Below, piece after piece: positions 1-64,000 of a stretch of 64,000 nucleotides of DNA. The notes below the pieces were generated by a model. That model worked only from the letters and a program-made list of their open reading frames with translations. It searched no databases and was not told where the DNA came from. The stretch lies in contig JAOTOL010001604.1 of NCBI GenBank assembly GCA_034440575.1, forward strand, positions 1,284,001-1,348,000, given 5' to 3'. The DNA is from Imbricaverruca yamaguchii (lineage: Eukaryota; Arthropoda; Thecostraca; Neoverrucidae). Positions within the stretch are counted from its first letter, which is position 1. Every line of letters begins with the position of its first letter. A program made the position numbers and the translations under genes.

Positions 1-1340
1 GCGGCGAGTCGGCTGGCACTGCGGTGTCGACTTCGGTGAGCGGGCTGATGTGACATCGGACGGTGAGCCAGCCGGAGTTGTGACGTCAGCTAGTGAGTCG
101 GCTGTGACGTCAGCTGGTGTCGGCGTCCGTGACGTCATCAGTGAGCCACAGAAGCGTTCTCTGCTGGAAATCCGCCAACAGAGACCTCATCGGGTGTGCA
201 GTTGCTGACGGAGCGTCGGTGTCCGGCCGTTGGTGACGACCAGCTGGGCGTGCGCACATGCGGTGAGGCAGTGGCGAGACGTGCGGTCCCTCGGTGTCCG
301 GGTGACGCCATCGGTCCTCCGGCGAGAGGGAGAGAGATAGGGATGTGACCGGGCGTGGCATGCGGAGAGTGGAGAGAGAGACGCACAGTGGCTCTCAAGA
401 TCACATCGTGGTCACCAGTGTAGCGCCTGTTGGGTGCGTATGTGGATGTGTGGACAGGCGTAAATAATCTGGGAAAGCCACAGGGAGACGTCTTTGCCAA
501 AGAACACCTGGAACGTGAACAGCTACGCTGTACCGCCCCCTCAGTGCGGTCTTGACGTCTCGGAGGGATAGAAGGAGAAAGAAGAATGATTGCGCGGCGG
601 TGGTGACGCGTGTCACCGCCGCTGCCCCAGCTTCCCCCCAAACGACCCGCGAGATGTCGGACACGAGAACTCTGTATTGACATGACGACATAGCGGCAAT
701 TCACGCGGACTAGAACACACAGCATGTACGAGTTTTAACACTAAAGTGTGCAGCTATGGAGGAGCAAATGCAAACGAGTTAAGTATATAGGTAAGTCGGC
801 TCAGTGAAGTGGAATGCTATTATATCAGATGGCTACTGGACATAGAGCATTGGAGATGAGCGGAGAAACGAGATGAAACGGACCTGGATACGTAGACTGG
901 ATACTGGATGTGTGGACAGGCGTAAATGATCTTTTTTATCCCAATCATGCTCAGCTCTCTATACCACCAGTTCCAGTTTGCAATAACATTTCATTTCGAC
1001 ATCAACTACTGAACCAGATGATGGCAGCACTACTAATCAGGGGTGTCAATTTTTTTAAAACATTGGGTGGGCCGAAGTGTACCGGACCCCGCCCCCCCCC
1101 CCCTCCCTTCCCCCAACGAAAAACTTATCGGATTTCGCCCACTATATTTTCCGACCTCAATAATTCTGATTTTTATTTGACGATGTGTATGTTTATGTTT
1201 ATCTAACATTCTTGCCAACGCGAAAAAATCGTCCAGTAACAGGTGAAGTCACATAAGCAAAAGAGCAGTGCACCGTACATGTCAACATAAAAATTGTGCG
1301 TCGTAGCATACGACTACAGTGTCATACAGTGTATTCTGGT
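1..1340. other. Sequence upstream of INTS6, no gene recognised
   Basis: I see no coding region with family resemblance here. Open frames of 80-195 codons exist in several frames but overlap each other and carry no domain motif. The stretch is moderately GC-rich with short GTGACGTCAG-type repeats near 85-135. A long C run lies at about 1089-1101. Confidence 0.5.
444..927. repeat. Exact 22-bp direct repeat at 444-465 and 906-927
   Basis: The same 22 bases, beginning GGATGTGTGGACAGG and ending GCGTAAAT, occur at both places. The 440 bp between them could be an inserted element with a long target-site duplication, but I recognise no element ends inside, so a simple duplication is equally possible. 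Confidence 0.45.
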
Positions 1341-1586
<246 letters not shown>

Positions 1587-3427
1587 TCGTGTGTTGTCGG
1601 GGGGCCGTCACTGTCCGTCACTGTCACCGTCACTGTCGTCGTCATCGTTTCTGTCACCCTCCCCTCACTCCAAACACCAACAAACACACAGCGGCTCAAA
1701 TGTAATATTTCTGCGCCCATAACCTTGCCCTCAAACGCACAACGGTCATCATTGTCACCACACCATACTTTCTCCCGTGTCCGCGCATCCAATATCATTG
1801 ATTATCGTTGTGTAATGCTTGTGGGATATAATGCCAGATCCTCGATAGGTCCTGGGCTTTGAGTCGAGTCAGTTGGGCTTCAGTCCCGATAGACTCGTTA
1901 GGCCTTGGGTTAGCCCGCATGGACCTGGCCAAGGCCGACCCGACATAAAAAGATTCAAACAGGCCGGCCACCGGCCTGTTTCAAACTGCAAATCACACAC
2001 TAATGCCCGAAGTAGCGTCAACTGATGATTGGTCGTCCGCCTTGGGTCCTCCATTGCGAAGATTGGCAATGTCGTTCGAGCTCCTGTCTTGGCTGTTTCA
2101 GAACCACGCATTTTATCAGACGTATTGAGTATCTGCTTGACTGATTAAGCTTGTCATTTATTAATCGTTTGTCTTGGTGCAGGTCGCTATGCTGCACCTG
2201 AAATATCTTAGACCAGTCTCTGGGCATGACAAGCACGGTTGCCCAAAAAGTGGAAGCATCGTGCATGCCTGAAGGATTGTGCGCCTAATAGTCGTGCCGG
2301 GGTTCCGGTACGCTATACGGAACTGCCCCATTCCACGATATAACTGTTCTGGTTTTTCCATGGTATTCTGCATATTTGAATGGGATATTTTTGTTGGGAC
2401 TTATGCGATCCCAATGGGATATATGGGATCCCATATTCCCATAAAGAATATGTGTCAATCCCAGGGGAATTTTTTTCACTTGGGTATTTATCCACATATA
2501 ACTTATTTATACCCTGGCATGGCTCAGTTATCAGCGAAAAAGGCTATTATTGCTATTGCGTTTTGCGTGAATGATGCGCCATGCCAAGAACAAACAAGAC
2601 ATCAATATGAAATCATGTTTTCCATTCCCAATCCACATTTTGAAACTAAACAAACATGATGCGCCAACACAATGGATGCTGAGGCGCCCTTTTGGGTGAA
2701 GCAGGTCCCCTTTGACCTTCGCCCCTCCTAAAGGAATTTCGTAGCTACGCTACTAGACATTCTCCAGCCCCTATGACGACGCTTACACCTATGCTTTTTG
2801 GCATATGCTGAATTGCGTGTGCAGCTCATGCGATCTTTCAATTTTAGCAACAGCGAGTCTTCTACACTCCTGATTCTGCAGCAGCGCCGTTAATGTCAAT
2901 ATGTTATTGCAGCGGCGAGGTGGTGTCTCCTGATTCTCTGCGGTTTTTCAGCGGCAATAGCCCTCATTGGTCGTTATTTTCTGCTCCAGCTCCTGGTGTT
3001 GATGTCATTGAAGATATTTTTTATGATTTCCAGTGTTAAGATGTCCTAAGATACGACATTTCGGACGTTTTCCGAGGGTATGGTTAGGGTGCCCCGAGGC
3101 TCTACGGTTTTGGTGCAGATCTGGCGCAGCTTTCGTGCAGCGGTCAAGAGTACTCGGCGGACCGAATGAGTTGAATAGGGGAAGTACTGTGTCATTGGAA
3201 AGTCGTCGCATCACGCCTCTTTTTGCTGGAAATATCCCAAGAATTGCTTGGCGTCTAAGGTCTTCATTAGAACTGTGATCATTAATTCCTTATTCTGAAG
3301 GGAAAAGTTGAATAGGCTGACATCCTCTATTATCTGTGCTGGCTGTTTAAATCTAGAAGTCTTCTGAAAGCATCAACCCACGGAATGTTAATTTGATATG
3401 TAGAAACGTTCAAATAACATCAAGATC
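1587..3427. other. Sequence immediately upstream of the INTS6 start, no gene recognised
   Basis: No coding gene is visible. It holds a perfect 11-bp GC-rich hairpin at 1957-1981 (AAACAGGCCGG, loop CCA) and AT-rich palindromic sequence near 2395-2445. The INTS6 promoter and 5' UTR should lie at the right end or further upstream across a 5' intron, but I see no clear TATA box or initiator to place them. Confidence 0.4.
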
Positions 3428-3544
3428 ATGACAATTATTGTCTTTCTCATTGATACCTCTGCATCAATGAATCAGCAAGCCTTCTCTGGTGGCCACCCAA
3501 CCCTTCTGGATGTTGCGAAAGGAGCTGTGGAGACCTTCGTTAAG
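3428..3544 (+). CDS. INTS6: INTS6 coding exon 1 (residues 1-39)
   Basis: Begins at ATG with MTIIVFLIDTSASMNQ, the first strand and metal-binding loop of the VWA domain. It ends ...AVETFVK before donor GTGAGT, phase 0. The exon and its surroundings are AT-rich, unlike the later exons. Confidence 0.95.
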
Positions 3545-6500
3545 GTGAGTGGCTGCTTCTGTGTAATTAATAATATTCTACTAGGGCACATGTGCAATGT
3601 AATTCCTGAATATTTGCCAGACAAGTAACAGGGGTGTTGGGAGTGGTTTAGTGGTTCATGTTGAAGTCTAAATATGAAGGCCTCTGGTTCAATACTCATA
3701 CAATTCAGGATGCTTTCGAAACCCATGGCCCACTGGTGAAGCATTGTGGTTGGCACCATCAGACCTGGATGTATGTAAAGTGTTGTGACCCCACCCCCCA
3801 ATAAATAAACAAGCAGAGGGAAATTGATGCAAATGTTTTCAGCTCAACAATGTGCTTTTTTACTTCCATTTCTAGCTTGTTCTGTTGAAAATTTGTCATG
3901 GCTACATGACTCATGTGAACCTGATTCTTTCTTATTAAAGTGACATGAATTTCAGGATCTGATTTGTGTCTATTTCGTGCCTATTTCCTATAAAGGCAAG
4001 GAAATGAACTTATTTGTAAGGGAAATTTTCATGCATGCCTCTTTGTGATGATAACATTTCTGTTGTAATATCTTTGTATGTGAAACATATTTACATCAAT
4101 TTTTTGTGTATCCATAAATTAAATGGTGAATGCACATTTCTCAATTAGGATATTAGCAGAAAGCCAAGATACTATGTGGCTGATTTTTTTTCATAACTTC
4201 TGTTGGAGGTTCAGGTAAAATTTGATTCCTTGGACTTTTGATAACATGTCTTTTATGTGGTGAAGATGATGCTACCATTTATTTTATCTGCATATGATAT
4301 TTTATATATTTTGTGTCTTGCCTATGCATACTGGATATGCATTGAACGTGAGCTTTAACTGGTGCTTAATCTCATTGGTTTGAATTCCTGAAAAGTGTAT
4401 TACTTAAGGAGCATCCTAGCAAGGAGCTAGGATGCTATCCTTCAGCCATTGTTTTTATGCTTCAATATCAATGGTATATGAGCAGTTGTAATAATACCCA
4501 CCATCATATTTTCTGTCATGATTCTCCTCTTGTTAATCTGTCCATTCTTGGGTGTGGGTGCACTCCCACCCCCACCCCATCCCCCCACCCCACCCTCACT
4601 CCATCCCCCCACCCCAACCCCCTGCTGGTGTTATGCAGATATTGGAAATGACTGTTGTAGCATGCTGAAATTTGGGGTACATTTTCCCACAGCAATTTGG
4701 ATGTTTTGTGAAAACAGAGGTTTGGTCATCTTCATTCCACAAGATATTCAAGGTCAAGTGAGGTCACATGCAAAAAGTTCAACCAGTTATCATGCTTTAA
4801 TGGTCAAATATATTTGATTGAAACTGAACGTTTGCTTATATTTAGGGATGGAAGAAATTGCACCAGAGGAATCTTCTTTTTTGATGATTCATTAGTTTTG
4901 CATAACTGCCCATTAGGGCTATAATCAGGAGATTTGGCCTAAAGTGAGCATTTTTTTATGAGGACAAGTTGAATTAAAGCAAAGGTTCAATGTCCACTGT
5001 GTTGCTTAGGAAATTGAAATCTGACGAAAATTGAAAACTCAAAATTTTCAAAATATATCAATAGCGATTTTTGTATCAGCAAAACTTCTGAGGCCATGGT
5101 TCATTTTGTATTCCTTTTCTGATTATAATTTTTACATTTTCCACAAAATGAACCCCCCAGAGCCAAGAAATTCAGTGCCTTGAAATATAACTGCATTTGG
5201 GTTCATCAGTGTCAGTGAAGCGTCCGTAATATTTGCTCCGAAATTTACTCCGACCCATCCCCTGTTCGCCCGCCCCATGATTAGTTGTACTTCTGGTGCT
5301 GGAGTAGCAAATCCGACCAACTCTATTTGAGATTAAAAAATGTAACCGTCTATGAGCGGTTTTACAGGGGAAATTTGCTCTCCCGTCTAGCAGCTCTGGA
5401 TCTTTCCAAGTCGATCCTTGCTTCAACTAAACATTCCAGACATGAACTAAACAAGTACATAAAGGAACTTTTAATGTTCATAAGAATCGTTTTCAGTATT
5501 TTTTTGTCAGCTTTTTCATACAAAATAACTATCTTGGTGGTGAGAATAAAACTATTTTAGACTGATTGCTTTAGTATAATTTTCATTAAACCATCATATA
5601 TTCCAAAACAATAGTCCATCCATATCCAATAGTCACATGGGGTTTCTTGTATCAGGTATGCGTGGAGCCGGTTCCTGGTGTCGGGTGCGCGTTTGTGAAC
5701 TTCGTGGACATCATTAAGTATACCTTTGTTACCATTTTCTCTACCATTGCTCATGAAGTTGGCTTATAACCTCATCCTGTGCTAATAATTTGACCACAGC
5801 CAATTTTGAGGTCTGAGGCAGAGCTGTGTATTATGCGTCGGTGGCGAATGGTGCGCACAAACTCGGAATGGCGCAAGGGTTGACCGGGCCATGAAATCCA
5901 TTTTGGGGTGCTTGAGATTTTTTAGAACAACGGAAGTTCAAATGAATGAAGCAATAATTCAAATGAATCGCGGGTGAACTCTGCTTATTAGTTGTGGGAC
6001 CAGTCCTTCGGAGAAGTTTTTGTTGAAGGATGATCCCGGTTGTGTGGTCCGCCCAAGATGAGTGAGTGCGATTCATCCTGAGCTCTGCCAGGAGAAATGT
6101 TATTGGTGTATTCACATCACATCATGCCTATTTATCATAAATATTTGTTCGTGAACTTTGAGAATACATCACCAAATTTCATTAAAGCAATACTACCTGG
6201 TTATGGACAACTCATTTTTTGTGCAGTAAAGTTTTTGACATGGCTTAGTTTGCCAAGATGTTTATGCATACAAAAATGCTAACATTGGTCTTCAGTCCCA
6301 CTAAAACAGGGTTCATTGTCAGCAAGTGCATAGCTATTTTTTGGAATCCAGCTACAAAATTCGTACTTGCCTATAGTGTATTTTGTACTCCAGAAGGAAA
6401 AACGAAGAACAACATTCTTTGGTAGTGCTACAACTGAAAGTCCATACCTGAAAACAACGAACAAATTCAGCGATCCCTACACGCCGACCAGTCAATGTCA

Positions 6501-9500
6501 CAATACATCTTCAAAATGCAGTACAAACCGTACCTCAAATGTTCGTCGGTGCTGCGCTAAAAACGTCTCCGCACAACTGGTGGCACTTTCCAACCTGTGT
6601 GAAGATGCTATATTTGAGTCAATGTAGTGTTAATCATTACTTCAATATTTATTCAATATTGATTCAATATTTATCAATATTTATTCTTATAGATTATATA
6701 TTTAGATTAATAAATATCTATTCAATATTTTTGGATACTTGTGCTGGAGTGTTTGCCGAAAAGTACCAGAAATCCCTACTTGGCAAGTCTGGGGTACTTG
6801 GTTTTGCCAGAGTAAGTACTTGAAGCTTTCTTTGGCTATTAAGATGCTTTGAATGTGCCATCTAGGGTCATTTTCTTAAAGAGAACTTTTTTAGACACAA
6901 TGAGCCCATTCAATGCAAAAAAAAAATCACTTCAAATTTCCTAAAAGCGGCCCCGGAGCAAGCAAGTTCTCCGAGGCGATTACAGCAAGAAACCAATGCC
7001 ATTTGTGCACTTATGCATGACTGTCAAGTAATTTTTTGTAAATGTGTGCAAAGATAAATCATGCCCTTTGAAATATAACTGAATTTGGGGTTTGTCAGTG
7101 TCAGTGAAGGGTCCGTTATACTTGTTCAAATTTTACTCCGAGCCATCTGTTTGCCGGCGCGGTTTGCCAGCCGGCCAGGGGCCAACCTGAACCTGGCATG
7201 CACCTGTATCCCGAGCCTGTCATGTAGCCTAACCCTAGCCTGTCTTATAGCTGTAACCAGAGCCGGTCATATGGCTGTAACCCGAGCCGGTCATTTGAAG
7301 GAGGGCGAGACGATTTGTACTGTAGCAGGTCGGCTGACGCCCGGATGCAGACCAAGTGTGGATCCATATACAGCCCGGTTGGCGACCAAGTGTGGATCCA
7401 TGTACAGCCTGGATGGCGACCAAGTGTGGATCCATGTACAGCCTGGATGGCTGCCAAGTGTGGATCCTGCACGGCCTGCACGACGGCCAAGTTTAGATCC
7501 CTGTGCGCTCTGGTGACTGCCAAGTGTGGATTCCTGTACGGGCCGGGATATCTGAATCAAGACGCTCCTCAATCTCTGCAAAAGGGACGGTTTATCCACG
7601 ACCGACTTCACCTCCCCCCACCACCATGACGCATCACCTTTCCGTGGTGGTGGGGGGGGGGGATTGCGTGCTTCAAGGATCCGGCGGCCAGACCACCAGG
7701 CGGCCGGGGAGAGATCAGACTAAGAGTGCCTCACTCGTCTTTCCATCCATACGCCCCCATTCCAATGCCCATCTCATCACAATCCATGTCCTTCACCTAG
7801 CCCTACAACACTACTATGAGCACCATCCCTACTATGAGCAGGCAGGGCAACTTCCCCGGTCCTGCCCACCAGCTCAGTTTTATCTGGGTAGCCGCGCCCC
7901 CTCGGCCCGTCCCCCGGGGTTGACTGAGTCCTGGAGGTTGAGGTCCCCCGTCGCTTGGTGCTAGTTGTGACGGGGCACCAACACACCTCTTTGGTCCTGA
8001 TATCCCGGAGGGGCGGGCGGGCCCGTGGGGCCTCACGCGGGTCAAATGACAGGTCGCCTCGGGGTAGGGGCCTGGGTTTCCCAATGCCTGCCGGCCCGGC
8101 CGGCCGGGGTCAAGGGGTGGGCGGCGCTGGATCCTGGTCGGGGTGGTGAGTCTCTCTCTCTCCCGGCCAGGTGAAGGCACCGCCTGCCCCGTATACCTCC
8201 TCGGGCGCCTGGCGACCTCCCGTTCGCGGGACCCAGGCGTCCCCCAGTAGGGCCCCTTGGGGGTGGGGCGCTCGAGGAGCCGAAACCAAGAACAGCGAAT
8301 TGCACCGACAACAGCAAAAAACATTCCTGGTCCCTCTCGTGAGGGCCAGACCACCTGCTCTGGGGGACGTAATACGTTTTCCGCTACCCCGCGAGTCCTC
8401 ATTCTTCGAGGGAAAACACACTCTCTTGGTTCTTTGTCCCCCTTCATAGACGTAACGGATGCGACCGGTTTGGAAAAGTTGTTCGTTGTGAGAAGTTGAA
8501 GGATGGAGGGTTGGAGGTGGAGTTTGCGGTGGCTGAGGAAGCGGAGAGAGCGTTGTCGATGACTAAGTTTGTTTATAGTGTGAGAAAGGGTGGCAAGAAG
8601 GTAGACGAAATTATTACAATATACGTAGAACCCCATAAAACCAAGAACTCGTTGAGAGGTATCATCAATTGTTTTGACTTGAGGGACGTACCGGAGGAAG
8701 AGATTGTCAATGGACTAGCAGAATTTGGAGTGATTGGAGCGAGAAAGTTGAAGGTGAGGAGAGGTGCAGAGATGGTCACAACCAACAACACCGTACTGAC
8801 ATTTAACACGAGCGATCTTCCTGGTGAGATTCGTGTGGGATACGTCCGGGTTAAGGTTCGTATTTTCTTTCCCAACCCTATGAGGTGTTTTAAATGCCAG
8901 AAATTCGGTCATACAAACCAGTTATGTCGTAATCGCCCTGCATGTGGCAAGTGCGCCTCCCAAGAACACGGAAGTGAGCATTGCTCCTCCGAGACCACCC
9001 GTTGCGCAAACTGTGGCCCAGAACAGGACCCCCACTCGTATGACAGGATTTGCCCCATCTACCTGAAGGAGAAGGAAATTATTGCTATTAAACACACACA
9101 AAAAGTAACCTTCCGCGAGGCCAGAGATGTGTATGAACACACTCACCCCAGAATCACCTACGCATCAAAAGTCATACCGTTATCCCACAACATATTCAGC
9201 CCGACAAGGTTCCTGAGCTCATCTCTCAAATGACAGCCCTACTTCGTTCCTTTGGAGTGCCCCTTACGATACCAACAAGTAACAGGCAGCCAACCCAAGA
9301 CTGCGTTAAGACCGCCGAAATGCCCCCACCATATGTAATCCTGCACATGACACAACCGACACGGCAGAGCGCGTTGCTTCGTCGCCAAGGGCTCAGGAAG
9401 TCGCAGTTACGACACCCGTTCAGCGGACCAAGAAGCCCCCTAAGACCTCCACTACCCTTGAATCCTTACCCGCCATACCCACCGAACTCACTCCTATCCA

Positions 9501-12500
9501 GCCTTCCAAAACCACGCCAACTCCCCCACCCCCCACCACCACCAACCATCTCAGATTCAAAGCTTGGACATCCTATGGTGCATGTGCGCCCTGGAGCCAC
9601 AGATTTAGGAGCATAGGGTCGCACCGCCCGACATGTCCCAATCCCCCTCGACCTCCATGCCTGAGGGCCAGCGCCCACTGGCAACACCTCACTCCACGCC
9701 ATTACCCGCAGCGGCCATGAGAACGCCGGAGACAGCTTCCCGTCGAACCGTGCACCCCCCAATATCCTCCCCATCCCCAAATCGCGCTATGAAGCGTGCT
9801 CTTCCCGGTGCGGTGTTGCCAAGTGAGTTTGGGAGCCCACGTTCACGCCCACGAAGCCAAGACCCCGGACTACAGGACCATGACTTAGTCACTCTTGGCC
9901 TTTTACGCTTTTAGCTTAGGATTTCCTCCTTCACTTACTGACGAATGAATATTTTACAGTGGAACTGTAGAGGTGTGAGAACTAGTATTAACGAATTACA
10001 ACATATTTTGCACCGTCGTACACCGGCCGTAATATGCCTATAGGATACCAAACTATCTCCCGGTGCTTCCTTTTATTTAAGAAACTACTCTGTTTTACGC
10101 AAGGACGTCACCCGCACTGTGGCACATGGTGGTGTGCTTCTTGCCGTCCACCACTCAGTCCCCTTCCAACAAGTACAACTGAGATCAAACATCCAGGCTG
10201 TCGCTGCTCAGATAATAATTAATCGCCGTGTTATCACCATATGCTCCATATACTTACCACCAGGAACAATTTTTCCACTTGCAGAACTGCTGCAAGTGGT
10301 AAAATCAGCTCGCTCCCACGCTGATTTTATGCGGTGACTTTAACGCACATCACCATGTTTGGGGCTCAGCGAATAGTACTGGTCGTGGACGAGCATTGGA
10401 ACGTATAATCCGGAATTTTCCACTTGGTATTCTTAACACTGGAACTCCAACACACATTACATTGCAAATAGGACAGACCTCTGTGCTGGACCTGACGCTT
10501 TGCAGCCCTGAACTTTCTCCCTGTTTAGAGTGGTCGGTGCATGATGATCCGGGTACAAGTGACCATTTTCCCGTTTGGACGCGCTTTATTGATGGTGTGG
10601 AAGCTGGTCGACGACCCCCAAGTGGATTTTTGAAAAAGATTACTGGAGTTCCTTCCAGTCCGATGTCGAGGAGAGACTCGGCGAGTGCTCCGAAGGATTG
10701 GTTTCCATAGAGATGTTTACAACCGCAACGTTGCAAAGTGCTCAGCAATATATTCCTCGTTCGTCGGACACGCCACGCCGTGTACCAGTCCCCTGGTGGT
10801 CTGGTAAATGCCGAGACGCATTATGTGCTAGAAAGAAGGCATTCCGTATTTTCAATCGTGACAGCTGCATGGCGAATCTCGTAGCTTTCCGTAAGGCAAG
10901 GGCACAGGCGAGGCGCACAATTGCTGACTCCAAGCGACAATCCTGGAAAGCTTATATCAACACGTTCAACCGTTCCACCTCACTGTCATCGGTGTGGTCC
11001 CGCATCAAACGCATCTCAGGCATACTTACCTGTACCCCACTCCCCACACTGCACATAAATGGGCAAGATATTATTAATCCGAAGGACGTCGCTAACGAGA
11101 TTGGATGGGCCTTCTCAGAACGATCGAAAAATAAAAACAGTAGACGTTTATCGGAATACAAAGGCCGGTGTGAGGCACTACCCCTTGATTTTACAACAAT
11201 AGATTCTACCCATTACAACAATCCATTCTCTATTTCCGAACTGACTGCTGCTTTAAGCACCCTTAAGAACGTAGCAAAAGGACCCGACACCTTACACAAT
11301 GATATTATTAAACATCTGCCGATTACAGCTTTAAACACACTTGTGTTCAACGAAATGTGGAAAAGGGGAACATTTCCATTGACATGGCGGAGGGCGCTTG
11401 TCGTCCCTATCTGCAAGCCAAGCAAAACTGGAAAGGACCCACTTCATTATCGACCCATATCATTGACCTGCTATCTTTGCAAATTGTTTGAAAAAATGGT
11501 GAACTTGCGACTCGTGTGGTTCTTAGAACACAACCATGTACTCATCTCGATACAGAGTGGCTTTCGCAGACATCGTAGCACATTTGACCATATTTTAGCT
11601 CTCGATTCCGTTGTACGCCTGAGTTTCATGAAACGATGTCATACCGCTGTCATATTTTTCGACGTTGACGGCGCTTATGATACCGCATGGCGTCATGGTA
11701 TCCTCATGCGGTTGCACCAAATAGGCATAAGAGGCCCGATGGGGTTTTTCTTGACGAATTTTGTAACAAACAGGACATTTCGGGTCAGAATAGGTGGCTA
11801 CCTCTCTGATACCTTCCAACAGCTTGATGGGGTTCCGCGGGGAAGTATATTGAGTGTGACTGTTCGCCATTGCCATAAATGATGTGGGTGATGCACTGCC
11901 AACATCGGTAGGACGAGCGTTATTCGTGGATGATTTTACAGTATGGTTCTCCTCGTACGGTGCGGACGGTGGAAAGCCAGCTCCATTTAACTTTAGTGAA
12001 ATTGATGGAGTAGTGTGATACAACTGGTTTCACTTTATCCACCTCAAAGACTACTGCTGTTCACTTCTGTCGGAAACGTCGTTGCACAGACCCAACGATA
12101 AGGATGAACGGTCACCTCATACCTTTCAGACCTGCAGTCAAGTTTCTGGGGGTGTCGATGGATCGCCATGTTACGTATAAAACTCACATCACTGACCTTA
12201 TCAACAAATGTACAAAAGGTCTCCAGGTAATGAGCACCGTTTCTAGGTGTTCATATGGAACTGACAGATCAGTTTTACTTCTCATGTACCGATCGCTCGT
12301 GCGTTCTAAAATTAACTATGGATCTTTTATTTATGACGGAGCGAGTGCCACATCCAAGCGCTGTCTTGATGTGATCACCAATTCAGCCCTTCGCATCGTT
12401 ACTGGAGCCTTCCGCACCTCACCGGCTGCTAGTGTAATGGTAGAAGTAGACGAGCCACCTCTTGCACTACGCCGTAAGTTATTGGGCGCGAGATATGCAT

Positions 12501-14739
12501 GCAATGTTGCTCAAAACCGGAACCATCCAGCCTATCGGTGAATTTTATCAGGGACGTCAAGTGCACGTCACATTACTCAGCGTGGACTACCGTTTTCTAC
12601 TCGTATGTCCCCGATTCTTCGAGAATGTAATATCCGGCCGCGTTCCGTAGCACGTGTAATCACTCCGAGCACTCCCCCTTGGCATGTTGTCCCAGTGAAA
12701 ACTGACATGACTCTAACCTACTCAAAGAAAGGGCAGGTGAGCCCGGAGGAACTCCGCATGTTAGCATTGGAAAAAATACACGAATATCATCACTTTTCAC
12801 GCATTTACACAGACGGCTCAAAGGTCGCCTCTGGTGTCGGGTGTGCTTTCGTAATTAGACAAGGTGTTGGATCTTTTTGTTTACCGACGCAAACATCGAT
12901 TTTTACTGCCGAACTGTATGCCATTCTGCAAGCCCTCTACTTTACACAGAAAGACCGGTCCACAAAACACATGATTTTCGCAGACTCTTTTAGCAGTCTC
13001 CTGGTACTGAACACCTTTAACCAGGATAACCGACTTGTTCGGAGGATTACCAAAGTCGTAAAATCCCTAGATGACGTTGGCAGAAATATCGTGTTCTGTT
13101 GGATTCCCAGCCATGTTGGACTCGCGGGAAACGAAGCTCCCGACATTACCGCCAAACACGCCTTTGGTAATGGCGGTGTGGTCCGTCTACGGCTCCCTCC
13201 AAGGGATCTACACCCCACTATATTATCAAATATACGGTCAGAATGGCAACGAACCTGGAATTCCAAGTGTAGTAAGCTCAGAGTTTTAAAACCGACACTA
13301 GGAAAATGGCTGTCCTCTCACCGAACCAAAAGCCGGGAAGAAGTAATACTCTGCCGATTGAGAATAGGTCATACATTCGCAACACGCAGTTACATGCTTA
13401 CCGGTGACGACCGATCTCTATGTCCGCGCTGCTCGTACCCGCTTACCGTGTACCATGTTTTAGTTGGCTGTACACTACTAGATCCTCTACGACGCCAGAT
13501 GTTAGGGCGGTTGAATACCGACTCCTCTTTACGTATGCTTATAGGGAACGACTCTGAGGTCGTGGTGTCTGGGAATATTTTTACGTTCATTCGACAAGCT
13601 TGCCTTGACGTGATATACCCTCACCCGTGAAGATAGATAGCAAGATATGCTAGCAGCACCGTAGAGTGATTAAAATTTAGTTATGGGCGCAAAGTAACCC
13701 TTGATATCGACGCGCCCCTAAACTCCAATCCACCACCACCACCGACTTCACCGCCGTCCGCAGGAGTGTAGGCATGCAGGCTCTGGTTTATGCCCGTTGC
13801 ATACATTAATATTTAGTAACTGCCGCTATCGAGACAACCAGAGCCGGAGAAATCGCAGCAACTTGTTGACAGGCCGGCTGGCTGGCTGGCTGATCATATA
13901 CATGCTGCTCTACACTGGATGGACCGGACTGGAATTCAATGGACAGTGCGTGAGACGAAATGTATGACCCTCAATATACCAGGAGGTGCTGAGTTTACAT
14001 CAAAAGTAACGTCAGGATGAGAAATGTAATCTGTGTATTTACATCACATCTTACCTATTCATCATAAATATTTGTTTGGGAACTTTTTGAATGCATCATC
14101 CACCTACACTCGGGCAATATCTATCCCATTTGCACATATCATGGGTATATTTTTCGGAGTACTTTAGCTACTGAGGGCATTTCCCACTAGATGCATTCCT
14201 TGGCACAATTGCACCTATTCATGACTTAGCTTGCTGACATATTGCTGACTTAGCAGTTAGGCTATATGTACATGTATAATGTTTGTATGGTACATGCATA
14301 ATGAAATGCTAACATTTATATTAATTCAATTAAAGCAATACTACCTGGTTATGGACAGCTCATTTTTTAGTGCAGCAAAATTTTAGACATGGCTTAGCTT
14401 GCCAAGATGTTTATGCATACAAAAATGCTAACATTGGTTTTCAGCCCCATGAAAACAAGGTTAATTATCAGCAAGTGCATAGCCGTTTTTTTCATCCAGC
14501 TAAAAAATTCGTACTCCAGCTAAAAATTTTGTACTCCTCTACCAAGAAAAAATATGGAAATCCTACACTGCAAGAAAAAGCAATGTCAATTGTGATAATG
14601 TATTGCCTCCATAGTGATGGGTGCATGGGGGTGTAAAATTACAATGGTGGTTTCATGCCCCACTTGCTGAGCACTTTCTGATGATCACTTTCTGATCACT
14701 TGTTTTCGTGCAATGATTAGTAGTTTGGAATTAAGAGAG

Positions 14740-14823
<84 letters not shown>

Positions 14824-14834
14824 CGTCTCTAATT

Positions 14835-14865
<31 letters not shown>

Positions 14866-17800
14866 TGAACCCTATCTGACTAATAATTTATCAATGTAAG
14901 GACCTCCCCAGATACAGGATTTGAGGAACTGACTGGAAAGATGGGACAGGATAAATGCATGAATGTGAAATATTTTGACATTCATATGTTTGTTCTTTTC
15001 AATAACAATGAGATGATTCATGAAATATGTGTTCAACGACTACCCAAATTTCCAAAGTGTTTTGTGATGGCTAATGTTAAGGCCACTGGTGCAGAAGTGG
15101 CATGACAAAACATGAAATGTCTGGTGTTGATTCATTAAGGCATAATTGAAGTCATCAGTAAGACCAAATATTTTCTTCACATCAACTGGTCTTACCACGA
15201 AGTTCTCTTTTGTTGCCTAACTTATTGTGGTGGTGTTCTGGACAGTGACTATAAGGCAGGTATCGATCAGTTTGTAACGTAACAAGAATGTGCTCTCATA
15301 ATTATCGCTCAAAGTGTGCCTGTTTTACTGTATACCAAGTATGACAATCAAACATCACCATTATTTATGTTGAATCTTTTAATACACCTCAACAATTAAT
15401 TGGCATGGTTCAGACAATTGATATGCTGGCTCTTATTTTGACATTTTTCTAGTTTTGGTGACTATTGCAATTGTGTGAAGTTTTAGCTCTATCATAATAT
15501 TAACAACTGCCTCCCAACACTTTTATGACAGCAGATTGAATTATTTTTTCACTGGAATTCTTTGTTAGGCTATAATTGCATGAGTATGGTGTGATACACT
15601 GTCTCATAAGCTTGTTCACGTAATGCGTCCGAGCCATCTGTGCAGGTGTTTATGTAAAAATAAAGTAGGTGTTCATGAATTCAAAGGTCACTGAGGCATG
15701 GCCCCTGGTGCAAGTGATGATATTTTAGCCAAGTAGCAACATGTGTGGAAGAATTTGGGAATTGCCAAGGCAGAAATAAATGCTAACCACAAACCCACAA
15801 TGAGTTTTGTAACACAAATATAAGCATTATAGTGTATTTAATCATGAGGTAGGTTTCTGTAAATTATTGGGGGGGGGTACAATTTATGAAGGCAATGGGT
15901 AAGTAGATTGGGGGAACATATTATTCATGGTCCCACTCCAATAATGTCAACTTAAACATGTTATAAGTTGACATTATTGAAGTGGGGTGTGGATGAGTAC
16001 CATCCCAAAAGCATGCAATACTACACCCATGCATTTATTGTCTTTTGGTGGATAGGGAAGACTGAGTGTAGTTGATGCACATGATGCTTGATGCAACATA
16101 ATTTACAATAAAAGGATTAGATCAGTTGCCATGACTACGACACATCTTCTTAATGGCACTCTTCTCCTGGCAAAAACAAGTTCATGTCTTTTTATGCCTG
16201 GCTGCAAATGGTGAGGATGTTCCTTTTTTGTAAAATAAGTGGATTTCAATGTTTTTTCACCTAATTTTGAATGGGTTGCCATGGGTGCTAAGTGATCATG
16301 CTTTGGTCGAAGTGCTCTTAAACTCAAATAACTAACTGTAATGGGTTGCCCACATTTTAGTTAGTAATCATTACCCTGGTTTTTTTCCTTCAATGTTTTG
16401 ATGGTCTACATATCACATATCACTGTTAACCTGTGCTGTCTCAGGGGATCTTCATCGCTCCTCCCTCTGAGGTTTTCCGCGGATAGTGAAATAGCATATA
16501 GATAATGGATGGCATACTTTGCCCACATCAATTTGGCATGTTGTATCAAAATTTTGAAGTCAGGTCATCTAGATTCAACGAGTTAGTCTAGGCCAAGTGA
16601 GGTCAACTCCAAAGTGAACTCCCCATAGCCAAAACATGATGCAAGTCATGAGAACCTTGTCCCCGTAGTGGCGTCACTTTGGGGGAACGTTTTTTTATTT
16701 GGGGGGGGGGGGTGTCCCTATTCGTCGAGCGCTTTCCGATGCCACCTCTCGTTTTCGTGCTACGTTTAGTTTTGAGATTTCATGGGGTTCCCTATCACCC
16801 CCCTAAATGGGGCGTGAGGATTGGACCAGAAAGATGGGGAAGGTTAATATCTCCTGTTGCAACCTGCACCAGGAAGCCTACACATTAAATTGATGCAGCC
16901 TGTTCTGACATCCGTCTATCAACTTGCATTAATGGTTTGCGAGGTGGTAGTGTAATATAATAGCAGCACATTTGTCTGTTTATTGAGGTGTTTGTTAAAA
17001 TATATCTCAAGATGATCCTCTTCAATATTTATATGCACGTTTCTCACTCCACAGAGGGGATAGAATGAAGGAGAGTTGCGACTGCTGAATTAACCTTTCC
17101 AACTTCCATAGATAGCATAAAACATGAGCTGTGACCAGCCATGACACAAACTAGTGGTATTACTACAATTGTAAAATATGGATCTTTGAGATTGCATAAG
17201 CTAATGCCACCTATTCATGTTAGCTTTTATTTAAACTACATTTTATCAATTCATTGTCCATTGTCAGTGACAATGGACAATGACCCATTGTCAGTGACAA
17301 GTTACCCCCATATCAGGGTAAGTTGATGCACTAGTAGTTCTGTAAAGTTGTGCTCTCTGGTAGTGCTGCAGAGTAGAGTATGAGAGTATGTGACAAGTTA
17401 AGACATTGACATATCTTATTTGCAGAGTATGTGACAAAAAAATTATCTTGGATGATGCTAGAACGTTTGGATTGGAATAGGTGTGCTATCTCCTCGCTAT
17501 TATTTCAAGGTGGCGAGATGCTTTGAGTTTCACCAAGTGGTATCAACTAGACAAGTCTGCCCATTGTAAGCTCAATACCAATAGATGTGAACAGGGGCGT
17601 TGGATTTCTGAACATTATTGGGCACGGTCACGATACATGGAGCCGGTGGGGAGGTCCAAATGTCATGCAGTTCGCTGAAGCGCACCGCCGGTGCTGCCCC
17701 GATGGTCGCAAGTCATCCGGCCAGAGAACGTAGCAAAAGTCAATCATGTTTGAAACAAATCAGTCGCCCTACGTCAGTGTGGTAGTTGCATCTGCGGTTG

Positions 17801-20800
17801 ATTGGACGCCGCGAGCGCCGTGTGTGTGATGTTGTTATGTAAAGTAGCTTGCTTCTATTGTGTAATAGCACTGAGCATTGTGACTCATTGTTATTATCGG
17901 GCTTGGGTTGTGCCCAAGGCCCCATAGTCCATATTTACTCATTCAATGGATATAAGTCTTGTTAGGGCTCATGCATGTCCTCATGAAGGTAGGTGAACGA
18001 TATCAGCAAAAAGCATGAGCGCAAGGAGTGAACTGATTTATGGCGAAATACATGCTGACAACATCAAGTTTCCACCGCATAAAGTATGGTTTGCCAGTTC
18101 AAAGCAAGAACCTTAAGTGTGTATTTTCAAATTAATGCAATGCTCAAATCAACCAAGCTGAATGAACTCTTTTGTCCATGATTCCCATAAACTGTTCCTG
18201 TGGTTGTCGCACAAGGTTGAGCATTTCCTCTGTAGCTGGACTTCTGGCAGGGCAGTGTCTGTGCATGTCAGAAGTGGCGTGTACCCACACGACTCCACAG
18301 CTCGGTACACAACGTGTCTCCATGCGGTGGCGCAGCTGTCCTATCACTTGTGTTGCAGTGCGGATGGTCAATTCTGCCCCCTGGGGGTTTTTCTGACATG
18401 AATCCACAGTGTACTCCATTCAAGATGTCTTTTTTTTTGGAGTTATGGAGATCTTGTTCAGGGTTCTGTGCTCCTGCTTTTTAACAGGAGAAAAACAGTG
18501 TCACGAGGTGTGCCACTGTGTGACTAAGATGGCAGACAGCTGCTAATTGTTTGTTTGTTTATTGGTTGGTTCACGACACACTTTATGCACATTCACGGCT
18601 AATGGCGCCGCCCACACTGTTTCGCCGGTGGGCTGCGGGATTGGGAAATGTACTGGGTGGCGCTAGAGTCGAACCCGGGACCTTTGGTACCCATAGCCCG
18701 ACACCTTAACCACTCGGCCATCCCCGCCCCACAGCTGCTAATTGGTCAGCATTGTTTGTGGATTGGGTGACACGTTTGGTGTCGTGTGCTGGCAACGTTT
18801 TCACCAGTTGTGCTGTAATTACACTAAGTTATCGAATAAATCATCCATGTCGCATTTAGGGCATTATCATCATGTAGTGTATTCATTGTCATTAAACTGT
18901 GTAAATCCATCACAACTGGGGAAGCAGCTTTGTCACTATGTCACTGACATCAGTTCGTATGCACAGCAATCAGTATGTGCACATTCGATTTGTGTGATAT
19001 TGGTGATTTCACATGGTAAACAATTATATTTTCAGATGTTTGTTTATTGGGTGGTTCTCGACGCACTTTATGCACGATCACGGCTAATGGCGCCGCCCAC
19101 TCTGTTTCGCCGGTGGGCCGCGGGATTGGGAACTATCTCGAGTGGTGTGAGTGTGGATCCCGGGACCATGGTATCCAGAGCTCAGCACCTTAACCACTCG
19201 TCCATCCCCGCCCCATATATAAGTCACATCTGGTACTATGGGTTATACAAACCCAGAGAGCCTCATCTCGCCGGACCCAAGCGTAATCAAAATTGTGTCC
19301 ACCTGCCGCCCCGGTAGCTCAGTTGGCTAGATCGCTGGCCTGCAATGGTCTCCGCTGTCCTGGCAACGGAGGATTCTAGTCGCTTCATGCGCTCGCGTTT
19401 AGCCCCCGGCTTGGAGGGTCGGTTGGCAGCTGGCTCGATAAGACCGCCAGTGACGAGCTACCGGGCGGCCGTGTCGGTGCATTGGCGGCAAGTTAAACTT
19501 TCGGTCTAAATTCTGCCGTTGAACTGGAATTCATGGATCAGGTGGTGGGGCCATGGTTCGCGCAACAAGCTCTGCTTAGCGATATAACCCTGGTTCATAA
19601 AGGCACCCCAGAAAGAATTCGGATTAAATTGTGTTTTTTAACCTGTAATATACAAAGCTAGGCAGGCTCAGAGTATAACACTACCTCGTCTCAGTGCAGC
19701 TGTCGGGCGTGCATACAAACAGGTATCATGAAATAGCCATATATTATACAGTCGACAGTAGGCTCTGTTGTTAGATGGCTCCAACGGGCCTCGACGAGTG
19801 CAGCTAGAACGCAGTGACCCTCCCTTGAGGTCCCGCAAAACAGCCAGGCCTTTGTTTTCGCGGACACGTCATTTCATTTCGGACGGAGTCATTTCCTTGT
19901 GACGTGATCTACACTTCTGCGAAATTAAATTTCAATATTTTTTACGAAGGGGAATGCAGGAGCTCGCTCTTGCACGAAAAAACTCGTGCACTTTCGCGAA
20001 AATTGGACTCGGAAAATGCATATCCTTGCTAGTTGCCAAGAGTGCACGGCTGCGGTCGGTCCACAGACTCCCTGTCTCGGCACGGTGGCCGATCCAGTGT
20101 CTGCGGCGGAGCAGCACCAGGTCATTGTTTTGCCCGTCACGTCCCGAGCTGCCGGAGACGCCTCGTACTGGTGGCCATTGAGAGCGCTGGGCGTAATGTG
20201 GGCCCAACGCTCTCGGTGTTGGACCCAGCCAGATAATGCGTCTTCGTGTTCTCACGCTGCCGCAGAGCACGCCTTTGTTCGCTTCGCCTGCCACTGCTGC
20301 GTTGTCGGATTGTCGTTGCAGCGGGAGAGTTGATTTGTTTGCGTTCGGGTAATTTGTGTCTGAGAGCTGTTTGCCACCGATGTAACGGTGTCTTTGTTTC
20401 TACTGTTTTGAGTGGGAAGTGGTGGTGGGGGGGGGGGGAATCTGGTTTGTCGGGGAATGACCCTTCCTGACAACAGCGACTGCGTCCAGTAACGACAATA
20501 CAATGTCGAGAACATTGCCACTTTGCTCGTATCGCCAAGCAGGAGAACACTGGTGCGGTCAATATTGACAAGCTTCAGGCTGTTTATTCCCGCAATGGAA
20601 TGTGTTCGTCTAGTCAGGGTCCCGCATAGCGAATGGAGACTTATTGCAGTCGACGTGTGACGTCACGTATTCGATTCGGCAGTCCTCTGTGATAACCCGT
20701 GCACCGAGCGGCTGTGCATTCACCTACATACTACCTGCGGTGTGGATTTGATGGCCCACGTGATGCCAGTGTCGAGGAGGATCAAATGAGGTCGAGATCG

Positions 20801-23800
20801 GCCGATACGCCGCACCGCCGCGCTACCTTGCTGACGAAACCGTCGTGACCTTGAACCGGAGGCGGCCAGTCGGTCGACTTCGCATCTCCACAGCGCCGGT
20901 GTTTACAAGACGGACTTTATGAATGACTTTGTGCGTGTGAAGCGCCGGGCAATTGCAACATGGTCACCAGATTTAATTACAATATGCGTGTCCGCTCATG
21001 AGATATGGGCGAAAGAAGGAAGGGTAGGCAAATTTCGCCACCCTCGCCTTCGGTGTACGCGTTGAATCCCTTACGTTGCATGGATAGCAAGCAAGGGGCC
21101 TGATTTTGCTGAAATTCTGCATCAAGAAATACTGCATGGGTAGATGTTGACCGTGAATTTTTTTTTTTCAGGACAGTTCAACCCTCACATTGCATGTACA
21201 AGAGTTAACGATCATGGCATTGTTCGCATTGTCGATAAATAGTAGAAATGCCACATATTGACTGAATGCTACGTTGTCTCCCATGTTGCCATTTGTGTAG
21301 CCGAAGCTTCCCACCAGGAGCGCAGCAGGCATCTGTTTGGTTTACAATATCTATCGGAATTAAAATAATATGTATTTTTTGTCTACCACGTTATTTTTCC
21401 TTTCAGATAAGGCAAAGATCTCCTGAGAGCAAGGGTGACAGATACATGCTGCTGACGTTTGAGGACCACCCGCATCACATCAAGGTAAGCGTTGAAGTAG
21501 CGCGGCGTGCACCATCATGTGGTCAGCGTAGTTCAGTGTGGGAGCTCTACAACGAACGAAGGGTTGGATTTCGTACTTTCATCGCCTGCAGTGATGGAAT
21601 GACCAAAACTCAATACACTCTTTTAGCCTTAAGCTGTCATAATGCTCGGATTATCACCATCGTGACACGGATGTCTCTCCGATCTTTCGATCTGTTCAGG
21701 TCTTTGTAGAGCAAATCCACACAACGCTACTTCCTACGTACTGCGTGCACTTGTTGCTGTCCGCGATGCACTGTTAAGCGTACGTTTCGCTGCGACAGGC
21801 TGGCTGGAAGGAGAATCTGCAGACGTTCACGCAGGAGCTGAAGAACCTGCAGGCGTTCGGCATGACCCACATGGGCACCGCCATCAAGAACACCTTCGAC
21901 GTGCTCAATCTCAACCGGATGCAGTCGGGTGCGTGGTGGACTCTGGTGCATTATTAGTGACAGCATGCGATGCTTTAGGCGTCTTATTTTCTCGTGGTTT
22001 TCGTAGTGTTTGCGCGACATGGTCTATCCTGACGAAGCCGTCGTGCAGTTTGGGTTTTGAGGCGAGACCTAACTCGGATGGAGGGTGATGTGGAACTATC
22101 TGACACCCGTGTACAATGTTGGTTCCAATCTGCAATTCATTGTTCGTGAAGCGATCTCGTCAAAGTGGAGGCGCCGACCACCAACTGTCACTGTCCACTG
22201 TCCACTGGCGGTCCTGAGCCTGTGGCAGACATGTGTTCCGTGGACGGAACGCCATGTTTTGGTGCATGCCCAACAATCATCCTGTCGTTTTTCTCATTTG
22301 AGGTTGAATAGTGCTGTTGATAATGAACTGCCCTGTGGTCAAGTGTTCGAGATTTATTGGAAAATGTAATCTGAGACTCTGCTGTAGCCGGTTAGGAGAC
22401 GGATATCCTCTCCGTATTCAAATGGCCGAACATTTTTATCTGCATTCAAAGTTACAAAGTACAAACCCAACCCTGGGTAGAGGGACACCACCCCCTCAAT
22501 CGTCCCAACTTTGGACGAGTTTAGCATTGATCATTGTAATAATCAACTCCAAAATGATTCGACTCCCCATCGACAACTCCGGGACAGTTCCTACGCCTCT
22601 GGTTATGTCAACTAGGTGGATACATTGAAATGTTACTTGTGCCTATTTTATGTTAATTGATAGTTCTCCATATTGCATGATATAAACATTTCCAAGCAAA
22701 ATGAGCATTGTGTAGGTTACGGGAGGTAGCCTACCACCTAGCTACATACCTGAAAATGCAGGCAAGTATCAAGACCAATCATTGCCGAATTCCTCCCAAG
22801 CTTTGATGTTGGTCTGGACGTCGCATTTTTATTTGGGGTCACAAAACTACCACACAATTATCAGATCATGATTCCAGATCAAAGCTCACAGTGCCCACCT
22901 GCCACCAAGATCCGTGCTTTACCCGCGCATCACCCTGATACCAGCGGTCGGCCGGTTATCAAGGCCACCTTCGTTTGCAAATTTTCAGCTTGAATTGTCG
23001 AAAAGTAGACCCGTGAGTCCTAGGGGGAGGGGAGAACTGCAGAGACAAAACTGTATGGGTTTGTGATGATTATTTTTCTTCGACGACCATCTATCAAGAT
23101 AAGAACCTGCCCCAATAAAAGAATGCTTCCATATTCTTCATGTTATTCCTTAAGGTCTTCAGAGCACGTGCATTGCGTGTGCATGCTCAATGTACATCCA
23201 GAGCCATGGCACCTCCGTTCCAAAAACATGAACCCACTCCCCCGAGTTTATCGTGGACTGATCCAGCTGGTGTTGAAGCAGCCCACATGTCTAATAACTT
23301 AACTAGCTCCGGGGAAGCTTGGGAGCGCCGATGCGTGTCGCCGGTTGTTGACCTGTGCCCCCCCTGAGGCGGTGTCCACACGATGACACCCTGTGCTGCC
23401 AGGCATCGATATGTACGGCCAGGGCCGATGTCCGTTCTTCTTGGAGCCGTCCATCATCGTCTGCATCACGGACGGCGGCAGGATCACCGGGCAGAACACC
23501 TCCACCATGGACGAGGTGAGAGTCGACAGCCCCGATCACGTGATGTGTGTCGGCGCGCGGTCAGAGAGCTTGGCGCTGACGTGCTGGGGACCAGGTGAGC
23601 ACAACGTGAGGAGACTCTGGCTTTGGACTTGATGTGCTGGTGATGAGGTCTTCAGGAGTTACACTGGAGACACAGCGTAACTGGACTCTGGCTTTGGATC
23701 AGCTGGTGATGAGATGAAAGCGGACTGCAGTACGTTGCTTTAAATAGAGCAATATGAACCTGAACCTTGTCCCGTGGAAATGTCTGGGCGGTTCCTGCCA

Positions 23801-26800
23801 TGCTGCTCGGCAGCAATAATGTGTCTGTTGACCTTTCATGATGTCCGGCAGTGCAGTGATAAGTTGTTCGTAAAATAGGATGGAATACGCCACTGTTTGA
23901 ACACTGAATAAACATAGTTTCCATGGATCCATCGACATTGAGTTTGTTGATGTGTGCTTATGGAGTCTCCGTGACTCATTCGAAAGATAGTTTGCGTAAA
24001 AGTAACATGATTATGCTCGCCATTATGGATTGATTACACAGGCATCTCGTTACACAACTCCAGAAACAGAGATTATCTATGATGCGATATGTGAAACAAT
24101 GTGATCTGTTGATGGCATGACATTGCAATTGTTATCGTAAACATAGTTATCCGTACATTCGGTATCTCCAAACTTTAACCCCAAATCTGATGCATACATT
24201 CTTGGATCAAATGGAGCTTGAAAGACTGAAGTGATATTATAATTGGCATGCTTCCATGCTGGGTTTCTACGTACTGCTGTACTGGTTCGACTTTCCAGGA
24301 CGCTCGGCAGCATCACGCGTTTGCCGACCGGGTGCTGAGTGGCCCTTCAGTGGCTGTGTGTGGCCCTTCAGTGGCTGTGTGTGGCCCTTCAGTGGCTGTG
24401 TGTGGCCCTTCCGTGGCTGTTGTGTGGCCCTTCAGTGACTGTGTGTGGCCCTTCAGTAGCTGTGTATGGCCCTTCAGGGCTGTGTGTGGCCCTTCAGTGG
24501 CTGTGTGTGGCCCTTCAGTGACTTGTGTGGCCCTTCAGTGGCTGTGTGTGGCCCTTCAGTGGCTGTGTGTGGCCCTTCAGTGGCTGTGTGTGGCCCTTCA
24601 GTGGCCGTGTGTGGCCCTTCAGTGGCTGTGTGCGGCCCTTCGGTGGCTGTTTGTCGGGTGCGCGTTTGGCCATGTCCGCCGCGCCACCACTGCGCATCAG
24701 CCTGACGCCTGCGGTGTGTGCGCGCGCGCGCGTGTGTGTCGCAATTGCAGCTATGGGCGCCGCGTGAGCCAGCGTAGTCGCTGCGCCCTGACGCCCCACT
24801 GACCAGCCGGCCGTTGCAGCTGAAGATCCCGCGCGACGGGCGCATCCCGGGCACCGAGCTGACCAAGGACGTGTACCGCTGGGACCAGCGGCTGTTCAGT
24901 CTGGTGCTGCGGCTGACCGGCACGCCGCCGCACGAGCGCGACGGCGCGGGCCTCGTCGACAGCGACACCAGCGGCATCGGCAAGCTGTGCGACGCCACCG
25001 GCGGTACGTCCCCGGCCGGAGATCAGTTGGTCGTCATGTGGGGTGGAGTGCATCGCCTGATGAACACTGGATCGGCATCCTTGCTATATGAACTTTGCAA
25101 TCGAAGCGCCACTAAGTTGCAAGCATCGACATATCACCTGTCGCTACTCTTCGCCCGCGACCAATCGGCGTGAGAGATTGGCGACGCTGCATGACTCGGC
25201 GGTCGATGTGTCGTAAAACCAATAACCAACCAAGAATCGACATACTTCTCAAAGGAGTATCGACACGGTTCTTCTCTTCGTTCCTAACTGTATTCCATTT
25301 ACAAGTATCATGCTTATGCTTTGAATAACAGGTATTTGTATTTCACTATTAAAATATAGTTATTTGGAATCAGAAAAGGGAGGCGAAATCGACCATGGCC
25401 TCAAAATGTTACCCCATACCTAAATCAACATTCTATGCTTTTGAAAGTTTCAAAGGTTATAGTGTTTTGACTTTTTCTTTTTTTAATGGGTAGAGCGCAC
25501 TGGGAAGCGTTGGTTTAAGTGAAATTGCCCTCATAAAAGTGCTTACTTTGGCCAGAATCTTCTACTTTAATCTTGTTAGGCCAATATGGAAGACAAATGT
25601 CATCAAAAACGAAAAAATCTTCTGGTGCGTTTTGTTATATCCTTCAAGATAAACAAACCCCGAAAGTTTCATACATTTATCTTTATCTGTTAAAGCATGC
25701 GACTGGTTGAACGTTTTTGGAGGCCACCTCACTTGACCTCGACTAACTCGATGACCATACATGCCCTGACCTAAATACATTCTCACACATGTCAATTTGA
25801 TGTTAAAAGGGGTACGCTACATTTCGGCGCGCTGCCGCACGCCGTTTCTTCACTATCCTCAGACAACTTTAGGGGGCGTAGAATTGTCCCCTCCCCCGAG
25901 ACGGGGCGGGTTGATAGGAATCATTGTTCTGGAAAAACATTGTATATGGGCGTAGCGACGGGATTGCATCATTCAGATCTTATATATTGTACATTGTTGC
26001 CCTGTTTAAAGTAACCAATTTTCAGTTCTTCTATTTGACGTGTAACCGAAAAGATGCGCGTCGCTGCAGTTTGAAGGTGGGCGAATATGTTTCGCCTGCT
26101 TGGTTCTTTGACTGGGCGACCGAATGACTGGATAGTTGTTGTCCAGGGTATGCCGTTTTGTTCCCGTATATCGATGTAACTGGCGTGATAGTTTCTCTCC
26201 CTTCGTGCAGTATCGATTCGTGACGAGCGTCGACATTTTATGGGCAATCCCGAGAAAGTGTCACGTCACGCGTTTGTGTGTGTTTGCGCGCGCGCGTGCG
26301 TGTGCCGATTGGCACGGGCACTGCGGGCAATGTCTGTCCGTGTCTGTGTCTGAAGCGGCGTGGCCCTGACCGACAGGACGCTCGTACGCCATCACGTCAC
26401 ACCGAATGCTGATGCAGTGCGTCGAGTCCCTGGTGCAGAAGATTCAGAGCGGAGTGGTCATCAACTTCGAGAAGATGGGGCCCGACCCGCCGCCTGTGGC
26501 CTCCGACTCAGGTGCGGAGACGCGCCGCGGCAGGCGCAGTGGCGCTGCTCTGCGCTGTGCCTGCACTGGCTGGACTTCCACGACTGTGATGTGTTTGCGG
26601 TGTGCGACGTGTGGGGATCGTGCCGTACTCCCTTGCGAATGCTATGTGACCCATGCAGTCGATGCGCCCCTAAGCTACAATGCGTCTTTGTGAACTAAAG
26701 AGAGCGATGTCGCGTGTGTATTCATGGGCGCAAAATGACCCTGGATGTCGACGCGCCCCTAAACTCCAATCCACCACCACCATCGCGTGTGTATTCATGT

Positions 26801-26818
26801 GTATGCGCGCTTGGTTGC

Positions 26819-26877
<59 letters not shown>

Positions 26878-26958
26878 TCCGTGCGTACGTCCGTGCGTGC
26901 GTGCGTGCGTGCGTGCGTGTGCGTGTGCGTGCGTGCGTGTGCGTGTGCGTGCGTGCGC

Positions 26959-27006
<48 letters not shown>

Positions 27007-30000
27007 CGCGCGCCGCGCTGTCGCCAGGCGGCGCCGACACGGACAGCGAGGGCGGCAAGGAGAACATCGTCAACTTCAGCAGCGACCCGGCGTCGTCGCG
27101 GCCGACGTCGCCGGCGCCGCTGTGCAGCCAGTCGTGGCACAGCTGCCGCAAGCTGATCTACGTGCCGCGCTCGGCGCAGAAGGGCTTCCCGCTGGGCCAC
27201 TGGCCCATCCCGGAGGCGTTCTGGCCGGAGGTGACGTCGCCGACGCTGGTGAGTGCCGTCCCGGGTGCAGCGCTGGCACCGCTCGGGGCAGTTCCAGATC
27301 CGCGTCCCGCCGGCGAAGCAGTTCGGGCGGCGGTCGTGCGTGCAGTACGTCGGGAACCGTCCAGTGTACAAACACGATGGTCAGTGGTGTGTGTGCGTGT
27401 GTGTGTCGAGCCACCGGTGACGTAGTGTCGGTGTGTGTGTGTGTGTGTGTGTGTTGTGAGCGGGCTGGTGTGGCGGCTCGCACCAGCCGGTCGATTCGTT
27501 GCGGTGTTTCCGGTGCAGCACTTCGACAGTGCGTCGTGGTCCGTGGTGTTTAGTTCGCCTTCTGTTTGGTTTTGCCGTGTTGCTCGCTCGTACGTAACGT
27601 GGGGCGATATCACCATTTTGCGTGGGGATGTGTATCACTAACCCCGTTGCTTCCTTTCGTTCTACAGTTGGTGGCGTCGTCTTTGGACGTGCCGGCCACT
27701 GCGACGTTGTTGAGTCCGATTTCCATTATCCGTAGGGCTGTGCAGGTTACTCGTCAGCATTCTTGTGTCGATCGCCTTCGAGCTGGTTTGCCCGTGCTGG
27801 CGGTCCATCAGGACCCGCGCCGTAACCGGGCAGACGACTGTGACGTCAACTGACGACTGATGTGCGGCCGTGACCGACCGGACACAGTTGTGACGTCAGT
27901 GATGTGTAGCCTGAGCGTGTGCAGCTGGACGCCGGCCGATGTGTGGCGTGTCTGACGTGTGACGCGCCGTGCCCGCAGCCGTCGCGCTCGGCCCACCCGG
28001 TGGTGAAGTTCACCTGCACCAGTCGAGAGCCGATGGTGATAGAGAACCTGCCGTTCGACAAGTACGAGCTGGAGCCCAGCCCGCTGACGCAGTTCATCCT
28101 GTCGCGCAAACAGCCGGCCACCTGCTGGCAGGTGGGTGACGCTCGAGGGTGGCAGGTGGGTGACGCCCGAGGGTGGCAGGTGGGTGGCGCCCGAGGGTGG
28201 CAGGTGGGTGACAGCCGAGGGTGGCAGGCGGGTGGCGCCCGAGTGTGGTAGGTGGGTGGCGCCCGAGGGTGGCAGGTGGGTGACGGCCGAGGGTGGCAGG
28301 TGGGTGACGCCAGAGGGTGGTAGGTGGGTGACGCCCGAGGGTGGCAGGTGGGGCGGCTCCAGATGCGGCGGTGAACGTGTGGTTATGCTGTGGCGGCACA
28401 GATATTGTCAGGGTGCTGTGTTTGTTGGTGTAGTCGCTCACTCGCATATTACATATACAAACGACAGCTAACGCTCCGGCTGGGAGCGATTGTACTCGCC
28501 CGTACAGTATTGAAGATGCAGTCTTTATTCTCTTCACCGACTATCTATATGTACGTGTATTTGTGCGAACTGTTTGCGGATGTCCAAATATGGTTCAGAA
28601 GGGCAAGGACGTCTTTACGTCCTCGCAGGCTAGTGTTAGTATGATGCAAACTAATGGTTTTTCGTCAGGTATAACATGCCGAAACGGACAGAGTAGGATG
28701 TCAAAGTTTTCGGTGTAGACACGTCTCAAATATCGTGAGACCCCTTCAAGTTCAATTTTTAGCCATTGGCATCCTGATAGGTGTACGCTTTTCGTATATT
28801 TTGGAAAAGAACTATTATAAGGATACGAATATTAACGAAAACGAAAAATAATGTCAATAGTATTAACAAATGCATTGCATAACAAACTGCATGGGAGGTG
28901 GTCGCTTTACCTCGAATTATGTCAAAAGACGGTTGTGTATTACAAAATGTTATGGTGAGCATGAACATTATGCTTATAGACGAGATGCTGTTAGAAGTGA
29001 GACATGAAGACTTCATGAACACATGTATAGGAGCACGATATTGATTCTCCTTGGGCGCTAAATGAGCCTTGAATGTCGGCGCGCCCTGAAGCCCCAATAA
29101 ACAATATTGATTCTCCTTTGGCAAGGATGCTTATTCAGTGTCCAGGAAGTGGTATATTCCACTCATTTCCCGAATATTTTCTCACTGTCTGGCTTAATGC
29201 ATAAAACGACGTATTGTTGTGAGGAGTATAAAGCGCATCACTACTGTCTCCATCCATTCAAAAGTGATACGCACATTATTCCCGAGTGGCAACTAATCTC
29301 CTGTTCGGGCGATGATGCGCGTTCGCGTGCTCCTGAATCGCCGCCAAGTCAGCCACCTCACGCTGTCGCCGACCGTCTCGGCAGGTGTACATCGCCAACA
29401 GCTCGAAAAACGGCGACCCCGGCCTGCCGTTCGGCTACCTGAAGGCCAGCACGACGCTGACGTCCGTCAACCTGTTCGTCATGCCGTACAACTACCCGGT
29501 GCTGCTGCCGCTGCTGGACGAGCTCTTCAAGGTGCACCGGCTCAAGCCCACCAAGGAGTGGAAGGCGCGCTTCGACAACTATCTGCGGTCTATGCCGGCC
29601 TACTACGCACAGGTAGTCACGGCTTACTGCGCACAGTGCATGCGGGCGCGGCTCGTAGTAGTTCTTGAGCCACTATGCACAGGCCAAGCACGAACGACTC
29701 TGAGGTCGTGGCGTCTGGGGATATTTTTGCCTTCCTTCGACAAGCTCGCCTAGAGGTGATATACTCCCACCCTTGAATATTAATAACAAGCAGCCCCGTA
29801 TATTGATTATAATGGTTATGTGCGCAACATGGCCCTGGATGTCGACGCGCCCCTAAGCTCCAATTCACCACCACCACAGGCCAAGCACAATTATATTACC
29901 GCCATGCTGACCTGTGATGGATAGCGAACACTCATACCAGCCTGCTATTGATATTTAATGTTACGATGCTCTCCTGCAGTGCACAAGTAATGCTGTTATG

Positions 30001-33000
30001 TTACCCGTGGGCGCAGTATGCCAGCCAAGTCGGTGGCCCGTGTATGCCGAACCTCCAGTACAGCTGACTACCGAACCTCCAGTACAGCCACCAGTTGACG
30101 CACCGGCTGGGTGGTGGTGTGCGCGGTCAAGTCTCGGACCGTCAAGTCTCGGAGTGCGGTGGGTGGCGGTGTGGCCGAGCTGACACGGCTGCCGCCGCTC
30201 CGTTACAGCCGCTGAGGCAGGCGCTGAAGCGGATGGGCGCGCCCAACCTGGTGCCCGACAACCTGGACAACGGCCTCTCTGTCAACGTCATCAACCACCT
30301 GAAGCGGCTCAAGAACCAGGCCAAGCTGGAGTACGACCGGCTCTGCAGTGAGGTGCGTGAGCGGGCGGCTGGCGTCTGCCGGCCGACGCTGCCCCGGCCG
30401 GCGATGGTGCCGACTCCCAGCACGACCGCTCGTGGCACGCCTGTCGGGCGAGACGTCGGCACGTACCTGGTCGCGCTGGGTCCAGCCGCTCCCGCTGTGG
30501 ACGGTGTTTTGCGGCGCTGCCGTGGTCGGTGACGGTGCGCAGTGCAGTCGCGTGTGCCTGCCTGATGTACTGGGAGTCGTTTCGTCGCGGGTCGGAGCTG
30601 CCTATTCCGTGCCCGCATGTGGGAGCTGGTCACTTCTATGCAAATCGGCGCAGGAGTGTCCGCTCCGACTGAGAACTGTGAACGGAGGCAATGCGTTTGT
30701 GTTATCTGCGGAGTTGGTGGCCAACGCCCGAGCACCGCGCTCGTTCAGCGGGACATGTGTTCGCCTGACTGAGCCTGGCCCGACCTTCGCAGGTGTCGGC
30801 GAGACTGCCCGGCTCGGATCAAGCCGGCATCAAAGTCACCAGTCGAAAGTCGGCCCGACGAGAAGCCACCAGCAACCCGGCTTTCAGCGGTGAGGACGCA
30901 CCGCCCGAACTCCGACTCCTGGTAGCACCGAATGCAGTGGATGTGTGGATGTAGCGTTATCAGACATGGTAGGCAAGTTACTCGCTATTTAACATCAATG
31001 ATATGGGAACGTCTCATGGGCGCTAAATGATCACAATTTTTGGTCAAGGCGCTCTAAAACTCAGATAACTAACTATGGAAACGTCCCAACCGTACGCTGT
31101 GATGATCAAGGCAAGCGACATCGACCTACCCTCGTGCCGTGACTTGCCTTGGTGCTCACCAGGGGTATCTCATGGTACTGCTTGGCAGATACTGGTATTC
31201 TCGTCGGTCCGTCAGGTTCGTCGGTTCGAGTGCCGACCTGTCCTGACCGTGAAGCAATTGCCCGTTTCATAGTTGTTCACACGGTCTTCTTAACCGCTGT
31301 TAGCCCGTGGCTCTTTGTCACTGTCCATTCGCTGTCAGCCGGTTACGTGACAGCATGTTTTGCCCCTGTCTGTTTAGTTTATTGTGTCTGGATCTACTCG
31401 TTTCTTTTGATACGTTTCATCGCTGCATCGCGCTGCATGCGTTTCATCATCGTTGTCGGTGTCGGTGCCGGGCCCCCGTCTGGAGTTGTGCTCCGGGTGC
31501 GGCATTCCTCGGTCATCGGCCTCCCTGGACCGTGTCTGGTCTCGGTATCGGTGTCGGCGCGGAGTCCCCATCTGGGTTGTGCTCCGGGTGCGGCATTCCT
31601 CGGTCATCGGCCTCCCTGGACCGCGTCTGGTCTCAGTATCGGTATCGGTATCGGCGCGGAGTCCCCATCTGGAGTTGTGCTTCGTGTCGCAGTTCATCCC
31701 GGTTGCTGGCCCGTGTTCTGCGAGTGGATGGCACCTGGTCTGGTGTGGCACGTTCTCCTGCAGTCGCGTGCACTGCAGTCGCAACGCCAGTTGGCTGTGT
31801 CCTGCTTGCGAAGCCTCTTGCATGTCCGCGTGGTGTCGTGCGCAGTGAGTGGTCTTCTCGCAGCCCGTGTTGGTCCAGCTCCAGCCCATTCTCCAGTCTC
31901 GCGGGCGGTGACCGGTCCCGGGGCGACATCGGAGTCCTCTGTGTAGGCGTCGCAGGATGGGGTGGATCGTGATTTTTCACGACGGCAGCACTGTAACCCG
32001 GGATGCGGGTGCCGGCGTTCCAGTTCGGAGAACCGTTTGTTGCAGGACGGTCTTGTGGATCTCCTCTCCACCCAGTCCTTTTAGTTCAGTCCTGAGCTTC
32101 TGGAATCCGTTGCAGTTGAGCTGTATCAGCCGGGCGGTGTCTTGGTTCAGGGCCGTTGCTGCGAGCGGTTTTCCTCGGTTTGCATCCTGCCCTAATCTTC
32201 GCCTTCCGTCCATTCTGCTCTGCTGTTCCGCCATGCAACATTGCGTGTGCCCTTCCCCACAGACAAGTTATCGAGTCTGACGGACCATCTGCATGACTCG
32301 TGTGGCCTTCCCCACAGACAAGTTCTCGAGTCTGACGGACCATCTGCGTGACTCGTGTGGCCTTCCCCACAGACAAGTTCTCGAGTCTGATGGACCATCT
32401 GCGTGACTCGTGTGGCCTTCCCCACAGACAAGTTCCGAGTCTGATGGACCATCTGCATGACTTGTGAGCCCTCCCCACAGACAAGTTCCGAGTCTGATGG
32501 ACCATCTGCGTGACTCGTGGCCTCCCCACAGACAAGTTCCGAGTCTGACGGACCACCTGCGTGACTCGTGTGCCCTTCCTTACAGACATGTTCACGAGTC
32601 TGATGAACCATCTGGATGACCCGTGTGGCCTTCCCCACAGACAAGTTCTCGAGTCTGCTGGACCAGATGCGCGACGTGGCAGGTGTGACGCTGGCCGTGA
32701 GGGACGGGGAGTTGGCCACACAGAGCTACCGCAACCCGTTCGACATCAGTCGTCGCCACCTGCTCGACCAGCTGGTGCGCATGCGCGCCAACTTCCTGCA
32801 GACCAACGTGGCGCTCGTGCGCATGCAGGATCAGGTGAGAACCCCGCCGGCCGATGGTGGTGACATCTAGAGAAGAGGTGTTTGTTAGTGTGTGCGTTGT
32901 TGTCACGTCGTGCTTGTTTATGTGTTTGAGAGCGATCGCTACCTTGCTTTAGCGATCCTCGCTTTGGCAACGTGCGAAATGGCAGGTGGTAGTGTCACTG

Positions 33001-36000
33001 CAGACTGGAGGACGGCGAGTTACAGGTTGTTTACTTTTATGGGGATGTCGTACGTCGGATTATGTCGGCTGTAGTCGCTGTGATCCGTGGTCGGTCTTTG
33101 TGATCCATGGTCGGTCACTGTGATCCGTGGTCGGTCACCGTAATCCATGGTCGGTCACTGATCCGTGGTCGGTCACCGTAATCCATGGTCGGTCACTGAT
33201 CCGTGGTCGGTCACTGTGATCCATGGTCGGTCACTGATCCGTGGTCGGACACTGCGATCAATGGTAGGTCACTGATCCGTAGTCGGTCACTGTGATCTGT
33301 GGTCGGCCACATGTTGCCCAACACCAGCACCACTGTCTGCACGGGCTGTTCAGACTGGTCGGATCGTGTTGGTCGAGAGCCGCGTGACCGGCCGACGACA
33401 GTGTGCTGCTGACCGGGGCCTGCGCGTCGCCAGGACCAGGTGCACAACATGGCCGTCGGTCAGATGGGCAACTACCAGGACTACCTGAAGCGGCTGCCGG
33501 CGCCGCTGCGCGAGATCGAGACGGTGCCCGTGCGACAGCACATGTTCGGCAACCCGTTCAAGATCGACAAGGTGAGGCGGCGGTGCGCCGGCGATGTGGT
33601 CAGGGAGATGAGGGCTGCTCTGCGCCCTGCCTAACCGACAGGCGGTTGTCTGTACCAACTTGGCTGTGACGCAACGAACCACCTCTTTGTTCTCATGTGA
33701 CGATTTCTCCACTCTGTTTTCCGATGGCTTCTGCCATGTGTGATTACGCTGTGTCTGCATTGCTCGGCTGCAGTCTGCGTGTCTTGTGTTGTTGCGGTAT
33801 GATCGTGTTAATAGGTTGGGCCGTGTGTGTTTAATTTGTTCTCGCGGGCGCGATGTGCCTGACGTCACTCTCCGTCACAGCGCATGATGGTGGACGAGGC
33901 GGACATGGACCTGCTGGACAAGTCCGGCGCGGGTCGGCAAGGCAAGCGGCCTGGCGAGCCGGCCTCCCCGGGCCGCTCCAAGCAGCGGCGGCTGGGCTCT
34001 GGCCGCGACTCGCCGCGACGCTCCCCGTCGCCGTCGCCTGTCATACCGGACAAGCCGGCGCCGGCCTCGCCGCCCATCACAGTCACGCCGCCCGTGGGCG
34101 AGCCGGCCGCCTCGCCAGCCCCCGTACCTGTGGCCGAGCCGGCGCCGGCGGCCGCCCCCGCCCCCAGCCCTGCCTCCAGCCCCGGCCCTGCCGCTGCCGC
34201 TGCGGCGGCCGCGCCGCCAGGCGGGGCTGCGGCGCCGTCCGCCCTGACGCCGCCGCAGACGCCGCTGGTGGTCGTGGCGCCGCCGCCACCGTCACCGCCA
34301 CCGCCGCCTCCACCACCACCGCCTCCGCCGCCTCCACCGCCCCCGTCACCGCCGCCGGCGCCGGTGCAGACGCCGCCCACGCCGCCGCCACAGCCCACCG
34401 TTGTCACTATAGAGGAGCTGGAAGACGGTAAGTGTTGGCTGGTGGGCCACCCCACTGACTCGGTTACTGCTTTCGACCGCTGTAAATCTGATTTCACTCA
34501 AAAGGCAGTCGTAGTCGGTCGCCGTACGCCCTGGACATGTCAGTGCTAGTCCTACGATTGCAACGATCGCCTGCCTTAGCATCGGCTGCACGTGTTCCGA
34601 CTGCATTCATTTTGTACGGCCATTCCCATGATCTCGAACTTGGGCGATTCCTTTCTAATAACAGTATCTAGCGGGTAGTTCGCACGGCGTGCGGCCATCA
34701 GCTGTCGGCACACCGTGCAGCCGTAGTGGTCGGCGATGCTGATGTGCGCAGCCTCCGTCTGCCGCGCTCTACCCGGCCCCTGTTGTGTGCGTCGGCGCCA
34801 TTATGTCCCCACACTATATCCCGGGCGGCGCCATCAGCCGTGAATGTGCATAAAGTGCGTCGTGAACCACCCAATAAACACACCCCTGCTGTGTGTGGGC
34901 TGGTCGCCGCAGCTGTCGGCCGGCAGCCGGCCGCGCGTCACCGGCGGCCGACGCGTTACCAGCCGCGTGTCCGATGTCGCAGACACCAAGCTGGCCGACA
35001 TCCGGGGCGGCGTGTTCGAGTCCGGCGAGCTGGCCGCGGCGCACGTCAGCCTGTCGCCGCCGCCCTCCCTGTGCTCGGCCGCCGCCGCCGCAGCGGCAGC
35101 AGCCGCAACAGCAGCGGCAGCGGCGGCAGCGGCAGCGACAGCAGCGCTGTCGGCGGCCGCCTGCTGCTCGTCGCCGCCTACCGTCAACGGCGGCCTGCCG
35201 TGCGGCCGGCCCGACAGGCGGCTCAACCTGGAGCTGCGCCACCTCATCTACAAGGACGTCCGACGGCCCGGCAGAAGTGAGTCGCGTGTCGGCCGACGGG
35301 GAGTGCTGGCCCGCTGGCCGGCTGTGGCCGTGACGTAGCCTGCCGTCGTGGGCCCTCCTGTGCACGCTGGCAACACGCCAGCCGCCCTGTATCATCACGA
35401 TCCGTTGGTTATCGCTGGACTCTCGTCACTTGTTAGATTTCACGGCTCAATGGACATGAGTAACCATGTCTTCACATTTAACGTCTACGTCTGCTAGTGT
35501 TCATGTCCAGTGGCGAGACTGAGCCAAATCCTGGCTGACTGGCGGCGTCCACGACAGCTGGATATAGATATCACCACCAGTTATATCACCACCACCTTCT
35601 CTTCTCCAAATCCTGAATTCCAAAGTATGACCATGGCCTTCATTAACATCGGTTAGTTGTGGAGTTGTGTGATCGCATGTTGCCCAATGATAACCATATT
35701 TGGTTTATGATGTTCTTTCGGAAGACAGCAGCTTGAGAGCGCCACCCGAGTTCCTGGACTATTTGAACTGACGACTGGGTGGAAGTGGATGCCACCTACA
35801 GACCGTGGTACCATCTCGTGAACTGTTGCCCACGAGACAAAACTGCCTGTAGTGCCTTTCATATATCGGTGCACTAGCGTCCATTTGGTTTCAAGTCACT
35901 GGCATCGATATCAAGAAAAGTTGGGAGGCTATGAGATGTCCTCAACTGACGCTTTCGGTGTGGTGATGGCCGAGTGGTTGGGGTGTTGAGTTTGGGCGCT

Positions 36001-37431
36001 ACATAACGAGTACCCGTTGATGCGCCCCAAAGACCAAATAATCAATCAATGGGGTGTTGAGTTCTGGATACCAAAGGGCCCAAGTTCAACACTGGCGCCG
36101 CTTGGAACATTTCCTAATCCCGCGGCTCACCGGCGAAAGTGTGGGCGGCGCCATTAGTAGTAATAGTGCGTCACGAACCACCCAATAAACAAACAAACGA
36201 ATTGACGCTTTCAATGCAGTCAACGGTAGATTTGGTTACGATTTTCGTGATGGCTTTATCATGAGTGTGATGCCTTACGATTTTGTACGAGTTTATGCCG
36301 TGCTGCAAAAAAGCCTGTTGATCGAAGCAAGTTTGTGTGGCTATCGTGGACGCCATGCAGTCTGTCCTCCGCACTGTTCAGTGTTGCCATGCAATGACGT
36401 CATGTGACATGCCATATAATGGAGCCATGCAATGTCGATGACGGCCAGAAACACTGTTAGACCCATGTATTTTCGTGCGCGGGAGGTGGGGCAGCACTCA
36501 TTCCGTGGGAACTATTTCTTCGAAGAGACTCGGATTTTGAAAATATTTTGAGGGTGTGCACTCGGGCTTCTCCTCTCGAAATTTTCTCCATAGGGAAAAC
36601 TCTCGGAATTTTCCTCCCTATGGAGGAAAATTCGTGAGGAGTTTTCCCTATGGAGAAAATTTAACGAGTACATAGTAGTCTCGGGATTTTCCTCCCTATG
36701 GAGGAAAATTCCGAGAGGACGTGCGTTGTTTGGATTAGATGGACGTGTGTTGTGTTGATTAGATGAACGTATGTTGTGTGCATTAGAGGTACGCGTGTTG
36801 GGTATATTAAAGGGACGTGTGTTGTGCGGATTGTAGGACCGTGTCCTCTGTGGGCTGTAAAAACTTTTACTCTGTGGACTGTGCAGACGTCCGTTGTGTG
36901 GACTAGAGATGGTGTGTTGTGCGGACTAGAGATAGTGTGTTGTGCGGACTAGAGATAGTGTGTTGTGCGGACTAGAGACGTGTGTTGTCTGTACTAGATG
37001 AACGTGTGTTATGCGGGCTAGAGGGATGTCTGTTGTGAGGATTGAAGGGCTGTAAACTGTGCAGACTATAGGGATGCGTGTTCTGTGGATTATAGGGGCG
37101 TGTGTGTGTGGGTTAGAGTGACGTATGCTGTGCAGACTGTAGGGATATGTGTTGGCGGACTGGAGGGATGTACGCTGCCGCATGGTGGTGTGACGCGACC
37201 GTTGTGCTCTCCGCAGACTACGAGTCGCTCTTCACGCGTCTGGCCACCGTGCAGGGCGACAGTGCGACGCGCGCCGACTTTGTGCGCGACGTCATCGCCG
37301 AGTCGCTGCGACTCAAACGGAAACACTTGGCGCAGAAGCTGGAGGCGTTTCTGGCGCAGGCGGTGCCGAGCGAGAACGGCCGCAGCTGGCCGCACCGCAA
37401 CGGCCAGCTGCGGCCGGTCGGGCCGCGCTGA
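3428..37431 (+). CDS. INTS6: Integrator complex subunit 6, 16 coding exons (gene span)
   Basis: INTS6 is a subunit of Integrator, the nuclear complex that cleaves snRNA and promoter-proximal transcripts and recruits protein phosphatase 2A to paused RNA polymerase II. The joined exons give 995 residues, against about 890 in vertebrates. The N-terminus is a von Willebrand factor A domain (about 1-230) with the metal-ion site DTSAS at residues 9-13 and ITDGG in exon 4. Family signatures follow: LVQKIQSGVVINFEKMGPDP, WHSC.KLIYV, GHWPIPEAFWP, PFDKYELEPSPLTQFIL, PFGYLKAST, NLFVMPYNYPVLLPLLD, QMGNYQ.YLK and, in exons 15-16, the conserved C-terminal domain. Extra length comes from a Pro/Ala-rich insert in exon 14 and a poly-Ala tract in exon 15. 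Every junction is GT-AG and all phases agree. Exon 1 starts at the ATG that puts the metal site at the usual distance. The span includes introns; exons are listed separately. Confidence 0.95.
3628..3815 (+). mobile_element. Diverged tRNA-derived SINE (family 1)
   Basis: Matches along its length the SINE family that is clearest at 18550-18730: tRNA-like head (AGTGGTTTAGTGGTTCA, then CTGGTTCAATAC as a decayed B box), a middle with CCATGGCCCACTGGTGAAG, and the tail CCCCAATAAATAAAC. Heavily mutated, so an old copy. Confidence 0.65.
4561..4622. repeat. C-rich tract (G-rich on the - strand)
   Basis: Runs of 3-6 C separated by A, T or AT, without G, inside an AT-rich intron. On the - strand there are more than four runs of three or more G, the pattern of a potential G-quadruplex. 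Confidence 0.7.
4640..5150 (+). repeat. Dispersed repeat R-F, copy 1
   Basis: Resembles the reverse complement of 25340-25800 in collinear order: GGTCAAGTGAGGT, GTTCAACCAGT, GCATGCTTTAA, CACCAGA, TGGCC.AAAGT.AGCA, and TGAGGCCATGGT near the end. A third, partial copy lies at about 16500-16640. No coding motif is seen and the element class is unknown. Confidence 0.6.
5180..5300 (+). repeat. Dispersed repeat R-A, copy 1
   Basis: Shares TTGAAATATAACTG, ATCAGTGTCAGTGAAG and ATTTACTCCGA.CCATC with 7070-7170, in the same order and spacing. Function and class are unknown. Confidence 0.6.
5310..5600 (+). repeat. Dispersed repeat R-B, copy 1
   Basis: Collinear with 48170-48430: both hold GTTTTACAG, TTGCTCTCCC or CTGCTCTCCC, CTTTCCAAGT or CCTTCCAAGT, AACATTCCAGACATG and TTTAGTACAATCTT-like sequence. 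This copy keeps CpGs where the 48 kb copy has TpG or CpA. Confidence 0.6.
6096..6470 (+). repeat. Dispersed repeat R-C, copy 1
   Basis: Highly similar to 14030-14545, for example ATTAAAGCAATACTACCTGG, CCAAGATGTTTATGCATAC and ATCAGCAAGTGCATAGC-like blocks. The second copy has an extra ~150 bp in the middle. The class is unknown. Confidence 0.75.
7070..7170 (+). repeat. Dispersed repeat R-A, copy 2
   Basis: Second copy of the unit at 5180-5300. It runs into short tandem repeats just upstream of the LINE. Confidence 0.6.
7178..7553 (+). repeat. Two adjoining short tandem repeats
   Basis: From 7178 to about 7290 a loose ~25-bp unit (CCTGTCATG / GCCGGTCAT) repeats about four times. From about 7333 to 7553 a 34-bp unit containing CCAAGTGTGGATCC repeats about 6.5 times. 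Open frames over it are repeat translations. Confidence 0.75.
7601..7612 (+). repeat. Left target-site duplication of the I-group LINE
   Basis: ACCGACTTCACC here is identical to 13741-13752, directly after the LINE's CAC-rich tail. The flanking bases differ, so the duplication is exactly 12 bp. Confidence 0.85.
8360..9914 (+). pseudogene. LINE ORF1 (gag-like, zinc knuckles), frameshifted
   Basis: ORF1 proteins of this LINE type bind the element RNA. The longest open part is 8496-9233. It contains CFKCQKFGHTNQLC and CGKCASQEHGSEHC, both C-x2-C-x4-H-x4-C, then a variant third knuckle CANC...H...C. Homologous-looking sequence begins upstream in another frame (RVLILRGKTHSLGSLSPF), so a frameshift lies near 8495. 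A second lies near 9200, where the frame passes into a Pro-rich tail, and another near 9616, with a final stop at 9914. The true start codon is not clear. Confidence 0.85.
9945..13633 (+). pseudogene. LINE ORF2 (endonuclease, reverse transcriptase, RNase H), degenerate
   Basis: Starts at ATG 9945 with MNILQWNCRGVRT, the endonuclease N-terminus, 31 bp after ORF1. An in-frame TAG follows at about 10040. Endonuclease motifs GDFNAHH (near 10332) and SDHFPVW (near 10557) are present. Reverse transcriptase (10698-11960) shows HYRPISLTCYLCKLFEKMV, FFDVDGAYD, GVPRGS and, after a frameshift near 11865, FVDDFTVW. The thumb continues at 12104-12541. RNase H (12605-13266) shows YTDGS, TAELYA, FADS and PSHVGLAGNEAPD; FADS replaces the usual TDS. 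The C-terminus has CPRCSYPLTVYHVLVGC, a zinc motif usual in this group. At least three frameshifts make it non-functional. Confidence 0.92.
13741..13752 (+). repeat. Right target-site duplication of the I-group LINE
   Basis: Identical to 7601-7612 and placed directly after the element's CCACCACCACC end. Confidence 0.85.
13944..14016 (+). repeat. Dispersed repeat R-D, copy 1
   Basis: Nearly identical to 41011-41077, including GTGAGACGAAATGTA and CAGGAGGTGCTGAGTTTACA. It is followed directly by R-C here but not at 41 kb. Confidence 0.8.
14030..14545 (+). repeat. Dispersed repeat R-C, copy 2
   Basis: Counterpart of 6096-6470, with an additional segment at about 14110-14320. Confidence 0.75.
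14742..14866. repeat. AT dinucleotide microsatellite
   Basis: Continuous AT repeats to 14820, a short unique interruption (CCCCGTCTCTAATTTC), then a second TA run to about 14866. Confidence 0.98.
16281..16339 (+). mobile_element. 59-bp hairpin micro-element with target-site duplications
   Basis: Begins ATGGGTGCTAAGTGATCATG and ends ...CTCAAATAACTAACTGT. AATGGGTTGCC stands on both sides (16270-16280 and 16340-16350). GGGTGC pairs with GTGCTC through G-U wobbles, and GATCA pairs with TGGTC inside, so the hairpin of the other copies is kept. Closest relative: 31017-31073. Confidence 0.75.
16500..16640 (+). repeat. Dispersed repeat R-F, partial copy
   Basis: Contains CGAGTTAGTC followed by GGCCAAGTGAGGTC, matching the 25.7 kb copy in reverse complement. 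Confidence 0.45.
18550..18730 (-). mobile_element. tRNA-derived SINE (family 1), best copy
   Basis: Read on the - strand it has a tRNA-like head with A box TGGCCGAGTGGTTAAGG and B box GGTTCGACTC, a middle with CCGGCGAAACAGTGTGGGCG, and the tail CCAATAAACAAACAAACA. Perfect 14-bp duplications ACAGCTGCTAATTG flank it (18536-18549 and 18731-18744). The head resembles a Leu/Ser-type tRNA. The partner LINE is not evident here. Confidence 0.92.
19038..19215 (-). mobile_element. tRNA-derived SINE (family 1)
   Basis: Near-full-length copy of the element at 18550 with the same orientation. The B box is mutated and I find no clear target-site duplication. The reading frame over it (18742-19317) is a chance frame. 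Confidence 0.88.
19299..19625 (+). mobile_element. tRNA-derived SINE (family 3)
   Basis: Starts with a tRNA-like A box (GGTAGCTCAGTTGGCTAGA); the B-box position reads GGATTCTAGTC and is decayed. It continues about 250 bp to GGCACCCCAGAAAGAATTCGG. AAATTGTGT lies on both sides (19290-19298 and 19626-19634), a 9-bp duplication. Confidence 0.7.
21407..21484 (+). CDS. INTS6: INTS6 coding exon 2 (residues 40-65)
   Basis: Lies between acceptor CCTTTCAG and donor GTAAGC, phase 0 at both ends. It encodes ...KGDRYMLLTFEDHPHHIK, the second strand of the VWA domain. Confidence 0.93.
21799..21928 (+). CDS. INTS6: INTS6 coding exon 3
   Basis: Acceptor GCGACAG, donor GTGCGT, ending phase 1. It encodes AGWKENLQTF...ELKNLQAFG... 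and DVLNLNRMQSG, the VWA helix and second metal loop (GMTHMGTA). Confidence 0.93.
21929..23402 (+). other. INTS6 intron 3, nothing further recognised
   Basis: 1474 bp between donor GTGCGT and acceptor TGCTGCCAG. Open frames here are short and lack motifs. No known repeat family of this window is evident. Confidence 0.6.
23403..23515 (+). CDS. INTS6: INTS6 coding exon 4
   Basis: Joins exon 3 to give SGIDMYGQGRCPFFLEP and then IIVCITDGG, the third metal loop. Acceptor GCTGCCAG, donor GTGAGA, ending in phase 0 after ...TMDE. Confidence 0.94.
23690..24110 (-). repeat. Dispersed repeat R-E, inverted copy in INTS6 intron 4
   Basis: Resembles 54470-54720 in order: a GTAAAATAGGATGGAATA-like start, an ACTGAATA/ACTCAATTGACAT block, TTATGGAGTC, and GATTATCTATGATG. 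It is the reverse complement of the 29.0 and 38.4 kb copies. Confidence 0.5.
24340..24650 (+). repeat. 21-bp minisatellite in INTS6 intron 4
   Basis: About 15 copies of a unit containing GTGGCCCTTCAGTGGCTGTGT, most 21 bp with small variants. The 21-bp length is divisible by 3, which explains the open frames of up to 184 codons on both strands. Confidence 0.95.
24820..25003 (+). CDS. INTS6: INTS6 coding exon 5
   Basis: Encodes LKIPRDGRIPGTELTKDVYR, then WDQRLFSLVLRL and KLCDATGG, the VWA C-terminal part. Acceptor GTTGCAG, donor GTACGT, ending phase 1. Confidence 0.95.
25134..25235 (+). mobile_element. 5'-truncated tRNA-derived SINE (family 2)
   Basis: Matches the 3' two thirds of the inverted copy at 46330-46480: TACTCTTCGCCCGCGACCAA, TGAGAGATTGGCGACGCTGC and the end AACCAATAACCAACC. 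ATCGACATA lies on both sides (25125-25133 and 25236-25244). It sits in INTS6 intron 5. Confidence 0.82.
25340..25800 (-). repeat. Dispersed repeat R-F, inverted copy
   Basis: Reverse-complement counterpart of 4640-5150. The rest of intron 5 (25800-26376) shows no recognised feature apart from a CGCG-rich run near 26286-26300. Confidence 0.6.
26377..26511 (+). CDS. INTS6: INTS6 coding exon 6
   Basis: Completes G|G and encodes RSYAITSHRMLMQCVESLVQ, then KIQSGVVINFEKMGPDP, a highly conserved family block. Acceptor CCGACAG, donor GTGCGG, phase 1 at both ends. Confidence 0.95.
26727..26782 (+). mobile_element. 56-bp micro-element identical in type to the LINE tail
   Basis: Corresponds to the last ~56 bp of the LINE at 13740: GGCGCAAAATGACC, then GACGCGCCCCTAAACTCC and the CCACCACCACC tail. 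A perfect 17-bp duplication TCGCGTGTGTATTCATG flanks it (26710-26726 and 26783-26799). A more diverged possible copy precedes it at about 26635-26680. Confidence 0.88.
26818..27004. repeat. (GTGC)n and (GT)n microsatellite before exon 7
   Basis: A tetranucleotide GTGC run with GTCC and GTAC variants turns into GCGC and then GT repeats. It ends 23 bp before the exon 7 acceptor, so the usual pyrimidine tract is replaced by GT-rich sequence plus CGCGCCGCGCTGTCGCCAG. Confidence 0.97.
27028..27248 (+). CDS. INTS6: INTS6 coding exon 7
   Basis: Encodes a short variable acidic segment, then SQSWHSCRKLIYV and GFPLGHWPIPEAFWPE, both family signatures. Acceptor GTCGCCAG, donor GTGAGT, ending phase 0. 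Confidence 0.95.
27249..27978 (+). other. INTS6 intron 7
   Basis: 730 bp, with a GT dinucleotide run at about 27427-27453. Short open frames on both strands are not supported. Confidence 0.6.
27979..28131 (+). CDS. INTS6: INTS6 coding exon 8
   Basis: Encodes PSRSAHPVVKFTCTSREPMV, then PFDKYELEPSPLTQFIL and ends PATCWQ, matching the family throughout. Acceptor GCCCGCAG; donor GTGGGT, which is also the first base group of a tandem repeat. Phase 0 at both ends. Confidence 0.95.
28132..28347 (+). repeat. 24-bp minisatellite carrying the exon 8 splice donor
   Basis: Nine 24-bp units, each starting GTGGGTGACGCCCGAGG and ending GGTGGCAG. The exon ends CTGGCAG|GTGGGT, so every unit border recreates the exon-intron junction TGGCAG|GTGGGT. 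Unit 5 begins GCGGGT. The reading frame stays open through four units (VGDARGWQ each) and stops with TAG at the end of unit 5. Confidence 0.95.
28640..29185 (+). repeat. Dispersed repeat R-E copy, interrupted by a micro-element
   Basis: Collinear with 37985-38475: TTTTTCGTCAGGTATAACATG against TATTTCGTTAGGTATGAGATG, then TGTCAAAGTTTT-like, GAGATGCTGTTAGAAG, GAAGACTTCAT and TTCAGTGTCCAG. The 38 kb copy has no insertion where this one has 29053-29118. Confidence 0.65.
29053..29103 (+). mobile_element. 51-bp hairpin micro-element with target-site duplications
   Basis: GGGCGCTAAATGAGCC ... GGCGCGCCCTGAAG, ending CCCCAATAAACA. A perfect 15-bp duplication ATATTGATTCTCCTT flanks it (29038-29052 and 29104-29118). 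It interrupts an R-E repeat whose relative near 38400 lacks it. Confidence 0.85.
29385..29612 (+). CDS. INTS6: INTS6 coding exon 9
   Basis: Encodes VYIANSSKNGDPGLPFGYLK, then VNLFVMPYNYPVLLPLLDEL and MPAYYAQ. Acceptor CTCGGCAG, donor GTAGTC (weak at +3 to +6), phase 0. Confidence 0.95.
29692..29874 (+). mobile_element. 5'-truncated copy of the I-group LINE (3' 183 bp)
   Basis: Equivalent to about 13550-13740: it begins in the ORF2 C-terminus (GAACGACTCTGAGGTCGTGG) and ends in the hairpin and CACCACCAC tail. Flanked by CACAGGCCAAGCAC at 29678-29691 and 29875-29888. It lies in INTS6 intron 9. Confidence 0.9.
30209..30352 (+). CDS. INTS6: INTS6 coding exon 10
   Basis: Encodes PLRQALKRMGAPNLVPDNLD and LKRLKNQAKLEYDRLCSE. 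Acceptor CCGTTACAG, donor GTGCGT, phase 0. Confidence 0.94.
30793..30889 (+). CDS. INTS6: INTS6 coding exon 11
   Basis: Encodes VSARLPGSDQAGIKVTSRKS and ends ...NPAFS plus one base. Acceptor CTTCGCAG, donor GTGAGG, ending phase 1; joining exon 12 gives FSDKFSSLLDQM. This is a less conserved stretch, so the call rests on phase and splice sites plus GIKV.SR, which the family shares. Confidence 0.82.
31017..31073 (+). mobile_element. 57-bp hairpin micro-element with target-site duplications
   Basis: TGGGCGCTAAATGATCACAA ... AAGGCGCTCTAAAACTC, ending AACTAAC. Duplications at 31002-31016 and 31074-31088 match at 13 of 15 positions (TATGG.AACGTC.CA). It is a relative of 16281-16339. It lies in INTS6 intron 11. 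Confidence 0.8.
31480..31690 (+). repeat. 91-99 bp tandem repeat, about 2.3 copies
   Basis: Units share TTGTGCTCCGGGTGCGGCAT, CTCGGTCATCGGCCTCCCTG and GGCGCGGAGTCCCCATCTGG. Internal TCGGTA repeats vary in number. The remainder of intron 11 up to 32249 shows nothing else recognised. Confidence 0.9.
32250..32640 (+). repeat. 51-55 bp minisatellite carrying the exon 12 splice acceptor
   Basis: Seven units precede exon 12. Each holds CCTTCCCCACAG (or CCTTCCTTACAG) followed by ACAAGTT.CGAGTCTG.TGGA and about 18 more bases that match the start of exon 12. Decoy AG ends fall at 32262, 32317, 32372, 32427, 32480, 32531 and 32585, and the real one at 32640. Spacings are 55, 55, 55, 53, 51, 54 and 55. 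Confidence 0.95.
32641..32834 (+). CDS. INTS6: INTS6 coding exon 12
   Basis: Encodes KFSSLLDQMRDVAGVTLAVR, then SYRNPFDISRRHLLDQLVRM and MQDQ, matching the family block around R.NAYDIPRRNLLDHL. I chose the last of eight acceptor-like sites because only this one leads into a frame that stays open with family similarity. Confidence 0.93.
33070..33312 (+). repeat. ~20-bp minisatellite in INTS6 intron 12
   Basis: About 12 units of GTGATCCGTGGTCGGTCAC with variants (CATGG, short units of 16-18 bp). Confidence 0.93.
33434..33571 (+). CDS. INTS6: INTS6 coding exon 13
   Basis: Encodes DQVHNMAVGQMGNYQDYLKR and HMFGNPFKIDK, strongly family-like. Acceptor GTCGCCAG, donor GTGAGG, phase 0. Confidence 0.95.
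33881..34427 (+). CDS. INTS6: INTS6 coding exon 14, with a long Pro/Ala-rich insert
   Basis: Starts RMMVDEADMDLLDKSG, then GKRPGEPASPGRSKQRRLGS, the basic segment seen in the family. After that come about 120 residues of Pro and Ala runs, including an almost pure poly-Pro stretch coded by CCGCC repeats (34280-34350). It ends TIEELED plus one base before GTAAGT. The insert has no counterpart I know in vertebrate INTS6 and is expected to be disordered. Confidence 0.92.
34790..34882 (+). mobile_element. 5'-truncated tRNA-derived SINE (family 1)
   Basis: The 3' half of the family: GGGCGGCGCCATCAGCCGTG ... GCATAAAGTGCGTCGTGAAC, then CCCAATAAACACA. Flanked by CCCCTG.TGTGTG at 34777-34789 and 34883-34895 (12 of 13 match). 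It ends about 100 bp upstream of exon 15. Confidence 0.75.
34983..35276 (+). CDS. INTS6: INTS6 coding exon 15
   Basis: Encodes TKLADIRGGVFESGELAAAH, a poly-Ala tract of about 30 residues with a few Thr, then LNLELRHLIYKDVRRPGR, the start of the conserved C-terminal domain. The acceptor GATGTCGCAG at 34982 is chosen because it is the one that fits the phase 1 end of exon 14. A stronger-looking acceptor at 34911 (CGCCGCAG) would be out of frame. The donor is GTGAGT, phase 1. Confidence 0.82.
35957..36202 (+). mobile_element. tRNA-derived SINE (family 1) interrupted by a micro-element
   Basis: The head GGTGATGGCCGAGTGGTTGG is followed, after a 71-bp interruption, by the rest of the element (CCAAGTTCAACACTGGCGCC, CACCGGCGAAAGTGTGGGCG, CCAATAAACAAACAAACG). 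TGACGCTTTC flanks the whole (35947-35956 and 36203-36212). Confidence 0.88.
35993..36049 (+). mobile_element. 57-bp hairpin micro-element nested in a SINE
   Basis: TGGGCGCTACATAACGAGTA ... GATGCGCCCCAAAG, ending AATAATCAATCAA. A perfect 14-bp duplication TGGGGTGTTGAGTT, part of the host SINE, flanks it (35979-35992 and 36050-36063). Removing it and one duplication restores a normal SINE. Confidence 0.9.
36575..36668. repeat. Large foldback (inverted repeat), nested arms
   Basis: The outer arm CTCGAAATTTTCTCCATAGG (and on to AAAACTC) pairs with GAGTTTTCCCTATGGAGAAA (and on to ATTT..CGAG). Inside, GAATTTTCCTCC pairs with GGAGGAAAATTC around CTAT. A related smaller hairpin follows at 36680-36717. 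Confidence 0.9.
36680..36717. repeat. Second hairpin of the same foldback family
   Basis: CTCGGGATTTTCCTCC, loop CTAT, GGAGGAAAATTCCGAG. It is nearly identical to the inner part of the neighbouring foldback. Confidence 0.9.
36718..37150 (+). repeat. Irregular GTGTGTTGTG-type repeat before exon 16
   Basis: Loosely repeated units of about 24-40 bp containing GTGTGTTGTGCGGACTAGAG or close variants. They occupy the 3' end of intron 15. Confidence 0.75.
37217..37431 (+). CDS. INTS6: INTS6 coding exon 16 and stop
   Basis: Joins exon 15 as GR|NYESLFTRLATVQG, then FVRDVIAESLRLKRKHLAQK and LEAFLAQ, matching the C-terminal domain that binds other Integrator partners in the family. It ends GQLRPVGPR and TGA at 37429-37431. 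Acceptor CTCCGCAG. Confidence 0.94.
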
Positions 37432-37498
37432 GCGGCGAGCGGCGCCGCGCCGGCGCGCCCTCTGTGATACGGGTGAGGCGAGGTGTGGCGAGGCGCGG

Positions 37499-37529
<31 letters not shown>

Positions 37530-37833
37530 CGCGTACAAACGGCAGCTCGCGCCGTGCGTCTGATCATCACCAGGGCCGGGCCGGCCGCGCGCTGCCCGGC
37601 CTCTCATCCCATCGCCCCTTGCCACGTGTGTGGCATTTTACGCCGATACATTTGTACAATAACTGGACTATTTTCTTAGCCGAATTTTTGTTGTATTTCT
37701 AGTTTTCTGTTGGTTTGGCCGCCGCACACTGTTCCATAGCTCGAGTGATCACCAGTGTATGTATTGTGGAAGCGACAATTTGACCGTTGACTGCTCCGAG
37801 GCACCGGACATTGTTGATACAGTGTTTTTATTA

Positions 37834-37839
37834 AATAAA
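37834..37839 (+). terminator. Candidate polyadenylation signal of INTS6
   Basis: AATAAA 400 bp after the stop codon. It is the first canonical hexamer on this strand after the gene. Confidence 0.55.
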
Positions 37840-37984
37840 ATTACGGGTGCCAAATGTGACGCCGCTGACCGGTCTTTCCCGTCGCTGAATCGTCACTTAC
37901 CGTTCCTGTCATCGGTAAGCACGGTGAGTCATATTGCATGTTATAAACTATTCAGTAGGCGGTATTTGGCTCTGAGTGACTTAA

Positions 37985-38475
37985 GTAGTCTGGGAAGTGT
38001 TATAATGATATTTCGTTAGGTATGAGATGTCGAAACAAGCACAGTATGACGTCAAAATTTGTAATGGGATTAGTGCCATTTAAAATGTCTGATGTCTTCA
38101 AGGCTCAAATTTTAGCTAACGGTGTGCTTGTGACTGTACCTTCATCACTTGTTTTGAAATTCATAGTTTAGGAAAAGCTATGTTCTGGATAGCGATAAAA
38201 AGACCTACGCCATGGACTGAAATTGTATACATAGCACATAGTAGTTAATCCCTTTACCTGAAGTTGCCCTGTAAAATGTTCGTATATCACCATCCCTTAT
38301 CGAGAGCATCAGCATTATACTCATGAACGAGATAATGTTAGAAAGGGGATACGAAGACTTCATAAGCACTCATCACGGAACAGATGTGGATAATTCTTGG
38401 AGAATGATGTCGATTGAGTGTTCAGAAATTGGTATTCCACCCTATCCCGCTAATAATTTGGCGGAGTATGGATGA
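37985..38475 (+). repeat. Dispersed repeat R-E, uninterrupted copy
   Basis: Counterpart of 28640-29185. Around 38384-38430 it runs CAGATGTGGATAATTCTTGG into TTGAGTGTTCAG with no hairpin element, giving an empty-site relative. Confidence 0.65.
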
Positions 38476-40307
38476 TGCCAAACGCTAAATCACCACCACA
38501 GAAGGTATTATTTCTCGAGGTTTTAGGAATACTTGTATCATGCATAAAATCATGCAAGTTGTCTCATGCAAGTTTCTCCTTCAAATAAATCACTTGGGAA
38601 AGCTGATGGAACAAAGTTGCGCTGTAGCAAGAAGCGACTGGATAAATGCGTGTGGCCCCCACCACGCGCATCGGATTTCCAAGCCGTTGCATCCTTCGAC
38701 TGGTAGAGAGCTGGTGTTCAGCAGGTTTGCAGACTTCCGCAGGGCGTGTATGCAGGGGCACGTGGGAAGGTGAAGTATTGGCGTAAACTTGCCACATTGA
38801 CATTGTGAGGTCGATTTGGCAGCATAGCGGGCCCGTCCGAAGTCCAGTAAGCAGATTCAAAGCGTGACCAGGGACATTGCTTCATATCAAGTGGGTAGTA
38901 CTGGTGTTTTCCAGCCATGTAACTTCCCGTCAACAGCAGCACTAACTCTTCCGCCTAATAAAATATTTTGGATTATTCTCTCCCAGTCATGCAGTCTGAA
39001 CATCTGCATGTTATATGCAATAATCCTGCAGTATCAGTGCTTCTGTCTGGTTTGGCGCTGCTGCTTCCCATATCCCCTTCTTTATCTATGGTGCCCAAAG
39101 CCCCCTGGTATTGATGTACCGACATGCTCGTTTACCTGCCCCACCTTCAGCCGGATTAGTGCCCTGTCCCTCCTAAAGTTCTGCCGTGTTTTGCGTAGTT
39201 CTTTCCCGGGAGCCATGCCAGCCTATATTTCTGTCCCGACTTGTGCCCTGGTCTCCGAAGCGGCGTAACGTATTGGGCGTTGCGCCTTCTCCCATTGAGC
39301 GAGAAACGGGACGCGGCACCCCCTCGGTTAGCGCACTGAAACTGCTTCCTAGGTACATTGTTTTTTTTAATGCACGGTTAAGAGCTGCACCCTGACAGTT
39401 GAGCTATGTAGGCACGTCTCAAGCACATGTTCACAATTGTATGCTCGTTGTATTTGCGCTTCTAATGATTCGAGGGAAATTATTGCTGATCCCCGGTGGT
39501 GACGATCTAATGTTCCAGTGGTGCTGACTACGCGTCAGTTTGCGCCCGTACAACTCGACATGCAATCGTTACACGATTACCGACGACTCACATGATAAAC
39601 AGAACAACGCTCAGATACGGTTGGATAGGCGTACGCAGGCCAGCTACACTCATAACAAGGGCCATGCACGCCAACATCTCAAGTAGGTGGAGACCATCGC
39701 ACGAGTCTCCCGCTCCGCCGACAATTGTACACGTTCAGGGACAGAACTGCGAACCGTATAAAACGCTTCACGATCGGAACTTTCCGAATAGTTAACATTT
39801 GACGTCAGGACAGCCATACAACTCTCCTACTCTCTTGCTGTTGTGGACACCTGGCATTGGTCGCATAATGAATATTTCACGCGGTAAGGCCGGTGTCTGA
39901 ACAGCGGTGCACGGCTCGATACGACGGTGACGATGTACGGTGACGATGAGTTAGTTATTTTGTCTTCAGGGCGCATCGACCGGAGTTCGGCATTCGCGCT
40001 CACGGTGACGATGAGGTGAGGTGAGCTCTGCACCCCCGGCCGGTGTCTGAACACGGTCCCCAGCCGGCGCGCGGCTCCATAAATATCGCGGCTCGCTTTA
40101 CAGTGGTCCACTTCTGCATCGCAGAAACACGCCACGGAATCATCGCGTCACCACAGCCGTCCCCGCGACGTTCTGCAGACGTCCAGCGCTGGCGCGGCTA
40201 CCACAACACGCACCTCCTCCTCCGAGCCGAGCGCGGGCCGTCCCACCGCAGCGACATTCCTCCGCTTCGCACCCGCCACCGGCGCCACCACTGCCGGCGC
40301 CGGTCGG
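38476..40307. other. Intergenic region between the convergent gene ends
   Basis: No coding gene is recognised. A tRNA-like relic on the - strand lies at about 39365-39416 (TAGCTCAACTG, CTCTTAACC, then A8) but lacks a B box. Short direct repeats CACGGTGACGATGA and GCCGGTGTCTGAACA occur between 39885 and 40060. Confidence 0.5.
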
Positions 40308-40610
40308 CTACACCCTGACCGTGTAGGCCACCTTCATGTGCAGCGCCTGGCCGACGTGGCTGGGACAGGTGGCGCAGATCTGCACGGGCAGGTCCCACAC
40401 CATGGTCTCGATGGGCAGCGCGTCGGGAGCCTCCCACGTCACGTGGTGCGACGCGTCGACGGCGGTCGCCAGCCGGCTCGGCGCGCTGGTGGTCGTCACG
40501 AACTCGAAGTGCAGCCGCCACTGCAGCGACACCAGCTCCGAGCGGAAGGTGGGCGTCACGTGCAGCGGTATCGGCAGCATCACGTGCGTCTCGTCCAGGT
40601 TCAAACATAC
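40308..40610 (-). CDS. RGP1: RGP1 coding exon 5 and stop
   Basis: Encodes VCLNLDETHVMLPIPLHVTP, then SLQWRLHFEFVTTTSAPSRL and VWDLPVQICATCPSHVGQ, ending AYTVRV and TAG (40310-40308). The acceptor on the - strand is GCTGCCGGCAG. The C-terminus is about as long as the family's. Confidence 0.93.
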   Translation of the reverse strand, partial: VCLNLDETHVMLPIPLHVTPTFRSELVSLQWRLHFEFVTTTSAPSRLATAVDASHHVTWEAPDALPIETMVWDLPVQICATCPSHVGQALHMKVAYTVRV

Positions 40611-43600
40611 CTGCCGGCAGCGGCTGGTGAGCGGAAAACCAGCCGGCGGCACACAATCGTGCACAATCGGCGCGTCAGCGAATAATGCAGACTTTTCAGG
40701 TGCGTTCGACACAACCGAACACCGCACTTAGGAAAATCTTCATATTATTTAATGCTGCCTTTGGTCATGGTATCACGAGAATCAGCAGCAAAATTAGCAA
40801 ACAATTACTTGCTAAACTATGACGGCATTTTCCACGATGAACGTTTGCCCCGGCCCTAAACGGTATTTGGAGCACCGTATTTGACCCGACAAACAGCATT
40901 TCAGTTTTAGTGAGCTTTGCCCACTGGCATGTAAAGCCCTAATTTTAGTGTTTGCAAACCTTGATGTAAATAGTATTCCCTGGTTATTCCAACATCGTAC
41001 AGCTAACAACAATGCGTGAGACGAAATGTACGAAACTCAATATACCAGGAGGTGCTGAGTTTACATCAAAAGTAGCGTTAGAGATTATGCTATACTACTC
41101 AACGTTTCAGCCAGGGGCCATCGTCAAGAGTCAAAACCCAGGATCACTTAAGAGCCATTCTTCGTTGTATTAAACACCTAACAACAAGTCATTGTTTTAG
41201 CACTGCCCCAGGGTGGCTTCACATGGATCAAAGCCATAGCCGTCTCGCTACTACAGAGCAGATGTGGCACGGGCGAAGCCAGCCATACTATTACGTTGAC
41301 TTTCTTTCGAACAGAAGTGTTAAGCGCTCTTTGACGGCACGGACCACTGGTTCACGGTCCTCTTTTCGATCGGAAAGCACATCCATATCTCCCCTCGCCT
41401 CGAAACATGATGCAACACACATTACAGCCGACGTGACCCGACACAGCACCCCTAGTGACCCGACAGTGTCCCTCTCGTGACCCGACACGGAGCAGGAGCA
41501 CCAGACAGCCAGCAGCCGACCGACGTGACCCGCCACAGTACCCCTCGTGGCCCGCGGTGACCCGACAGGGCCACCCACACGTGCTCTCGTGACCCGACAT
41601 GGAGCAGGGGGCACCAGACAGCCAGCACCCGACCGTCGTGACCCCCACAGTGTCCCTCTCGTGACCCGACAAGGAGCCGGGGCACCAGACAGGAGCACCA
41701 GACAGCCAGCCGACCGACGTGACCCGCCACAGTACCCCTCGTGACCCGACAAGGAGCAGGAGCACCAGACAGCCAGCACCCGACCGACGTGACCCGCCAC
41801 AGTTCCCCCTCCCCCGTGACCCGACACGCTCGCGGGCTACGCTCACGCTCACCTCGTGACACTTGTTGTAGGCGCGCGTGACGGGCTTCTGGTCGGGCCG
41901 CTGCCGGTGCTGCTCGTGCACGGTCTCGACGCTCTCCAGCGTGACCGAGTACTGCACGCACCGCACGTCCGCCTCGGTGAAGTCCAGCGTGGCCACCACG
42001 TCTTCGCCCAGCTTGAACACCGTCTTGAACAGGCAGAAGCGCACCACGCGGCCGTGCTGGCGACACAGGCACGTCGGCTCAGCCGACGGGCGGCCGTGTG
42101 CGGCGGGGATGCAAGGACCGAAACTTCTCCACTTTTTAACACCAAGGAAGCATGCACCCGGAATGGTAAGCTTGTCTTTTTCCCATGTAAGAAACATGTC
42201 AGCCTCGGAATGCGTTAATGAGTTGTGACAGTAAACAGGTGCACCCAATCCGCGTGATGTGTATTTGGGCTCACGATAAATATTTGCCCGCCCACTTTAC
42301 AACTGTATTCTAATGTCATATCGCCAAAACTTTTCCATCAAAAGTCGAATTAGATAACCGAATCCTGGTGAAGCATGCTATATGCTGCACATGATGCACA
42401 TGCTGCACGATACTGGAGCCGAGCGCCCACTGGCCGTGGACATGTGCAGGAGTTGGTGGTGTCAGACTCAGGACCGGCGACACGGTACCGGGTACACGCC
42501 CGGGAACTAGCTGATTCACTGCCTACTGTCTAACGCCGAATGGCGACGGAGGTTTGAACTCCCGACCAGTCCCACTGGCCACTCTCAGACCCCTTCTCAG
42601 ACCACAGGAACCGAAATCCATTTCCTCCGGGAGGCGGGGTTTGCATGTCACCCAAATTGATGAAAAAGATTAACACAAATACACCCTAATCGCGAGTATA
42701 GATGAAAAATTCCCAAACTAAGACAATGACGATGGATGGCATAATAACACAGAAGGAAGCATAGCATAATCCTCAAACGTCTGGAGAGAAAAAATGTCAC
42801 GCCCTACAAATTCCACGGGGAAAAACAGACTCCAATAATAACATAACTTCATTACGTTTAAGTAGGCATATCTCATCTACAAATACTCGACCTTTCCCCT
42901 CTGGATGGTCGGCTAAACTGAACCCAACACGACTCCCTCTCAAGCACAGTACAACTAGTGCACATAAATGGCCAGGATATGACAGAACGTGGTGCGGACC
43001 TGCATCTTTGAGCGACCAGTCCTCTGCAACCGTGCACCTGTCACCTGCCGCTGTGACTCATGTGGTTGGTGATGTTGTAGTAGTTGGGCGACTCACGTGG
43101 TTGGTGATGTTGTAGTAGTTGGGCAACTCACGTGGTTGGTGATGTTGTAGTAGTTGGGCGACTCACGTGGTTGGTGATGTTGTAGTAGTTGGACGACTCA
43201 CGTGGTTGGTGATGCTGTAGTAGTTGGACGACTCACGTGGTTGGTGATGCTGTAGTAGTTGGGCGACTCACGTGGTTGGTGATGTTGTAGTAGTTGGGCG
43301 ACTCACGTGGTTGGTGATGTTGTAGTAGTTGGGCGACTCACGTGGTTGGTGATGTTGTAGTAGTTGGGCGACTCACGTGGTTGGTGATGTTGTAGTAGTT
43401 GGGCGACTCACGTGGTTGGTGATGTTGTAGTAGTTGGGCGACTCACGTGGTTGGTGATGTTGTAGTAGTTGGGCGACTCACGTGGTTGGTGATGTTGTAG
43501 TATGGGCGACTCACGTGGTTGGTGATGTTGTAGTAGTTGGGCGACTCACGTGGTTGGTGATGTTGTAGTAGTTGGGCGACTCACGTGGTTGGTGATGTTG

Positions 43601-46600
43601 TAGTAGTTGGGCGACTCACGTGGTTGGTGATGTTGTAGTAGTTGGGCGACTCACGTGGTTGGTGATGTTGTAGTAGTTGGGCGACTCACGTGGTTGGTGA
43701 TGTTGTAGTAGTTGGGCGACTCACGTGGTTGGTGATGTTGTAGTAGTTGGGCGACTCACGTGGTTGGTGATGTTGTAGTAGTTGGGCGACTCACGTGGTT
43801 GGTGATGTTGTAGTAGTTGGGCGACTCGCGTGGTTGGTGATGTTGTAGTAGTTGGGCGACTCACGTGGTTGGTGATGTTGCAGTAGTTGGGCGACTCACG
43901 TGGTTGGTGATGTTGTAGTAGTTGGGCGACTCACGTGGTTGGTGATGTTTTAGTAGTTGGGCGACTCGCGTGGTTGGTGATGTTGTAGTAGTTGGGCGAC
44001 TCACGTGGTTGGTGATGTTGCAGTAGTTGGGCGACTCACGTGGTTGGTGATGTTGTAGTAGTTGGGCGACTCACGTGGTTGGTGATGCTGTAGTAGTTGG
44101 GCGACTCACGTGGTTGGTGATGTTGTAGTAGTTGGGCGACTCACGTGGTTGGTGATGTTGTAGTAGTTGGGCGACTCACGTGGTTGGTGATGTTGTAGTA
44201 GTTGGGCGACTCACGTGGTTGGTGATGTTGCAGTAGTTGGGCGACTCACGTGGTTGGTGATGTTGTAGTAGTTGGGCGACTCACGTGGTTGGTGATGTTG
44301 TAGTAGTTGGGCGACTCGCGTGGTTGGTGATGTTGCAGTAGTTGGGCGACTCGCATGGTTGGTGATGTTGTAGTAGTTGGGCGACTCGCGTGGTTGGTGA
44401 TGTTGTAGTAGTTGGGCGACTCACGTGGTTGGTGATGTTGTAGTAGTTGGGCGACTCGCGTGGTTGGTGATGTTGTAGTAGTTGGGCGACTCACGTGGTT
44501 GGTGATGTTGTAGTAGTTGGGCGACTCGCGTGGTTGGTGATGTTGCAGTAGTTGGGCGACCCACATGGTTGGTGATGTTGCAGTAGTTGGGCGACTCACG
44601 TGGTTGGTGATGTTGTAGTAGTTGGGCGACTCGCGTGGTTGGTGATGCTGCAGTAGTTGGGCGACTCACGTGGTTGGTGATGTTGTAGTAGTTGGGCGAC
44701 TCACGTGGTTGGTGATGTTGTAGTAGTTGGGCGACTCACGTGGTTGGTGATGTTGTAGTAGTTGGGCGACTCACGTGGTTGGTGATGCTGTAGTAGTTGG
44801 GCGACTCACGTGGTTGGTGATGTTGTAGTAGTTGGGCGACTCACGTGGTTGGTGATGTTGCAGTAGTTGGGCGACTCACGTGGTTGGTGATGTTGTAGTA
44901 GTTGGGCGACTCACGTGGTTGGTGATGTTGTAGTAGTTGGGCGACTCACGTGGTTGGTGATGTTGCAGTAGTTGGGCGACTCACGTGGTTGGTGATGTTG
45001 TAGTAGTTGGGCGACTCACGTGGTTGGTGATGTTGTAGTAGTTGGGCGACTCACGTGGTTGGTGATGTTGTAGTAGTTGGGCGACTCACGTGGTTGGTGA
45101 TGTTGTAGTAGTTGGGCGACTCACGTGGTTGGTGATGTTGTAGTAGTTGGGCGACTCACGTGGTTTGTGATGTTGTAGTAGTTGGGCGACTCACGTGGTT
45201 GGTGATGTTGTAGTAGTTGGGCGACTCACGTGGTTGGTGATGTTGTAGTAGTTGGGCGACTCACGTGGTTGGTGATGCTGCAGTAGTTGGGCGACTCACG
45301 TGGTTGGTGATGTTGTAGTAGTTGGGCGCACGTCGTGCCACGCTGTGCTGCAGCAGCTGCAGCGTGGCATCGTGCGGCGACTCGGCCTCCTGGCTGGCGC
45401 GCAGGAACGGGTTTGCCGGAGAGATGTCGTCCGTGTCGCCGCCGCAGCGCGCCACCAGCCGGGCGTCCAGCGGCAGCACGCGCACCAGCACGCGCAGCAG
45501 ACGGATCGACGTGTTGACCCGCTGAGCGCCGACCGTCACCTGCAGCGGCGGCCGGCCGTCACCAGCCCGTCACCAGCCCGTCACCACCGTCACCAACACG
45601 TCTGCGGTCTGGCGGCAGCCGAGCGCCACCTCCGCCTCCTCTGCACCATTCGACGACACTCAGCAGAGCGTGCTGGTGCTTTGCAAATATGGGAGGATAC
45701 AGGAGGCAAGCAACAAAGTTGTTCCAAGAAGCAAAGCACTCACCACCATCACAGAATGCTTCTTTGCTGGCAGTTCATGAAGTTAGAAGGCATAATTGCA
45801 CGTGTTATGACTCCAGAACCATGTATCAAATTATCGATTCCGGCGGGTCATGACGAAAAATTAAAACAATCCCGAACTAAACGCGGGCCTCTCCTGCATC
45901 CACCACTGGTGCATGCATTACGCCAGAGTGGGGAGCGCTACTCTGGCAACTCGGGTCACTATTTTCCAGCACAGCCAACGACCGGCGCCCCGACTCGCCC
46001 CAGCTGGTCGGCCGCGTCACCCGCGCCGCCCACCTTGTACACGTATTTGACGGCCTGGCCCAGGTAGGTGGGGATGGCGTCGGCCGGCAGCAGCTGGCTG
46101 TAGTCGAGTCGGCGCGCCTGGCCCGGCCGCAGGCGCAGGTCGCACACCAGGATGGTCGGCTGGGTGGCCAGCACGATGCGGCCTCGCTCGCCGCGGTCCG
46201 GCAGGTAGGCCGTGCTGGAGACGGCCGGCCGGCCGTCGGCCGCCGCCTGGCGCACCTTGTCGTCGTTCACCTGGCAGAAGCACTGCACCTGGCGTGGCGG
46301 CGGAGAACGTGCGGTCACCTCACGTCTCAGGTTGGCTATTGGTTTTTACGACACGTCGACCGTTGAGTCATGCAGCGTCGCCAATCTCTCACGCCGATTG
46401 GTCGCGGGCGAAGAGTAGCGGCAGGTGAGATTCGAACCCACAACCTTTCGATTGCAAGACGAACATCTTACCCTCACACTTCACGTCTCAAGATTCTCGT
46501 GAACATGAAAACAATACTGTTGCTGTTATACCACTGACTGGTGCAGATTACATCACGGCATAAGGCATTTCAAGGTGCCATGTCAAGTCACTGAGCTGTG

Positions 46601-47681
46601 ATGCTATAAGAGGACAATGTGAGGAAATGTTTGCCAACATTGCAAATTATTGACAATTAATGTCATTTATTACAACCAAATGTCTGATGATGGGTGTGAT
46701 ATGATGGTGGACAACTCACCAGCTCTGTTTACATAGGTTATTGGCCTTTATTGGGTCATGTTATGCCATTACCTTAAGTTGGCATGGCATTGGACTTTTG
46801 AGTCACTATGGGTATTTGGACATCAAAACGAACGTGAAATTCATCATGACTTCAGGTATAAAATTACTACAATACAGCATAAGTTCATAGGACTAAAAAA
46901 ATGTGGTCATCTCCTCTGCCTCATCTGACCTATGGGTCAAAATGTAACATAGATATGGTATTTTATTAGTATGCCAAGATACTGATGAAACTGATCAACA
47001 CTAGGTTGAACATTCATGCAGACATTGTTTATTGTTTTACACAGGGAATTATTAAATGTCAATATTACTGATCTGGTGACAACAACAAAAAGCCTCACCT
47101 GGTGGATCCAAGCGTACCCTAGGGATGTAAATCTTGTTTTAAGAGGAAGATTTTGTCATGTTCAGCATACTGTTTTTGTGCCCAACACTCCCCACCTGGA
47201 AACTCTAGAGGATCACAACAAACCCATGGACAGGGAAGGCAGCAACATGCTGTGCATGTGTCAGAATCATTCCATTTTTGGAATCATGTCCAATAGTCCC
47301 CTTTGTTGCCATCAGCCCTATAAAGATATGGCAAAATCTGCAGTAACAACTTTTGGGGCATTATCTTCATACTTGGCAAACTTCATTACTAATGTTCATC
47401 TTGTACTGTGCAACCAAAGCCATATGGTGGTGGGTTGTACCCATATATAAACACAAATAAAATGTTTTTGGTGTACTACTTTAGTTTCAAGCAAGTGGTA
47501 TATATAGAAATGCTGAACTTACCTGGGCACTGACCCATGCCAAGTTTTCACAGACATCATTGTTGGATGTGGCAGGTGCTTCTCTGTCTAGCTGAGGGCA
47601 CCTCAGTGTGATAGTGCATCTTAGTGCCTGGCCAGCCAAGAACACTGGACCATCCAGCAGATCACAGGAAATCTCAATCAT
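40308..47681 (-). CDS. RGP1: RGP1, RAB6A-GEF complex partner protein 2 (gene span, 5 coding exons)
   Basis: RGP1 forms with RIC1 the exchange factor that activates the Golgi GTPase RAB6 (Ypt6 in yeast). Its fold is arrestin-like. The joined exons give 386 residues, close to the roughly 390 of vertebrate RGP1. Conserved blocks in order: MIEIS..LLDGPVFLAGQAL (1-20), NLAWVSAQVQCFCQ (47-59), YLPDRGERGRIVL, ILVCDLRLRPG, YLGQAVKYVYKVTVGAQRVN, LRVLVRVLPL, YNITNHHGRVVRFCLFKTVF, KLGEDVVATLDF, and near the end LPIPLHVTP, VSLQWRLHFEFVT and VWDLPVQI. All introns are phase 0 GT-AG. The span includes introns. Convergent with INTS6. Confidence 0.94.
41011..41077 (+). repeat. Dispersed repeat R-D, copy 2
   Basis: Nearly identical to 13944-14016. 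It lies in RGP1 intron 4. The rest of this intron, outside this and the minisatellite, shows no recognised feature. Confidence 0.8.
41440..41832. repeat. ~70-90 bp minisatellite in RGP1 intron 4
   Basis: Irregular units built from CGTGACCCGACA, GGAGCAGGAGCACCAGACAG, CCAGCACCCGACCGACGTGA and CCGCCACAGTACCCC. It begins about 20 bp inside the intron from the exon 4 donor (GTGAGC on the - strand), but the units do not contain the donor. Confidence 0.9.
41853..42056 (-). CDS. RGP1: RGP1 coding exon 4
   Basis: Encodes HGRVVRFCLFKTVFKLGEDV, VATLDFTEADVRCVQYSVTL and ends RAYNKCHE. The acceptor on the - strand is TGTCGCCAG and the donor GTGAGC, phase 0. CpG-rich and highly GC-rich. Confidence 0.94.
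42057..43054 (-). other. RGP1 intron 3, unique part
   Basis: About 1 kb between the 35-bp array and exon 4. No coding or repeat feature is recognised. Open frames crossing the exon 4 boundary are not real. Confidence 0.55.
43055..45330 (-). repeat. 35-bp minisatellite, about 65 copies, carrying the RGP1 exon 3 end and splice donor
   Basis: On the - strand each unit reads AACTACTACAACATCACC then AACCAC|GTGAGTCGCCC. The first 24 bases code NYYNITNH, exactly the last eight codons of exon 3, and GTGAGT is the donor. The unit next to the exon (45300-45330) is the true exon end. About eight units have GT changed to GC (plus-strand ACTCGC), for example at 43825, 43969, 44317 and 44389. One unit near 43500 lacks two bases. 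Because 35 is not divisible by 3, the frame rotates every unit, and typical units bring in TGA in one frame. Confidence 0.97.
45300..45539 (-). CDS. RGP1: RGP1 coding exon 3
   Basis: Encodes VTVGAQRVNTSIRLLRVLVR, VLPLDARLV, NPFLRASQEAESPHDATLQL and ends APNYYNITNH. The acceptor on the - strand is GCTGCAG. I chose the first GTGAGT as donor because it joins exon 4 in phase 0 to restore the family's YNIS-type block; about 64 equivalent donors follow. Confidence 0.94.
46034..46288 (-). CDS. RGP1: RGP1 coding exon 2
   Basis: Encodes VQCFCQVNDDKVRQAAADGR, AYLPDRGERGRIVLATQPTI and TYLGQAVKYVYK. The acceptor on the - strand is CCACGCCAG and the donor GTGGGC, phase 0. Confidence 0.95.
46330..46480 (-). 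mobile_element. tRNA-derived SINE (family 2), full-length
   Basis: On the - strand: GTGAGGGTAAGATGTTCGTC (A-box region), GTTGTGGGTTCGAATCTCAC (B box), a TACTCTTCGCCCGCGACCAA body and the end AACCAATAGCCAACC. Flanked by TCACGTCTCA (46320-46329 and 46481-46490). It lies in RGP1 intron 1, 40 bp from exon 2. Confidence 0.9.
46491..47522 (-). other. RGP1 intron 1, AT-rich part
   Basis: No gene or repeat of this window's families is recognised. CpG is nearly absent, in contrast to exons 2-5. A 144-codon frame on the + strand (47016-47450) has no motif. Confidence 0.5.
47523..47681 (-). CDS. RGP1: RGP1 coding exon 1
   Basis: Starts at ATG 47681-47679 with MIEISCDLLDGPVFLAGQAL, the family N-terminus, and ends NLAWVSAQ before GTAAGT. 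The frame is open further upstream but I start at this Met because the family does. Ten bases before the ATG is an acceptor TGTGCCTTTCAG (ending 47692), so the exon begins at 47691 and a 5'-UTR intron probably precedes it. Confidence 0.94.
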
Positions 47682-47699
47682 GACAAAGTTTCTGAAAGG

Positions 47700-49860
47700 C
47701 ACAGAAAATATGCCATCAGTTCTGCTGGCTGCTGGCTTACAATCACTACAGCCCTCTTCTTTAGCATACCATTGGCATCCCAGCAGAAAACTATGCAAGG
47801 CTATGCTATCTTGAACAACTAATCAGCACCTATATTTCAGACTTGACACATTCATCACCAACCACAAACAGCACAGTTCAGTTCATATGCCAGCAGTACT
47901 GTAAACTTGGGATGCTTTGGTGCATGCTCTACTTTTCCTGCTTGTACCTTCCACAGCCATGTGATTGTTTGTTGTGTGATTTGGATGTTCAGCATAACAT
48001 GGAGACATAGAGTCACCCTGTGTATCACAGGCCAATTGCTGGTCAGTTTATTAAAGCTGTTATAGAGTAGATAAAGATGTAGACACTAATATGAAAAGAA
48101 AGCAACTGTTCCAACCTTTCAATTTTTTCAAAACTACATTCCTTCTGGCCAAATTACCAATGATATATTAGGCAGTTTTACAGTGGCAGCCTGCTCTCCC
48201 ACTTTAGTCACTTTAGACCCTTCCAAGTGATTGCTGGTCTCAACTAAAACATTCCAGACATGTGCTAAAAATTATAGCACACATGAAATATTAAGAAGAA
48301 TATATTTCAATAATTTTTTGGCACCTGCTTCATTGACATCAATTATTGTTTGGTGGTGGAAAGAAAAGTGTTATAAGTGGTGCCTTTAGTACAATCTTAA
48401 TGAACTGTTTGAACTTCCAAGACATATACCACAACATGCAAATAAGTCACTACATGAGCACCCTACTTATAAGATGTGTTATGAATGTCCATCATGTGTG
48501 AGTTGGGAGCATGTGAGGACTATCAGATATGGATGTATAAAGTTGGTTGGTACTGATTGAGGTGCACTTTTGTTGTTATTTTATCAACTGTTGCTCAGAA
48601 AATTGTCTTATTATCATAGCCTTCACTAATTTAACCATAGTGACAATTTGTCATCTGGCAGTTGTACATCAGCTGTCAGATTCCATAGAGCTGAGTGCAG
48701 TCTAAACAAAAATCAGAGCTTGTTATTTGCTAATGATTGTAGGTTAATTCCACCTATTTCAGCAGTTTTTACTGCTAAAAACTATTTTAATGTTGAAACT
48801 ACTGTGGATATTTGTATCAGTGGTCACTACACATTTATGCAGATAATTCCATCAGGTCTCCTTCCTCTATCTTGTTCCTGAGCCCATGTTACCTTGGAGA
48901 AAAAATCAGCTGTAAATCCACCCAATGATCATCTATGCCCTTGCAAGTGGACTTGCCAGTGAATGAATGTAAGGGAAACCAATGTATAATTTTCTACATT
49001 TCCTACTAACCAAACACTATGGCACCAATTACTGTCTATCTATGCCTTCAAATTCTGTTTATGTTCATAACTAACACAATTGCGGTAATAGGGTTTCACA
49101 TAGCTTATAATCAGCAGTGCATCAACAATTGTCATCATTATTGCTGTATATATGTTAATAGAATAGATAGTAAAAACTAATTCACTGTTAACCTCACCAT
49201 AAGGAGTTCAGTCATAGCATAACTTTTCAATGCACCCTTGATAAGTAATGGTGGTGGATGTCCAGTGTTAAGCTAACAATGTTTACTATTCAAATTTGCA
49301 TACAACAACTTGCTACATGGTCTTCATTAACTGGGTAGCAAAGGCATCTGTAGGGTGTCCCTAGTAGGACATTCAAGTGGGTAGGGGTGCACTCAGCCAA
49401 CTTCACCCTGGACTGGGACCTTTTTCTCTTAGAGGAATACTTCTAGCAGAAAAAATATAGGGGGTGGGTTTATACTTGAGCCTACCAGAGAGGCACTTTT
49501 CCTTCCAAGGAGGCTCCTTTTCCGGTAAATATGGATATCAAGGTAAATAGAGGTAAAGAATATCCTAACCTAACTTCATCAAACCTAATCCATTTGTATG
49601 CTTCATGGAGGTAAAATTATGGAAAACTTGTGTCGTCGCTACCATAAACTACAATAATACAAAAATAAATGCCTATCATACCACTTTCAAATAGCAATTT
49701 CTCGCGAAAACTTCTATCACCCACCATAATTACAAATTTGTACTGTAGAATCACCAGTGCCCTTCTCTCCCAACGGGCGAACTAAAAAAAATTGACGGTG
49801 CCGTTTTAGCCCATATGGCACAACGCTAGCGTAGGGAGATTACTTCCCACATGTTGCCCA
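47700..49860. other. AT-rich, CpG-poor region upstream of RGP1
   Basis: Contains one dispersed repeat copy (48170-48430) and otherwise nothing recognised. RGP1's non-coding first exon and promoter should lie here or beyond, across the 5'-UTR intron, but I cannot locate them. Confidence 0.45.
48170..48430 (+). repeat. Dispersed repeat R-B, copy 2
   Basis: Collinear with 5310-5600. Several CpGs of that copy are TpG or CpA here. Confidence 0.6.
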
Positions 49861-49902
49861 ACCTTTATGATTTATGTAAATAAGGCATTTGTCCGATCCG
49901 AC

Positions 49903-49959
49903 ATGCAAATGTGCTACCCTGGCACTAAGAACACGGTGCCTGACACCCTAAGTCGCACG
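49903..49959 (+). pseudogene. Possible Ty3/Gypsy-type polyprotein relic
   Basis: A short frame reads CYPGTKNTVPDTLSR, similar to the YxPGxxNxVADALSR motif that ends the RNase H domain of Ty3/Gypsy retrotransposons. No flanking pol motif is seen, so it is at best a small fragment. Confidence 0.35.
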
Positions 49960-50061
49960 GTATCGCTGATCCTTCTGCCACAGCCACAACAATACATCGA
50001 CGCCAAGCTGTCCGATCCGTCTGTCCGTTTGTTTAGTGTGTTCTGTCTGATCAGCAGATAA

Positions 50062-52829
50062 CTCAGTCGAACGTCCGCAGGCTTCACGCATTTCAACATT
50101 TGTAGACTCTACGCGATTCAACATCATTAGATCTTAGGCGACCCAACATCATTGCAGGCTAAACGCAACCCAACATACATAGGCTTCTGGAAGTCAAACA
50201 TCCACAGGATTTTAGCGACCAAATTTCCGTTGGTTATTGGGTTTTGATATGTGCAGCCAGGCAAGGTTAGGTTGGCCACGGTTCTTCTAGAGACGGTTGG
50301 GCAATCAGCTCCGCAATGCTGCGTTTGCAGCTGATCTCTCGTAAAACCCCCCAAGCTTAACATGGGGCCCCAAGAGTACATTTGAAGAGGGCCTGGCCCA
50401 CAAATACGGACACTATCATTGAGTGCATTTTGATCGGTGCTTGTTCCAAATTTATCGGTCAATTTGCCAGCTATATATTACTGATTTTAAGCAATTTTTC
50501 AGAAGTGTTCCAAAATAATTACTTCAAATATATCATAAATGGCGCTTCTGCTACGAGTGCTTTCTGCAACTAAAAAAACGTAATGATGTAGAAATTACCG
50601 TTGCTTGGGGTCCTCAGGGAGTAAAAGTACTGTACGAGCCAAAATATACCTTTGTTGTAGTAGTTCTCTGGGTGGTGTTCTGCTTTGTGTGGTAGGTACT
50701 TGAGGGGCATACACATCATACAGAAATAGTGCATACTAATGATGTATCGCTTGCATTACTCTCCTAATAGCTACCATTGGCTCCAGAGGGATGATAATGC
50801 AATCCCATCTGCCTGCCATCAAAATAACAAGTACATTAGCGCTTAGCTACACCAACTATTTTTTCATGATGCATTGGAAAATTATCCAAAATGTAAATGT
50901 ATAGGTATATTAATAGCATGAGTAACAGTATGTGCATCAGCACTGACACTTCAGATGTATTTGAACTAATTAATTGGCAAATTTATACTTTCATCGAAAT
51001 GTTTATGAATGTATTTAACATGATGTGACCATTCATCTCCTCTTCAAATGCATACTTTTCATTTGGGAGGAAGTATAACACCCATAGCTTGGAGTTGGGT
51101 AGCATAGGTAGCATAGCAAATAATGCTCGAAGTACAGAACAAATTTAGAAGTATGTAGCCAAACCTGGCCTATCTTTCCAAGCAGGAAAATATTTTTCCC
51201 AAAAAATTTCCAAACAATTTTTTTCTCTTAACATATAATTCTAAATCCTGACCTAACCTAGCCTAACTGTTATAAAAAAAAACATGGAACTTTTTTTAGG
51301 TTACAAAAAACTTCTCGCTGACAACAGCAGCCTGCCCTAACCTAATTTAATCAAACATAAGCACTTTGCCTTCTTCATGGAGGTAAAATATGTATAATAT
51401 TTTGCATTGGGCAGGCATTCCACTTCCACATGACATAGGTTTGGTGAGCTAATTGCTCCCACTAAAAAAAAATTGAAGAAGAAAAAAATTTTAAGGTGAC
51501 ATTTCTCAATGCCCTTGAAATGTTTCAAACCTCTAACTTCTGAACTCATTAACCTAGAAGGAATAATATCATAATTACAATCTCGGAAATTGATAACTGA
51601 GTTCATCAGTTTTATCAAAAATGTGGTGGGTGATCAATTTGTATCTAGGTACCTTGGTGATTTGTCTTTGAATCACCCAACTAGTAGTAACTTGTGGTAA
51701 CTAGCTGTAGTAGTTAGTAGATGATGTAACCATGCTATTGGACACCATCCCACATCCCTGTTCAATTACTCAGGTATATTCTAAAGATTCAAGAAAGTGG
51801 CGGGCATTTCTTAGGTGAACAAAAAATGCAAGCCATGTGACAGATTGGGATCAGCATATAGAAATTCAAATATCCACCTGCATGGTTCAAAAGAGAGACC
51901 ACTCCTTTCCATAAATATGGTAGATTTGTACCAAAAAGTTCATTAGTATCATGTTGATTGGTAGTATTATTCTGGTTTGAGGCAACACATAGCAGTGATT
52001 TGTACTCTGTGCAAACACTGTCTTGCTGTTTTGTGGTCACTATGAATTTCACTGACATGTGGAGTTATCAGGGTGCTGATGTGCAAGGATTGGTGCAGAT
52101 GTACATAGACTGCACATCCCTGTTGGGTGTATAATTATTATGGTGCATATAATGTAATGAACTATCCCCTGAGTTAGATGAATGGAGGGAAGTACACCAA
52201 TGCTAACAGGGCTAAGGACATGCTCCAATATATCCTTTTACTTGTCTGCTTCCATATAATATATTGAAGATTCACTTAATTATTCAGCTGCATGTTGTGT
52301 GCATAGGTATGTTGTATTGTTATCAATTTGTGTAGTGATATTTTGAGAATAGTTGGGTCTGCATGTAGGCCCAACTTTTGTACTTTGATCCCACATTGTG
52401 CCCTGTGCATATAGGAATATGTATATGTACTTGAAAGGCCACTTTTTGGACTGATGCTACTGCTGATTGACCCCTGTAGAGATACATCTGCATGTACTCT
52501 TGCACTTGTACTGTTTAAAGCTCCATCAGTGGCCATCAATAAATACTCAGGTCAGTTGTTTGATGGTAATGCAAAGACTAGGCCTTATTATTATGTAAAA
52601 CACCTTGATGTGATTATTAATTTAACAATGATAGCAGGATAGTTCTTTGTGATCTGCAGACTTTTGTGGCTGTAATGTGTTGTTCCTGTAAACAGTGGAC
52701 CCCTGTTTCAGAGCTGAAAATGCAGTCAACATGTGCCCAAAATTCAGCAAGCTAGCAAGTTAAACAAATGGGAGTGCTATATGGCTTTTTGTTGCAATAG
52801 ACAGTGATGGTATGGCAAGTTGGCAGGGG
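50062..52829. other. AT-rich region, nothing recognised
   Basis: No coding similarity, RNA gene or repeat of this window's families is seen. CpG is very scarce from about 50.7 kb on. Confidence 0.45.
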
Positions 52830-54475
52830 TAGTGATGGAATGATCACATTTTCACAGTGGCAGGTTGGAAGAAGTGATGATTGGCTGTTGACTGACAGGT
52901 GAGCAGTTGTGGTGATGAGATGACTGTGTGTTGACTGTGGCAGATCAGCAGTGGTAGTGATGAGATGACCACATGGTACTGTGGCAGGTCAGCCCAGGTG
53001 GTAATGAGATGGTCACATGGTACTGTGGCAGGTCAGCACAGGTGGTGATGAGATGACTGTTTACTGTGGCAGGTCAGCAGTGGTAGTGATGAGATGACCA
53101 CATGGTACTGTGACAGGTCAGCCCAGGTGGTAATGAGATGGTCACATGGTACTGTGGCAGGTCAGCACAGGTGGTGATGAGATGACTGTGTGTTGACTGT
53201 GACAGGTGAGCAGATGTGGTGATGAGATGACTGTGTATTTACTGTGGCAGGTCAGCAGTGGTAGTGATGAGATGACCACATGGTACTGTGGCAGATCAGC
53301 ACAGGTGGTGATGAGATGACTGTGTATTTACTGTGGCAGGTCAGCAGTGGTAGTGATGAGATGACCACATGGTACTGTGGCAGATCAGCACAGGTAGTGA
53401 TGAGATGACTGTGTGTTTACTGTGGCAGGTCAGCACAGGTGGTAATGAGATGACTGTGTTTACTGTGGCAGGTCAGCAGTGGTAGTGATGAGATGACCAC
53501 ATGGTACTGTGGCAGGTCAGCACAGGTGGTGATGAGATGACTGTGTGTTTACTGTGGCAGGTCAGCAGTGGTAGTGATGAGATGACCACATGGTACTGTG
53601 GCAGGTCAGCACAGGTGGTAATGAGATGACTGTGTGTTTACTGTGGCAGGTCAGCATTGGTAATGATGAGATGACCACATGGTACTGTGGCAGGTCAGCA
53701 GTGGTAGTGATGAGATGACCACATGGTACTGTGGCAAGTCAGCAGCAGTAGTGATGAGATGACCACATGGTACTGTGGCAGGTCAGAACAGGTGGTGATG
53801 AGATGACTGTGTTTACTGTGGCAGGTCAGCAGTGGTAGTGATGAGATGACCACATGGTACTGTGGCAGGTCAGCAGTGGTAGTGATGAGATGACCACATG
53901 GTACTGTGGCAGCTCAGCACAGGTGGTGATGAGATGACTGTGTGTTTACTGTGGCAGGTCAGCAATGGTAGTGATGAGATGACCACATGGTACTGTGGCA
54001 GGTCAGCACAGGTGGTAATGAGATGACTGTGTGTTTACTGTGGCAGGTCAGCAGTGGTAGTGATGAGATGACCACATGGTACTGTGGCAGGTCAGCACAG
54101 GTGGTAATGAGATGACTGTGTTTACTGTGGCAGGTCAGCAGTGGTAGTGATGAGATGACCACATGGTACTGTGGCAGGTCAGTACAGGTGGTAATGAGAT
54201 GACTGTGTGTTTACTGTGGCAGGTCAGCAGTGGTAATGATGAGATGACCACATGGTACTGTGGCAGGTCAGCAGTGGTAGTGATGAGATGACCACATGGT
54301 ACTGTGGCAAGTCAGCAGCGGTAGTGATGAGATGACCATGTGGTACTGTGGCAGGTCAGAACAGGTGGTGATGAGATGACTGTGTTTACTGTGGCAGGTC
54401 AGCAGTGGTAGTGATGAGATGACCACATGGTACTGTGGCAGGTCAGCAGTGGTAGTGATGAGATGACAGTGTTAA
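52830..54475. repeat. ~44-bp satellite array with alternating monomer types
   Basis: About 37 monomers share CTGTGGCAGGTCAGCA and GATGAGATGA. Type A continues with CAGGTGGTAATGAG and CTGTGTGTTTA; type B with GTGGTAGTGATGAG and CCACATGGTA. They mostly alternate, giving an AB dimer of about 90 bp, with occasional BB runs (for example near 53690-53760 and 54230-54340). CpG is almost absent. Confidence 0.95.
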
Positions 54476-54720
54476 ATTATTCGGGAAATAGGGTGGAATA
54501 TACCACTTATTTAATACTCAATTGACATCCTTAAAAAGTATTGACATCCTGCTCCTTGATGGGGGCTTATGAAGTCTTCATTTCTCCTCTCTAACAGTAT
54601 CTCACAAGGATAGTGTCAATGCTCTCAATAAGGATTGATAATACAATAATATTTCACAACACAGTTTCAGGTAAACAGATTATCTATGATGTGATTTGGC
54701 AAACACTGCAAGTTTATACC
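54476..54720 (-). repeat. Dispersed repeat R-E, inverted copy between satellite blocks
   Basis: Resembles 28.9-29.2 and 38.3-38.5 kb in reverse complement: GGGTGGAATATACCACTTAT, GAAGTCTTCAT and CTCTAACAGTATCTC. Confidence 0.6.
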
Positions 54721-54944
54721 ATAGGATTATTCTCCCTATCCCGAATATAGCTCCTCCTAAATTATGAATCTCAGAAGAAATAATAAAGGTACAGTCATAA
54801 GTACCTGCACCATTGGCTCAAATTTGAGTCTGAAGGATATCAAAAGCATTTTAAATGACACTAATTTCATGGAAAATTTTGGCATGCTGCTGTGCTCGTT
54901 TTGACATCTCACACCTAACGACAAACCATTATTTTTACCCTGTG

Positions 54945-55315
54945 AGATGACCACATGGTACTGTGGCAGGTCAGCACAGGTGGTGATGAGATGACTGTGT
55001 GTTTACTGTGGCACGTCAGCAGTGGTAGTGATGAGATGACCACATGGTACTGTGGCAGGTCAGCACAGGTGATGATGAGATGACTGTGTGTTTTTCTGTG
55101 GCAGGTCAGCAGTGGTAGTGATGAGATCACCACATGGTACTGTGGCAGGTCAGCACAGGTGGTAATGAGATGACTGTGTGTTTACTGTGGCAGGTCAGCA
55201 GTGGTAGTGATGAGATGACCACATGGTACTGTGGCAGGTCAGCACAGGTGGTAATGAGATGACTGTGTTTACTGTGGCAGGTCAGCAGTGGTAGTGATGA
55301 GATGACCACATGGTA
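54945..55315. repeat. Same ~44-bp satellite, second block
   Basis: About eight monomers of the A/B types. It ends ...GACCACATGGTA and changes abruptly to LINE sequence. Confidence 0.93.
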
Positions 55316-55318
55316 CAA

Positions 55319-55793
55319 TTGGTCTAGCACAATTGGTCCACTGGAAGTAAATGGGACTACATTGGGTGAGGATAGTGAGATGGTTGGAGGAGCTGAGCAA
55401 GCAGTTCAAATCAGTGTTTACATTGGAAGATATGACCAATCTGCCGACCATACACCATAGTTCAATGACATGGGATCTGACAAATGATGTTGACTTCATT
55501 GATAGTGATGTTGTTTACAATCATATCAGGAAAATAAAGCAAAATAAGACAGCAGGACCTGATGAAATTTATGCTAGGGTGTTGCGGGAAACTGAAAAGG
55601 AACCGGCATTTCCACTTAGTGTAATATTTTATAGATCAGTTTCACATAATGAAATTCCAACCGATTGGAAAAGGGCAAATGTAGTTCCTATTTTCAAGAA
55701 AGGAGAAAGAGGGAAAGTTGAAAACTACAGGCCAATAAGTCTCACATCCCTAGTATGCAAGGTACTTGAATCAATTATCAAGGATAGAATAAA
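55319..55793 (+). pseudogene. CR1/L2-type reverse transcriptase fragment, duplicate of 57543-58016
   Basis: Reads TIGPLEVNGTTLGEDSEMV, then TAGPDEIYARVLRETEKE and ENYRPISLTSLVCKVLESII. It is nearly identical in DNA to 57543-58016. It has an extra G near 55383 (GGTTGGAGGAG against GGTTGAGGAG), while the other copy has an extra G near 57810, so each is broken at a different point. It ends abruptly before ORF1-type sequence. Confidence 0.9.
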
Positions 55794-55795
55794 AG

Positions 55796-58700
55796 TAAAG
55801 GTAGGAGGGACAGGAGGTGCATCACCAGGCCTGGTGCCAAGGTGAAGGACCTGGTACCTGCGGTGGCACAGGTCACCAGTGATCACCAGTTTAACACAGT
55901 CATAGTGCATGTAGGGGTAAATAACATAAGTCATACTAGGAGCGAGGAGCTTCTGCGGGAGTACAGGGCCCTTCTGGCCACCCTGAAGGGTACCAATAGA
56001 GTGCTTGTAACAGGAATTTTGCCTAGGGCTAGAGCCTCCCCTGAGTGGAGCTCTAGGGCACTGGCAGCTAACACCAGGGTAGGAAAGCTCTGCCAGGAGC
56101 TAGGTTTTACATTTGTAGACGAGTGGAGCAGGTTTTATGCATCGTGGGACCTCTATCAGAGGGATGGCCTGCATTTTTCTGAGAAGGGGGTCCATGTGTT
56201 AGGCAAAGTATATGAGCATGTCCTTCAGGGAAACTAGGAAATGGGGTGGGGAGGGATGAAATTGCATTGCCAACTCAGGAATATTCCAATAGTGTCAGCC
56301 AAGGTAATAGAACCTCAAAGTCTGCAAATAGGGACAGCAGCAACTCAAGGGGACAGAGTTATAGTTCATCTAGTGATAAAAGAACTCCTCAATATGAAAA
56401 GGTCAAAGGTGGTTATGGAGCATTTGTTAAGTGTATGATGTTTAATGCTCAGAGTATCCGTTCCAAATTTGATGAATTCAAGTGTTATGTTGCTGAGGAG
56501 GAACCGGATTTTGTTTGCATTACGGAGGCATGGGTCAGTGAAGGATATTTTGGAGATAACTTACAGGACTATGAGATCCAGGGATACAATATGTTTTCGT
56601 GCAATAGGGGTCCAGCAATGAAAGGGGGTGGTGTAATGCTATATGTGAATAGCTTATTCAGTTCTCAAAAAGTAGCAGGTGGGGATAAAAATGTGTCTGT
56701 GGAGTCCATTTGGCTTGATGTCACTGTGGGAAAAGGCAACAGCAATACTCTTAGGATAGGAGCTTTCTACCGATCAGGAACCCTGCCACATTCTCAGCAA
56801 CTGGAGCTTGACAAGGTGATTTGTGAGGAAATCAGTAGAAACTTTAAGAGGAAGTGCCTTATTCTCGGTGACTTTAATCTAAAAAGGTTATGAAAATGCT
56901 GGTGTTGGCTCCCCATCATGCAAAATGTTCAGGAAATGCCTTGAAGAGGACCTGTTCTTACACCAGTTTTTATCGGAACCTACCAGGCATGGTTCATTCT
57001 TGGACCTTGTATTCTCGGATTTAAGTGACTTGGTTCAAGACTTGACTGTAGGCGAAACTCTGGGAAAAAGTGACCATAACATAATTAGATTCAAGGCACA
57101 TGTAGGGGAGATTATCAAGGATAATTTGGTAAAGGTTCCAAATTTCAACAGAGCAGACTTTAACGGCATGAGAGCGGCTTTAAGTGCCATCAGATGGGAA
57201 GATGAATTCTCCAATTTAAATGCCTGTGAAATGTGGGAAAAGTTCAAATCTTACTTAAAGGAAACTCAGATTAGACATGTCCCCCAAAAGCAAAGACGCA
57301 AAAGAAGGGTAGGAAAGCCAGCATGGCTTACACCAGACGTGATAAAAGCAATTAGGGCTAAGAAAACTGCATTTAGAGTTTTTAAAGAAGCCTCAAATGT
57401 CATTAATCTAAAGGCGTATCGAAAAGCTAGAGACACTGTGAAGCAAAAAACCAGAGCAGCAAAGCGAGCAAAGGAACTGGATTTAGCTAGAAACTGTAAT
57501 GGGGACAGTAAAAAGTTCTTTAGTTTCTACAAGCTGAGTAAAGTTTCTAGCACAATTGGTCCACTGGAAGTAAACGGGACTACATTGGGTGAGGATAGTG
57601 AGATGGTTGAGGAGCTGAGCAAGCAGTTCAAATCAGTGTTTACATTGGAAGATATGACCAATCTGCCGACCGTACACCATAGTTCAGTTACATGGGATCT
57701 GACAAATGATGTTGATTTCATTGGTAGTGATGTTGTTTACAATCATATCAGGAAAATAAAGCCAAATAAGGCCGCAGGACCTGATGATATTTATGCTAGG
57801 GTGTTGCGGGGAAACTGAAAAGGAACTGGCATTTCCACTTAGTATAATATTTTGTAGATCAGTTTCACATAATGAAATTCCAACCGATTGGAAAAGGGCA
57901 AATGTAGTTCCTATTTTCAAGAAAGGAGAAAGAGGGAAAGTTGAAAACTATAGGCCAATAAGTCTCACATCCCTAGTATGCAAGGTACTCGAATCAATTA
58001 TCAAGGATAGAATAGTTAGTTATCTGGAAGGTAGCAGATTGATTCAAAATACTCAACATGGGTTTAGAAAAGGATGATCGTGTCTCACAAACCTCTTGGA
58101 CTTTTTGAACTTCGCCACAGAACAATTTGATCAGGGAAATCAGGTTGATGTAGCATATCTTGACTTTAGTAAGGCCTTTGACAAGGTACCCCATAAACGG
58201 TTAATGATACAGCTTCAGTCCCATGGTATTGCAGGTAGCATCTTGAAAAGGATAGAGTTGTGGCTTTCAGATAGACAGCAAAGAGTGATGCTAAATGGTA
58301 CAAAGTCATCATGGCAAAATGTTCTTAGTGGAGTCCCCCAGGGGTCAGTACTAGGGCCATTACTGTTCATTATATTTGTAAATAACATTGAAAGCGGCCT
58401 AAGCAGTAAAGTTTTGAAATTTGCGGATGATTTGAAGGTCTTTAGAGCAATAACAGGTCAGGATGAGCATATATCGCTGCAAAAAGACTTAGACAAACTT
58501 GTGAAGTGGTCCGAAGAATGGCAAATGAAATTTAACTTTGATAAGTGCAAAATCATGCATGTAGGTAAGCAGCATATGAAGGCTCCATACTTGATGGGTG
58601 GCCAAGTGCTATCAGTGACTCAACAGGAGAAGGATTTAGGTGTTATTCTAAACACAAAACTGGGGGGCATCAGAACAGACCAAGGAAGCCAGGAAGAAGG

Positions 58701-59004
58701 CACTGAGAATGCTCGGGGCAATAAATAGGAATGTATCATACAGAAGTGAGGAAGTGATCAGGAAGCTTTACTGTGCATACGTCAGGCCACATTTGGAATA
58801 CTGCATCCAAGCTTGGTCTCCTAGCTATGAAAAAGATTGTTGGCTTTTGGAGAGAGTACAAAAGAGGGCTACAAAAATGGTTAATGGCATAAGCAACCTG
58901 GCATATGAGGAAAGATTGAAGAAATTGAATATGTTTTCACTTAGATATAGAAGGCTGAGAGGAGATCTCATCGAGGTCTTTAAATTTGTCAATGGTCTGG
59001 AGAT
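55796..59004 (+). mobile_element. CR1/L2-type LINE, truncated at both ends
   Basis: Has the ORF1 esterase-like domain, then ORF2 endonuclease and reverse transcriptase. The 5' part of ORF1 is missing at the junction near 55796. The 3' end breaks off after FKFVNGLE at 59004 and runs straight into the ~44-bp satellite. The SGNH-type ORF1 domain is a known feature of CR1/L2-group LINEs. No target-site duplication can be found because both ends are lost. Confidence 0.9.
55842..56240 (+). pseudogene. LINE ORF1, SGNH esterase-like domain (partial)
   Basis: Frame open from the junction: VIVHVGVNNISHTRSEELLR, then GILPRARASPEW, and DGLHFSEKGVHVLG near the end. VGVNN (block III-like) and DGLHFSEKG (Asp and His of block V) are SGNH-hydrolase signatures. 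The N-terminal GDS block is missing, lost with the 5' end. It stops at 56235-56237. Confidence 0.85.
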
Positions 59005-59026
59005 AACAGTGGTAATGATGAGATGA
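56246..59026 (+). pseudogene. LINE ORF2, endonuclease and reverse transcriptase, frameshifted
   Basis: The endonuclease begins near 56437 (MFNAQSIRSKFDEFKCYVAE, ITEAW, GGGVMLYV, LILGDFNLK). A frameshift near 56885 moves it to 56925-57818 (FLDLVFSD, GKSDHNIIRF). A second frameshift lies near 57810 and an in-frame TGA at 58074-58076. Reverse transcriptase motifs follow: YLDFSKAFDKVPHKRL, LSGVPQGSVLGPLLFIIFVN, LKFADDLKVF and KCKIMHVG. A further shift near 58665 precedes YVRPHLEYCIQAWSP. The catalytic FADD is intact. Non-functional as it stands. Confidence 0.92.
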
Positions 59027-59460
59027 CCACATGGTACTGTGGCAGGTCAGCACAGGTGGTGATGAGATTATTGTGTGTTGACTGTGGCAGGTCAGCAGTG
59101 GTAGTGATGAGATGACCACATGATACTGTGGCAGGTCAGCACAGGTGGTGATGAGATGATTGTGTGTTGACTGTGGCAGGTCAGCAGTGGTAGTGATGAG
59201 ATGACCACATGATACTGTGGCAGGTCAGCACAGGTGGTGATGAGATGATTGTGTGTTTACCATGGCAGGTCAGTAGTGGTAGTGATGAGATGACCACATG
59301 GTACTGTGGCAGGTCAGCACAGGTGTTAATGAGATGACTGTGTGTTTACTGTGGCAGGTCAGTAGTGGTAGTGATGAGATGACCACATGGTACTGTGGCA
59401 GGTCAGCACAGGTGGTAATGAGATGACTGGCAGGTCAGGAGGGGTGGTGATGAGATTGCA
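59010..59460. repeat. Same ~44-bp satellite, third block
   Basis: About ten A/B monomers directly after the broken end of the LINE. Confidence 0.93.
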
Positions 59461-59679
59461 TTCTGTGCTCGTGCATTGGCCACATGGCTGCATGATCAGT
59501 TAGTTTCTGGCTAGCTGCTGAGCATCACTACTGTGTGCCGATGAGTGAGGTGTTTGTGTGTGTGTGCAGGATGTGTGGTCATCCACTGTCCGTGGACTGT
59601 GTCATGTGACCTTGCCTGAGGGCATAATATTGAGCCCACATTGGCAGCGAACTGAGAGTGCCGCACAGTAGAGGCTGAC

Positions 59680-61860
59680 TGTGTGTGTTGGAGAGAGGCT
59701 GGCTGCACATGCTGGAGACAGGCTGACTGTGTGTGTTGGAGAGAGGCTGGCTGCACATGCTGGAGAGAGGCTGGCTGTGTGTGTTGTAGAGAGGCTGGAT
59801 GTGTATGTTGGAGAGAGGCTGGCTGTGTGTGTTGGAGAGAGGCTGGCTGTGTGTGTTGTAGACAGGCTGGCTGTGTGTGTTGGAGAGAGGCTGGCTGTGT
59901 GTGTTGGAGACAGGCTGGCTGTGTGTATTGGAGAGAGGCTGGCTGTGTGTGTTGTAGACAGGCTGGCTGTGTGTGTTGTAGACAGGCTGGCTGTGTGTGT
60001 TGTAGACAGGCTGGCTGTGTGTGTTGGAGACAGGCTGGCTGTGTGTGTTGTAGACAGGCTGGCTGTGTGTGTTGGAGACAGGCTGGCTGTGTGTGTTGGA
60101 GAGAGGCTGGCTGCATGTGTTGGAGAGAGGCTGGCTGTGTGTGTTGTAGACAGGCTGGCTGTGTGTGTTGGAGACAGGCTGGCTGTGTGTGTTGTAGACA
60201 GGCTGGCTGTGTGTGTTGGAGACAGGCTGGCTGTGTGTGTTGGAGAGAGGCTGGCTGCATGTGTTGGAGAGAGGCTGGCTGCATGTGTTGGAGAGAGGCT
60301 GGCTGCATGTGTTGGAGAGAGGCTGGCTGTGTGTGTTGGAGACAGGCTGGCTGTGTGTGTTGGAGAGAGGCTGGCTGTGTGTGTTGGAGACAGGCTGGCT
60401 GTGTGTGTTGTAGTGAGGCTGGCTGTGTGTGTTGTAGACAGGCTGGATGTGTATGTTGGAGAGAGGCTGGCTGTGTGTTGGAGAGGCTGGCTGTGTGTGT
60501 GTTGTAGACAGGCTGGCTGTGTGTGTTGGAGACAGGCTGGCTGTGTGTGTTGTAGACAGGCTGGCTGTGTGTGTTGGAGAGAGGCTGGCTGTGTGTGTTG
60601 GAGAGAGGCTGGCTGTGTGTGTTGGAGAGAGGCTGGCTGTGTGTGTTGGAGACAGGCTGGCTGTGTGTGTTGGAGAGAGGCTGGCTGTGTGTGTTGTAGA
60701 CAGGCTGGATGTGTATGTTGGAGAGAGGCTGGCTGTGTGTGTTGGAGAGAGGCTGGCTGTGTGTGTTGGAAGAGGCTGGCTGTGTGTGTTGGAGACAGGC
60801 TGGCTGTGTGTGTTGGAGAGAGGCTGGCTGTGTGTGTTGGAGACAGGCTGGCTGTGTGTGTTGTAGTGAGGCTGGCTGTGTGTGTTGTAGACAGGCTGGA
60901 TGTGTATGTTGGAGAGAGGCTGGCTGTGTGTGTTGGAGAGAGGCTGGCTGTGTGTGTTGGAGAGAGGCTGGCTGTGTGTGTTGGAGACAGGCTGGCTGTG
61001 TGTGTTGGAGAGAGGCTGGCTGTGTGTTGGAGAGAGGCTGGCTGTGTGTGTTGTAGACAGGCTGGCTGTGTGTTGGAGAGAGGCTGGCTGTGTGTGTTGT
61101 AGACAGGCTGGCTGTGTGTGTTGGAGACAGGCTGGCTGTGTGTGTTGTAGACAGGCTGGCTGTGTGTGTTGGAGAGAGGCTGGCTGTGTGTGTTGTAGAG
61201 AGGCTGGATGTGTGTGTTGGAGAGAGGCTGGCTGTGTGTGTTGGAGAGAGGCTGGCTGTGTGTGTCAGAGAGATGCTGGTTGTGTGTTGGAGAGAGGCTG
61301 ACAGTGTGTGTTGGAGAGAGGCTGGCTGTGTGTGTCAGAGAGATGCTGGTTGTGTGTTGGAGAGGCTGACTGTGTGTGTTGGAGAGAGGCTGGCTGTGTG
61401 TGTTGGAGAGAGGCTCGCTGTGTGTGTTGGAGAGAGGCTGGCTGTGTGTATTGGAGAGAGGCTGGCTGTGTGTGTCAAGAGATGCTGGTTGTGTGTGTTG
61501 GAGAGAGGCTGGCTGTGTGTGTCAGAGATGCTGGTTGTGTGTTGGAGAGAGGCTGACTGTGTGTGTTGGAGAGAGGCTGGCTGTGTGTGTTGTGAGAGGC
61601 TGGCTGTGTGTGTTGGAGAGAGGCTGGCTGTGTGTGTTGGAGAGAGGCTGGCTGTGTGTGTTGGAGAGAGGCTGACTGTATGTGTGTGTTGGAGACAGGC
61701 TGGATGTGTATGTTGGAGAGAGGCTGGCTGTGTGTATTGGAGAGAGGCTGGCTGTGTGTGTTGGAGAGAGGCTGGCTGTGTATGTTGGAGAGAGACTGGC
61801 TGTGCATGTTGGAGAGAGGCTGGCTGCATGTGCTAGGCAGAAGCTGACTGCATGTGCTGT
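59680..61860 (+). repeat. 24-bp satellite array, about 90 copies
   Basis: Unit GGCTGGCTGTGTGTGTTGG plus AGAGA, with GGAGACA, GTAGACA and CTGCATG variants and some 18-23 bp units after 61260. The 24-bp period keeps frames open on both strands (up to 473 codons on +, repeating CVGERLAV). These are translations of a repeat; there is no evidence of a gene. Confidence 0.97.
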
Positions 61861-61889
61861 AGGGCATGAGGAACCGTGGTGATGATAAG

Positions 61890-62905
61890 ATTAGTTGGCT
61901 TGAGCGCGGCGCCGCGAGCAGACGCGTCTCGGCCGCTCGCCCAACCTTTCCCTCTCCCTCTTTGTTGCCTCTGTATGCAAGGTGTGTGAAACTGCAAGGT
62001 GTGAGTGAGAAGTGAACAGAGCAAGTGAACAGTGCACGAGGAAAAAAAGGAAGAAAAAGTGAACCATTGAACAAAACCGGCGTACTTATACGCTACACGT
62101 GTGCGAAGTGACTGGATTCAGTGGACTTTTCTGCTGGTTATTCCTCTACTATTTTACAGAGCAGTGAAGGGACGCCGGAAAAACTGAGTGAGTGCAGAAG
62201 CGACAGTGCCTTTCTCCATAGTGACTTCCCTTCCATCAAGCATCAGGTACTGCCCGTCTTCTTTCCTGCACTGCGGCTGAGAAGGAAATTATCTCACTGA
62301 CGACTTGGTGCCGCTCGGAATTCCTGTGTCTTCAACAACAGTGATCGTCTACCTCCTATCGTCTAGCTTCAGATCTACCAGGTTTCCATCTTCAGCTCTA
62401 CCATACATGCGGATCTGCTAACCATCGTCTTGGCCAAATACCATCACCTCCCCCCCCATAATCAACGTGCACGCAGCCGAACAGGGCTGCGACGTCGAGC
62501 GCCCCCATCACTGTGACGTCATCAAAGCCTCGACCTTGGACGCCCCCCGCCAGTCGACACCCCTCCCAAGTGAGAAACCAGACGAGGGGAGCGTCGCCGT
62601 CGCCGTCGCCGTGACAACGCCCACCAAGAACACACGCCGGGGCAGGCGCGGCGCCAGGGGTGCCAAATAGCTTTTCTATCACTTCTACAAACCACACGTT
62701 TATAGCTAGTATTGCAAGCACGGTGTTTGTAGTGCAGAGAGTGATATGGGTATTGTGTTATGTTGGTGTACGAATGTTGTTGCGCATCTGCTCCCACTAC
62801 TGACCACAAATCTATCCTTTCTTTGTAAATATCTGTGACCCAGACTGTCCGTAATAGCCACTGCACGTGGAGGGCATGTATTGTTAAATAAATAAATAAA
62901 TAAAT
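61890..62905 (+). mobile_element. Candidate non-autonomous LINE-like element with (AAAT)n tail
   Basis: A GC-rich start (GAGCGCGGCGCCGCGAGCAG), a leader-like middle, a 67-codon frame at 62467-62670 ending RRGRRGARGAK, and an end with CTGTGACCCAGACTGTCCGT and TAAATAAATAAATAAATAA. The tail looks like a LINE 3' end, but there is no reverse transcriptase and I find no target-site duplication. It could be an internally deleted element or a transcribed unit with a polyadenylated end. Confidence 0.4.
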
Positions 62906-62911
62906 AAGACA

Positions 62912-63408
62912 TAAAAACATAAAAGGTTAGTACAACTATGAGCCACAAGGGCCCTTCTTGGTTGCACTCTGTACACTGAACCAGTTGCTCACCAAATCTG
63001 TCAATCAGCCCTCCCTGTAATACTGAAAAGCAAGCCCTCCATTCTTATAATGATTGTCTATGCCATTTTTAAAGATGTTCAATGTGCTGCTACTGGCAAT
63101 GTTTTCTGGCAGCTGGTTCCAGTGTTCTACTACCCTGTTGGTGACGAAAGTCTGCCTTAACCTTGTTCTGCTGTGGTTAACTTTCATTTTGAATTTATTA
63201 CCTCTAATTGCATCATTTCTGTTAAATTCAAACATTTCCCCAAGATATCCCCTCTCCAGACCATGGACAAATTTAAAGACCTCGATGAGATCTCCTCTCA
63301 GCCTTCTATATCTAAGTGAAAACATATTCAATTTCTTCAATCTTTCCTCATATGCCAGGTTGCTTATACCATTAACCATTTTTGTAGCCCTCTTTTGTAC
63401 TCTCTGAT
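62912..63408 (-). mobile_element. 3' end of a CR1/L2-type LINE, inverted
   Basis: The frame MVNGISNLAYEERLKKLNMF ... LEHWNQLPENIASSST-like ... YREG (63379-63005) continues the reverse transcriptase C-terminus that is cut off at 59004; about 150 bp overlap with 58857-59004 at high identity. The - strand ends in GTACTAACCTTTTATG and TTTTTATG. Confidence 0.85.
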
Positions 63409-63594
63409 GCAGTAGTGTTTGCGTTAGGCGTGTGTCCCGATGATAACTTTGCCTTTGACCATTGCGGGCTGCCGCTGGAGATTGTTGAGAAGCGCCGTGG
63501 CTGGAAGTGGCCTCGAGACGTAAAATTCAATACACCATTTGGCTCACGGGCTCAGCGTTTTGCGGAGTTGCACTTGAGAAGAGCTACAAGATGA
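63409..63594 (+). other. Open frame of unknown origin between LINE and satellite
   Basis: A 61-codon frame reads GVCPDDNFAFDHCGLPLEIV, then KRRGWKWPRDVKFNTPFGSR and ends at a TGA inside the satellite. Its composition looks protein-like and is CpG-containing, unlike its neighbours. No start codon, no family recognised; could be a gene or element fragment. Confidence 0.25.
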
Positions 63595-64000
63595 CCACGT
63601 GTTGACTGTGGCAGATCAGCAGGGGTGATGAGATGGATGTGTCTTGACCAAGACACGTCATCAGGGGTGGTGATGAGATGACCCAAGTGTTGAATGGCAG
63701 ATCAGCAGGGGTGGTGAGATGGCTGTGTCTTGACCATGACAGGTCATCAGGGATGGTGGTGAGATGGCTGTGTCTTGACCATGGCAGGTCATCAGGGGTG
63801 GTGATGAGATGGCTGCGTCTTGACCATGACAGGTCATCAGGGGTGGTGATGAGATGACCAGGTGTTGACTGTGGCAGATCAGCAGGGGTGGTGAGATGGC
63901 TGCATCTTGACCATGACAGGTCATCAGGGGTGGTGCTGAGATGGCTGTGTCTTGACCATGACAGGTCATGAGGGGTGGTGGTGAGATGGCTGTGTCTTGA
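63595..64000. repeat. Diverged ~44-bp satellite, running off the window
   Basis: Units with GATGAGATGGCTGTGTCTTG and ACCATGACAGGTCATCAGGG, related to the A/B monomers through the shared GATGAGATG and CAGGTCA.CAG core. It continues past the window end. Confidence 0.9.

Follow-up and report, generated by a model that had tools for sequence, protein, structure and literature searches.

A 65-unit minisatellite of an exon end and its splice donor in RGP1 of the barnacle Imbricaverruca yamaguchii, with two splice-site arrays in the neighbouring INTS6 gene

The third coding exon of RGP1 (RAB6A-GEF complex partner 2) of Imbricaverruca yamaguchii ends in a minisatellite of 65 units, each of which repeats the exon edge together with its 5' splice site. 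The neighbouring gene, INTS6, carries two further splice-site arrays, which repeat a donor and an acceptor, respectively. The window analysed is a stretch of 64,000 nucleotides (GCA_034440575.1, contig JAOTOL010001604.1, positions 1,284,001 to 1,348,000 of the forward strand). A sequence-only reading of it had described about 65 copies of an exon end and donor in RGP1, which the count of 65 units bears out (64 of 65 with GT or GC), but it had overlooked the two arrays of like kind in INTS6. The probable history is a duplication of the RGP1 junction that was amplified at little cost and is spliced out via donor 1, with the INTS6 arrays arising likewise. The coordinates of all features are given in Table 1.

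Table 1. Features of RGP1 and INTS6, numbered from the first letter of the window
Feature	Position	Strand	Remarks
RGP1 first coding exon, from ATG	47523..47681	-	
RGP1 coding exon 2	46034..46288	-	
RGP1 coding exon 3, 240 nt	45300..45539	-	Ends with the coding bases of unit 1; donor 1 at 45299
RGP1 array, 65 units	43051..45323	-	Unit-by-unit parse; unit length 35 bp in 64 units, 33 bp in the other
Last RGP1 unit	43051..43085	-	Donor ATGAGT, then CACAG...; taken as native intron and original exon-intron junction
RGP1 coding exon 4, 204 nt, in frame	41853..42056	-	Acceptor pairs with donor 1
RGP1 last coding exon, up to stop codon	40308..40610	-	
INTS6 coding matches to Pollicipes P0121	3428..37428	+	Exons only over part of the span
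INTS6 exon ending ...ATCWQ	27979..28131	+	Final six bases within copy 1 of second array
Second array, at INTS6 exon end	28126..28352	+	24-bp unit TGGCAG|GTGGGTGACGCCCGAGGG, 9.5 copies
Third array	32244..32665	+	8 copies, spacing 51-55 bp, of INTS6 acceptor (CCTTCCCCACAG and variants)
INTS6 exon (DKFSSLLDQMRDVAGV...RMQDQ)	32641..32834	+	5' edge is a unit of third array

The gene was correctly named as RGP1 in the sequence-only reading: the spliced protein contains the Rgp1 domain of Pfam (PF08737, E 6.2e-36; 125 bits, cut-off 31), and its closest relatives are those of barnacles, with 81% identity to Pollicipes over the full length and 77% to Amphibalanus. A search of PDB with the RGP1 protein yielded no match. 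The alignment of exon 3 ends with relatives that had been proposed was made with 24 sequences (that of the window and 23 picked from the 120 relatives listed), and the exon 3/4 junction formed with donor 1, across an intron 3 of 3243 nt, was gap-free in all of them. The junction motif was matched by 96 of the 120 listed relatives, with identical spacing in all 96; the other 24 gave no match to the motif. The exon-end residue is His in this RGP1 and Gln in Pollicipes and Amphibalanus. The His codon is probably older than the amplification, because the base that decides it is C or T in all 65 units.

TRF reported the array at 43055-45328 with a period of 35, 65.0 copies, 97% matches and a score of 4303, and its size and regularity rule out a chance match. 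Each unit consists of the 24 final coding bases of exon 3 (confirmed to translate as NYYNITNH), followed by the 5' splice site and CGCCC, the minus-strand consensus being AACTACTACAACATCACCAACCAC|GTGAGTCGCCC; the single 33-bp unit lies at 43503-43471. The units are arranged head to tail and lie within the range of roughly 10-100 bp typical of minisatellites, and the canonical exon donor is situated within the array and repeated by further units, as expected of a splice-donor minisatellite. The donor forms are CAC|GTGAGT (55 units), CAC|GCGAGT (7), CAT|GTGGGT (1), CAT|GCGAGT (1) and CAC|ATGAGT (1), which gives GT in 56 of 65 units, GC in exactly 8, where about eight had been noted, and AT in the last unit alone. 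When the last unit is left out, 41 of the 63 full-length units are identical to the consensus, with a mean pairwise difference of 2.6%. Variants are spread unevenly, and GC donors are confined to units 20-43. Within the array the donor shows no conservation, the change T26C being the second most frequent variant (8/63 units). A piece of the array searched against a plasmid collection yielded no match.

The 386-aa RGP1 protein, ancestral in sequence, is obtained from donor 1 only, which agrees with the earlier proposal that the first donor is the one used. Donor 2 gives a frameshifted product of 300 aa, and each unit after it (63 of the 65) leads to a stop after codon 230, as had been foreseen in the remark that most units read into TGA; the proposed alternative of donor pairs that leave the protein readable found no example. 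For 63 of the 64 non-first units (counting the last unit with AT), 235 nt or more separate the stop from the last junction downstream of it. Since the first donor yields the ancestral protein and the later ones a frameshift or a stop, the array should behave as an intron of which the exon-adjacent donor alone is productive. An array read as coding sequence was rejected, as frame rotation keeps bringing back TGA; the one minus-strand frame of at least 130 aa inside it (139 aa, 44246-44665) is open at units that have lost TGA (CGA in the GC units, TGG in unit 22).

The description of the repeated donor as a consensus 5' splice site found no support, as the unit has C at position -1 and weak predicted U1 pairing (-5.5 kcal/mol, compared with -11.9 for CAG|GTGAGT; three further donors of RGP1 that were tried range from -8.8 to -11.8). 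The 55 array donors with one nonamer share one predicted pairing. The unit donor is almost self-complementary. Mutual masking of adjacent donors by RNA pairing was considered and rejected, folding being no better than in shuffled sequences (z -0.08 and -0.85).

We infer that a tandem duplication spanning the exon 3/intron 3 junction was amplified to the 2.3-kb minisatellite. The sequence-only reading had offered slippage between CGCCC repeats as a plausible origin of the array. This found no support, as the intron beyond the last unit reads CAC|ATGAGTCACAGCGG and thus shows no second CGCCC for slippage (unless it was mutated there). The CGCCC ahead of unit 1 belongs to the duplicated segment as its left part, and units join from GTGAGTC to GCCCAAC with one base shared. 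The duplication would have been nearly neutral, because the original exon 3 remains attached to the first donor copy. By exon definition the spliceosome would pair the exon 3 acceptor with this exon-adjacent donor, so far as the protein indicates, and the array would leave as intron. Since use of donor 2 would give the frameshifted product and use of later copies a premature stop with predicted mRNA decay, leakage would cost only RGP1 dose. Counting against the choice of donor 1, the 41 consensus-identical units mean that nothing local marks donor 1 off from most others, studies of donor competition often find the intron-proximal site preferred, and the predicted U1 pairing of donor 1 itself is weak.

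The two INTS6 arrays, for which the same route of origin is proposed, are both more diverged than that of RGP1. INTS6 is 95% identical to its Pollicipes counterpart over the scored region, and Integrator subunit 6 chains in PDB match it across the array junction (E 3.2e-99, gap-free over 215 residues). Its junction motif matched 26 of 120 relatives, all with V[FY] next, the other 94 being uninformative. The second array presents 10 donor-like sites, the tenth inside a partial unit reaching 28365; all 10 keep the frame, and no stop occurs in the first 5. Use of a later donor of this array would insert one or more additional VGDARGWQ octapeptides between the products of the exons at 27979-28131 and 29385-29612. 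In the third array each copy joins the acceptor to the ~37 nt with which the exon begins, and the true exon start is the last copy.

Instead of being nearly neutral, the RGP1 array might tune dosage, with decoy donors diverting a length-dependent share of transcripts to NMD-prone isoforms or to transcripts that skip exon 4 (in frame, 204 nt), such that array length, varying between individuals, sets the RGP1 level. The stop predicted for 63 of 65 units and the single nonamer, hence single predicted U1 pairing, of 55 donors are in line with this, as is the human ABCA7 VNTR, in the available part of whose description length tracks exon 19 skipping and reduced expression (PMC5954066). By that analogy near neutrality may be wrong; the array donors, however, bear no sign of constraint, and we regard dosage tuning as rather unlikely. 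Far less credit is due to an assembly artefact. The copy number of a near-identical 2.3-kb array is easily misjudged, or the array itself might be made by assembly, but the uneven variants with GC donors in units 20-43 only, the clean passage of the array ends into exon and intron, and the two more diverged arrays of like kind all speak against it. Equally improbable is a DNA-level element, in which the palindromic E-box CACGTG of each CAC|GTG unit would make the array a putative intronic binding platform: 55 of the 70 CACGTG of the window fall in the RGP1 array, but the motif arises incidentally where C at -1 adjoins GTG. A nearly neutral, amplified duplication spliced out via donor 1 remains the preferred reading.

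Whether splice sites seed arrays was addressed with 35 sites placed by tblastn of Pollicipes proteins, snapped to the nearest GT or AG (26496 doubtful, C-terminal INTS6 sites incomplete), and 26 arrays hand-merged from overlapping TRF rows, excluding units under 8 bp. Exon-side end units of arrays contain three of the 35, where rotation predicts a mean of 0.67 (P 0.03; P 0.02 when restricted to the 19 arrays at 3-48 kb). A smaller, incomplete site list, in which two acceptors were misplaced by 1 and 6 bases, gave 3 of 24 for donors and acceptors (P 0.006). Among 10 donors taken by themselves, 2 lie in such end units (P 0.009); donors anywhere inside an array show no excess (2/10, mean 1.59, P 0.48). 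As the test was selected after the arrays had been seen, and in one window, the end-unit enrichment is a weak lead. It is a speculative extension, and a doubtful one, that in this barnacle lineage splice sites are preferred minisatellite seeds, with exon edges and their donor or acceptor duplicated time and again into the neighbouring intron, the exon-adjacent copy having to be picked and array length tuning RGP1 dose. If so, the three arrays would be natural competition tests (first of 65 and of 10 donors, last of 8 acceptors), among which the acceptor array discriminates: exon definition predicts the last copy (32641), first-come commitment the first (32263).

The choice of one 5' splice site among equals is normally studied via constructs. 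The RGP1 array offers a natural set of 55 donors with identical nonamer spaced by ~35 nt, to which INTS6 next door adds donors arrayed in frame and acceptors in 8 copies; RNA could reveal the copies in use and so tell exon definition apart from transcriptional order. Should such arrays recur genome-wide, splice sites would give rise to minisatellites in these animals, and perhaps to graded losses of gene dose as well. For annotation, gene finders may choose any one of numerous units as the place where the exon ends.

Among the matches listed in a literature search, no title or abstract start mentions an array of splice sites for RGP1, for INTS6 or for any barnacle. An isoform generator like that of IFI6 is defined by an open reading frame kept when further units are used. 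The 35-bp RGP1 unit breaks the frame or brings a stop after the first unit, whereas the frame-keeping 24-bp INTS6 array, open for donors 1-5, is closer to IFI6. In human IFI6 (6-16, G1P3; Turri et al. 1995) an exon-end minisatellite likewise supplies several donors, and the available part of the account reports two downstream units as used donors that give isoforms (PMC4526556). The ABCA7 intron 18 VNTR, as far as its available description goes, resembles the RGP1 array in that tandem units begin at the canonical donor, its first GT being the canonical 5' splice site; the next unit's donor gives out-of-frame retention of one unit alongside canonical splicing, greater VNTR length is associated with increased skipping of the following exon (exon 19) and with lower expression, and in BA10 brain the alternative transcripts combined exceed the canonical one in 90% of samples (PMC5954066). 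Its 25-bp unit is intronic from GT on, whereas the 35-bp RGP1 unit includes 24 coding bases, and the ABCA7 array is characterised by RNA and length data. In human segmental duplications, gene structure is altered where tandem repeats change at the borders of exons and introns, the repeats being mostly minisatellites (mean unit ~30 bp, mean ~4 copies) in recent paralogues; unlike the case of RGP1 and INTS6, the part of that account available describes neither a 65-copy array nor a donor/acceptor set in neighbouring genes (PMC2812944). The repeat context in barnacles is given, in its available part, by PMC9582164. Splice-donor minisatellites have human precedents in IFI6 and ABCA7; what stands out here is their recurrence and the mirroring of donor by acceptor.

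The five joined coding exons of RGP1 encode a protein of 386 aa with a Pfam Rgp1 match of 6.2e-36. The nearest named relatives are those of the barnacles Pollicipes pollicipes (81%) and Amphibalanus amphitrite (77%), both matched over the full length, and no closer protein was found among the best 120 of 236 matches. TRF reported one RGP1 array at 43055-45328 (period 35, 65.0 copies, 97% matches), and a unit-by-unit parse of the same single assembly gave 65 units from 45323 to 43051 on the minus strand, one of them of 33 bp. The consensus unit on that strand is AACTACTACAACATCACCAACCAC/GTGAGTCGCCC, the slash marking the splice junction; unit 1 adjoins the body of exon 3, and the 5' splice site of unit n is called donor n. 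The donors comprise CAC/GTGAGT (n=55), CAT/GTGGGT (n=1), CAC/GCGAGT (n=7), CAT/GCGAGT (n=1) and, in the last unit, CAC/ATGAGT (n=1). Leaving the last unit aside, 41 of the 63 units of full length match the consensus exactly, and the most frequent variants are A8G (10), T26C (8, i.e., the GC donors) and A11G (6). All GC donors lie within units 20-43. The C at position -1 forms the motif CACGTG, 55 of whose 70 occurrences in the window sit in this array.

Coordinates of the coding exons of RGP1 and of the two INTS6 arrays
Feature	Coordinates	Strand	Remarks
RGP1 coding exon 1	47681-47523	minus	supported against Pollicipes
RGP1 coding exon 2	46288-46034	minus	supported against Pollicipes
RGP1 coding exon 3	45539-45300	minus	supported against Pollicipes
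RGP1 coding exon 4	42056-41853	minus	supported against Pollicipes
RGP1 coding exon 5	40610-40308	minus	supported against Pollicipes
INTS6 donor array	28126-28352 (to 28365 with about ten copies)	plus	TRF 9.5 copies
INTS6 acceptor array	32244-32665	plus	eight copies of acceptor + exon start

The junction of exons 3 and 4 is gap-free in an alignment of the window's protein with 23 sequences picked from the 120 listed relatives, and its spacing is identical in all 96 of the 120 relatives that fit the motif (the other 24 do not fit it). Gap-free junction and constant spacing together argue that the ancestral end of exon 3 is copy 1 of the array; by this comparison, donor 1 (45299) joined to the acceptor at 42056 would yield the ancestral product. 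Predicted splicing from donor 1, alone among all units, restores the 386-aa protein. Donor 2 would cause a frameshift (300 aa), with a stop 10 nt beyond the last coding-exon junction, so its transcript would not clearly qualify for NMD. For each of units 3 to 65, the predicted reading frame closes after codon 230, no less than 235 nt before that junction, and retention of the whole intron would end at the same stop; this stop is a TGA made by the repeated CACGTGAGT itself.

The sequence-only reading had proposed slippage between CGCCC repeats as a plausible origin of the array. That origin needs a second CGCCC downstream, and the intron 3' of the last unit, ATGAGTCACAGCGG, shows none, so the proposal is not supported. 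The duplicated segment spans the exon-intron boundary, starting with GCCCAAC on the exon side and finishing with GTGAGTC on the intron side; a single base is shared at the join. A tandem duplication across a splice site would be nearly neutral, because the original exon stays joined to an intact site; the extra copies would then most likely expand as ordinary minisatellite units within sequence that functions as intron. By exon definition, the spliceosome would be expected to pair the exon 3 acceptor with the nearest donor, and leakage to other units would give the frameshifted (donor 2) or stop-bearing forms. Just upstream of the exon 3 acceptor, GTGACGG, the first seven bases of exon 3, occurs four times in an 11-bp repeat (45539-45602); the opposite edge of this exon may have seeded a small array as well.

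U1 is predicted to pair with the array unit at -5.5 kcal/mol, with the GC variants at -1.5 and with the final unit at -2.3, against -8.8 to -11.8 kcal/mol for the three other donors of RGP1 that were scored. The last codon of exon 3 encodes His at a position where both barnacle relatives have Gln, and the codon ends in C or T in all 65 units, so the His codon probably predates the amplification. Assuming a shared intron position, CAG in the relatives would imply that this lineage lost the G at -1 (predicted pairing from -11.9 to -5.5), and CAA would imply no loss (predicted -5.4).

INTS6, the neighbouring gene on the plus strand (coding matches 3428 to 37428), was identified by Integrator subunit 6 PDB chains (E 3.2e-99, gap-free over 215 residues) and its match to Pollicipes is 95% over the scored region. 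It carries two further arrays of this type. The exon ending ...ATCWQ at 28131 has its last six bases in copy 1 of a run of 24-bp units TGGCAG/GTGGGTGACGCCCGAGGG, i.e., six exon and 18 intron bases. Its ten donor-like sites (nine GT, one of them GTGGGG, and one GC) all keep the frame; donors 1-5 are stop-free, and a TAG closes copy 6. Splicing choice among donors 1-5 could thus add 0 to 4 VGDARGWQ-like octapeptides; no insert is present at this position in INTS6 of Pollicipes and Amphibalanus. A GCGT/GT microsatellite (26819-27005) stops about 20 bp short of the INTS6 acceptor at 27028, where the pyrimidine tract is expected. The eight acceptor copies read CCTTCCCCACAG/ACAAGTT..., with variants, and the last (32641) continues into the true exon DKFSSLLDQMRDVAGV (Pollicipes counterpart: DKFASLLEPMQYMAGL). 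In predicted splicing, acceptors 1-6 run into stops inside the array and acceptor 7 shifts the frame; acceptor 8 alone leads to the expected protein. Across the three arrays, the functional copy is expected to be that which adjoins the exon body, the first for donors and the last for the acceptor. The Pollicipes RGP1 and INTS6 proteins (P0001 and P0121) are listed with a source sequence of the same size (42,549,640), which suggests that both genes share one chromosome there too.

In a rotation test on this window (26 merged arrays with units of at least 8 bp; 35 splice sites placed in RGP1 and INTS6), three of the 35 sites fell within an array's end unit on its exon side, against a mean of 0.67 (P 0.03; P 0.02 when restricted to 3-48 kb); a smaller list gave 3/24 (P 0.006). 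Donors anywhere in an array showed no excess in the window. As the end-unit test was picked after the arrays had been seen and is limited to a single window, the over-representation is a lead, no more. The window also holds reverse-transcriptase and endonuclease-like reading frames, LINE-like by eye (10303-13630 and 55351-58728), and a 24-bp array of about 90 copies with several open frames on both strands (59670-61826).

Among the papers listed, a literature search found no report of recurrence of such arrays in two neighbouring genes, of an acceptor array or of a 65-copy exon-plus-donor unit. Splice-donor arrays as a kind are known from ABCA7 and IFI6. For IFI6, a passage of PMC4526556 (citing Turri et al. 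1995) reports downstream units acting as donors. The human ABCA7 VNTR, according to sections of PMC5954066, starts with the exon 18 donor and shows both canonical splicing and one-unit retention; exon 19 is also skipped, and more so as the VNTR lengthens. In one brain region, the combined alternative transcripts are mostly more abundant than the canonical form. As far as those sections describe it, the RGP1 array resembles the ABCA7 VNTR in having the canonical exon donor in its first unit and repeating that donor in later ones.
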